From Lepidurus packardi (lineage: Eukaryota; Arthropoda; Branchiopoda; Notostraca; Triopsidae): a stretch of DNA of 64,000 nucleotides. Shown piece by piece: positions 1 to 64,000 of this stretch. Every line of letters starts with the position of its first letter. The first letter of the stretch is position 1. The translations under genes and the position numbers were made by a program. The notes beneath the pieces are model-generated. The model did not search any database. It was not told the DNA's origin and was given only the letters and a program-made list of their open reading frames with translations. The stretch covers positions 9,858,001 through 9,922,000 of the forward strand of contig JAKZAN010000005.1 in NCBI GenBank assembly GCA_023053545.1. The letters are read 5' to 3'.

Positions 1-1350
1 AATGCCCTTCGCGCCTTTCTTCTGTGTCCCCACCCCACAAGAAGAAGAAGACGAGTTTTACGATGTTCAGCATCCTGGACCCATCCCACAAAATATATAT
101 ATATATATATATGGGCCGTCGTATTTAGTGTTCCGGACCAGCGGTGGAGGCTGTCTTTTCTCACCCCCCACAAAACGTGAGCAAATACAGAAAAAGGGAG
201 AAAAAAGCGACACAGAGAAGCTGCCAAAAACACATAGCGTCTCCGACAAGAAATACATGGCATATAACTTGTCCTCTCTATAGCTTTTCTCAGGTTCTTT
301 CTTTTCTTATCCTTTCGTTGTCACCCGCCCAGTAATTCCCGCCCAGTATATTCCTGCAGTTATAATGAAAAAAAGGTTTGAGGAGGGAAAAGAGAAAAGC
401 CCCTAATTAACATTGCCATGCACACTATTTACAGCGAACAATTCGTTGCTTCATTCATAATGTCTTTGCAGGAGAGCTCGTACATCATTTGAGACGTACA
501 AGACGCGACACACTAGAAATGGAAAAGAAAAAGATGTGTAACATTATGAATGTTGGCGTTTGTCAGGGGAACAAAAGAGTGGCGCTACTGGCACAAGCCG
601 GAAAGCAGTCAAAAGCATGTGCTGCCATTTACAACACAACGCATAGAAAAACACACGTGAGCTACTTTTCCAGTATGGGACTCTCTATTGGTTGTTCTTT
701 TTCACAAACATGCACACACACACACACTCAAGCTCAGGCTCACACATTCACACGTTACAGAAAGGGGAGTATGAATTTCTGTTTTCTCCCTGGAAAATGC
801 AGCTGGTATATCGCTTTATTACAAGCCAGACAGTCAAAACCTTTACCTATTAGCTCCGCATCTGACCCTATGTTTCCCCTTCCTACTTTTCCCCATGCCG
901 TTGTATATATCCCTCAGAAGTCCCTCACGAAATCCCCACCAAAACAGTCAGTTCATCAGATTTGATGCGTTTGGCAGATACTTCGGCTGTCTGTCCCGCT
1001 TGAGGTGCTAAGGCTCCCGTATCTCTTAGCTCGGTATTGGCGCTTAGCATGGGGAATTTCGGAACAATTTTTTTATGAAACCAGTACATTTCATGAAAAA
1101 ATTCGTTGACAGTAAACATGAACACACTAGTAACTAGTGCACAATCAAGTCATTTTTCCTTATGAGTAACAAATTAAACACAAATTAATTTTGCAACTAT
1201 GTGAAATACATTGGCTGAAATATATCCTTTGATTGTACACTAGCTGCTGAAAAAATAAAAATTACGTTTTCGATTGTTCAAATCTGACAAGCCGATTGCT
1301 TTCAAATTTTTGCAAGTCTTTGATTGCTTCTAAATCTTTCAAACCCCGAC

Positions 1351-1487
1351 TTCAGGACTATGAACCCCGACTTAGGAATAGGTTACGTTAGCACTAGGTT
1401 ATGTTAGGTTAAGATTAGTACGTTAGGGTAGGTCTTGGTTAGGTTAGGTTAGGGGTTTATAGTCCTTTAGTCGGGGTTCGTAGTCCT
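1351..1487. repeat. Inverted repeat enclosing TTAGG-like tract
   Basis: An arm of about 18 bp (AGGACTATGAACCCCGAC, near 1354-1371) recurs as its near-exact reverse complement at 1470-1487, with one mismatch. Between the arms lie several TTAGGTTAGG-like units (about 1380-1455). The words TAGTCCTTGTG and GTCGGG recur again to about 1640. It could be a small fold-back element or a decayed mobile element. It is not a telomere. Confidence 0.6.
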
Positions 1488-4400
1488 TGTGTTGTAATTT
1501 TTAATACGGCTGAGGCTCCCTTTTAATCTCGTTGGCGCTTAACCAATGAGCAGAGACTGTTTGAAGTCCAAATGCTATTGCTCCCTCGACAGATTAAGGA
1601 ACGGTAGTCCTTGTGTCGGGTACACCGTAGTCCTTGTGTCTACGCCTCAAACTTTTGTGACAAATTATACTTTTCAGAAGAGAAGCAAGCGTAGAAAATT
1701 TGCCAGCTATTAGCTATCTATTTCTTTTTTTTTTGTTTACTTTCTTACTCGAAGCTTTCGCAAAACAATAACAAACATCGGAGCCATCTGTGACTGCTTC
1801 GCATCAATAAGCTAAGGTACACAGGAGCCACCAAAATCACATGTGGAGATTTGGATGGATTCTTGTAGCTTTGACATTCTAAGAACGACCCATTTTCTTC
1901 CAACTTTTTTTACTAACCGTTCACGAGTTATTGGCAATTCAAACTTTGGTTCGTGACGTCATAAAAGTGCCATAGCCTTTGCTACCATGATTACTATTTA
2001 ATTTACATGCTTAGAAACAGGCAAAAGAACTGTCATACTTCTGTGACGTCAGCAAGACATACACGTGATAAACTTTTGCGGAAACTTCTTTCTTTAATAG
2101 CTTGATTACTAACTTCGCGCACGATGGAAATAACCATATTAATCTTAACTGGCTTTTTTGTTCTCTTTTTTTTAGAAGAGCTTTGATTTCCTAAAACAGT
2201 CAATAACAAACAAAAATAACATTAACCTTGCGCAAAAAAATATTAAATCCCACTAAGTTTTTTTTTTTTGGTGGCTGTTGCCCTTTTAGGTGTCATCGGA
2301 TTCATAGTTACAGTAGATCATTGCCCTCATTGTTTGCTTGACTGCCCTACAAAGGAGTATATAGAGAGGTGCGGGAAGAGGGGAAAGAAGAGATGATTTA
2401 CAGAGAGTGAGTGAGTGAGAAAAAAGAATAGAACGGCCATGAGGGGTTGCAATGGTTTTGCTTGTATGCACCTGCCATCGCACGCTAACACGCTATTTAC
2501 GAGTCTGGTTCCACTCCGCTTTTCATCGCTTACAACAAGCAATGGGGTTTACACAGGGTGTTTTTGTGGAGGGGGTGGTTTGTTGAAAGAGAGAGAGCGA
2601 ACGCGGAGAGGGAGAGAAAGAGAAGAGAACCCAAAGCGTGGAAACCTGTCCAGGTGAACACCATTAGGAACTAAATGATGGGTCGCTTCCCCATGGCTCT
2701 CCCTTTTTACCCCTCTTTTACCGCAAAGCATTCTCTTTTCTGGCGGGGAAAGCACTCGAGCACAAGCATCGCCATCACGTGTGAATGTGGTGCGAGAGAA
2801 GCCCACCCACCAACAAGAAAACGGAAGATTTTTCTTGGCGGATGCGGCACATACGACGTCGACGACGATCCCAACACAATGTACCTGTCACCTGAGGCCT
2901 GCAATATTCATCATAGTGTATATACCACTCGGGGCGCGCCAAACCTGGAGAGAAGCATATCAGAGGAGATAAAAGACAGAAAGAGAGAGAGAAGCTATTT
3001 CCCCCTCCCTTCTCAGGGTATAGTGTCGCCATGAGCTATTGCTGCAGCAATGATGGGAGTTTTTTTAAAAAAAGGAAGAATTCTGAAAAGAATAAAAAAT
3101 TGAGGAAAAAAAGGAGAAACTTTATATTATAGCATAACGCCTGGGTAATTTCACCTCACCAGCTGACAAAAGCTCCGTTCAAAACTTGTACAAAAAGGGT
3201 TTTTGCTTGCTTTGTGTGTGAGTATGTAGAAGTCCTCCCCCTCCCCCTCTTTCACCCTTTTTCGTCCTTTTTCACCATAATCACAACAGTGAATCGGGTA
3301 ATAATGTGTCTAGCGCCCTAAGGAAAGTATCTTGAAGCAATTACGGCTTCACAAACTTTACTTTGGCTGCTTTCTTTGGAGGAGAAATGATCCAAATCTC
3401 CGCCCTTGACGAACTAAAGTGTAGAAAAAGGAAAACACAATTGCTTTTCAGCCCTCTTGATATTTCAATCGCATTTCATCAAGAAAGCAATGAAACTTCG
3501 TTTGTAAAGTTCAATAAAAATTGCTTGTGAAAAGCTATGGATCTACTTCTCAGCTCCTAAATTTATACTCGACTAAGTTTATGCCTAAGTTTAAATAATA
3601 ACATCTTAAGGTAAATATTTTACTACTTAGAAGTCAGTTTCTAAGCTATTTCATAGTATCTAAGCTATTTTCAGCCAGTTTGTAAGCTATTTCATACTAT
3701 ATCAAGAAGAGCTCATTCAAGGCGGTATTTAGAAATGTGAGGGATGAGTAGCAACCAAACTGATGACCCTGAGATTCCAGTAGATCTAAGAAATTCCAAT
3801 GCATTGCATACTGAAACACAGGTTGTAGTCTAATTTCTAATTTAATAATTAAATCAGTTTAATATAACGTACCAAAGAATTTAATTACAATGTAACAATT
3901 AGCCCTGTTTTGTGTATTGAATAACTAAAGCAGTTTATTTTTAAAGAAACCATTAAACAGTTTAATATAATCCATGAATTAAAGCTAAACTTACATTAAG
4001 TTGATTCTTAACCTAACTTAAATCCCATAACGTAAACTACAATAAACAAAAATTCAATTGAAATTTTGATCAATTTGACAAATTGTAGCAAACTGCAAAG
4101 CTTTTAATCCTAACAACACAGAAATCTCTTCAAAATCGGTGTTGAATCCTTATTGAATCTTTGCAAATTAATGAACTAATCAATATCTTAGAAATGCATT
4201 TAATGTAGAATCTTCAGTATAACTCTACTTCACACCTTGCAAAAATATATCATTTGAAGAGGTATAATTTGGTCTCCATATATCAATTGAAGAGGTCGAG
4301 TTTCCCGACTTTTGTATACCTATATTGTCCCTTTTTTACTATTTTTAATGCATTAAAATTCGCTCTTATCATAACCTGTCACCAATATCACGCACAAAAC

Positions 4401-7400
4401 TTCCAATAATACATTTTTCCAGCGTCCTGATACGTTTGTATAAAAGGAAGTTGTATATCCAAAAGAATTTTGGATGCCACCGATAGACTTAAATACCGTT
4501 GCAGAATCCAACGAGTCAAATGGCATATATACAGCCGGGAAGTCACATGTGTTTCACTCCGATTGTTTGTCATCTAGGACGCCAACAGCAGTTTGAAACA
4601 CACGTCAGACTTTGGAAAATCTATCGAAATTTGGTTCCCAAAGACCTATTTACCCCTTGGCGTGACACTGATAGATGACCACTCCACGCAAACTGTCTTT
4701 GCATATTGCGACCTGCCGAGTAGATTAAAGCTTTAAAGCTGCTTAAAGCAAGGCGAACTTGGGGACGCAGAGAAAACCATAAGGATATATATCTTACCCT
4801 TACACAATCCACTGCCGGGGATACACATACCCATACTCCGTACTTCTCTTACCAAACTATGCAACCCCGGACATAGCCACGGCATGAACACACAATGAAG
4901 GGCAGTTATATTGTACGGTATACTGTATGGAAGACAAAGCCCAGCCAAGATCAAATCAATGCTATTTAGCAAGTCCCCGTGCCTTCCAAGTATACATACA
5001 CAATACAGCTACACCCCCTTCCACCAGCAAAACGCTCACTCGACTTGAATTGCAATTGCACACGTATTACTGCCCGTGTAATTGACCCCACATTCCGGCA
5101 ACTAAAATGACACCTTAGGAAATGGGCCCCCCCAAAATCGTTCCAGTTGAAAGTTTGAGGGGTAAGAGTTGAAAGAATCAGCTATAAATGTTTATGATGA
5201 TGGAATGGGGCAACGCAAAAAGAAAATGCAAACTCGTCTCGTTTGAAAAACGCTGTTTCCAGCAAAATCTCTTTGCAATCACCCGAAGAACTTCCTCGCC
5301 GAGTCCTCCGAGTCCCTTTCAACCCCCTTAAACCCCCAGCCTAAGCCTTCGCTTTTACGTTTTCTTTCTCTCTCTCTCGTTTTCGTTCCTCGCTATTTTC
5401 CCTTTTTTGCTCTTTCTCCGTTTCTAATGTTCATTTACATAATCAATCGGTTCGGTGCTTCAGCCTCGCGCTACCTCATCGCAATAGTCTTCGGGTTCTT
5501 CTTCTTCTCCAACCCTCCCCCACCAGAACCTCACCCCACGACCCCCATCACGAGAAAGTAAAAAGTATCAGGTTAGAGTGCATCCAATCAACGGGTGTGA
5601 GATGGAGCGAGACACACAAGACTTGAACCAACTCAGAGTAAATAAAATTGGGAGAAACACTCCAGGGATGCCGAGAATGTGGTCAATTAAGACCAACAAG
5701 CCCCGCAAAATGATGATCTGAATTACTCCCTGATTCCCTTTCCCTTCCCAATACGGGATTCATGACTCATGGTATCACTGTTACCGGACGCCGAGCACAC
5801 AAAACAACGAGACACAATTTCTCGTCCACCCAAATAAAACCTTAGAAAAATAAAGAAATAAAAAAAAAATAGATATATACAAGCAGAAATAAGCGGAGGA
5901 AGAAAAAAACGGACTAAGAAAAAAAAAATCTGTTGACAGACAATATCTTTCCTTCGATATTAAAATGACTGCTGGACTGACCTGGAGCTAACAAGGCCTT
6001 CAATCTTCCAGGATTGATGCGTCGAATGCCCCACACCGAATCGACTTCCTTTTCAATATGGACCTGAGGACATCCCTGAAGTGTGTTTTTAAGGTCTATA
6101 AGCATTGCAGAAGTGGTCTTTTTGGACATCAAAAAGCAGTTGCAGAAATACTTGGGGAAGATATCCCAGGATTTTTTTTTCCGAGGTAATGATCTGAGCG
6201 GATTTTTGGCTTTACTTTTTGTCTTATGGGGTGCGGGTTGGGGAAAGGGGATCAAAAGGTTCCAAGTACAGAGACTTTGACGGCTTTCTCGCAAGGAAGA
6301 AATAAAATAAAAGACAAAGAAAAAGGTAAGTTGGACGCAAGGGGAGGTTAAAGCCAAGTATATGCAGTAATGCTGCAGTAATGCTGCAGTAATGTTAAGG
6401 AAGTGAACCGTGGAAAGCTTTTGTTGTGACGTGATTATCACGTGTGCAGCTGTTTCGCGTCTTCTCAGATTCTTTCTGGGAAGTCAGGAGGGTCTCGCAT
6501 TTCTGCGGCTTCATACATTACCTATTGTTATGCGTATTACTGTCATTCTCGCTTGACTCCATGGCTAACTTACAAGGGAAGCAAGTATATATATATACCG
6601 CACCAGCAAGCGAACTACAGAATGCCTACAAGGCTCTTCGCATAATGGGAATTATGATCCCTAGATTACACTAAACGCTCTTCATTTCTTGGGGATTTGG
6701 GGGTTTTAATGCTGCAGAAGTACCGTGCTTGTTGCGTGACTTCTTTCCAGACCCCGAGCTTTAGCGTTGTTAGTTCGTAATTAATGCAACTTAATTACTA
6801 AGCTATTAAGCAAAACTGATTTCAATTTGATCAGTTTATGAATTTGCTTGTGTTTCATTTTTAAATATTACTGCCTGGATTCCCTTAAACTTTCCCTAAG
6901 AGTACAGATTTCGGAGCGTATCCGTTCTGCTTGGTATTTTATTCCCATTGTCAAGGCTATGTGCACAGCGAATCAGATGTGGGGAACCGGAATGAAGAGA
7001 CAAAAAAAAGATAATAATATAAAGTTCAACGTAACCCCTCTGCCAGTACACCAACGAGAATTACTGCGTCATGCTGATCAACATAATTCACACTTTTCAT
7101 TGCGTTTAGCAATCGTAAAAAATAACCCAGGACTTTAGCATGAAACGGGAACTAAATGAAAATCACTGGGGAGATCTGTCCGTTTGCATCCGTAACCCCC
7201 TTTCCCCCCATTTCTTCCGCTCGAGTTCCAAGTCAAGTTCACCTCAAGAGCTAGTACAGAACCTGATTGTTTGCCTAAGCGAGAAGGAGTTTCATCTGTA
7301 AAGAAATCACATAAATAAACAAATAAAATCCCTTCGGACGTTTTAACACTGAAGACTTTTTTTCAACAAAAGAAAAAAAGGAAGTGGCAAAAAAAAAGGT

Positions 7401-8639
7401 TTGTGCGATTCGCCTAGAAATAAGGGACGCAGCCTTAACTCACCGCTGTCTGCAGTAATAATCGAGCAAGCATTTCATGGCAAGTTAAACTCCCTTTTAG
7501 AAATAAAAAAGGAGGGGTGAGTGGTGGGTGGCGCAGAGAAACACTATACTCCAGCTCAACAATTGTGTTATGGCTGGCGAGGCAAATCCCATCAGTGGGC
7601 GCTTGAATCAGAACGTGTTCTGTTTCCCTAACCTCGCCAGCTGTTGACTTGTGTAGTGCTGCCAAGTCATATCAAGGAAAACGAGCTTAGAATGGAAATT
7701 TTGCAATAATACACTAAGAAAATTCGCGCCATTTTTTTCATTTATTTTCTTGTAACGTTCTACTTATTACTGCCGTAGTTAGGAATGGTTGCAAAACCAG
7801 AAATGTGTGTCCCATAGCAACAAGAAAACATAGTCTTGGGAACATAACGTCTTTGCTACTAAAAAGAGATGTTCTTGTCAAGAGTTTTGGAAACAAAGAC
7901 TTTAGTGGTCGTCAGCTAGCCTGGTCCGGTACTGATAAGCTTATTTCGTTACAAAAGACAATGTCTAGTCGCATATGAACACCACTCAACACACTTCCAT
8001 GGCCCGGCTTAAAAAAAAAAAAGAAAAAAAATCAGATTAAATCCTCCAAAGATGGTCGCCACAAAAATAGAAAAAAGAAACAAGATGTGTGAGACCTCGA
8101 CAAGCTAATTTCTGCGAATTGCTAATATGAGAGAAAAGAAATGAATGAAATAATAAGGGACTCGAGGTTCGGCAAACATTGTGTGTTGGAAAGCAATCAA
8201 GCTTCTCTTATTGCCAAGCCTTAGAACCGTCACGGGTTGCAAGCTTGTTTACTGGCCAGTACAGAAATGGGTCTATAATATCATGCTACTGTAGTCGTGT
8301 AGTTGCTAACAGAATATCTTTCTCCCATATATAGCTTAATAGAAAATGCAGCATATAAAAAGTAAAAAAGGGGGAATTCCGGACGACGACGACAGCGCAG
8401 CCAACCCCTACATCCTCCCCCCAGAACCTTCCGCTGGCACGTCAAGCCATTTCCGAACGCATCACCTTTCGCTAATGGAATGAAGCGCAGCTATCGGCAA
8501 GACCCAAATTCTATTGCTGAACAGACCGACGCAGGGGGTGTTCTTCAACGAATTGAACTTCCCGCCGAACCCCTTCTCAAGTCTTTCAGAAAAAGAAAGT
8601 ACGACAAGATGTATAGATAATTAGAGAAATGCGTAGCTA

Positions 8640-9245
8640 ACGGTAGAAATTATGTGAGTAACTGCAGACGTTAAAAAGCTAGTGCAGAAGTAATGGCAGA
8701 TATCCACAAATAATTGCACAAATGTAACAAACACTATAGAGATATAGGAAACTTGTATACTAGTGACAGACTTTTCAAAACTTAAGAAGTAGGGATAGAA
8801 ATTAAGTAAGGTATAGTGGCAGAAATATATAAAAGTGCAGAAATTAGATAACTACATTAAGATAACTGCAGACAAATAAAATACCTAAATAAGGAGTCCC
8901 AACGCAGAAATTAATTCAGATATAATGGCAGAAATATGCAGAATTGCAGGGATTCAGAAATAATTAGAGGACCACAGTTACTGCAGCGAAATAAAATATG
9001 AGAACAAAAAAGTAGCACAAGTGATGCAGAAATTAATTCAGACATAATGCCCGAAGAACAAAAAATCAGACATAATGGCAGAAATTCAAAAATAGTTGCA
9101 GAGTTAGCATAAAGGGTCAAAAACTAGTAGAGCAATACCGAAAAACTGCTGAAATCGCGGTAGAAATGAAGAATAGTCCCAGAAACACGAAAAAGGGCAG
9201 ACATAAATAATTCGCAGAAGTTCAAGAATTGCAGAAATAACTGCA
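8640..9245. repeat. Diffuse GCAGAAATAA-type repeat field
   Basis: About 600 bp in which the words GCAGAAAT, TGCAGAAATTA and TAATGGCAGAAAT recur many times at irregular spacing (for example around 8820, 8910, 8930, 9025, 9075, 9230). It has the look of a very old, degenerate tandem array. No coding potential was recognised. Confidence 0.6.
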
Positions 9246-11269
9246 GTAATGAATGCATAAAGGTCTTAATTGTTGCCCTGTTACCTAAAAGAATAATTAA
9301 CACAGAGAATTAACATTTAATTTACTCGTCCTATTTCTGAACTAATAAATTACAAAAAACTCGCAGAATGGTTTTCATGTTTTGGAAAATGTAGAGGCCG
9401 GAGGGCTAAGTTATTACTACCTGAAGACGTGTATAAAAAAACGCTGTTGGAAAAAAACTTTGCTGTTATTCTGCAGCTCATAGGCGAGTTAGGAAAGTTG
9501 TTGGGAGAGTAAATGTTGTTAAGAAAACGATGTCAAAATTAAACGTTAAAATCTGCACAACAGTGTCGCAACTTCCTTTTTTGTAAAGACTTCGGGCGAT
9601 ATAGTACATCTATGGGGCGATTTAGGAAAGTTGTTGGGAGAGTAAAGAAAAGGCTGGCTTTCATCATAAAGCAGGTCAGAACATTCCAAAAGCCGAAGGG
9701 AACCTCGTGGTCCACTTTATAGAACAATAGCGGAGATCTCGATAGGCTCCTACGTAAAGCTCTATAAATCTCGCCTCCTTCGCTCATCCCTTTATTTGGG
9801 TATATGCCTTCTTCGTCTTCTTTGGTCCATTACCAGTCTTCCTATTTCAAAACAGGGTTATTCAAGAGTTTTCATGACACTTCGGGTCCCCGAAAAGTGG
9901 GTCAATTTTCCCTTCCCGAGCCATTCCCAAAACAGTCCAAGATTGAGAGAGAAATACAGAAAGAAACACCAACAACAGAAGCAAATAGAAATAAACATTT
10001 CTGCCGCCTGGTAGGTGTCTAATGCGTTAGTTTTACACTACACCGCCTGCGGACAGAAACCGGCCATGCTTCTTACCATTTTTCAACGACCAGAAACCTC
10101 TCTCTCTTTCTCCCTCTACATCTATGCTAACATTCACCAGTCCAAAGACATCTCTACTTAGAGACTCCCTACTGCCATTTCTATGCAGCAGAAATTTAGC
10201 CCGTGGCGGCGCATGTGTGGTCTCTCCACGCAATTGCTGCCAGCTTCCCCAGCATGGAGCAAAGATCTCTTTCATCCCCTTGCTGGCTCAGTTGTGAGAG
10301 TTCTCGTGCTCCAGGGAAGAGGCTCATAACTACCAGTATCTTCCAAACTGTGAGCTTGTTGAGAAGTTGGTGTCCCCGGTTTCAATAATTAAACAAGATT
10401 TTCTAACGCAAGAAGGATATACCCCCTAATCCAGTTTGAAAACTTCAATGAAGTGACTTGAAACTAAACCTTCCCAAGACAGTTATATGTCGCTTCCAGT
10501 GGAATTGAACCACACAGAATTATTAAAAAAGAGGATTTGAGGGAGTGGAGAAAAAGAGAAGTGGGATTTATAGAGGAAACGCTGGAAACAGTGGTTAATT
10601 GTGGAGAACCCTATCTTCCGAGTGGTTAGCCTGCCCAGGAGATCACGTATAGGATTTTTCGGTACGGGCAGCAGGCGGTGGATGAGACCGGCAACCACGT
10701 GGAAGATTTAAGTGCTGCTAGCTGCTAACATCAAAGAGACAACACAAGTTGCTTCGTAAAGAATTTCTTCGAGTTGCTAAGGAGAGAAGGTGAGGGGGGT
10801 GATGACCCCTTACATAAGAGCAGACATTGCATTGCTGCTGGAAAACTCCACCCCCTTCTGAAAAAAGACTTTTCACTTCCGCACCAAAAATGCGTAACTT
10901 GTCGTCTTTCTCCCAACTTCGGGAGAACAAAAGACCCGTTGGTGCGAGCTACTCTTGCAATCAACTCTAAGCGTTAATCGAACGTGTTCTTCTCCAAAGT
11001 GCACAACTTGTGCTATAAGCGATACAGCATCCCCAATCCCATCCTTCACAATCCTTCCGATCCTCCCTGAACCAAAACTCATGTCCGCCGGATAAGTTAT
11101 TGGTGACAACTGCGACTGCAGCAACTGTAAAACCAAGAGTAGAGGAAAACACAGTCGAGGAAGTTATTAGCCCCAAATACATTAAATAAAGGAGTGTGCG
11201 TGAGGTGGGTAAATTGAGCACCTTTTGCACCCCTCCCAGGTGCGCGAGTGTGTGTCTAAAGTGATAATC

Positions 11270-14200
11270 ATGAATCATACGAGTGGCACGATGAATTCCA
11301 GGCAGTATAAGTTGTTCGTGCCTCATAGAGTGATATGGATGTTGTTCAGCTTTTTCTACTTGTTCGCCATCTCACCCTTGACTTCAAAAGCACAAGGTAC
11401 AAAAATTAAATTTGTATTTCATATACTTTTATGGGAGGTTACGCTAGCTTACGATTTCATTGAAGAAATTTGGAAGATGGTTGTTTGGAAAAACATTTTC
11501 TAACATTTTCAAACGTTTTCTAACGTCACAAACGACTCTTTGGTTTAAGATAACTTATTTCTACAGATATATAGAGAGAGTACTTGAGATTTTAGAGTCC
11601 TTTCGACTAGGCAAAGTGAGGAAAGAAGCGAGGAAGAGATTCTGATTTGGGACTAGGGAGGCAGCAATATCGCAGTAAAATTGGCCAAAATTTGAACATT
11701 CCAAATTGCTTCAGCAACAAGCAAGGAAATACTTTGGATCAATGAAGAGAATGTCCTGGTTCGCGACTGAAGGCTCTTGAATGTCCCGAATCAAGACATT
11801 CCCACGCATCCGACTAATAAGCATTCATAGTAAAGAGACAGTAATAATAACCGCCTTGGAATTACTACATATAGTACTTAACAAGGTTAGGGAGGACACC
11901 ATCAACCCTTCTCATAAATTTCCTGTAAAAAAGACCGAATCTTTCTTTCTTAAAGATTGCGTTGCACGATCTGTCTTGATCAGTGAAGAAGTTCAGAAAG
12001 GTACGCTGCCATTGGACATTAAACTTGCCATTATACACTTCAGTACTTCCGAAACGCTGAACTCAGTGCGAAAGTAAGCAAAAGATAGGCCTTCCAATTC
12101 ATAGTAGTTGTTAGTCGAAGTCAATTGACAATTTCGAGTATAATTTCCTTACTACTTTTAAAGTTAACGCGCACAATCCGGCGTTGAATCCATTTTTAAC
12201 CTGTTTTCGATCCTGATTAATGAACCAACTTGCTAATTTCGGCCTAGTTCATTTATACAAGACACTCGTCAAATTAAAACTTCAAGAACCTCATGGCAAC
12301 GCTCGGAAGAAATCTAACTTATGCGTTTCCCACCTAGCAATTATAGCAAACAAATCCTGGAAGACTAATACGTCACATTAGAGTATAGATACTGTTCTAT
12401 CTATCACAGAGAACATTTCTGTCCATATTGCTTCTTTCGAAGAAATGTCAGACTTACTTTACTTTGCGTTCAATCGGAAAAGAATGCATGAAAATACAAT
12501 TAAGGAAGTGACAAAGACTAATCATTGAGCAAATCTTCCCTATAATCTACGGCTTAGGTTGCCTGAAAAACTACAAAATTCCGTTAATAAAGTCCCTGTC
12601 TCAAGTCATTTGTCAAGTATGTGTCAAAGCCCTCTCTTCTTCTTTTATGTGGCTCGCAACCACCTAGAAAGTGGGGAAAAAAGGTCTATACTGGCAAGCT
12701 GCTGCGGGCGAGAGCTCTCAATTTTTCACTGCCTGCCAAGAATCAGATAAATTAGCATATGTCAATTTGTTGAAGCATGTGCAACTTCCTGCTCGCGCGT
12801 AAAAGGCGCAAGGAAAAAAGGAGGAAATTAAAAACTTTTGACTGATGCTATCAATCATCTATGTCTTGTGTATGTCTGTGTATGTCTGTGGGAGTGTGAC
12901 GTGAGTTGAGGGAGAAGAAGGTTAAAGGCTCTGTAAAGATCATCTCTGGGTTCATTTTCTTTTCTCTCTGTTCACATCTCTTATCTTGAAGACAACGGAC
13001 TGTTGGAACCTGAGTTTGCTGAGCCGATTCGCAACGTTACAGTCCCAATTGGGCGTGAGGCCGTTTTGTCTTGCGTTATCAACCACTTAGGCGACTACAA
13101 AGTAATATTTCTTCCTTATATTATCTTCATCTTTCAGCTTCATTCTTCCTTGCGGGGAAAAGAAAAGAAACCTCCTCATGAATTTATTATCTTTTTTTTC
13201 TGTTTTTATTCTTTGGCTCTTTCTTAAACACAAACGTTTTACAGGTGGGTTGGCTACGAGCCGAAGACCAAACAATCCTAAGCTTGCATCGCAGAGTGGT
13301 CACCCATAACGGTCGCGTGTCCGTAAGTCACGACGGTGCCAAAACCTGGAATCTTCACCTCCGACAGATCAAAGAGTCAGACCGGGCCTGCTATGTGTGC
13401 CAAATTAATACCGCTATCATGAAGAAGCAAGAAGGCTGCATTGAAGTCCAAGGTAATTTTTTTTACATTTTTAAGTTCTGAAGTATTTGTAATTTGTTAT
13501 TTTTAAGTTCTGAAGTATTTGTAATTTGTTATTTTTAAGTTCTGAAGTATTTTTTAATTTCTGAAGTATTTTCTTCTTGTGATATTGAAATTAATTTTTG
13601 TTTTGTCTTCTTCGGAACATGAAAAAAAATTAACTTGACGTCCGTGTCAAACTAACCGTCAGTGCCTCCTGACATCTTGGACGACGCGAGTACGAGTGAT
13701 GTGACGGTGAACGAAGGCGACAATGCGACATTAGTGTGTCGAGCGAGTGGGCGTCCAGCTCCTCGCATTGTTTGGCGACGTGAAGACGGAGATAAAATTA
13801 TCCTCAAATCCAATGGCGCACTCTCACACAATGGTCCCTATGGACTGGGCAGCAGTAGTAGCAGTGGCAGTATTGTCAGTAGCACTGGCAGTCATTTTAT
13901 GCACCATTCTGGTTCAAGTAGTGGCCTAGCGGCAGTTGAACCTTGGGCTGGTGGGACGGGAGCGGTGGCGGCTGCGGAAAGCAGCCTCAGCAGTAGTAGC
14001 AGTAGCATGCCCCGAGGCTCGGCTGCTCGTAAAATCCCCAACACTGTGAGCTTGGGTAACAACAAAGGCAGCGCTAAAAATAATACGGCCCAACGATCTC
14101 AACGACAAGCACCTCATTCGCACTACGACTCGCTTCCCCATTCCGTCTTTCATCGCGAAAAAGAGAAACTGCTCCTACACAAAGACGCGGCTGCTCTTGC

Positions 14201-17200
14201 CAGTGCAGAATGGAGTTACCCGACCCGCGGTATCAAAGGTAAACAAAACTCGACCCCAAAAGAGTGTATTTCTCACTTGGCTCCTTTTCCTATTCTTCTT
14301 CTTCTTTTTCTTCTCCTGTCAAACGAGTTTTTTAACGTTTTTTACCCTCCATGAAAGTCACTTAAACATGGGTAATTTGAACGTCAACCAGGCTTCCGAT
14401 TGAACAATAGCAACCCCAGATTGTTAAAAATAGCTCTGTTACTAAACGATTCAAAGAATAAATATACCAAATAAGGTTAACCGTAAACCACGATAAAAAC
14501 AACAACTTATATATGCAACTGTAATAACAAATCATCAATGCAAACACTACAGTAAGCTTGGTAAAACTTTGAATCCACTTAATCCTCGTTAATGTCAAGT
14601 ATTATCATATTCTATCACATATGAACTCAATTTGAGTTCATCAATTTTGAGTTACTCAAATCGACTCAAATGAAATAACTAATCTTAAAATATTTTAAAA
14701 TTAGCTGACTTAAAACATATTCCTAACTTTAAGATAGATTATTAAGATCTATATTAAGATAAAACATGTTATTAAGATAAGATATTAAGATCTCCATCTA
14801 GGTTGAAATAGATTATAGTGTAGTCAATAGATACAGAAATATAGAGATTGAACTATAACGAAATTGAACTATAACCGTAATGTATGGGATTTTTAATCAA
14901 CTTCACCTGCTGATTTCATTTTTAATATCGCTTTCATTAGTTGTTCCATAGTTTTCAAGTTGCGAAGATTTTAAATCAATTCTTTATCAAAAGCTTAAGC
15001 AGTAGGTAAAGTACATTCTGTTATTAAGATATTTTTAGAAAAATAATTTTTCAATTATCTCCTGTTTCTTTTCATTTCTTGGTAAAAGTTTTAATTCAAT
15101 TTCATAAAGTTTTAATTCAATATAAAGTTTTAATTTAATTTCTTGTTTAAAGTTTATGAACTTACCATGAGAAATGGCATGACGTAAGTGCCATCTTTTG
15201 ACAAAAAATACCAAACTACTTACAGTACACCGTGGCCTTAAAAAGCCATTATATCAACGTTAAGATGATTCGTTAAGAAAACTTCCCGTGCCATTAGCAT
15301 AAAAACGAACTTATCTGCATCCTGAGTTTGAATAAGTAACTTTTGGAAACCCAATTAACGATGTTTATGCGTTCCGTGGGAAGTTTAAAAAATCTGTACA
15401 GTTATTCGTTTGTTTTCACTTGAACTAACATCCTTCAAAGTTTCAAACAGACAATTAGAAGCAAAATTTTTTAGTACCAAATTACCCCCATTTTCCCGCA
15501 TAAATGGATGTAATACGCTATCGTTTATCGGTGTTTTAAATCCCATACTTTCACTGAACGTTCTTAGAACACAAAAGGGTTATAGAGTACGTGTGGAACC
15601 CTAAACAATCCCTCATTTTTAAGAACCCTGACATAAGGCTCCCATTTTCTTTTCTTTCTGTATCCAGTGGACAATTATGTTGGCGAAGTATTACGCCTAA
15701 TCCGAGTGAATCGACGTTTGATGGGCGCTTACATGTGCATTGCTTCCAATGATGTCCCACCCGCTGTCAGTAAACGCGTAACGCTCAATATCAACTGTAA
15801 GTACCCGTCAACAATCTATTCTTACTCTTAACCGCGAAACAATGTCCTACTGATACTATTTCTATGGGAAAACTTCCACGTTCCAGCCAGATCACGATTG
15901 ACATTTCATTTTCAAAGGCAATTTTCTCCAGTCAGCGAGTGAAAGGGAATGCCTTTCATGCAATTCACAACAAAGAATGAAAGGAACATCCTTCCGCCCC
16001 CCACCATACACCCACTACCTCCCACCTCCCAGGAATTTCCATGGGTTTGCAAATGAATAAATTGCTCGGCACTCATGCGAGAGAGTCATATCTCTGCCCT
16101 TTGTGGTTATGCATGAAGAAACATATACTAGAGAAATTGGGCATTTCGCAAGCGTTTCAAAGGGCCAGTAATGACAAGCGGGGTGGAGGGGAGAAGTGAT
16201 CTAATGTATATATTTCCTATTAGAGTTGTAATTTTGTAAGGGGGCTTGCTGGATTGTTTGGTGTCGCTGGTCACTCTGGCGGAATGCGAGAAAACATTCC
16301 GTATGTGTAATCTTTTGCTCTGGTTTCCGTTTACCAATCAGTCGAGCCTTCGGTCAAAGTGGAAACGCAATTGCTGGGTGCACCCACTGGAAGTGAAATT
16401 AAAATGCAATGCCATGTGGAAGCTTATCCGCCAGCCGTGAATTACTGGCAAAGAGGACGACAAGAAGAGATGCTGTTACAAGGGTAAGAACATGCTGTTA
16501 CGTGCCCCTCAACTCTGCCTTTTCATTCTTCTGATTTTCTCTCGAACAAGTTTTCTATTTTCATTTTTGTTCCAAAAAATTATTAGGATTCAAAAGTATT
16601 TCCGATTTGGAGGTTCAACCCACGAAATGATTTCAAACAAATCTTCCAATTTTGTAACTGCAGAGTAAATTAATTTTTCTAAGGAAAATCAGGATCGTAT
16701 TTAAGTTCATTTTTCAGCGATTCTCGACTAATCTCCTCGACTGAATTTCTCAAGCTAAACCTAAAGTCGAAACACATTTGTTTCAAGTTTTTTTTTCATT
16801 CTTTTCTAAAATTATGCGGATTCTAGAGTATTTCCGATTTAGAGGTTCAAGCCAAAGAATATTTGCGAAGAAATCTTCCAAATTTCGTAGCAGCGGCGTA
16901 AATTAATGTTTTGGTTTTTCAAGAAAGCAAGCTCGTTTTTAAGTTAAACTTAATCAGAAACAAAGGGTTTAATAATAGACTAAGAAATTCAGTGAACTTT
17001 ACAACCTTACGAAACGTCCAGACAGTAAATTATAGCTCCCTCAAGCGAAGGCGGTAAATAAAACCCTTCGCTGACGCTCTTTAACAGATGAAAAGATTAA
17101 CTTCTTTTCGAGATTCACTGAATTCCTCTTTTTTTATTTTTACTTTTACTTTACACCTTTGGATCATTTCGCTCCTTTTTTATACTCTATGCGACGTAAA

Positions 17201-20200
17201 GCTATTGAATGTCGAATCAAAGTGCTCTAGTCAGGAGATCAATTCATATGTTACGTTGGAATCTAGGATTTTCGCAGCTATATGACTTTCCTTTGAAACA
17301 CAACTAACATCCTGAAAACGCTACGACGCAAAAAAAGGAAAAAAATAAATAAAGCTACGCTTTTAAAACGAAGGAAAAAGCCTTTAAATTCCAAAATAAA
17401 TACGGAAAGGAAAGTCACCCAAAACCAAAGACAAGCTCAACTTAAAAAATGTCGACTCCACATAGCGAGTGAGTATAACAGGCTTGATCCCATTACAACC
17501 ACGATTAGATTCTTGTTGGAGGCCGAAAGTAGAGGGAAAAGCATTTAGAAACGCTTAAAGCTCCGAGTCTTAGAAAGACACACACATATATATTTCTTAG
17601 AGACATAAATGTGTGTATATAAGATAGATATATTCCTTATATATATATAGATCTTAGTATTGTTTACGCATCAATCTTTTTACAAGGAATTTCCCCCAAT
17701 GAAAGTCGAAATACGAGCTCCGAAAGCTTCTCTTTTGTCTTGGAAACAATGTTGAAACCCAAAACCCAAATTCCAAATTGGGGTTCGCTAAGGGTCTTGT
17801 CCGTTTAAACTAGTCTTCAACGTTGAACACTGAACATTCCCCCTGCAAAACAGACTGCATAGTGTGTGAAACTTGAATTGTTGAAGAGCGAGTGCGAGAA
17901 TCTTCTTGATTGTTTCATGGAATTTTGTTTTTTTACTTTGACTTTTTTGCTTCTCTTGGGTTGTGGTCCTGAGTCTCGAGTTTGAAACTTTGCACCACTT
18001 TTGTATACGTTCTTTCTAGGAAGAAATACCAGCTCGAGGAAGACCGGGTCTCATACAAAGTCCTCATGAGCCTCATCATTCGAGACTTCAATGCCGACGA
18101 CGTGGGGACTTACGCTTGCATTTCCTCCAATTCCTTGGGCAAAGCTGAAGGCACTATACGACTTTACGGTAACAATGCTGCAGTAATATACATCCGCTTG
18201 CTTGTGCTTTTACTTCCTCCTTTAGCACACCACCCTCCCCCCCTTATTTTCGGCTCTTGCCTTTCAATAAGCCTGAATCAACACGAGATAGCTTTGCATG
18301 CTCGCTATACAACCCTTGCCTATGTACTTCCCAACCCCGAGAAAGTCCCTTGCCGGAATCCACTCGACTCAAAACTGACACACAACATCTCAATCTGTTT
18401 CCCTTCCACTTTTCCAGAAATCAAAATCAATACGCCGAAACCAGTGCCAGCTTTCATGGATATTACCCGCGGAGCAGGTAAAAAAAAAAAAAAAAAAATA
18501 CAAAAAAGAAAATCCCCTTTTTTTAAAACCAAGTTTCCACTTTCCCAAGAAGATTCCCAAGTTGGAACTTCATGGTTCTCCCTTGTTCTCAAATGTATTT
18601 CAACAATGTTCAATCCATTCTCCATGTCTGAATTCAAGTTTACACTTTACAATAGAACGTGCACCGATAGGAGATGGACAACATCAACGGAGCGAAGCTG
18701 ATAAACTGTCCCGCGCGACCATGCCAGGTAAATGACATCGGCAAAGTATCGGTAACACAATCAGATTTTCTGTAGAATGTATTTGAAGAAGGTAACTGTA
18801 AATTTGCTTAAAAAGGAAACTGAGAGATGAGCAAGTTTCGCTACATAATTTCACCATATATTAAAGGACACCGAGAAAGCAAAACGTTCCCGATGGGAAT
18901 AATTAGACCCAAAGCTTATGCATGAACAAACGAGAGACTAAGTTGGTGGAGGAGAAGAGAGAGAGAAACCGAGTTTCGAGAAATGGTCATGGGAAACATC
19001 TGTGTCACCGCGTTCTTGGTCTTCTAACCCTACTTACGAACTGCAAAAGGTTTTTTTTGGAAAACGAAGGAAATTGCACCTGGGTGAAAGCAAAAAACAG
19101 AACAAAGACAACCAAACCAAAAAGAGGACGAAAATGGCTTTACGTTTTCATGCATAAGGAAATAGAAAGCTGGGACCATAAATAGTAGAGCGTTGGTGTC
19201 TTACCTCACAACACACACACATACTCGGAAACCAACCAGGAGAGGCGGGAGGGTGGTGTAGAGGGTGGGCTTTCTTCTACCTCCTTAATGAGATTTACAG
19301 AGTCAAAGAGATTCATCATGTCTTCTATAAAATGAGTCTTAGATTGGAATTCCAAAGGATGTCAAAAGGGAAGCATCTGCAAAAGGAGAATACACGAGGA
19401 CTTGAGAGCAGGAATGTAAACCCAAGCCAAACGTGACGTATAACAAGGTGCCAAGTGAGGAAGCTAATGAATGAGGTTCCCGATGACGATTAAAGTGATG
19501 CACAACACCGGAAACCTCATCAAGTTTACCATTGCTGTGTCCATTGCTGGCCATTCCAACCCTCGCAAAACCCTTTCTCCTTATCTTCATTCCGCAGTTA
19601 TTACCTCGACAAACCTACATGCTTTTCCAGACTAACGACATGTTCCATTTTCCACACAGAGTTACGATCATTTCGCTCCTCAGTCATCCTAAACAGATTG
19701 CAACATTTAGATTACTGATTCAATCTGCTCATTATTCACTTCGATGCGTTAAATTTTGCAGCACTTTCGATGGCAAAATCTGTTAGAATCGCCAGTTCGG
19801 AAATAACAAGTTTGTTAGAATGTTTGAATCTTTTCAAGACTTGGAAATAAAAGTCTAGGAAATAATTTTGACATTTGGGTTGGTTTTCTTTGCATTGAAT
19901 CTGGAATCTGAATTTTAAAATTTTAAAATATTTTGAGTTTTTGAAATTTTTGACATTTTAAATCCTTGAATGAGTTAATTGAATTCCAATTAATTCGACA
20001 ATTAAATCCAAGAATTAAGTGAATTTTCTATCGTTTTTAGGTTAGGTACTTAAAGTCTATTTTATAATGTTTAGAACGGTCACTTATAGAAAATATGATA
20101 TTTTAAATTTTAAATCCTTGAATTTGAGTTAATTGAATTCCAATTAATCCAATCATTACATCCAAGAATTAAGTGCATTTTCTATCGTTTTTAGGTTACT

Positions 20201-20463
20201 TATTTAAAGTCTACTTTATAATGTTTAGAACGGTCACTTATAGAAAATATGATATTTAATGTTTTTTTGGCTTCTTGTCTTTCAATTTAATAGATAATAG
20301 TGAGCGTTTGTCCCGGAAGCCGGACGTTACCTACGCCTCACGGAATCGCTCCGCTCTTGGAATGCCAGGTCAATCCCAGATCCAAAACGGCGGTAGTCCC
20401 ACTTACTACCAACTGAGACCCAATGTCTGCCTCTTTTCCTTGGCTGTGCTATTGCTTCATTAA
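11270..20463 (+). CDS. DIP-family three-Ig neuronal cell-surface protein
   Basis: Spliced by eye from ten exons: 11270-11396, 12992-13101, 13245-13452, 13663-14238, 15668-15796, 16342-16483, 18020-18168, 18418-18477, 18656-18727, 20294-20463; 580 residues. All junctions are GT-AG and phases agree. Order: signal peptide (residues about 18-41), Ig1 (Cys70, Trp82, Cys131 in YVCQINT), Ig2 (Cys174, Trp186 in IVWRREDG, Cys364), Ig3 (Cys407, Trp419, Cys464), a low-complexity stalk, and a short hydrophobic tail ([12 protein letters not shown]) suited to a GPI anchor signal. The Ig1-Ig2 wording is characteristic of DIPs, which bind Dpr proteins and specify synaptic partners in insects; related families are lachesin and IgLONs. 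Oddity: exon 4 adds about 140 residues of Ser/Ala/Gly-rich sequence (residues 201-339) between Ig2 strands, so the Ig2 cysteines are about 190 residues apart. The family call is firm; the exact DIP paralogue is not assignable. Confidence 0.9.
11397..12991 (+). other. Intron 1 of the DIP gene
   Basis: A 1.6 kb intron separating the signal-peptide exon from Ig1. It contains a 98-codon open frame at 11781-12077 with no recognisable motif, which I treat as chance. No repeats of note. Confidence 0.7.
13469..13568. repeat. 32-bp tandem repeat in DIP intron 3
   Basis: The word AAGTTCTGAAGTATTT recurs at 13473, 13505 and 13537, an exact 32-bp period, with a fourth partial copy at about 13557. It begins only about 16 bp after the splice donor of exon 3. 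Confidence 0.9.
14239..15667 (+). other. Intron 4 of the DIP gene, AT-rich
   Basis: A 1.4 kb intron with AT-rich microrepeats (TTATTAAGAT near 14730-14800; AAAGTTTTAATT near 15085-15150). No coding or RNA feature was recognised. Confidence 0.7.
16484..18019 (+). other. Intron 6 of the DIP gene
   Basis: A 1.5 kb intron that splits the Ig3 domain between residues 430 and 431. Besides the direct repeat noted separately it has a TA-rich patch near 17585-17655. No gene was seen. Confidence 0.7.
16574..16930. repeat. Diverged direct repeat in DIP intron 6
   Basis: Two copies of about 120 bp, near 16574-16695 and 16808-16930, share words such as GTATTTCCGATTT, GAGGTTCAA, AAATCTTCCAA and GTAAATTAAT in the same order. 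The copies are clearly diverged, so the duplication is old. Confidence 0.7.
19957..20256. repeat. Two-copy tandem duplication, about 150 bp unit
   Basis: Unit 1 (about 19957-20104) and unit 2 (about 20109-20256) are nearly identical, including AATCCTTGAAT, CTATCGTTTTTAGGTTA and GAACGGTCACTTATAGAAAA. A few single-base changes and small indels separate them. The second copy ends about 37 bp before the last DIP exon, so each copy brings its own TTTTTAG acceptor-like site. Confidence 0.9.
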
Positions 20464-23400
20464 GCTCTACTTCTTTAAAAGGGGAACCAGAAGATGAAGA
20501 GGAAGTGTGCTATTCTCCCAGTTACCGAACTAAACAAGTGACAAGTGATGGACTGGTAATGCAAGTTTTTACCCCCGCCCCCCTCCCTTCTTCCCTCATC
20601 CCCTGGCCGCGCGTTTTAACTTCTTGTGAGCGAGAGAGAGAATGTGATCCCCAGACGCAAAAGGACAGCCATACACAAACACCGGACATTAGCATGTCAG
20701 CAGCTGGTGACACTTGGATCTAATTATGTTTGCTAAGGATTTAGATTCCCCGTTTTCCTTTCAGCCTATAAAAGCCAGGAAAATGGATTCTTGAATTCTG
20801 TCCAGTATCTCAAATTCTGTAGAAACTACGCGAAACTTTCAAAAAACGAAAAAGAAGAAGAGAAGTGAAAGGTCAATAATGAAAAGCTTTCCCCTGGGAT
20901 AGAAGTAAACATAAGAAAAGTCCACTAGAAACGAGCAGTGCAATGGCGTCTAGGACCGGAAGTGGAGGTTGGGCCCAAAGCGGTCTCTATTAATGAGCTT
21001 AATTTTCCTAATTCAATTTCGACTCAAAGAATCATTTCCGAGATAGGGTTCAACGAGTCAAAAGAACGGTAATTTCATGGGCTTTCCGAAACCTGGGACG
21101 ATTTCATGAAGCTCGCCTTTTCGGTTTCGTATGGAAATCGTGGAGGCGGAAGAAATTTCTTCAGCTTTAGTTTTTAAAGACACTCTGAAACCCAAACTCC
21201 CGTGGAACTGGAGCTCAAAACTACTCCATAAATTCAACTACGTTAAATAATGGGAAAAGGGGAAAGAAAAAGAGAAAAAGGCCGAGGCCGAACTTTTTTC
21301 TAGCTTTCCGGTTTCATTGCTCGGAGAGGGCAAACTCTTCGCTCGCACCTCCTCGCAGCTCATTTACAGGCAAACGAGTTTTCATTTGGACAAAGAAGAA
21401 CGGGAAGAGGGCGCTCAACGATGAAGCCCAATGCGAGGGCAAATGAGCTATCTGCGTCCCAAGTTTTAATTAAACTCGACACATTTACGATTATTACCTG
21501 CAGCAGGAGCAGCTTTAGGGCTAAAAGGGCAACAGCAGTCCCCAAGACTCCAAGGGGGTGGAGCTAAACCGCCACACCGGAAAATACCAATGCATTATTT
21601 ACCCCTCCTTTCTTTTACGCCCTCTTCCAGTAGTGCCGTGCACCCCTTCTCAACTCCGCTATTCTTTTCTCTCTGTCACCCTTGTAAAGAATCTCCATCC
21701 TAACCCATTTCTCGTTAACATTAAAAGAAACAAACGCAGCACTTTCCAAAGTGCTCCCCTCTTCCTTGAACACTTTGGAAGCTGACAATCAGTCTATTAT
21801 ATAAAAAATGGGTACGCGAAAAAAAAATACGGTTGATTTAGTTTAGGGGATGAAAAAGGTGCACAAATAAAACCTCTAAATGCGCCGACATAGTTACAAA
21901 CCAAAGGCCTCCACATCCTTTTATCGTTCTACATAATCAGCTGGATGCGAGAGATGAAAACGGGGTATAAGGATGGGGAGTAAGAGAGCCATATGCTAGC
22001 TGATTAAGTGCTCGCAACTTAATTGGCTGTGTTGTGAGTAAATAAATGACATGTTTAAAATAAAAACAGCCTTTAATCCATCTTTCTTTCATCTCATCAT
22101 CCCTCCTCCCGGTCCTCATGAAATGTTTGCCCTTCTTCTTCGCACTCTTTAGTTTCACAGTTTGTTTCTGCATAAGCGAGCATCCAGGCAACTCAACAAG
22201 TTGTGAGAAGCCTCCTCCCCAAACTTGTGTCTCAAGAATGAAGAAAAATTCAAGCAAAGACTCCCCTTAATCCCTCCAAAAGCAAGAATATGAACTACGC
22301 GCGAACTCCAAAACTCGACTTTTCCAAATTAGAAACTTGGAACTAATTGCTTATACCTTGCGTAAGGGAAGCGCAATGTAGGCCACTTTGATAAGAAGCT
22401 ACGAAAGATCCGATTACTGCCATACACAAGTTGGAAGACCGAGTGGGTTTTCGGTGGAATTGGCTGAATTTCGCACGCGCAACCTGCTTAGAATGATCGA
22501 GGGCCCACAACAAGAGCGTCAAACGTGGTTTTCCTCTTTCTTCGGGTATTTTCTTTTACTTCCTCGCCTGCCGATCCCGAATCGTTTCCTTCGGAATAGT
22601 TGGAATTGACGGGGATCCTACGGGACCGCTTTGCGTAGCTAAGGCAAAGAAATAGAGACCAACCTTTGACCGGCAGTGCTCGAAAAACGCTCAAGGGACC
22701 TATGGGAAACGGATAGACCCTCCAATTCGCACTAGCAATGGCCCGGAGGCAGCGATACTCTCGAGGAATTCCCAAATCTCGCTCTGCCTCAACGCTGAAA
22801 GAAATCTTGACTGCCCCACGAATTAGATTTGTACCGCTACACATCTCGCACAACTTCCCCGGGTAGAATATTGAAAACACGGTTTGGAAGAATTGGCATC
22901 TCTTTCTCTTTTTTGTTAAAAAAAAAAAATACGAAAAAATAAAAGTGGAAGAACTGTACATGATTCATTTTTACGAATGTTACCAGAGCTCTAAACCGCC
23001 CGAAGAACCCAAAGTATAGTGGCCAATGAATGATGATGTGTAATTATAAAAAATAAAGGTTGGAATTCAAGTAGTAATTTTTTGGCAGTTTTAGATTCAG
23101 CACGAGATGTTACATAAATTACTGATGAAATATTGTAAAAGGTGTTAGAATTTGGGGCACTATAAAAATCGAGTTAATGTCCTATATAATTACGGGAGAT
23201 GTAGAAACAAATTGCAGTGGAGCAGGAAAGTGATGTGCGAAATACGTCAGATTGCTTTATAGTTCCTGCAGGAAGATTCATGTAATTGCTTTGTTCGTAG
23301 TTAGTTTTGTCACGCCAAACTCCACAGAAATCTATGAAACTCGCTTGTGGTGATGATTCGTTGTGAATCGCTTCAATTTTAACGCATTCAGCAAACGTAG

Positions 23401-26400
23401 AAAGCCTCCAATGTAAAAAAAAATAACATGGGTTATTAAATAACATGAGAATTTAACGCGGGCTGAACTATTCTTTCGAGCGTTAATTAGTTTAATTTTT
23501 TAACCTACTTTGCTACATTTTTATGACACCTGGCTCTTTTGAGAAGAGTTAAACATTGTAAACTTTCACTTCTTCCCACAGCAATATAATTCATCTCTAT
23601 CAGTTTTTTAGCCAAAAAGACGGTACTAAAGGTCTTGTGTTTCGAAGACTTTGTAACCGCTTCCCAGACAAGAGCTTTGTTACTGATACGAACTCAACCA
23701 CCCCAAATAAGCTACTTAGTCTAATTTACATCAAAAGCATTTCGGTAACAACACAGTGACACCTTTAGAACAACCTTTTAAGAAAAGCACCGTATAGCTG
23801 TACACTAATGACTCAGATATATCGTAGGTAACTTTGGACGTTCAATCATCGTTCTTTATGTCTGTGTGTCAAGGTTATTTAAACACGTTCTAGTCTTCCT
23901 AAGAAAAAAAAAATAGGAAAAAAAATAAGAAAAAATATTCCGTGTTTTATGGAGCAGAGGTATAAACGCGCAAAGTGCAAAGAGACATGTTTGGAGCGGG
24001 AGCTGTTTTGCAGGCCGCGTCACATGTTTTCCCTTAAACTATATAACCTTTCCCCGAGTGTCAACCTGTCGATAACAACTCCTCGGACAGTTTTAAAGAA
24101 GAGAAGGAAGAAGCTGAAAACCTGTGGACATATGAACACCGCCGCCCCCTTTTTCACCCTTCAACTTTTTCCACGTAGCAATGCACAAGAATGCTTTGTC
24201 CCAAAAGACTGTCTTGCTGTGGAAGATTTCTGTCCCCTGAAGTAAAAAAAAAGGAAGAAAGGAGAAGACATGACAGCTTTCACCTAACATCTCTTACCCA
24301 TTGAGGAGGATCAGCCGCTAGATCCCTTTCAATCCTGAACCTTCCCCCTTTTTTTCCTTTAAAAGAAACATGTCAAAGAAATGGAAATGTTGGCAGCAGT
24401 GATATACAAGGTCGTCACTTCCACGACAATGGCGAGTCCCTTTTCGGGCCAACTATAGAGGTAACAAGAAACTGTCTTCTCTGCTAACGATTAGGGAATT
24501 GTAAAGAATTAGATTAAACGGAAAGAAACATAGCCAAAAACATCCGATTCGTTTAAAGAACCTTGTTTTCAGAAACGTATTTTGTATTTATAGTTGTTTT
24601 TGTACACGACTTTCAAAACTAGTACTATATAGTACACAGGCTTTCCTGAAGAGAATTGTAATTTTAAGAAGAAAATACAGAACGATTACTAAAAACAGGC
24701 TTATGTTCCAAACAATGTCTGTCCAAATGATCTCTGCAAGTTCTAAGCGGTCATTTCGTCAATAGATTGAATATCTGACGGGTAGTTGATACAGAACTTC
24801 AGATTTAACTTCTGAGTTTGATTTATTGATTTGTTAATCAGGAACTCTAAAAGAAAGTACAGCGAAATGACGCATATTCTCATTACTCCTAGTAACGAGA
24901 TTATACAAACTAGTTCAGTAGTCCAGTTAATCCTAAAATGTCTTCCACTTCCAGCTTTCATTGTCCTTTTTGGAGTTCAAAACTTAAAAGATGCATACCG
25001 AATATTCCTGTCCCTTTCTAAATCCCATCCTTCTCGTTTCTACATTCGAGCTCAAGTACTATATAATTCTAAGAACAGAGACAAACAGACACTTAACCCT
25101 AACCGAACAAGCAAAGGCTTCCTGAATTAGTAATACTGCGCAGTAGTACTAATTCATAGTTTTAGGCTGTTCTACTCTCCACTCCAGACCTCCAACATGA
25201 AGACGCAGTACATCCGGGAGCTCTGAAACGCAGTAAATCAACAAGAAAGAAGTACCAAAAACCGAGATATAAAACTCATACAAATGGGGGAACATTTCTA
25301 ACAGGAAATTGGCACAATCTCCCTGTCAGAATTCTATCCATAACGGAGTTGGCGTATGTATCTGTGACAATGCTGCACAATTCCTGTTACATTCTTGTAA
25401 AGGGAAGAGTGCGCAATTCCTGTTGTCAACATACAGGAGAAATCTTAGAGAGCAGTCAGATAAGCTCTATTACGTGACTTAATACGTAAAAAAGGAACAT
25501 CATTATCCGTCCAATGGGAGCTGCTATATAATTACATACTGGATCATTTCATGTTGTGTTTTTTTCTCCATTTCTCTCTCTCTTTTTAATAATAGGTAGA
25601 TCTATGGCCGTTAATACCAACCACGCAAAATCCAATCGACCCCAAAAAATGGGGGCAAAAAATAGGAAAATGGGAGAAGAAACATACATAAAAGGAGTCG
25701 GACATTAAGCAGAGCCCGAACGCTACTATGCATTCTTCCGTCCTTTTCCTTTCATCGGCGCTATTAATAATGTACTTCTCAATTGCAGCTTTCATTGCCT
25801 ACGAAATGTTCCTCGCTCTCTTTCCTTCGCTTTGATGGATGGCGTCATTGGCAATTCAAAGAAACCCGTGTTAGGTGTGAATCTGCCTTAACAAAAAAAA
25901 TGCAAATTATGCTCGGAGTAATCTAGGCATGTTCACAAATCAAGTTAACAAAATTCAACACAATGTACACACTAAAATATTATTTCATTATTACTTTTTT
26001 CATGTGTAACCAGAAACATTGCACGAAAAAAGTGAACGTAAGTTGCCGCAAATTATACCTAAACATATGTACCAAATTCTTACAATCCAAGGCACATTTA
26101 TAATATAAAAACTGACATAATCATTAGTCCTTGAAATAAATAACTTTCAGTTTGTAACACAACAGGAAGCATTGGAAAGTACTTTGGCGACGCTTCGAAA
26201 CAGAAAACGTCCGCTTGGGCTTGTGCCTGGTCTATTGGCACGACTTTAAAGGACTCGTTAAAACGCGAGATAATGCGGGTTGCTGCCTGTAAACACTTGT
26301 GGGACTCGTCTGTTCGGTTCGGTTCGGGCGATAAGAAAGAAAGAAGGCTTGCCGTTGTAAGCCAATAAACCCTGCCTCAGAAACCGACTAATTATACCCT

Positions 26401-28601
26401 CTTCATACACTGTTGTAAAGCGTAGAAACACTACCCCGAGTATGATAAGAACAACTGAATCCTTCAGTCATAAAGAGTTTATAAGGAACGATCGCTTGAA
26501 CATATATATCTCTACTAAGTGGAGTTTTTTTTTAGAGTTTCTGTTTGTTTTAGCTTGAAACTAACCAAATGTGAAAAGGGGGTACGCATATTATTCAACG
26601 AAATAATACCGTTCCAGACAGATTATAACCTCATCTTCTTTACCCTCATTAATTCACAAGCATGGAGACCGTATTCTGGACATATTCCCCCTTAATCTAA
26701 AGACAGATCCCTCTTTAGAATCTTTACAAAAAACGACAACGAAAATAACAGAAAACGAGGTAATCCTAAGCTCAGGACAAGACAACAGAAACACGAGCTC
26801 TTACGGATCTGGGAGTTAATTACCGTGAGGAATCCGTATTGAATTATCTATTGGCAAACACAACACAATCATCAAACTGAAGCGAAAAGAAGGGCCTGTT
26901 GTGGTCCTATTACAATTCAGCCGTTTGTGACTTAAATTCCTCTTCAAAGGTTTACAAACTGAAAAAAAAGACAAGCCTGTTTGGCCTGTTTTCTACTCAC
27001 AAGAAAAGGACTCTAAAAGCAGCTTAATTCTTTGTGCACCCCTACTTCCAGCAGACAAATCATACAACGAATCATACCCTTAAATTTCCCTGCAAACAAT
27101 TGACAAGACTTCCAGGTCTTCAAAACAGAATTTCCAGTAAAAATTTCCCAATACACAGGCTAACGGAGCTGAAAATGAGCTCTTTGAAATCGATCTGTTC
27201 AATACCATCAACACACTCAAGGAAAAGGGAATAGTGAAAGGGAGATAAAAAAAAAGAATACAAGAGCTCGACAACTTCATTCAAACTCACGAGACCCTTT
27301 TTTAGACCCTTTGTCTCATGGTGCAAGTCAATAAAAGTACTTTCCATGAGATCGATTTACTTTCTCACACTCATCATACTTGTCAGTCCCCAACAGGGCA
27401 AAATAAAAAGTCTTATTTTATCATGTTTTCCCCCCTTTTTTTGACAGCAACCCCCGCACAGAATCCACGATAACGAAAATCAAAGAAAAAATCGCTGTGG
27501 TCAAATAAAAACGTCTCCAATCCGATTGTCTCGACCACACCCTCGAGGGCACAAAAAACCATCAAATAATTCCAATCTCTTTTCCCACTCGTCCAAGGAG
27601 CTATTTACATATTTTTTTCGCTCCTTCCTCTCGAGCGAGTTTCGGCTGCTATTGCTGGGAGGGGGGAGTAATAAGTTTCCAGCTCCGAGTAAGTTGTCTT
27701 TTGTTCCTTCCTTCCTCCTTCTCCTCCACACACAAATATCATCGCAATTTGGTATCCCCCGAATAGTAAGTGTCGCTGTAAGAGTGAGGGAGATAATCAT
27801 CCGTAAACTACGACTCTCTTACCCTCCTGCACAACACCGCACCCCCTCCGACCTAATTGCTGCCACGCAACTATAACAACAAGACGGATATGAGCTGAGC
27901 CAACGCATTAGACTTTAGTACAGAAACTCGGGGGGTACGCATAAAAGGCACAGCCGATTTGCAGCTGGGGACCCATTGTCTAACCCTGGAATTAACACCA
28001 AATGACCATACGTGAGATTGTGACGAGCACATTTTCAAAGAACCGAAGAGCTGAACCCCTTGATACTTTTCCAAGTGCCGGGAAATCGTAAATTATCGGA
28101 TGAATGGCCCATAAGAGTCCAATTAGATTACTCACTATGACTTGATCCCCGCTTTTATGTTGACAAAAATGAAGACACTTGATGCAAAATGACAGAACTG
28201 GCAGGCTTCAAATTAAGACGGAATGGAAAGGACGAAACCACAAAAATGGTTGGATTTAACCCTTTTAACCCCTTTCCAAGTCCGAATTACTTAAGCTCCA
28301 GCCTGACGGTATTTTGTATTGGGATGATACAAGGGAATATTCCACTTCCTAGGGAACTAATGGACTACTAAAACGTACTATGGGTCAACAACGCCCGTAG
28401 TCGTCTCTGTTATTTCACGAGCTCATTAGCGATAACTTTTATGGAAAAACATCAACTTAGAAAGAGCACGGCAACCCAAAGGGGTTCAAACTCAAACTGG
28501 GGTTTGGGAGGTCAAACCATAAAAAAAAGACTAGGATTAAACTAACTCAAAAGGACGCAAACATTGCCAGACGGTTTGAGGGTAAACAAATTCGACCTTT
28601 C
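20464..28601. other. Gene desert between DIP and TMEM161
   Basis: About 8.1 kb without any coding exon I can support on either strand. The left end is probably 3'UTR of the DIP gene and the right end 3'UTR of TMEM161 (the two genes are convergent). Open frames here are short and lack domain wording. Notable items are an imperfect palindrome at 25124-25155 and AT-rich simple sequence. Confidence 0.6.
25124..25155. repeat. 32-bp near-perfect palindrome
   Basis: GAATTAGTAATACTGC is followed immediately by GCAGTAGTACTAATTC, which is its reverse complement apart from one position. There is no spacer, so it would form a cruciform or a symmetric protein site rather than a loop hairpin. Confidence 0.85.
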
Positions 28602-31534
<2,933 letters not shown>

Positions 31535-32400
31535 GATAAAGCCGATCAAAAACAATCACAGATAATCCCTAATTACAATTAAAGTTAAATTATTTTCCCT
31601 CCGCTCATTCTTCGCGTGAAAATAGCTCCCAGGCACCCAGCTAAGTTCCCAAAGTTTTGTGAGAATATTCCCAACTAACTAGTTCCCAGCGCCATCTCCT
31701 GAAACCAACACCAAATACTGCTAGCATTCATTTCGATAAAATCTAAAAATTCTTGAGAATTTTTTAGACAAGGTCAATTGGAAGGTTTATATCCCACGTT
31801 CAACATACCAGAGTTGAAATATAGTTTATTCAAAAGAGTTATTTCCTGTATAATAATTAAGTCAACAGAACTTCAATGATTTTCAGCTAGAACATTCATT
31901 CAACAACCGCATCCATTTCGCGTTCCTTTATCTTCCATGCACTCGCCACTTATTGCCGAGCTCCCAGAATCTCTCTTTTTCAGCCACTTACAATCCCTTT
32001 CCCCTCTTCTTTCTTTTAACATTCTCAAGTGTTTTACTTTTCATTGAGTAAAAACCGTTAGCCACACCCACTCCGATAAAAATTTCCCGCTCACCACAGT
32101 CGGGACAATGAAACGTTTGATAGCTGGGGTTTCCTTAAGAAGATTTTAACTTGAAATAAAAAATGGTACCATAACAATATTGAAAATAAAAAAAACGATG
32201 TAACAAATTCAGAAGACCAACGAAAAAAAAGATAACCACGACTTTTGAACTGAAAAGGCCAGAAGAAACAAGTTAGAAAGATAAACAAAAGACAGAAAAC
32301 CGAAGGAGTACGCTTATGTTATTTTTCTGCAATAAATAAGATAGAGAATCACAAGCTAGCATTGGAAACGTCCATAACTGTCCCTTCCATCGATGTGCTT
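31535..32400 (-). other. Spacer between CNOT4 and TMEM161
   Basis: About 870 bp holding the CNOT4 3'UTR and the TMEM161 5'UTR and promoter, both on the minus strand. No separate gene was seen. Confidence 0.6.
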
Positions 32401-35400
32401 TCACATATCTGCAAAAAAAAAAAGGATTGAAAACTATTAGAAACATATTAAAAAGGAAAATGTAACTTACTGTCCAGTAGTTTCTGTGCTTCTGCTGCTT
32501 TGTTGGGGCGCAAATGGGAAAACCCTGGTGGAGGAGTGGGCGTGGCCGCCGCCATGCCATGGAGGCCAACCTGAGGTGGCCAGACGGCACTCAGCGAATT
32601 TAACGCGTCCAGGCGAGAAAACGAGGGTGGTAAGACACAAGACGAACTGTTTTGTCCCAATCCCATGTCTTGGTAATCTAACGGATGTGAGGGTTGGCGC
32701 GCTTGGTGCCTAGGAGCTGCGGAAGCATTATAGGAATCGAAGGAGGAGCTCGACTCCGTCAATTGTTCCAGGTACCGGAGCCAATGAGGAGGCGAATCTG
32801 AGCGAGAATCCGTAGGATGGCCACTCGAAACAATGGCTGGATCTAAGGCTGTCCAATCCGACAAACTGCTTCTCCATTCTGCTAAACAAACGCAAAAAAA
32901 TAAATAAAATCCCAGAATCCAATCCCAATACGAATCCAATTTCCAAAGTTTGCATATAAATCATTTCTTTTCCCTTCCTCGAACGAATAATTTGCCAAAA
33001 AAGGGAGGCGTACTTTTACCAGCGGGATTTTGAGTCTGAACCGGTGGATTGCATAAATTTGGGTGACGCAAATTTCCGCTGTTGCCGAAGTTCGAGTTGG
33101 GGAAGAGCGTATGGAGACTGTCTTGCCAATCTTTAGGCCCCACCCCCATATCATTCTTCCCATCCTGGCCCAGAGCGTATCCGGAACTGTTCGTATTATA
33201 GCTCAGTCCACCTCCGCCTCCTAAATTGCCTCCGTAACCTAAAAAGAAGCAAAAATACAATACAAATGCAAGAATTTAAAACAATTTTTACTAAAAGTCT
33301 GCAATGTTAAGTTTTCTATGTTTTCTTACTTGCTAAAGGATAAAATTAAAAGTGTTGTTTAATAAAAATGTTAAGTGAAATGTTGATGTTAAGTGAAGTT
33401 ACGTGTTAAGTGAAGTTGTGTTAAGTGAAGTGTTAATGTGAAATGTTAAGTGTTCTATAACTGCTTACCAGGTAAAGGATTGTGGGTGGCGTGTCGATTA
33501 GCCGTTTGACCTAGTAGTCCTAAATGTGTTAAACCCAGACCCATGCTAGCTCCTCCCATTCCGCTGTTTTCGGCATAAAAGCGACCAGGAATGGAATTCT
33601 CCATGGATGACGTATAGTTGGAGCTCTGCGGCTGGTTTGCCGAGGAAATAAAGGGCAAAATCTTGCTACCTCCTAGTTCTAATGGAAAAGAATACATTAA
33701 GATTCGAACTCAACATTCAAAACTTAAAAAAAAAAATAAAAAAAAAAATGCTACCTGACTGACTCATGGGCCTAGATAAGCCCGAAAAACCTAAACCGGT
33801 ATTATGCGGAGGTGGATTGAAGCCTGGGGGAGGGATTCTATTTCTTTGGGCTAGGTTTGGAGGCATCATGGAGCTTCCCATGCCCAAGCTCAAGCTGGAA
33901 GTTCCACTGGCCAGACTCGACGGGTCATAGAGTCCCGGTCGTGGCTGTGAAAACAGCTGTTGCTGCTGCTGAGCTGTGGGTGTCGAATGCTGGTGCAGCG
34001 TATTGAAGAACACATGGGAGCTGGGTGGTTTCGGGTTGGAAAAGGGGTAGTTGTTGGTACTAACATGAGCAGGATTGCCATTGGATGACTTTTCCTTCTC
34101 GAGCATCTCTGCGAGGGCCTTTTGGGTCTCGTGGAAGGGATCGAAACCTAAATCGTCGTCTCCGGGCTTGAAAAAGGAATTCGAGTTTTCTAGATTCCCT
34201 TTCTGGCTTGAAGTTTCTTCAGGTTTCAAGTTGGATTCGATGTGCCACGTCTGGGCGGGGCAAACGGTTCCGTCCTCGTGGGGCATCCAGTTGTGGCTCG
34301 AATGCGAATTCGCGGCGAAAAATTTACGGTAATCGTTCTCTACGCCTTCACCGGTGCCAATTAGTGCTTCTGACGGCTGTAGAACTTTGGAAGTAGATCT
34401 ACAAGCCGTTTCAGCAGCGTCTCTCAACCTGGTTAAGTATAACAAGAAAGTTTCACAGCTTTACCAGTGAAATGGAAAGATTTTTTTAACATACCGATCT
34501 ACTTCTTCCTCTTCAGCAGCGAGGGATAAAGATGTGGGTGAAGGTATCGAGAATCCATTGTCTAATGGGGGTGGGGGGCTCGAATGATTCGAAGATGACC
34601 CTGAACCCGAAGGTGGCGACCCGGAACTGGATCGGGGAGGAGTACTAGGGTTAGGAATCGTTGTATTGGACGCGGTTGGCGTGGCTCCGCCTCCACCCTT
34701 CTCCTTAATCTTACGCAGCTTTTCCTCTGTTTTTTTATGACGAGATTTTTCTTTGAGTTCTGCCTTGCTGGTCCCTGTACCTACCAAAAAGGTTTCAATA
34801 CTTAGAAATAAATTCCACAAGCTGGCGTTTTAAAATCCAGAACTGTTTCCTAGTCAGTTCAGATGTGACTATGACGAACAAGAGCCGCGTTCGACTTCAA
34901 CTTAGATTAGCCAAGCTTCCTTAACTTACGCTTACAAGCGTTCGTTTTAGTCTAAACTTTGAAAGTTTATGTAGGTCGATTTGGAGAGTCTTGACTCGAA
35001 AACGAACGGTTATAAGCATAAGTTTACGATTGCTCCTCCCATGGAAAGGTGTTTGTCGAAAGTAAACAATTTACGAATTGTTCATTTTTCGCGTATGGAT
35101 TGCAATAGCAAATTATTGTTTTTTTCTGTGGGGATATAATTTCTTCTATTCTTGAAACAGTGTTTCGTATTATAGTATCCGGATAAGGTGTGGCTGAGGA
35201 AGATGTTGACGGGAAAATTGTCTCCCATTGGTTGTTTTTAACTTACGCTCGTGCTTCTTGTCCCAAAATTCAATACTTCGATGAAAAATCATTGATTGCC
35301 AATTACAATGACTAAAAAAATCAATTAAAACATATTAAAAGTAGCGTATTCTTGAGAAGCGCACAGTTTCTCGGCATACGCGTAATAAACAAAGGAAATA

Positions 35401-36804
35401 AATAAGGGGGCGGGGTTAAGTTTAAGTCTGGGCACATGAGTAGGCCTACTCGTTATAGACTTGCCTGACTTGAGACCAAAACTAAAAGTCGATTTTGGAA
35501 GTCTAAGTCGACTAGCTAAAGAAAACGCTTATAAACACGAACGCGGCTATGATTTGAAGGTTTAGCTTTAAAGATAATTAAGGCGTAAATACCTGAGACG
35601 TTGCTGGGCAAGTTGAGACTGGTAGTACTGCCACTGGTACTACTACTGCTCGAGCTGCTCGGTACTGAAGTACACAAGGTGGGCCACGCATCCCGACTGC
35701 CGCCACTTGGCGGCGAATTCGAAGGTAAGACGGGCAAACTTTGAGGCAAAGGAGGGGAACTGGAAGGTTTCCGGTTCTCCTTATTCAAGGGTACCAAATA
35801 CAAAAGCTGCTCATGCAAGCTTCTCTCGTAATCCGTATGTCTCCCTTGTTGCATTTCTTCCTTGGTGAAACTAGCCGCATCATCTCCTACGGACATACAA
35901 AGGAATTGTTGATATACAATGTTAATATGCATATCATTTTCGTAGAATGACTGATACGGGTCCGTACCTATCTCGTGGAGGTACATGCAATCAGGCTTAG
36001 GACAGCTCTGATTCTTCATAAAGTGGGAACAATACTTGGTGGTACCCAAAGAGGCTCGTATTGTTTTCCCCTCTACGGTAATGTTGTTGACAGCTTGAAT
36101 AGCTCGTAAGGCATCTTCTCCTTTTATGTAAGTCACATAGGCACTCGCACTCGGACCCTAATTAAATATACGCTCAGTTAAACCCAGCTTAAATTTTAAA
36201 ATTTCCAGACGAACGTCACCTGATTGCCTGCATACTGTGTGCTGTGGTTGATGACGACTTTATGGATCTTTCCAAATTTCCCGAAATATTCATGCCGCTT
36301 CAGGACCTAACGAAGTCGGATTTCAATGACAAAACTCGAAGTTAATTACCGAAACAAAGGAAGGGTGCGAACTTACGTCTGGGTCTGCCAATCGTGAGGA
36401 AAGACCAACCACAAAGACCAAGTTTTTCTGGACGACTCGCACGTTGGCTAAATGCTTCCTGCTCTCGGTGACTTTTTGCTTTCTTTGTTGATCTTTCTGT
36501 CGTTTCTCAGCTTTAATCCGGGCCATTTCTTCGGTGCTTAGAGGCTTAAAATCCGCAGGGTTTTCTGGATACGCTTTGCGACACGCTGGACAGAGCCCAT
36601 TTTCGTCAGTTCGAATACGATGCCAGCAGAAGCGACAAATCTACCAAGGGTGTAACCACTTATAGCAGTTATTTGGCGTCAGACAGAAAGGTATACCTGG
36701 TAGCCACAAGTGCAAGGAAAGAAACTCATGTCGTCCATTTCCAGAGGTTCCATACACAAGGGACATTCCACAGGCTCATCTGTGCTAGTACTCAACATAG
36801 ACAT
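32401..36804 (-). CDS. CNOT4: CNOT4, RING E3 ligase of CCR4-NOT
   Basis: Eleven coding exons on the minus strand: 36804-36697, 36640-36377, 36306-36220, 36157-35968, 35886-35593, 34780-34495, 34428-33755, 33678-33469, 33238-33020, 32881-32471, 32408-32401; 916 residues against 575 in human. Residues 14-57 form the C4C4 RING finger (CPLCMEPLE to CPACRK), followed by a basic coiled stretch, an RRM (KNLVFVVGL onward), and a CCCH finger (KYCSHF to PDCMYLH). The rest is Ser/Pro/Asn-rich, with the conserved FDPFHETQKALAEMLEKE block and DWQDSLHTLFPN. Known role: ubiquitin ligase that couples stalled ribosomes and mRNA decay to CCR4-NOT. The last coding piece is 8 nt (completes Asn, then Met, stop). 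The 81-bp intron after the CCCH finger is open in frame. A probable non-coding first exon ends near 37339 with donor GTACGT, and the acceptor lies near 36862. Confidence 0.95.
33367..33455. repeat. GTTAAGTGAA microsatellite-like repeat
   Basis: The word GTTAAGTGAA recurs with small changes about six times within the CNOT4 intron between 33469 and 33238. It is non-coding simple sequence. Confidence 0.8.
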
Positions 36805-37855
36805 GGCTGGAAGCGATTCCTGACGATTCAACCAGATGAAATTTGATCAAGTAGGAGAACCTGGAAGATAAACAAGACTTGATATGTAATGGTATTACAT
36901 TGTCCCACTCCTACTAAGCAAACTAAACCTCCCAGGTGGTTGCAAGGCACTTTAAAAGCTCTTATTTTGCTCTGAAAGCAGTCACTTGAGTTTACAAAGC
37001 TAAAAGAACTTTCACAATTTGGGAGGATGGGTTAAACCCCCAAGCCAAGCCTTCCATTTCTAACCCACTCGATTATTATTCCTGACAACCCCAGATCACG
37101 CTCATGACATCCAACTTGGATTCGATTAGAGAACCAAAGATATGAAATCCTAATTTTTAAGACCAAATCCAAGCTGGAAGACCCCGACCTCAATCGGATG
37201 GAGAGCTCAATTATTGTTGCGTTGGATGATGGGAAACTTCTCTCGGAATCCCCCGACATGTCGTATTAAAATTACATTTCCTGCTCTCTTTATTGATTAT
37301 AAATAAATCAATGGATAAAAAGACACAGTTTTACGTACCTTGTAAGGATTTGCGAGCACTTGAAGTTGCCTAATTTTTGTCTGGTATTTTGACTTGACCC
37401 CGGAGCTAGGGCAGGGAACGTACACACGTTAGCTAGGATTGCAATGAGAAGAGTCACTCGGAATCCTAGTAACCCTTATCATTACTCACCAGAAGCGCTG
37501 TAGTCACTAAATAATACAAGCCATCTAGTGGGCGAAATAAGCTATACGAAAGCTTTTCAACCTGCTAGAAAATAGAAATAACTTCAGAATATAACTAGAA
37601 GGCTGTATTTTTCTAAAAAAAAATTTCCCATCGACGAACACTTCTTAGATTCGTTTGCACAACTTACTATCTAGGCACTTTTTAAAAATCCTTCTACACT
37701 GTAAAAAAGGGATTTGGACGGTTCGCGAAGTTCACAAAAGACGGAATCATTAAAATGGACGGAAACGATATACAAAAATACTGTGTCAAAAAAACACAAA
37801 TTAAGAAGCAGAATAAAAAAATTTTGAAATATGGCTGCAGATCTTTTTGAGCGCT
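36805..37855 (-). promoter_or_regulatory. CNOT4 5' region and flank
   Basis: The sequence just upstream of the CNOT4 start shows an acceptor-like TTATCTTCCAG (minus strand, near 36862) and, further up, a donor-like ACAAG/GTACGT near 37338. This suggests a non-coding first exon around 37339-37420 and a 5'UTR intron of about 475 bp. The remainder to 37855 would hold the promoter and the 3'UTR of the next minus-strand gene. Inference only. Confidence 0.45.
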
Positions 37856-40800
37856 TCAACCCTTCCAATTCCATATTGCTGCACTTAACGTAGCTGTCAT
37901 GACAAAAAACGAAGCGAAAACGGACGAAGCTGCCGATTTAAAACTAAACGTCTTAATAAACGCTTCGGAAGTACTCCAAGGATCGGAGCCATCATCGAAA
38001 TACATGGGACACTGGTCTCCTATACGAAATATTCCAACGATAAGTAAAAACCCATACAAAAAAGGGACGCAATTTACGTTCTCTTTCGTATTCCTGCATA
38101 TTTAAAGACACGGAGGCGCCTTCTGTATAATTGAAACTCGTCACATCTTGATTAACTGTGCAATACGGTCCTAAGGCTTGCGACATCAAGATCCCTGTCA
38201 AATCCGAACGTTGGTACACCTAATTCAAAACATAATACAAATCAAAGTTCAAAAGGAGAATAAATTTATATTAGAATTTTACCCAGCAACGATATTTGCT
38301 AAAAGCATCCAACTCGTCGTACGTGATAAGATACGACTTGAGATTCTCTTTCCAAAAACCAACACATTTCATCTTATAGTCGGGATCACCTAAAAAGCCA
38401 TTCGTTAAAACTCATACCCATACCAACTGGATTAGTGTGGCAAAAGCGTTGCAAAAGCATTGCAAAAAGCGAAGGGGTAAAGGGATACAGGTTTAAAAGC
38501 GCAAATGATTAATAAAGCGACTATGCATGAAAAGCGTAAAAGCATAAAAACACTGAGTGGTAAACTCTACTGTAAATGTCCACAGGCCGCCCTTTGTAAT
38601 CCACAGACAAGCAGTAGTTTTCATCAATCCAAATTTCCTTTTGTTCGTGATCGCAGACTGAAAAGTCGGAGATATTCTCTTTACAGTATACATCTGGGCG
38701 AGGGGACTCGGTAATGCCGCCCAAGATACGCGTCTCAAAAGGGATATCGCCTTGTTGTTCGAACCGGAATTTGCCAGCGACTGGGCAGCGAATGGGAACG
38801 GGATCCTTAGCTGTGAAAAGGTATATAAATAGACGCTATGAATCAATAACGTCGCTTTTTTCTCTTATCAATCCACTTGTCGCCTTCTGGGTATCCTTTG
38901 CCACCTTGAACCTGTCGTTTGGGGGGTGAAGAAGAGAAGACGGGGAAGGAAGAAGAAGGGAAACGAAACTGTTGCGATCCATCTTACTGTAAATGTCAAG
39001 TGGCCGCCCGTACATGTCCACAGAAACGCAATGTTCAGTATCAATCGTCAACTCCTTTTGTTCGGGGTCGCAAACAGAAAACCTTGATATGCTTTGATAG
39101 CAACTGACGTTGGGACGTGGCGAATCAGTTATACCACCGTAAATACGCGTTTCGAAAGGCGTGTACCCAATTTGTTGGAAACTGAAGAAGCCTGCTACGG
39201 GACACCGTATTGGCTCGGGTTCTTTCGCTTAAACGTGATAATGAATTGACACGTAGATTAACTCGATATTTAAGTAATTAATTCATGGGGACATCAATAA
39301 GTTATTACGGAAGATGGAAACTGATTATTTACCTAATAGTAAGTCGTACTTCCATTGTTGTTTGCCAGGAAATTGCACCCAGGAGCAAACGGTATGGAAA
39401 TCGTCTTTAATAAGCGCAATGCCTTTGCGGTAACGAATGATGTTATGATGGCGAGGTACAAAATCAAAGCAGATGAAATCTTTTTGGCTGGAAAAAAAAT
39501 GGGTACGTTAATTTCTTTTGTTTCTTCACTGTATTAATAATCTTTTGTTTATACCAGCCATCAACGTTCTGACGCGTCATGAGGATTCTCGAGTCCCTTG
39601 TTTCTTTGCAAACGTAGACAGTTTGGCGATACCTGCCCTCATCTGGATACCAGGTTTCAATTATGTGAGTTTGGTTGATAAAAACGTCCGCGTCAATGTT
39701 GGCTGTGTTAATCCAATAGCCTGAGAAATTGCTAGGTAGATTGCAGCCTGGGGTCACGATCTCCGATTTCACTAGACAAAAATAAGCAATTGAAACTTCT
39801 CCGTACAATGCGCCAAGATTACGATCGCTTTTACCTGGGTTCAGACGATAACGCTCTGGACTTTCTTCAGGAGACTTTAAAGTGTTGCACTCGGGGGTGA
39901 TGGAACCTCCCATGTATAAGTCGTCGTCACGATTCTTGAGGAAGCAACGAAACTTTTCGTCTTTACGAGATTCTTTGGTGTTGGCTACAGCAAAGAAGTG
40001 GTTTTTGCCCACGAACCAATCTCCCAAACAACTGAACTCCACGTCTTACCGAGAAGAAAAGAGCGCGCAAGTTAAACACAATTGAATTTGAAGCCGGGGG
40101 AAAGTTTTGGTACTTCAAGGACAACTTACTTCCGTCAAAAGTTTCCGACATGCCTTGGCATTTACGGTAAGTAATGTTAAATTTCTGATTGGTGATCAAG
40201 AACTGAGATCCTGCAGTTTGACAGGAATGAATGTATGCATCAGGGTTATTGCACTCGCCAGTGAAACGAAATCGGTTTTGATAAGCGAAATTCCAGACGC
40301 CTTCCAAGCCAGAGCGGCAATTAACTGGTACGAAGTTTTCAGCAAACAAGGTAATGAGCTGCTGATCGGGGTTTATGCCGCGGCAGATGTCGTCCAAGTT
40401 AGGAATTTTGCCAGATAGGATATTTTTGCACCCCGCTGAAAGATAAAACAAACATGTTAGTTTATATAACGAGGTAGAAGTGCATAAGAATAGGAATTTA
40501 CATTCAATCTTGTCCAGGATGTTAACAGTGCGAACGAAGAATTGAACGCAGTGATAACAATTCGTGTTTGCCTCATGGAAAAGAAAGGAGAAGTTGACAT
40601 GGAGATGGTTTCGTGATTCTAAGCAATTGCCTCTTCCAGACATGGAATCTGCGTTAATCTCTGTGTTACTGTACTCGCCATTTTCCCGGTAAAACCACGA
40701 CCCTCGCACTATATTTGGTATATGGCATTGCTCATCCTTCGCTTGGCCACCTGTATGTGTAAGTATCAGATCGAGAAGTTATGAGTAAGTGGAAATTATG

Positions 40801-40884
40801 GCGGATATTAGTCTTACCTGGAATGTTGCTCAACAGGAAACACAAGACAGAAAAGATCCCCCAGATAATACTTGCTAATTTCAT
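37856..40884 (-). CDS. Secreted/anchored Cys-rich DUF7042/7043/7044-type protein
   Basis: Minus-strand exons: 40884-40818, 40750-40502, 40435-40130, 40044-39835, 39771-39555, 39487-39333, exon A 39227-38988, exon B 38810-38571, 38389-38283, 38219-38078, 38019-37856. With one of A or B the product is 618 residues; with both, 698. It opens with a signal peptide (MKLASIIWGIFSVLCFLLS) and ends with a hydrophobic segment (SSVFASFFVMTATLSAAI) followed by WNWKG, suited to a membrane or GPI anchor. Between lie repeated Cys-rich modules with wording such as GSWFYRENGEY, LEGVWNFAYQNRF, FSCLGDWFVG, SGYWINTANID and RCPVAGKFRF. I recognise the layout as the arthropod family annotated in databases as DUF7042/DUF7043/DUF7044; its function is unknown to me. 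Exons A and B are 68% identical and both phase 1-1. The gene is head-to-head with the Shisa-like gene (378 bp apart). Confidence 0.82.
38571..38810 (-). other. Alternative exon B of the DUF7042-type gene
   Basis: A second 240-nt exon, same phases, coding for KDPVPIRCPVAGKFRF to KGRPVDIY. Its donor TACA/GTAGAG is weaker than that of exon A and its acceptor is TTCACAG. Entered from the preceding exon, both A and B begin with Ala-Lys-acidic-Pro, which suits either exon being chosen alone. Confidence 0.8.
38988..39227 (-). other. Alternative exon A of the DUF7042-type gene
   Basis: A 240-nt exon, entered in phase 1 and left in phase 1, coding for a module from KEPEPIRCPVAGFFSF to YGRPLDIY. It is the upstream member of a homologous exon pair; the donor is TACA/GTAAGA and the acceptor TTTAAG. 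Confidence 0.8.
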
Positions 40885-41262
40885 TATGAATTGCAAGTAT
40901 AACGGTTCTAAAAGAAACTAAAACATAAATAAAGCGTCACACCCAGTTTAAAGAATGATCATTTACAGAGAGGGCGCTTTCTAGGAGTAAAAATTTCAAA
41001 GGAGGAGAAAAGAAATCGTTACGAGCCCCTAGCGGGCGACGTTTGCAACACGGAAAGTATCAAAAAATCGTCTACATGGAAATTATCAGTGAAGGCTTAT
41101 AGCTCGATCCAGAATTCGCAATATCTTACATATAGCGATACGCAGTAAAGAACGAGGAACTTCCCTTTTTGTTTTGATCTTCCGACCTTTACTCTTCAAC
41201 AGTTTAGCGTTGTGAGATTACGCTAAGTTTCGGATAGCAAGGAGAGATTAAGAAGATACAAA
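40885..41262. promoter_or_regulatory. Shared divergent promoter region
   Basis: 378 bp separate the start codons of the minus-strand DUF7042-type gene and the plus-strand Shisa-like gene, so both promoters and 5'UTRs must lie here unless there are upstream exons. No clear TATA box was singled out. Confidence 0.55.
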
Positions 41263-42236
41263 ATGGAGGTTTCCAAGCGTTCTTTCTCGCTTTTTCGTTA
41301 TCTGGTTGCTGGATTTGTGTTGTTCTCAGTATTTGGCCAAGGTCAATCAGGTGAGTCATGGCGGAAACTCCAATTTCGAGTGTAATGCAATCTGCCTCGT
41401 TTTATATTTAATATTCATTTAAAAAAAATAACATTAAACGTTAAGAGCTATGTTGTAATTTTTTTCAATATTTCTTTCTTCATTTACAGAAACTTGTACT
41501 GAGAGAAATGGCTTTTTCAAAACAAATTCAATATTTACTTGTCCTCGACCTGGCGACTCCTCGGATCGCAGGTATTGCTGTGTAAAGGACGATGAAATGA
41601 AATGTTGTTCTAATCCTTTTGGCTTGGATGATGATGTCGCCGAACAGTTAGAGAAGAAGTACGTAAACCTTCCGCAAAAATTAGGAAATTATTTCTATCC
41701 CCGAAATCCTTTTAAATTTAGCATTGGAACCATTGTTGCTGTAATCGTTGCAGTGATTGGATTTATAATCGTCGCTTGTTTAGTATGCTGCTGCGTCTGT
41801 CCCTTTTGTCTCCTATATAAGCGCCGCCAGACTGGATCAATTTACCATTGTAACTCTACCTTATATAAATCGTTTCTCAAGTAACCAGGATATTCTGGTC
41901 CCCAGCAACTCAAGCTGCTCAGTCTGCTACTGTGACCGTGGCGCCTGCCGGTGTGTCGCTGCCACCCAATTACCCTCCTCAACCCGGCTACCCTGCAGCC
42001 CAGTATAACTACACCCCAGCACAGCCAAGTTACGGATATGAGCCCCAAGGCAACGCCCCGCCCCCCGGTTTCGCTCAACAGCAGTCGTATCCGGCCTACC
42101 AGCCATTAAACCGTAATAAAGCTAGAACATCTCGTCGAAAAAGAGCTAAATTCAATTTTTTTTTATATTAGAGAACCAGCCTTATCCTGCCAACGATGCA
42201 TACCAAAAGGCGCCTCCTTACAATCCAAATTACTAG
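41263..42236 (+). CDS. Shisa-like single-pass membrane protein
   Basis: Exons 41263-41350, 41490-41849, 41906-42112, 42172-42236; 239 residues. A signal peptide (about 1-28) is followed by a Cys-rich ectodomain (Cys32, 47, 59, 60, 68, 69, the vicinal CC pairs typical of Shisa proteins). Then come a membrane span (about 107-129), a Cys-rich juxtamembrane stretch (CCCVCPFCLLYKRR) and a Pro/Tyr/Gln-rich cytoplasmic tail ending APPYNPNY. Shisa proteins modulate Wnt/FGF receptor maturation or glutamate receptors in vertebrates; the role here is inferred only. The intron-2 acceptor was chosen at 41905 (TTCTGGTCCCCAG) because it keeps the frame and gives a 56-bp intron; the nearer AG at 41888 would create a stop, and AG at 41914 is an in-frame alternative three residues shorter. 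Confidence 0.85.
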
Positions 42237-42749
42237 CCGAAGAATGAAGGCATTTTTGGCTCCACTACTGTAAAATCTCGTTTTGACCGATTAGCGAAGG
42301 AATGAGATTAACGAAATGGACTGCCCGTTTACTGCTTATGTTACAAAGATCTGTGTTATGCGCTATTTTTATTATTCTTACGTATACTATCTTATAATTG
42401 GAAATGTGTCTCTCAAGTGCAACGTTAATCGATTTCCACAGACTTGTAATAAAAAAAAGACAATACATATTCATGGAAAAGAGAGAAGAATATAACAGGG
42501 GAGTTTAAACATGGAATGATTCCTTTCCTAACTTTTCACCTAATGTTGGTTAGGGCAGTAAAAGGCGAACCATGACAAAGTCGTGTGTAAGGGAGAGGAC
42601 GACTATACACTGAAAATGGAATATCGGAAATCCCAATGAATACAAATAATGAAACCGTAACTACACTTGTGGCAATTGACAAGAGCTTTCACAGCAACTG
42701 TTCGACCATAAACGACAAAACAGCAACACAGAGTTGGAGAAACGGGGAG
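42237..42749. other. Convergent 3' ends, Shisa-like and CSP
   Basis: About 510 bp holding the 3'UTRs of two convergent genes. ATAAAAAAAAGAC near 42448 may include a polyadenylation signal for the Shisa-like gene. No other feature was seen. Confidence 0.5.
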
Positions 42750-44611
42750 TCAAATTCCTTTCACTGTTACTAAATTAAGAAGAATTCTTTTCAATGTTGA
42801 TGCGAAAAATTGTCTGCTTCAAGGTGCTTTTAAACTATGCAGATAATAAGAAAAATTGCTCAACCTTGAAGTACAAAAGGTTGAAATTTTATTTCAAGTC
42901 TATTGGCATACGTCGTGGCGAAGCAGAAGTCGAGATCCCTATAAAGAAATTCAAAAAAGTAAATACAAATATTGAAGTGAAAAATTTCGAACCAATTTAA
43001 CGTACCTGGTGTATAAACGGGTTGATCCCCCAGATTTAACGAAGTGGTTTCATTCGGGTTCGTCGGACCCGGCATGGGGATAGCTGCCGATGAGTTATTC
43101 GCAGAATTGCTAGGTTCCACAACAATTGGCGAATTCGGCCGTTCCTCTTCATCGCTGCTGTACTCTTCCTACAAGGACAAATAATTATTCATAAACATTC
43201 AAGTTGTAGCATGGCTTGAAAGAATTCAACTATGTTTTAGAAATCATTGTCAAACTAGAGCATGTCAAATAATTCGTTTGAGGTACTTACATTAAAGTTG
43301 CAAGAAAAAAAAAAAAAACTACTGTGAAATGTGCCATGCGTTAATCCAAAAAACTCAAAAGGCTGCAATACTTGGTGTGTGTGCAATAACTTCGGTCAAA
43401 AAGGGGCTTGGCAGGATGACAAGGTCAAGTTGGCTGAATTTACCTTTTCAACGTTTGAACCGCTGGATGTTGGTTGCTGCGTTACGACTTCTTCTGGGTT
43501 AGAAGTACCAGCTGGGACTTGGTTTCCCTAAGAGGGGTACAGGAACGTAGCAGAGGTGAGAGGGTAATGGGTGCCACCCAGGAAAGGAATTGGGATCAAA
43601 CGGGAAGAATGATAAAATTAGGAACTAATATAAAACCAGACAAATAAAGCGTGAAAAACGGGTTTTAAAGAAAGCAGACAGAAATAGCCCAACATGTATC
43701 CCCGAACCAAGAAACTGAGCAAGGAAGCGTAGTTAAAAAGTGCAGACCGGATTGAGGAAAAGGTAAAGAAGACTTAGTTTCCAGATATACATACATTCAA
43801 GTTATGATAATCCCCACTTTCTTCTGGAGGACGGGGTTTGCATTTGCCGCAGCAGAAATTAAAGCAGCAGCATAAACAGCAGCAGAAGTAGCAGCCTGTG
43901 ATTACACCACAGAAGACGAACAACGCCTAGAAAAGAAACGAATAATTAGATATCTAACCTGAGATTAAGCACGGGAATTTACTTTGCACCAACCAGATGT
44001 GACTAGGAAGTAAGTATTGACGTTTTCTTCGCCAAATTGCTCTGCAATGTAGAGGCCTAAAGACCCATAATTATCGTAAATGTTACGCTTGGTGCTGTCA
44101 CTGAGTATAGAGTTGGCTCGATTGATTTCCTTAAACTATGGACAAAGAAAAAACAATTTACACATTTTTCAACTTCCTTTTCTAATTGCATCTTCTGTCA
44201 TGCTTCAAATGGGAACTATATACAAAGCTTGCCAGATACATCTACCTTTTCAGATGCTTCAGGGTTGTCAGGATTTTTGTCCGGATGATATTTCAGTGCT
44301 AATTTCCTGTATGATTTCTTGATGTCATCTGCAGTAGATGTCTTGGGTACACCCAACGACAAATAAAGGGAGTCCCCCGAAGTCCTATGAAACAAAATGG
44401 AAAGTCTGAGCTACGTTCACCGTATACATATTAAATATCAATTGATTTATTATAGGAAACAGAAAAGGAGTGGATGTAGTAATGGAATCTTTACTGATAA
44501 CATAAGTGAAGTGAGCTTGTGTTAATTAAGGACAGTTTGGGAAAGAGATGACCAAGTCAGTAAACTAAAGTAAGGTTATAAAGTAACTTACGACAATTTC
44601 CTTTTATCCAT
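42750..44611 (-). CDS. Csp: Cysteine string protein (DNAJC5-type co-chaperone)
   Basis: Minus-strand exons 44611-44592, 44384-44246, 44135-43983, 43926-43795, 43527-43444, 43168-43006 and a tentative last exon 42769-42750; about 236 residues. It begins [20 protein letters not shown]. The J domain carries HPD at residues 40-42 and continues through [13 protein letters not shown]. The cysteine string at residues 110-133 has 11 Cys ([18 protein letters not shown]), the palmitoylated vesicle anchor. The C-terminal part is acidic and Ser/Asn/Pro-rich. CSP recruits Hsc70 on synaptic vesicles to keep SNARE proteins folded. The identity is firm. The final 20-nt exon (VTVKGI then stop) is chosen only because acceptor and phase fit; reading through donor 43006 or a different last exon are alternatives, so the last few residues are uncertain. 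Confidence 0.93.
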
Positions 44612-45266
44612 CTGTATTTACTGATTTTTCACTGTTATGTTATTCCGGTTAACCCCTACAGCTTAACCCAATCTGGTCATACAAAGGGGGAGGCCCTTTT
44701 CAAATATTTAACCGGCTAATATTGACGGTAGCGCCTCTATGGAAGACTGGAAGAAAGTAAAATTTTTCGCTAAAGAGTTTAAAATAAGCATATATTATAT
44801 ATTCGGTTAAAAATAAGCATTTTATATGCTTTCAAATATTTCTTTATTGAATAACTTTTATTTTAGATTTGCATTTAAAGAGGGCCATACAATGTTTCAA
44901 GTTCCAAAAATCTACAAGTAATTTGAAAGCTTGACTATGGGGCACTTTCTACTGGCATGAATTTTGGAGATAGGTTTATCACAAAAGAGCAAAATCAAGA
45001 GTGTATGATTAAATTTGAGAAGATGAAGGCAAAAAGTAAGTTTCACTGAACTGATTCCTTATTATTAATAATATAGCTGTCACCCGCAAAATACAGAATC
45101 AAATAAATGGTGGGAATTTTCAATCTACCGTTTACATTTTAAGGTGTTTTTTCAGGTTACATACGTTAATTATCCTTCGAGGTATACATACAAATATTAG
45201 CGCTGTAAGATACACATTTGGTTAAATTTTAAGCTAGAGATATTAGCAAACTCGTTATTAATATTA
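44612..45266. other. CSP upstream region and 3' flank of P450 1
   Basis: The right part (about 44725-45266) is the 3' flank of the first P450. A close copy occurs at 59600-60060 and an inverted, more diverged one after the second P450 (about 53150-53340). No coding exon was found. Confidence 0.7.
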
Positions 45267-47907
45267 CTATAAGCGTGGTCGAATAACAACTTTGTATGGC
45301 ATAGGCATTCCAGCAAATCCTCCTGGTGGTCCTTCCAAACCAACATTTTTACTCTCAGGAGCCAAAGTAAACTCAAACTGCTGCAGAAAATACGTCAAGA
45401 AAATAAATAGTCCCATGCGGGCAAAATGTATCCCAATGCACTGTCTCTTTCCTACACAAAAATCGTAACTTTAAATTATTATCCTATGTCAATTATCCTT
45501 GTATACGCACCAACTAGAAAGGGCATAAATCCTTCGGGTGGCATAACCAAATCTCCCTCTTTATTTAAAAAATGTTCTGGGTAAAACTCTTCTGGTTTGG
45601 CCCAATATTTGGGATCTCGGTGAACCCGCCTTAGAAATGGTATAATCAGTGTCTCCTATAAAGTACCAGAATATATAGTAGTAGTAATTTTCATTATTTC
45701 AAACTATAAAAAGTAAAAATTTAAGACATGTTTTCATATATCCCTTATTTAATATATTTTTAATTACTTGAGGAATTATGTAGCCGCCAAGTTCAATGTC
45801 CGATTCAGTATAATGAAAAACTCCAAAAGGCGCTATATCAGCAAACCTTTGCACTTCGTGAATTACAGCTTCCGTGTATGGCATCCTAACAATTTTATAA
45901 TACAGTGTTTTACCATAATTTTTTTTAGTATAATTAAATACCTGAAGCGGTCGTCAGAACACGGAGTTCGTTCTCTGCCTACAATGTGGTAAATTTCTTC
46001 CCGTACTCTGTCTTGAACTTCAGGATATTTGGACAGAAGCAAAATAGCCCAACGGAGTGTAATAGCGGTTGTTTCACCTCCCGATGCAAATAAATCTCTG
46101 ATCGAAACAATCAACTGTGTATCTACAAAATTTAAAATAACTTCTGAACGTAGTATTTCTTACATTCTGGTTCTCACGTGTAAATGTAGTGTCCGGTTTT
46201 GTCTGCTTTTGCATTTCTACCAAGAAATAGTCAATATAGTCGCGAATATTTTCTGGGTTCAGTGTGGCTTCGTGCTCTTTGATTTCCCTCTAGTAAAACT
46301 TGTTTCTAAGAATAATTCAAGTTTAGTTTTAGCTACACAAGTTACCTCCACATAAGATTCCAAGTTAAGAACAGTCTTTTTTAGAGTATCCATGCCTATG
46401 AGGCTGTCTGGCAAGCGCTTTGAAAGCCAAGGGAGAAAGCCTAGCACTCCCAGTCGAGAAATCGTACTCACAATGCATTCCAAGTTTTCCATCAGGCCCA
46501 GGAAAAACGGATCACCGTATTCCATGCGTTTGCCGGCTACCATAGCCCACAGCGTGTTTATCGTACTGATATTCAAATCCAAGCTCAGATCCATAGGCTG
46601 ACCGGCTTTGGCAAGGAAAACTTCGCCCATGGCTTTGGCCTCTTGAATCATGTGCCCTTCCATAATTGATTTGCCCATACCCAAATCCTGTAAATGTTTC
46701 GCTGCGAAACGACGGTGCTCATGCCATAAACGTCCACTCGGGCTTAGTAAACCTGAACAATTACATCTTAGAACTATGGTTACTACTGTAATTTAAATGG
46801 ACGGATATATAAGACATGTCCACTCTACCATGTCCTCCGCGGCTAAGCTCCTCGAAGATGATGAAAGGTGGCCGATTGGTGACGGTTCGCGCCTGGAAAG
46901 CTTGCTTAATCAGGTTGTAATCCGTTATGACAACAGTAGACCAAGAACCAAGTTGCAGGCTAAACACAGAGCCATAGCGTTGGCGTAGTTTTTCGATACT
47001 CTTGTGTAGGTAGCCGGCGTCCAAGAAAGGCATGTAACCCAACAAAGGCAGACCAATGGGACCTTTCAAGGGCAAAAATAAATACAGAAAATTGAACCAG
47101 CAAACTTAATATCGTGCTCTTTAAATTATAGCTGCACTTCTAGTATCCATCCACTTTTTTTGAAAAAACATTAGACTTGTATTACAATGCCCCGAAGTTA
47201 GTGTATAAATCCGGTGTATTTCAACAATGAAGGAACGGGGACAAGGAATATATTCAGGAGTTTAAAAAAATCAACAAAGTTATTTGTCTTATTCGAGCTA
47301 AATTGCACTCCTCGAATTGTTCTTCTGCTCGTAAGTTAATTAAACTACGTGCATATTCATTAATTAAATGCTACTCCCGCTTATTTTTAGTGTTCTCTTC
47401 TCTTTTCAAGTACAAATAAGTTACACTATTATAGAGTTATGCATAAATTCGGAGCTTATTAGTTATCGTGTAACCTATGTCACTCCCGACCGATTATTAC
47501 TGCTACAATATCTAACCTGATTTCAACTTTTTTCTTCCTGTAGTTACTATAATTGCCTTTCTTATCTTCCGGTCGCCATGTCAATGTCTCTCAGTGTTGC
47601 TTAAGTTGCGGGAAAAATAAATAATAAATAAATAGGCCTTCCTTTGCAATTGTTGAGAAAATTCTTCGCTAAAAAGATCGTTTTCAATTTCAAAAACACG
47701 TTTCTCCCTTTTGGAACACAAGTGCAGAAATTCATTGTTACAAGCTAATGAATAAAATTAATCACTGAGGTATACGAAATACAGCTAGTTTTACGTAGAA
47801 TCTTTCGCATGAACATTTTCTCTTTTACCTGGAGGTGTGTTTCGCTTATTCTTCCAATACAACACTGAATACAAGAAAGCCACCACAAAAATCAACAATG
47901 GAAGCAT
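45267..47907 (-). CDS. Cytochrome P450 1, CYP2 clan, intact
   Basis: Eight minus-strand exons: 47907-47829, 47062-46829, 46752-46346, 46289-46178, 46122-45942, 45885-45768, 45655-45511, 45451-45267; 486 residues, a normal P450 length. It has an N-terminal membrane anchor (residues 1-18), the PPGP hinge (25-28), helix-C WHEHR (114-118), the I-helix oxygen-binding AsxGGETT (290-296), ExxR as EVQR (348-351), and the heme loop [10 protein letters not shown] with ligand Cys430. It is therefore a microsomal monooxygenase with all key residues. Wording and exon plan place it in the CYP2 clan; crustacean CYP370-like is a guess. The substrate is unknown (xenobiotics or endogenous lipids/steroids are possible). 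A TATAAAAG box with the conserved core block lies 69 bp upstream of the ATG. It is a partner of the oppositely oriented P450 2 in an inverted duplication. Confidence 0.95.
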
Positions 47908-47975
47908 TGTTCACTAGTAAAAATTTGATTATGATTTCTTCAACGACGTAACTTCTTTAAGTAAAGCCTAAATCT

Positions 47976-47998
47976 ACCTACACTGGCGGCTTTTATAG
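47976..47998 (-). promoter_or_regulatory. Core promoter block of P450 1
   Basis: On the minus strand it reads CTATAAAAGCCGCC, then GTGTAGGT: a TATA box followed by the AGCCGYC...TGTAGGT block shared by all P450 copies here. It ends 69 bp before the ATG. Confidence 0.7.
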
Positions 47999-48179
47999 TG
48001 GAACTTCTACCGTCGAAGGATGGCAAAAGGGAGTTAATTTATAAGAAAGGCGTCGAGAGAATCCCTCACCTGTCTACTCTCAAGAGACAAGCCCTTTAAA
48101 TCCATGTTTGCTTGTATTCGTAGCTCTCTGACCTCCCGTAATTCTCAGCTCCTTAGGTCACAACCTTAACCTTTCTCTG

Positions 48180-48540
48180 GGAATTATACAAGGTCAGGTT
48201 GCAAGGCCCTGCGATCGCAGATCTAGGGTCAGTCATCTATTCCCTGCCACGATGGATACCTCGGAAGGAGACCCGACGGAGCTTTCGCTCCTCTCTGAGG
48301 GAGATCCCTGTGGCACAGCTCGCCTCGGCCCGCAACACGGCGGGATCGGTACAGGCTCAACGATACCCTCTCCATTTTTATATTTTCCTCTCCTTTCGTA
48401 CTTACTCCATTGTCATTTCTACCTTTGGAACTTGGGTGCTGTTCGCGGTTCCGCATCCTTTGGGGTTCCAAAGCCTAGCCGGAGGCAATGCGGTCCTCTA
48501 CGAATTGGCTGCGCCCTACGGACCCGGATTTGTCAAACCT
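48180..48540. repeat. GC-rich segment of unknown type
   Basis: This stretch is markedly richer in G and C than its AT-rich surroundings and is open for over 110 codons in two plus-strand frames (48199-48543, 48252-48659) without a recognisable domain. Its right end (from about 48474, GGAGGCAATGCGGTCCTCTA) recurs at 60388. It may be part of an inserted mobile element. I do not recognise the family. Confidence 0.45.
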
Positions 48541-49350
48541 TGAAGAATTCCTCGGGATGCTCGAAGATAAAAACAATCATACTTACGTTTAAATTTTTGT
48601 TGGCCTTCATCTTTTCAATTGTAGTTCGCTGGCAGACAGGTGTGGAGCTATTACAATAAATTGGATAAACGACGGTAAACAATTCCAATAAAGTAATTGT
48701 CTTTCTAGGAATTTACCGTGTACTTAACAGATGCGAAGACTACTTTGACCCGGAAATGTACCATATGTATTGGCATAACAAAGGGGTATACACATGATGA
48801 GAAATTATAGCGACAGTTTTACACTGCATTTAAAACAACTAAACGGAGCTAAAACATAAGTTCCGTTGAAGATATTTATTTAAGAAGCTATTGAACGGAA
48901 TATAAATTTTATGACGGAAAGAATTTTGAGTTCGGGTGTTACAAAATACGTCAAGTGTATGTAAATCACGAATAAAATTAAGAAGGCGAAGGAAAATCTA
49001 CCTTTCTAGCTAGAGATACTAGCAAACCCAGAATTATTAGTATTTGTGCAAGCCAAAAGTATTAGTGATAGAATTTATAGAAGGCATTACAACCGGAAGG
49101 GAAAAACGGTAAGACGGCCCACACGATTTTTGTTGTTATGAAACCTATGGGCGTTTTGTTCCTCTTTTCCTGTCACGTGTACTGACTTTTTGATCCTGTA
49201 TCCTTTTCACCAGCAGTCGAGTTCGAACAGACTAAGTATTCGTATGTTAGTGAACACGTATTCGGTGGAGGGTTTAGTTAGTTTAATAAAAGGTGGTTAC
49301 ACCATGAAAATCAAAGAATCGTGTGCCTTGAATACAAGCATTTTCTATAA
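48541..49350. other. P450 spacer, duplicated elsewhere
   Basis: Intergenic DNA between P450 1 and the relic that follows. 48541-48850 matches 60455-60753, and 48780-48965 is a more distant match of the spacer at 55930-56120. It therefore belongs to the duplicated P450 unit rather than being unique sequence. Confidence 0.7.
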
Positions 49351-50068
49351 TTAACGTGGTCCAATAACAAATCCTGCTGATGGTCCTTCCAAACCAACAT
49401 TTCTACTCTCAGGAGCCAAAGTAAACTCAAACTGCTGCAGAAAATACGTCAAGAAAATAAATAGTCCTATGCGGGCAAAATGTATCCCGGTGCACTGTCC
49501 CTTTCCTACACAAAAATCGTAACTTTAAAATTATTATCCTATTTTAATTATTCTCGTATATGCATTAACTAGAAAGGGCATAAATCCATCGGTGGCATAA
49601 GCAAATCTCCGTCTTTATTTTAAAAATGTTCTGGGTAAAACTCTTCTGGTTTGGACCAGTATTTGGTATCTCGGTAAACCCGCCATAGAAATGGTATAAT
49701 CACTGTCTCCTATAAGTAGCAGAATATATAGTAGTAGTAATTTTCAATATTTCAAACTTTAAAAGTAAAAATTTAAGACTGATTTTCATATAACCCTTAT
49801 TTAATATATGTATAATTACGTGAGGAATTGTATAGCCGCCAAGTTCAATATCCGATTCAGTATAATGAAGAACTCCTAAAGGCGATATATCCTCAAACCT
49901 TTGCACTTCGTGAATCACAGCTTCCGTGCATGGCATCCTCACAATTTTACAATACGTCTTATACCTTAATTTTTTAAATGTATTATAAAATACTTGAAGC
50001 GGTCATCAAATCACGGAGTACGTTTTCTGTCCACGATGTGGTCAATTTCTTCCCCTAACCTGTCTTGA
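49351..50068 (-). pseudogene. Degenerate P450 3' half (exons 5-8)
   Basis: On the minus strand this aligns by eye with exons 5 (end), 6, 7 and 8 of P450 1. Exon 6 is still readable ([19 protein letters not shown], 49935-49829). Exon 7 has a frameshift around the HFLN region and has lost its donor GT. The heme loop reads GKGQC, so the conserved Arg is gone. The AGMPMPYK stretch near the C-terminus is deleted. The copy stops abruptly near 50068, inside exon 5, at AT-rich foreign sequence. It lies between the heads of P450 1 and P450 2. Confidence 0.9.
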
Positions 50069-50159
50069 ACTATATATATGTAACTATAACTATGTATATG
50101 TTCCATTTTCACTGGAACTTATGTTTTTAGCTCCGTACAGCTGTTGTTCTAAATCCAGT

Positions 50160-50572
50160 ATAAAGCTGTGTTCTAGTTGTGTGCCCCATTATTGTGCTAA
50201 TATATAGGTTAAGTCTCCAGGCTAAAATAATCATGGGGTCCGTTAAGCACACAATGCACTTATAGAGAGATAATTACTTTATTGGACTTTTTTTCGTTTA
50301 TACTATTTATTTTAATAGCCCTAGACGTGTCTGCCAGTGCGCTACAACTAAAAAGGAAAATGCGACAAGACGTTGAATCGTAGTATGAATGTTTCTTTAG
50401 GAGCCGTCAGTGAGGGTAGTTTTTCGCTTAACTTGAGGTCGTTTAAGAAGTCATAATCAAATTTGTTAATACTAATAAACAATGATTTCAATGTTGATTT
50501 GTGTGGTGGCTTTTTTGTGTTCGGTGTTGTATTGGAAAAATAAGCGAAACACACCTCCAGGTAAAAGAGAGA
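50160..50572 (+). repeat. Segmental duplication, copy 1 (P450 2 head)
   Basis: About 410 bp covering the upstream region and first exon of P450 2, nearly identical to 60816-61233. It includes the long word GTTAAGTCTCCAGGCTAAAA and the conserved core block. Confidence 0.9.
50396..50418 (+). promoter_or_regulatory. Core promoter block of P450 2
   Basis: It reads TTTAGGAGCCGTCAGTGAGGGTA and ends about 63 bp before the ATG at 50482. It corresponds to the TATAAAAGCCGCC block of P450 1 with a degraded TATA box. Confidence 0.65.
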
Positions 50573-52996
50573 AAGTGAAAGATTCTCAAAACTAACAGTA
50601 TTTCGTATAACTCAGTTATTTAACATTTCTCACTCTTGACAATGTATTTCTGCAATGTATTGAAAACAATGTATTGAAAACAATGTATTTCTGCTCGAGA
50701 AGGCGAATACGTTTACGTTCTTTCCTTTATGAAAATGTGGCTATACCGCTTGTGTTCATAATGGAAAATACGTGTTTTTGATATTGAAACGAATATTTTA
50801 GTTAAAACTTTGTAGACGAATAAAGTTAAAACTTTGTAGACTAAGTCAACAATTGCCAATCAAAGCCTATTCCTTTCTTATATTTTTACTCACCAAATTT
50901 GCAAGACAGACATTGGCGTGGCAAACAGGAAGATGAGAAAGAAAATTACAGCAACTGAATTAGAGATTGAGTTAGATGAGTTAGCGATTGTAGCAGAAAT
51001 AAACGAAACGGAAAGTTTAATTAAAATTACGAGCAGAAGGATACAGTTGGCAAAGTCCAATTTAGCTGGAGTAGGAAGAATACATTTGTTGTAAAGAAAT
51101 TTAAAAAAGCACGTATAGCAGAAATATTTAAGAGACCGCGATATTAAAGTTGCAGGCTTGATTTGATTTCTTTATTTCTGCGCTTGAAAAGGTCCCATTG
51201 GTCTGCCCTTGTTGGGCTACATGCCTTTCTTGAACGCCGGTTACCTGCCCAAGAGTATCGAAAAACTACGCCAACGCTATGGCCCTGTGTTTAGCCTGCA
51301 ACTTGGTTCTTGGTCTACTGTTGTCATAACGGATTACAACCTGATTAAGCAAGCTTTCCAGGCGCGAACCGTCACCAATCGGCCACCTTTCATCATCTTC
51401 GAGGAGCTTAGCCGCGGAGGACACGGTAGAGTAGACATGTCGTATATATCCATCCATTTAAATTACAGTAGTAACCATAGTTCTAAAATGTAACTGTTCA
51501 GGTTTAGTAACCTCGAGTGGACGTTTATGGCATGAGCATCGTCGTTTCGCAGCGAAACATTTACAGGATTTGGGTATGGGCAAATCAATTATGGAAGAAC
51601 ACGTGATTCAAGAGGCCAAAGCCATGAGCGAAGTTTTCCTAGCCAAAGCCGGTCAGCCTATGGATCTGAGCTTCGATTTGAATATCAGTACGGTAAACAC
51701 GCTGTGGGCTATGGTAGCCGGCAAACGCATGGAATACGATGATCCGTTTTTCTTGGGACTGATGAAAAACCTGGATTTCATTGTGAGTATGGTTACTCGA
51801 CTGGGAATTCTAGGCTTTCTCCCTTGGCTTTCAAAGTGCTTGCCAGACAGCCTCATAGGCATGGATACTCTAAAACAAACTGTTCTTAACTTGGAAGCTT
51901 ATGTGGAGGTAACTTAGACCGATCTTGCATTATTATTAACAAGAGCTTCCTAGAGAGAAATCACCGAGCATGAAAACACACTAAACCCAGAAAATATTCG
52001 CGACTATATTGACTACTTTTTGGTAGAAATGAAAAAGCAGACCGAACCTGACACTACATTCACACGTGAGAACCATAAAATCAGAAAGAATACTTTAAGA
52101 AAATACTTTAAATATTGTAGATACACAGTTAGTTGTTTCGATCAGAGATTTATTTGCAACGGGAGGTGAAACAACCGCTATTACACTCCGTTGGGCTATT
52201 TTGCTTCTGTCCAAGTATCCCGAGGTTCAAGACAGAGTACGGGAAGAAATTGACCAAATCATTGGCAGAGAACGAACTCCGTGTCTTGATGACCGCTCTA
52301 GGTATTTAATTATAAGTAAAAAACAATAAGGTATAACAATGTATATTGCCAGGATGCCATACACGGAAGCTGTAATTCACGAAGTTCAAAGGTTTGCTGA
52401 TATAGCACCTTTTGGAGTTTTTCATTATACTGAATCGGACATTGAACTTGGCGGCTACATAATTCCTCAAGTACATAAAATAGATTACATAGGGGATGTT
52501 TGAAAAGCAGTCTTAAAATTATATTTATTTAAGTTTGAAATACTTCTTTAACACTTTTTTAAATACTTCTTTAAGTTTGATACTTTTACTATACATTTCG
52601 GGACATTTAGGAGACACTGATTATACCGTTTGTAAGGCGGGTTCACCGAGATCCCAAATACTGGGTCAAACCGGAAGAATTTTATCCAGAACATTTTTTA
52701 AATAAAGAGGGAGATTTGACTATGCCATCAGAAGGATTTATGCCCTTTCTAATTGGTGCCTATACAAGAATAATTAACATACGATAGACATTTAACGCTG
52801 TTGTTTTTGTGCAGGAAAGAGGCAGTGCATTGGGGAAAACTTTGCCCGCATGGGATTATTTATTTTCCTTACGTGTTTTCTACAGCAATTTGAGTTTACT
52901 TTGGCTCTTGAGAGTCAAAATGTTAGTTTGGAAGGATCACCAGGAGGATTTGCTGGAATGCCTATGCCTTACAAAGTTGTTATTCGACCACGCTAA
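50482..52996 (+). CDS. Cytochrome P450 2, CYP2 clan, intact
   Basis: Eight exons: 50482-50560, 51192-51425, 51502-51908, 51954-52065, 52121-52301, 52353-52470, 52611-52755, 52815-52996; 485 residues. Exon lengths equal those of P450 1 except for the last (182 against 185 nt). The anchor starts [18 protein letters not shown]. Key motifs are intact: PPGP, WHEHR, I-helix ATGGETT, EVQR, and the heme loop FLIGKRQCIG with Cys430. It is very close to P450 1 through exons 2-7 (for example [21 protein letters not shown]), so this is a recent inverted duplicate; the N-terminal exon and tail differ more. It is on the plus strand, head-to-head with P450 1 across the degenerate relic. Substrate unknown. 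Confidence 0.95.
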
Positions 52997-54239
52997 TTCT
53001 TATGTCTTTCACAATTACTAATAATACTGGGTTTGCTAATATCTATAGTTTACAAATTTAATTAAGGGTTTTCTTACAACGCTAATATTATTTGGTATAC
53101 AGCAAAGGGTATTTACCTACTGACTTGAAAAGCACCTTGCAGTGTAAAAGGAAGATGGAAAATTCCGACCGTTTATTTGATTCTGTGTTATTTTTGGGCG
53201 ACAGGTATTTTAATGATAATAAGAAATAAGTTCAACGAATCTTACGTTTTGTCTTAATTTTTTTTACCTTTAATTGTACACTCATCACTTAATTCTTTTG
53301 TGATGGAATATCTCCATAATGCATGCCAGTAGAAAACGACCCACTGACCTATTAGCCTCTAGGAGCAGAAATGTTAGTTTGGAATGACAGCTCGGGGGTA
53401 CTTACCTTTCCCGTTCAAAGTTGTCATTCGACCACGAATTACAATACATATAGCAAAGGATTTTAAATATGACGATGCTGTAAAATACGTCTCTATTCTA
53501 GCTTAGCCTTTTTTTGCAGCGGAAGAGATATCATTAGTACACTGTTAAAAATTCCCCCCTTTTATAGGGGGAAAAAAACCGAAGGCACCGGATAGGGGTT
53601 TCTTTAATCCCCTAAAATTTTAATGGGGATTCAATCATATGAATGGTATATAGGATTCTATATAATCCCCCAAAATCGGTATTTTCCAACTCTCAAAAAA
53701 GCGTGGTTTTAGCGCCATTAATAATTTTAAATTCTCTCATTTTCGGCGGCTGAAATATTTATTGGGTATTAATTTTGAAGCTGTATATTTTACTGATTAA
53801 TGTTTTTATTGCTGTAAAAACTTTTGTCTCCTGTGTACATTCAAAGCCAAACATTCATGTCAAAATATAAAAGACAAGATGCAAAAACATGGATAAGTCA
53901 AAATATAAAAGTGCAAAAACATGCGTAAAAACCATACACATACAAGAATCATAAGTAATCAACAATCACTTTACTAAAGTCATCGTCATACAAGTCAACC
54001 CATGAAATACTCATACACACAGTAGTTCATTAAATTTTTAAAATGCATTATCACGAACAATGACGAACACTTTTTTGCGCATTTTTATGATCGGATAACG
54101 AACACCTAACAGAACCAATAGGTTCTCTGGTTGAAAACCTGAAGGTCAAAAACGACACATTTGTGTCATATTGTTGCAAAACGTTCTTCGGAGAAAAAGG
54201 ACAGAAAACGTGTCATAAATAAATAAATACATAAATAAA
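52997..54239. other. P450 2 3' flank and repeat-rich spacer
   Basis: Starts with an inverted copy of the P450 1 3' flank, followed by the tail scrap and then hairpin-rich sequence at 53545-53690 (CCCCCC...GGGGG and GGGGTTTC...ATCCCC). No gene was seen in 53700-54239. Confidence 0.6.
53340..53490 (+). pseudogene. Scrap of a P450 last exon
   Basis: On the plus strand, words equal to the end of the P450 4/5-type last exon survive with frameshifts: a NVSLE-like stretch, then TTTCCCGTTCAAAGTTGTCATTCGACCACG (split here as TTTCCCGTTCAAAGTTGTCA then TTCGACCACG), then the downstream flank GACGATGCTGTAAAATACG also found inverted after P450 4 (near 56245). Only about 100 bp of coding relic remains. Confidence 0.75.
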
Positions 54240-54576
54240 TGAAGCCTGCAACCTTAATATTGTGCTCTCTAAACTATTGCTCATAAATTTATGGAACTCT
54301 TTTTTGCACTTCTATTATCCATCCACTTATTATTTGTTTGCATAAAACAAAAAGACTTTTATTGCAATGCCTGGAAATTAGCGTATAAACCAATTATATT
54401 CAACAATAAAGGAATGACCAAAAGCAAACTATTCATAAGTTTTTTTTTATTTCTTTTAACTAAAAGTTTGTTCTTCTTACTTGAGAGAATTTGGACTCAG
54501 CCAGCTATTTTCTTCTGCTCGTAACTTCATGAAAATTCTTGCATATAGCTTTAATTAAACTACTTCGTTGTCGTTT

Positions 54577-54589
54577 ATCAATCTCTAAC
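54577..54589. repeat. Left target-site duplication of retroelement
   Basis: ATCAATCTCTAAC, identical to 55203-55215, directly flanks the inserted non-LTR element. Confidence 0.9.
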
Positions 54590-55202
54590 AACTCCAACTC
54601 TACAAAAACTCCAACAAGAAGATATTAAAAAACCAATTAAACAAATCATTTTGCTGAAATGGTCAGAAGAATGGAATACACAAACCTCGCCCCTCCACGA
54701 TTTAAACATCAATCCTTACTCAAAACCTATTTGCAAATCTAGTCATGCACACAAAATCATATCTACACTTATCAAATTAAGAACAACACACTTCCCCACA
54801 AATCTAACATGATTTGTCCTTGCACTAACTACTTCTGCCAAACATTAACTCGTGTACTTTTTCATTGCCCACTGTTAAACAAACTTAGAGCCATCTTACT
54901 TAGAACACTAAGTCAAAACAAACTACATTTCAAACCCGAACAAATCTTAACTAACCAAAAAACCTTAATCCCAATCTCCAATTATATCAATTCCGCAATA
55001 AAAAATCTTACAACTTTAAAATAAAAAAAAACACTGTTCCCATATAACAAATGCGTTATTTACAAGTTCCTTTTAATCAAATGACTTTTTTTCTGCATAT
55101 AATGTACCTGGTACGAAAGCCTGTGTATCAATAAGAAATAGTCAATAAAGAAGAGGCAACGATCTATGCTCAAGCCCCTATTAAATTGAAAAAAAAAAAA
55201 AA
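54590..55202 (+). mobile_element. 5'-truncated non-LTR retrotransposon
   Basis: A 613-bp insertion bounded by a 13-bp direct repeat and ending in a poly-A run (55189-55202) just after an AATAAAG-like signal. The 5' part reads in one frame as LLKWSEEW... IISTLIKLRTTHFPT, and after a frame change as CPCTNYFCQTLTRVLFHCPLL. These resemble the extreme C-terminus of ORF2 in jockey/CR1-like elements (the LRTGH and C-C-H-C region following reverse transcriptase). It has frameshifts and lacks the catalytic domains, so it is dead on arrival. It sits in intron 1 of the P450 relic, in the orientation opposite to it. Confidence 0.88.
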
Positions 55203-55215
55203 ATCAATCTCTAAC
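55203..55215. repeat. Right target-site duplication of retroelement
   Basis: ATCAATCTCTAAC immediately after the poly-A tail, a perfect match to 54577-54589. Confidence 0.9.
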
Positions 55216-55712
55216 TCAATCTCTAATTCCATTATTGTAATTGTCTTTCTCGTCTTCCCGTCTGCCATGTCAATGTCTGTGTTGCTAATTTGACAAGCAA
55301 AAAAAATATAATAAATAACTTGGTCTTTTGTTTGCAATTGTTGATTTAGTCCTGGATTCGCCTACAAAGTTTTCACCAAAAATTGTTACAATGCCAAAAA
55401 CACGTTTTTTCTTTTATGAACCCAAGTGTCTACATGTTTGTTGTGTCGAAATACATTCTTACAATATATTGCAGAGAACATTGTTACTAGTTACTAAAGT
55501 TACATAACTGAGTTTTATTAAATACGGTTAGTTTTACTTAGAATCTTTCACTCTTCAATTTCTCTCTTTTACCTGGAGTTGTGTTTCGCTTTCTCGTCCA
55601 ATACAAAAACGAACCCAAGAAAGCCACCATACAAATCAACAATGGAAGCATTGTTCGTTAGTAAAAACTGGATTAGGACTTCTTCAACGACATTAAACTA
55701 AGCGTAAAATTT

Positions 55713-55735
55713 ACCCACATTGACGGCTCCTATAG
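55713..55735 (-). promoter_or_regulatory. Core promoter block of orphan exon 1
   Basis: The minus strand reads CTATAGGAGCCGTCAATGTG then GGT, the same block as the working P450 genes, 61 bp upstream of the orphan ATG at 55651. Its retention suggests the orphan exon may still be transcribed. Confidence 0.6.
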
Positions 55736-56444
55736 AAACATTCATACTACGTTCATCCGTCTTTTCGCCTTCACCTTTTCAATTGTAGCTCACTGACAGG
55801 CGCAAGTACAAACTTAATAGTGTAAACGAAAGTGACGTAAAAAATTCAAATAAATTAATTATCTTGCTGTGAGTGCATTATTTGCTTAACTGATGCCATG
55901 ATTATAGTAACCTGGAGGTTTACAATACATTGGCACAATAACGGGGCATATAAATGATAAAACTAGAACAGTTTTATATTGCATTCAGAAGTTCTGTACT
56001 GAACTAACAACGTAACTTCCAACGAAGATATTTATTTCTAAAAGCTGTTGAACAGAATAAAAGTCTGACGGCGGAAAGAACTCCGAGTTTGAGTGCTACA
56101 AAATACGTAAAGTGAATTTATATTGCGAACAAAATTAGGATGGCGAAGGAAAAACGTGCAAGTTCCACCGAATATATTAATTATATCAATTTTGCTGCAA
56201 AACAGCAAATTAATTAAATTTGTTAACTAGGGATACAGTCGCATTTTACAGCATCGTCATCACAGTAGATATGTTTTACACGGTATAACATAGAATAACA
56301 TAGTACCCACAGATCCTCTTGAGACCAAGAAAGTAGATACAAAACCCTTATCTGTGTTATCCTAATGTGAAACCTATATGATGTGATCATCATGTGATCA
56401 TCTTTTCTATATTCGTCATGTGGTCATCTTTGCTATATTCGTAG
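55736..56444. other. Spacer between P450 4 and orphan exon 1
   Basis: About 700 bp, nearly identical in its left two thirds to 61496-61860, the equivalent spacer of the next unit. 56240-56440 is extra sequence absent from the other copy, including repeated words such as CATGTGATCAT and CATGTGGTCAT. Confidence 0.75.
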
Positions 56445-59292
56445 TTAGCGTGGTCGAATGACAACTTTGTATGGGAAAGGTATTCCAACAAGTCCACCGG
56501 GTTGTCCTTCCAAACTAACATTCGCGCTCTCAGGGGCTAAGTCAAATTGAAATTGCTGTACAAAGTTGGTTAGAAAAAGAAATAGCCCCATGCGGGCCAT
56601 ATTCTCCCCAATGCAATGTCTCTTCCCTACATGTACAAAAAATATGAATAAATATTACATCTTTATCCGACGTTAATTATTTATGTACACACCCACTAGA
56701 AACGGCATAAATCCCGCACTGGGAAGAGTAAATTCTCCCCTTTCGTTTAAAAAATGTTCTGGATAAAATTCATCTGGATTGGTCCAGTATTTGGGATCTC
56801 GGTGAACCCTCCTCAGGAACGGGATTATTAGCGTCCCCTGTACAGTGTTCCAAAGTATTATTGTTATTACTAATACTAGATACGTATTAAACAGTAAACA
56901 TTCAGCGATTTTTTTCAATATTGATTCTTTACATATACATTATTGTTAATTACTTGTGGAATTGTGAAGCCGCCGAGTTCGACATCGGCGCTTGTGTAAT
57001 GAAAAATTCCAAAAGGCAGTATGTCACCAAACCTTTGCACTTCATGTAGAACAGCTTCCGTGTAAGGCATCCTAACAAGTGTACGACACATTTTAAATAC
57101 TTAACATATGTTTTCTGAAACTAAAATTACTTGGACCTGTCGGCTAGGCACGGAACTCGTTCTCTGCCCACAGTTTTGTCAAGTTCTTGGTGCAACCTTT
57201 CCTGCACCTCAGGAAATTTGGACAAGATCAAAATAGTCCAACGCAGTGTCACCGTGGTGGTTTCACCTCCTGCCGCAAATAAGTCTCTGATGGAAACGAT
57301 CAATTGGGTATCTACACAAAACGATATAGTGTTTTCAAAAAATAAATGATTTTGTGTCTCTCACATGTGAATGTAGTTTCAGGTTTTGTCTGCTTTTGCA
57401 TTGCAACCAGGAAGTAGTCAATATAGTCGCGAATGTTTTCTGGGTTAAGTGTGTCTTCGTGCTCTTTGATTACTTTCTATTACAAACTGTATTTAATAAA
57501 AGTTATCAGGTCGATTGATCGACGTAAATCTATACCTCCACAAATTGTTCCAAGTTAAAAACAGTGTTTTTTAGCGTATATTTGCCTGTGATGCTGTTTG
57601 GCAAGCATTTTGCAAGCCAAGGGAGATAGCCAAGAACTCCAATCTGAGAAGCAGTAGTCACAAGGAAGTCCAGGTTTTTCATCAGGCCCAGGAAAAATGG
57701 GTCATCGTATTTCATGCGTTTGCCAGCTACCAACGCCCACACCGTATTTGCCATACTGATATTCAAATCGAAGCTCAGATCTATAGGCTTGCCTGCTTTC
57801 GCAAGGAAAACTTCACTCATGGCTTGCGCTTCTTGGATAATGTGTTCTTCCATGCTAGATTTGCCCATTCCCAAATCCCGTAGATGTTTCATGGAGAAAC
57901 GACGTTGCTCATCCCATAAGAGTCCACTCGAGCTTATTAAACCTTAGACAGTTAGGTTTCATTTCTATAGATGCGATAGATAGGCAAGGTACTTCTGCTT
58001 TACCATGGCCACCGCGACTGAGGTAGTCGAAGATGATGAAAGGTGGCCGATTGGTGACGGTTCGCATCTGGAAAGCTTGCTTAATCAGGTCGTAATCAGC
58101 AATGACGACACAAGACCAAGACCCGAGTTGTAGGCTAAACAACGAACCATAGCGCTGACGTAGTTTTTCAATACTCTTGGGTAGGTACCCGGTGTCCAAG
58201 AATGGCATGTAGCCCAACAAAGGCAGACCAATGGGACCTTTACAAATGAAACATGCGCAAACTATATTTGACCTTTTGTTTTAATCCCTTTGTTATCCTT
58301 TGCAATTATTCAAACGTCTTTTTTATCCTGTTTTATTGAAACGTTTACAATCGACTCATTCGATCTGAATTAGGTTTCAGCGTATGGTCTTCTTCCGCTC
58401 ATGGAAACATTAATTTAATTACAACGACTGGATAACTTGCTTCGTTTGTTCTTTTCATGCATGTGTATGACACTAATTTTTACCGGGGAAGTACCCATTG
58501 CAGTTAAACAAAAAGAAATTCCTAGTACGGGGATGTTGTTTGTGTGTGCTGCTGCTGAATATTCACTTCCTATGAAATATAGACAATAGAGCCACGTTTG
58601 TTTCAGATTTTTACCTGTATAACTCTAACTACAGTTATTCTATTGATAAATTGTTCCAGAACTTCAATTATTACTTACATTTTCTGATGACTCATTACCA
58701 TTGACTGATACCATTGACTGATACCATTAAACTAAGTATTTGTAAATTTAATCAAAAGTCTATAAAATTTATATGCCCGCATATAGCAATAGCCCAATTT
58801 GAGTAAAGAACGAATTCAAATTGTAGTTTTATACAACTTTTTTTCTAAATATAGCACTTTCTTCATTTCAAGCATTTCTTCATTTGAAGCATTTCTTCTC
58901 CAACTCTAACTTTTCCTATTTCGTTTTCGTCCTTTGTATGGTTATACCGCCATTTATTGCTTGGAACTGTCTCTAGCATCGTCTTCTTTTAGAATCATTG
59001 CTATAATTGCCATTCCCTTCCGGTCTGCTTCAAGAAAATCTAATTTTAACCCCACCACCGCAGCAGGAACAACATTCTGTAAACTTTGTCATATATTGTA
59101 TAAAAATTACGAAAACGAAGACGGGCAAGAGCTTAGCGCACGCTGTTATATAGAATAAAGATGTTGTATGAAAACGCAGTTAAATTTATTGAAATTTTTC
59201 TGTTTTATTTTACCTGGAGGTGCGTTTCGCTCATTTTTCCAATACCATAACAAACAAAAAAAAGCAGTCATACTGATCAACCACGGCAGCAT
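56445..59292 (-). CDS. Cytochrome P450 4, CYP2 clan, intact
   Basis: Eight minus-strand exons: 59292-59214, 58237-58004, 57942-57536, 57476-57365, 57311-57131, 57071-56954, 56837-56693, 56626-56445; 485 residues. The anchor is [18 protein letters not shown], followed by APPGP. Helix C reads WDEQR, the I-helix AAGGETT, then EVQR and the heme loop [10 protein letters not shown] with Cys430. Exon lengths are the same as P450 2. It is closer to P450 5 than to 1 and 2 (both share the [11 protein letters not shown] and [14 protein letters not shown] wording), so it represents a second subgroup of the cluster. Intron 1 is long (976 bp). Its 5' end lies 54 bp from a variant core block (TATA replaced by CTAG). 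Numbered 4 by position; the relic at 54240 takes place 3. Confidence 0.95.
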
Positions 59293-59345
59293 GCTCCAGT
59301 TAAAATTCACTTGAACTTTTAGACTTTAAGTTAACCGTAAGTGCG

Positions 59346-59366
59346 ACCTACAAAGACGGCTTCTAG
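59346..59366 (-). promoter_or_regulatory. Core promoter block of P450 4
   Basis: The minus strand reads CTAGAAGCCGTC then TTTGTAGGT, 54 bp upstream of the ATG. The TATA part is changed to CTAG, while the AGCCGTC and TGTAGGT parts are kept. Confidence 0.6.
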
Positions 59367-59599
59367 TGACAGCACTAAGCTACATAGCATCCTCCTTCAG
59401 CTTTTAAGTGGTCTTTTCGGGTAATACTGACTCAGTATTAGGTTTAAAACGAAGGACAGGAAATAAGATATTAGTTGGTTAGAATGTATTGTTGATATTG
59501 TGGCAGTTTTTGCATAAGCTTATTTGTCAAGGGAAGTCCCGATGCGTGAAATTTTCTTTAGCGAATTGATAGAGACATCACATGAAAATTATCCATCAC

Positions 59600-60753
59600 C
59601 AAGTGCAGCGCCTCTATAGAAGACTGGAAGAAAGTAAAATATTCGCTAATGAGTTTAAAATAAGCATATATTATATATTCGGTTAAAACTAAACATTTTT
59701 TATGCTTTCAAATATTTCTTTAATGAATAATTTGTATTTTAGATGTGCATTTAAAGGGGGCCATACAATGTTTCAAGTTCCAAAAATGTACAAGTAATTT
59801 GAAAGATTGACTATGGGTCACTTTCTACTGGCATGTATTTTGGAGATTTCATGTATTTTGGAGATTTTGGAGAATCAAATAAATGGTCGGAATTTTCAGT
59901 CTACCGTTTACATTGTAAGGTGGTTTTTCAGGTTACATACGTTAACTATAATTCGAGGTATACATAAAATTATTAGCGCTGTAAGATACACATTTGGTTA
60001 AATTTTTAAGCTAGAGATATTAGCAAACTCGTTATTAATATTTGTGTAAGCCACAAGTATTAGCGTGGTCGAATAACGACTTTGTAAGGCATAGGCATTC
60101 CAGAAAATCCTCTTGGTGGCCCTTCCAAACTAACATTTTTACTCTCAGGAGCCAAAGTAAACTCAAACTTCTGCAGAAAATACGTCAAGAAAATAAATAG
60201 TCCCATGCGGGCAAAATGTATCCCAATGCACTGTCTATTTCCTACATAAAAACCGTAACTTTAAATTATTATCCTATGTCAATTATCCTTATATACGCAC
60301 CAACTAGAAAGAGCATAAATCCTTCGGGTGGCATAACCAAATCTCCCTTTTATTTAGAAAATGTTCTAGGTAAAACTCTAGGTAAAGCCGGAGGCAATGC
60401 GGTCCTCTACGAATTGGCTGCGCCCTAGGGACCCGGGTTTGTCAAACCTTGAAGAATTCCTCTGGATGCTCGAAGATAAAAACAATCATACTTATGTTTA
60501 AATGTTTGTTTTAATTCATCTTTTCAATTGTAGCTCGCTGGCAGACACGTTTGGAGCTATTACAATAAATTGGATAAACGACGGTAAACAATTCCAATAA
60601 AGTCTTTCTAGAAATTTACCGTGTATTTAACAGATGCAAAGACTACTTCGCCCCGGAAATGTACCATATGTATTGGCATAATAAAGGGGTATGCAAATGA
60701 TGAGAATTAGAGCGACAGTTTTACACTGCATTTAAAACAACTAAATGGAGCTA
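59600..60753 (-). pseudogene. Deletion-fusion relic of a P450 1 copy
   Basis: 59600-60060 matches the 3' flank of P450 1. 60061-60385 holds the last exon (heme loop GNRQCIG, intact tail to VVIRPR) and part of exon 7. At about 60385 the match jumps straight to sequence corresponding to 48474-48850, upstream of P450 1, so exons 1-6 and part of 7 are deleted. The junction lies next to a repeated CTAGGTAAA, which suggests a microhomology-mediated deletion. Confidence 0.85.
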
Positions 60754-60815
60754 TATTTAACATTTTATATATATATATATATATAGTATATATTTTTTAC
60801 ACTTTTTTATTTATA

Positions 60816-61233
60816 ATATAAAGTTGTGTTCTAGTTGTGTGCCCCATTATTGTGCTAATATATAGGTTAAGTCTCCAGGCTAAAATAATCATGGGGTCCG
60901 TTAAGCACACAATGCACTTATGGAAAGATAATTACTTTATTGGACTTTTTTACGTCATTTTCGTTTATACTATTTATTTTAATAGCTCTACATGTGTCTG
61001 ACAGTGCGCTAAAACTAAAAAGGAGAATGCGACAAGACGTTGAAGCGTAGTATGAATGTTTCTTTAGGAGCCGTCAGTGATGGTAGCTTTTCGCTTAACT
61101 TGAGGTCGTTTAAGAAGTCATAATCAAATTTGATAATATTAATAAACAATGATTTCAATGTTGATTTGTGTGGTGGCTTTTTTGTGTTCGGTGTTGTATT
61201 GGAAACATAAGCGAAACACGCCTCCAGGTAAAA
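60816..61233 (+). repeat. Segmental duplication, copy 2 (P450 2 head)
   Basis: Near-identical to 50160-50572: the upstream region, the core block (61063-61085) and the first exon of P450 2. The match stops just after the donor GTAAAAG. Confidence 0.9.
61149..61227 (+). pseudogene. Orphan P450 exon 1 (P450 2 type)
   Basis: An intact 79-nt first exon ([20 protein letters not shown]... PPG) with donor GTAAAAG, but no downstream exon 2 on the plus strand within the window. The core block lies 63 bp upstream. It faces the opposite orphan exon at 61333-61411. Confidence 0.85.
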
Positions 61234-61332
61234 GAAGAATATTGTTACTAATGACTAAAGTTACATAACTAAGTTTTATGAAATACGGTTAGTTTTACTT
61301 AGAATTTTGCACTTTCGATTTCTCTCTTTTAC

Positions 61333-61411
61333 CTGGAGTTGTGTTTCTCTTTCTCGTCCAATACAGCAACGAACCCAAGCAAGCCACCATACAAATCAAC
61401 AATGGAAGCAT
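61333..61411 (-). pseudogene. Orphan P450 exon 1 (relic-3 type)
   Basis: An intact first exon on the minus strand, nearly identical to 55573-55651, with donor GTAAAAG and the core block at 61473-61495. Downstream of it lies only the other orphan exon in opposite orientation, so no P450 can be made. Confidence 0.85.
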
Positions 61412-61472
61412 TGTTCGTTAGTAAAAACTGGATTAGGACTCCTTCAACGACATTAAGCTAAGCGTAAAATTT

Positions 61473-61495
61473 ACCCACATTGACGGCTCCTATAG
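61473..61495 (-). promoter_or_regulatory. Core promoter block of second orphan exon
   Basis: Identical to the block at 55713-55735, 61 bp before the orphan ATG at 61411. Confidence 0.6.
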
Positions 61496-61908
61496 AAACA
61501 TTCATACTACGTTCATCCGTCTTTTCGCCTTCACCTTTTCAATTGTAGCTCACTGACAGGCGCAAGTAGGGCTATACAAACTTAATAGTGTAAACGAAAG
61601 CGACGTAAACAATTCAAATAAAGTAATTATCTTGCTGTGAGTGCATTGTTTGCTTAACTGGCGCCATGATTATATTAGCTTGGAGGTTTACTATACATTG
61701 GCACAATAACGGGGCATATAAATGATAAAACTAGAACAGTTTTATATTGCATTCAGAAGTTCTGTGTTGAACTAATAACGTAACTTCCACCGAAGATATT
61801 TATTTATAAAAGCTGTTGAACAGAATAAAAGTCTGACGGCGGAAATAAAAGTCTGACGGAGGATCACATGATGTGATCATCATGTGATCAGCTTTGCATT
61901 ATTCGTAG

Positions 61909-63721
61909 TTAGCGTGGTCGAATGACAACTTTGTATGGGAAAGGTATTCCAGCAAGTCCACCGGGTTGTCCTTCCAAACTAACATTCGCGCTCTCAGGGG
62001 CTAAGTCAAATTGAAATTGCTGTAGAAAGTTGGTTAGAAAAAGAAATAGCCCCATGCGGGCCACATTATCCCCAATGCACTGTCTCTTCCCTACATGTGC
62101 AAAAATATGAATAAATATTACGTCTTTATCCGACGTTAATTATTTATGTACACACCCACTAGAAACGGCATAAATCCCGCACTGGGAAGAGTAAATTCTC
62201 CCCTTTCGTTTAAAAAATGTTCTGGGTAAAATTCATCTGGATTGGTCCAGTATTTGGGATCTCGGTGAACCCTCCTCAGGAACGGGATTATTAGCGTCCC
62301 CTGTACAGTGTTCCAAAGTATTATTGTTATTACTAATACTAGATACGTATTAAAGGCAGTAAACATTCAGCGATTTTTTTCAATATTGCTTCTTTACATA
62401 TACATTATTGTTAATTACTTGTGGAATTGTGAAGCCGCCGAGTTCGACATCGGCGCTTGTGTAATGAAAAACTCCAAAAGGCGCTATGTCAGCAAACCTT
62501 TGCACTTCGTGTAGTACAGCATCCGTGTAAGGCATCCTAGCAAGTGTACGACACATTTTAATTACTTACATGTGTTTTCTGAAACTAAAATTACTTGGAC
62601 CGGTCGGCTAGGCACGGAACTCGTTCTCTGCCCACAGTTTTGTCAAGTTCTTGGTGCAACCTTTTCTGCACCTCAGGAAATTTGGACAAGATCAAAATAG
62701 TCCAACGCAGTGTCAACGTCGTGGTTTCACCTCCTGCCGCAAATAAGTCTCTGATGGAAACGATCAATTGGGTATCTACACAAAACGATATGATGTTTTC
62801 GAAAAATGAATGATTTTATGTCTCTCACATGTGAATGTAGTTTCAGGTTTTGTCTGCTTTTGCATTGCAACCAGGAAGTAGTCAATATAGTCGCGAATGT
62901 TTTCTGGGTTAAGTGTGTCTTCATGCTCTTTGATTACTTTCTATTACAAACTGTAGTTAGTAAAAGTTACCAAGTCGATTGAGCGACGTAAATCTATACC
63001 TCCACATATTGTTCCAAGTTTAAAACAGTGTTTTTTAGCGTATCTTTGCCTATGAGGCTGTTTGGCAAGCATTTTGCAAGCCAAGGGAGAAAGCCAAGAA
63101 CTCCCATCTGAGAAATAGTAGTCACAATGAAGTCCAGGTTTTTCATCAGGCCCAGGAAAAATGGGTCATCGTATTTCATGCGTTTGCCAGCTACCAACGC
63201 CCACACCGTATTTGTCATACTAATATTCAAATCGAAGCTCAGATCTATAGGCTTGCCTGCTTTCGCAAGGAAAACTTCACTCATGGCTTGCGCTTCTTGG
63301 ATCATGTGTTCTTCCATGCTAGATTTGCCCATTCCCAAATCCCGTAGATGTTTCATGGAGAAACGACGGTGCTCATCCCATAAGCGTCCACTCGAGCTTA
63401 TTAAACCTTAGACAGTTAGGTTTTGGAAATTTAGTTCTCTGGCCATTTCTAAAGATGCGATTGATAGGTAAGGTACTTCTGCTTTACCATGGCCACCGCG
63501 ACTGAGGTCGTCGAAGATGATGAAAGGTGGCCGATTGGTGACGGTTCGCATCTGGAAAGCTTGCTTAATCAGGTCGTAATCAGCAATGACGACAGAAGAC
63601 CAAGAACCGAGTTGTAGGCTAAACAACGGACCATAGCGCTGACGTAGTTTGTCAATACTCTTGGGTAGGTACCCGGTGTCCAAGAATGGCATGTAGCCCA
63701 ACAAAGGCAGACCAATGGGAC
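61909..63721 (-). CDS. Cytochrome P450 5, CYP2 clan, 5' end off window
   Basis: Seven minus-strand exons: 63721-63488, 63406-63000, 62940-62829, 62775-62595, 62536-62419, 62300-62156, 62090-61909. They correspond exactly to exons 2-8 of P450 4 in length and phase. Exon 1 is expected about 1 kb further right, outside the window, since 63722-64000 matches intron 1 of P450 4. Helix C WDEHR, I-helix AAGGETT, EVQR and the heme loop [10 protein letters not shown] are intact. It is a near-identical tandem copy of P450 4 (the exon 7 product is the same residue for residue as far as read), so the duplication is recent or kept alike by gene conversion. Confidence 0.93.
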
Positions 63722-64000
63722 CTTTACAAATGAAACATACGCAAACTATATTCGTCCTTTTCTTTTAATCTCTTTGTCACCCTTTGCAATTATTCAAACT
63801 TCTTTTTTAGCATATTTTATCAAAACATTTACACTCGACTCATTCGATTTTAATTAGGTTACAGCGTATGGTCTTCTTCCGCTCAACAAAACATTAATTT
63901 AATTACAAGGACTGAATAGCTTGTTTCGTGTGTTCTTTTCATGCATGCGTGTGACACTCTTTTTAGTGTAACGGGGAAGTAGCCCTTGCAGTTAAACAAA

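Follow-up and report, generated by a model that had tools for sequence, protein, structure and literature searches.

A gene on the minus strand of Lepidurus packardi, at ~40.9 to 37.9 kb of the window analysed here (64,000 nt, C4:9858001-9922000, in a genome of 108.6 Mb), contains two adjacent exons, A and B, of equal length and similar sequence, raising the question of whether a transcript carries one of them, both, or any combination. Coordinates below are positions in the window unless a contig is named. The gene model, built by hand, comprises eleven exons including A and B, and its introns are bounded by GT-AG in all cases (10/10). Either A or B gives an uninterrupted frame from ATG to TGA that encodes 618 residues, while inclusion of both (698 residues) or of neither (538 residues) also keeps the frame.

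The first exon (E1, 40818..40884, minus strand like all others) holds the start codon and, by eye, a signal-peptide-like stretch (MKLASIIWGIFSVLCFLLSNIPG), followed by E2 (40502..40750) with a DUF7044 (PF23071) domain, E3 (40130..40435) and E4 (39835..40044) with the N- and C-terminal halves of a first DUF7042 (PF23069) domain, and E5 (39555..39771) and E6 (39333..39487) with the N- and C-terminal parts of DUF7043 (PF23070). Pfam searches over E2-E6 recovered these three domains in that order, all above cut-off (85.6 bits for DUF7044, 137.3 for DUF7042 and 85.7 for DUF7043 in the isoform with B). E6 precedes the pair and ends in phase 1, after which come exon A (38988..39227) and exon B (38571..38810), two versions of the N-terminal half of a second DUF7042-type domain, whose shared C-terminal half (profile positions 56-113 for E8+E9) begins in E8 (38283..38389) and is completed by E9 (38078..38219). 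The last exon (E10, 37856..38019) encodes small residues, then a hydrophobic tail that by eye resembles a GPI signal, and the stop TGA. The gene product is probably a secreted or cell-surface protein and possibly GPI-anchored, and the earlier proposal of a secreted or surface protein agrees with this signal-peptide-like start and GPI-signal-like end, both judged by eye. We take LP06548p to be the label for this gene's family; literature searches for that label and, by name, for DUF7042-7045 found no paper.

Several other features of the locus were observed. Between E4 and E5 the 63-nt intron (39834-39772) is in frame and free of stops, lying within one open frame (40045-39464); a transcript that retained it would gain 21 residues and no stop. 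A plus-strand frame with its ATG at 41263 (MEVSKRSFSLF...) faces the gene start (40884) head to head, and at a distance of 379 bases the two may share a promoter region. The minus strand at 35516-36640 carries gene pieces that match RING (zf-RING_4, 37.8 bits) and, slightly below cut-off (19.7 versus 20.7), RRM, and that resemble CNOT4. By eye, four groups of closely similar P450-like exons, lying in both orientations, can be recognised at 46259-63764; they start near 47105 (-), 51188 (+), 58280 (-) and 63764 (-); the one exon scanned matched p450. Between P450-like exons, at 60835-61721, are nested inverted repeats with arms of 113, 115, 99 and 31 nt that are 78-84% complementary, perhaps a mobile element.

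Exons A (39227-38988) and B (38810-38571) have the same length, exactly 240 nt, and are in phase 1 at both entry and exit, as the first-pass annotation had described; both are bounded by AG and GT (TTTAAG/CG...ACA/GTAAGAT for A and TTCACAG/CT...ACA/GTAGAGT for B). Its adjoining exon ends (39333 and 38389) also agree with our model, as do its joins from E6, which give Ala-Lys-Glu-Pro with A and Ala-Lys-Asp-Pro with B, and its statement that double inclusion keeps the frame. The A-B join codes Thr-Lys-Asp-Pro with no stop, and either exon joined to E8 gives Ser-Asp-Pro. The reported 55/81 identical residues were reproduced when the two join residues are counted (53/79 internally), and nucleotide identity is 155/240. 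Chance similarity was ruled out, as the ungapped BLOSUM62 sum of 283 far exceeds that of 10,000 shuffles of B (mean -85, sd 20, maximum 0). Substitutions fall 19/12/53 of 79 by codon position (chi-square P 3e-8), with dN 0.28 and dS saturated, and since most of the differences are at third positions, coding sequence has been maintained in both exons for a long time. The pair is an old duplication in which both copies were retained under coding constraint, and no leftover similarity from the duplication rises above shuffles in the flanking introns. A search of the 108.6-Mb genome with exon A (E <= 0.001) gave at least two matches, A itself and B.

The proposal that differences concentrate in the middle and towards the C terminus was not supported: residue differences form 39 runs versus 35.9 expected, with 11 in the first 40 residues and 15 in the last 39. 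Four cysteines are identical in A and B, and each exon encodes one N-glycosylation sequon, NVS at residue 39 in A and NIS at residue 45 in B, six residues further on.

The domain to which these exons contribute bears most directly on how they may be used. Alone, A reaches 16.4 bits over DUF7042 positions 1-50 and B 16.7 bits over positions 2-50, each below the 27-bit cut-off; they fit the family to the same degree, and neither has the look of a decayed copy. E8+E9 alone score 32.9-33.8 bits over positions 56-114. When A is joined to E8 and E9 the match rises to 52.5 bits in one continuous stretch over positions 1-113, and with B in its place to 53.5 bits over positions 2-113 (cut-off 27; the joined strings also carried the first residues of E10). 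With both A and B present the 64.5 bits are split over two stretches, the best of which is B with E8 and E9. A and B each supply, as alternatives, the N-terminal half of one and the same DUF7042-type domain, and the shared E8 and E9 complete it. The domain is whole with either exon alone; with both, A is left as an orphan half, and with neither only half a domain remains, so that the allotment of one half-domain to each exon supplies a protein-structural reason against joining A to B. The first DUF7042 domain of the gene is likewise split by an intron between its halves, E3 and E4. Scores of this fourth domain against DUF7045 (PF23073) were 17.5 and 17.8 bits, and 25.4 for the whole B isoform, all below the cut-off of 27. 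A search of 177,635 distinct PDB sequences for a solved structure of the domain in its B form gave no match at E values of up to 10.

The genome carries at least three additional members of the family, at C1:818-831 kb, C4:8.526-8.545 Mb and C5:4.985-4.993 Mb, and their pieces aligned by tblastn (E <= 0.01) are 26-37% identical. This count is a lower bound, since the genome search with DUF7042 failed to list A, B and E8 of the window gene itself and half-domains can thus be missed. In the C5 paralogue the fourth domain is DUF7045, split at profile positions 47/46 across two exons at a point corresponding to the cut between A and E8, and its N-terminal half (DUF7045 1-47, 41.6 bits) is present in one copy. 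A profile of N-terminal halves run against 957 minus-strand open frames of the C1, C4 and C5 regions recovered one copy each in C1 and C5, a result given by construction since these two had gone into the profile, plus a single weak candidate in C4 (E 0.048). No convincing second copy appeared when each N-terminal half was searched against all 957 frames. Two weak matches of the C1 and C5 half-domains to other frames, at C1:821491-821691 (E 0.063; no half-domain cysteine pattern and no Pfam match) and C4:8524957-8525073 (E 0.039; no half-domain cysteine pattern), were set aside as chance. The C1 and C4 candidates have no DUF7042 or DUF7045 match and rest on a CPxxGxF-like signature; among the three paralogues just the C5 half has Pfam support, so a single N-terminal half is firm solely for C5, where it is shown, and is likely for C1 and C4. 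Beyond this genome, pattern searches matched 213 stretches in genome_contigs and 16 in viral_contigs, none confirmed as relatives, both collections being poor places to find an animal gene.

These observations make it probable that A and B arose long ago by tandem exon duplication and are subject to mutually exclusive splicing, E6 being followed by A or B and then E8. Mutual exclusion had been the favoured reading of the first-pass annotation, and the half-domain anatomy, in which A or B alone completes the domain, argues against the constitutive tandem that it had left open alongside a cassette. Constitutive joining of A to B is unlikely and exclusion likely because both exons together would leave an orphan half and neither would leave half a domain, and because the C5 paralogue has a single N-terminal half; exclusion leaves an intact protein either way. 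We infer that exactly one of the two is used per transcript. Every transcript would then join E6 to A or B and continue into E8, yielding two 618-residue isoforms that differ solely in the N-terminal half of the last DUF7042-type domain. Against exclusion, double inclusion and double skipping both preserve the frame, and an extra repeat of a half-module might be tolerable in the protein.

Three general means of enforcing exclusivity can be considered from the gene structure. Enforcement by frame or NMD is rejected, as the two exons together add 480 nt (2 x 240) in frame with no early stop. Steric hindrance is unlikely, the A-B intron being 177 nt long versus 58-85 nt for introns away from the pair. 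U2/U12 incompatibility was also discarded, both exons having GT-AG ends of ordinary U2 look by eye. Regulated splicing would also fit the lengths of the three introns around the pair: at 105, 177 and 181 nt they exceed all seven others of the gene, which span 58-85 nt.

We then considered what the introns themselves might contribute. A stretch of the A-B intron (38811..38987) at ~38929-38865 is complementary to ~38515-38412 in the intron between B and E8 (38390..38570), with a duplex core pairing 38887-38865 with 38515-38495. The predicted duplex has an energy of -65.7 kcal/mol versus -47.2 (sd 5.0) for shuffles, of which 0/500 were as low, and it has the lowest z (-4.0) among the gene's 45 intron pairs. 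Elsewhere in the window a lower z was found at 1 of 315 places with the same geometry, within the inverted repeat at 60.9-61.7 kb. By raw energy, uncorrected for composition, 51 of these 315 places pair as strongly, so the signal resides in the composition-corrected score. Folding 39343-38380 or 39227-38390 brings the duplex out clearly (47.4 and 44.3 expected pairs), but it is lost in the longest stretch folded, 39487-38283 (9.6 expected pairs), and given this dependence on the stretch folded we treat it as a lead. It is possible, from this one sequence, that the pairing loops out B and favours the A-E8 join. The opposite pairing, which would loop out A, is weak against shuffles (P 0.10; z -1.2, 14/100 shuffles).

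Under such a scheme E6-A-E8 would be favoured when the introns flanking B pair and loop it out, and E6-B-E8 would be made otherwise, the latter expected because the 3' splice site of A (AAG) is the weaker of the two. That an RNA switch of this kind selects between two membrane-near half-domains of a surface protein is a speculative idea that we consider doubtful. If true, it would move an N-glycan by six residues, alter exposed residues, and produce two binding faces from one gene in a family of unknown function.

Among the alternatives, the one that survives best keeps the exclusion and attributes it to a trans-acting factor that binds the intron downstream of B, not to RNA looping; this is a variant of our preferred explanation, so its chances do not add to those of the others. 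The 181-nt intron contains 7 GCTTTT versus 0.69 expected, a number reached by 0/2000 dinucleotide shuffles, and 8 YGCY, a count attained by 0.5% of 181-nt stretches sampled in the window. YGCY is a muscleblind-type motif. The YGCY excess is modest against dinucleotide shuffles (P 0.024), both motifs were picked after looking at the intron, and they are candidate sites read from sequence; a trans-acting factor is possible but less likely than not.

A second alternative drops strict exclusion and takes A or B to be an ordinary cassette, one exon being constitutive and the other at times added or swapped. The frame would allow any combination, and A has a 3' splice site (AAG, 13/20 pyrimidines) weaker than that of B (CAG, 15/20), though by the standard of this gene the acceptor of A is unexceptional, E4 also having AAG and E2, E8 and E10 having poorer tracts (11/20 versus 13/20). 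An added second exon would, however, disrupt the order of half-domains, and A and B are equally well kept, so we regard a cassette as improbable. Slightly harder still to credit is that both exons are constitutive and joined, giving a protein with an extra half-module (N-N-C). Its frame is preserved at 698 residues, its join reads Thr-Lys-Asp-Pro and its 177-nt intron should be easy to splice, yet it would leave A a partnerless half-domain, whereas the gene's other DUF7042 copy runs from N-terminal to C-terminal half, as does the fourth domain of the C5 paralogue, in which one N-terminal half was found. That either exon is a relic no longer spliced in is hardly believable given that both are open, share the same four cysteines, have equal profile scores (16.4 and 16.7 bits) and are under strong coding constraint.

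Mutually exclusive splicing of A and B, our preferred reading, would give this gene a simple two-isoform system. Ancient exon pairs that coding constraint has preserved usually lie in regions where the alternative forms have different jobs, and this pair points to where specificity may lie in the DUF7042/7043/7044 family, whose function is unknown. Compared with the DUF7044-DUF7042-DUF7043 proteins in Pfam, the gene is far above the cut-offs for all three domains and differs in that the N-terminal-half exon of its fourth domain is duplicated; this fourth domain occupies the place of DUF7045 in the C5 paralogue, yet scores as a second DUF7042.

In the portions of the literature searched, no mutually exclusive pair was named in a DUF7042-type family, and the term DUF is absent from the main text of a study of Daphnia splicing, where mutually exclusive exons (MXE) account for 2% of events (PMC7318467). 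Human mutually exclusive pairs are described in outline as mostly ancient and tissue-specific (PMC9741552). Pillmann et al. (2011, PMC3228551) recognise such exons by three features: comparable length, conservation of splice sites and reading frame, and sequence similarity. Like the pairs treated in that text, A and B are equal in length, splice-site type and phase and are homologous, and at the level of the genome they are likewise internal and part of one structural unit. On the fly X chromosome these features occurred in 90 of 16,180 non-exclusive exons, from 6 of 1,705 genes (PMC3228551), a rarity that, on those figures, provides a good prior for mutual exclusion here.

The closest parallel for the intron pairing comes from MXE clusters in Dscam, MRP, Mhc, srp and 14-3-3zeta, for which Ivanov and Pervouchine (2018, PMC6071210) outline competing intron pairings and, using the same kind of shuffle test, a tendency for the internal intron to pair with the right-hand one. 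Here too the internal intron is predicted to pair with the right-hand intron beyond shuffles. Unlike the competing pairings in that account, we found one strong pairing, which would loop out B, and a weak one that would loop out A. The locus thus probably adds one more mutually exclusive exon pair, in a protein family without known function, to a kind of splice switch already described.
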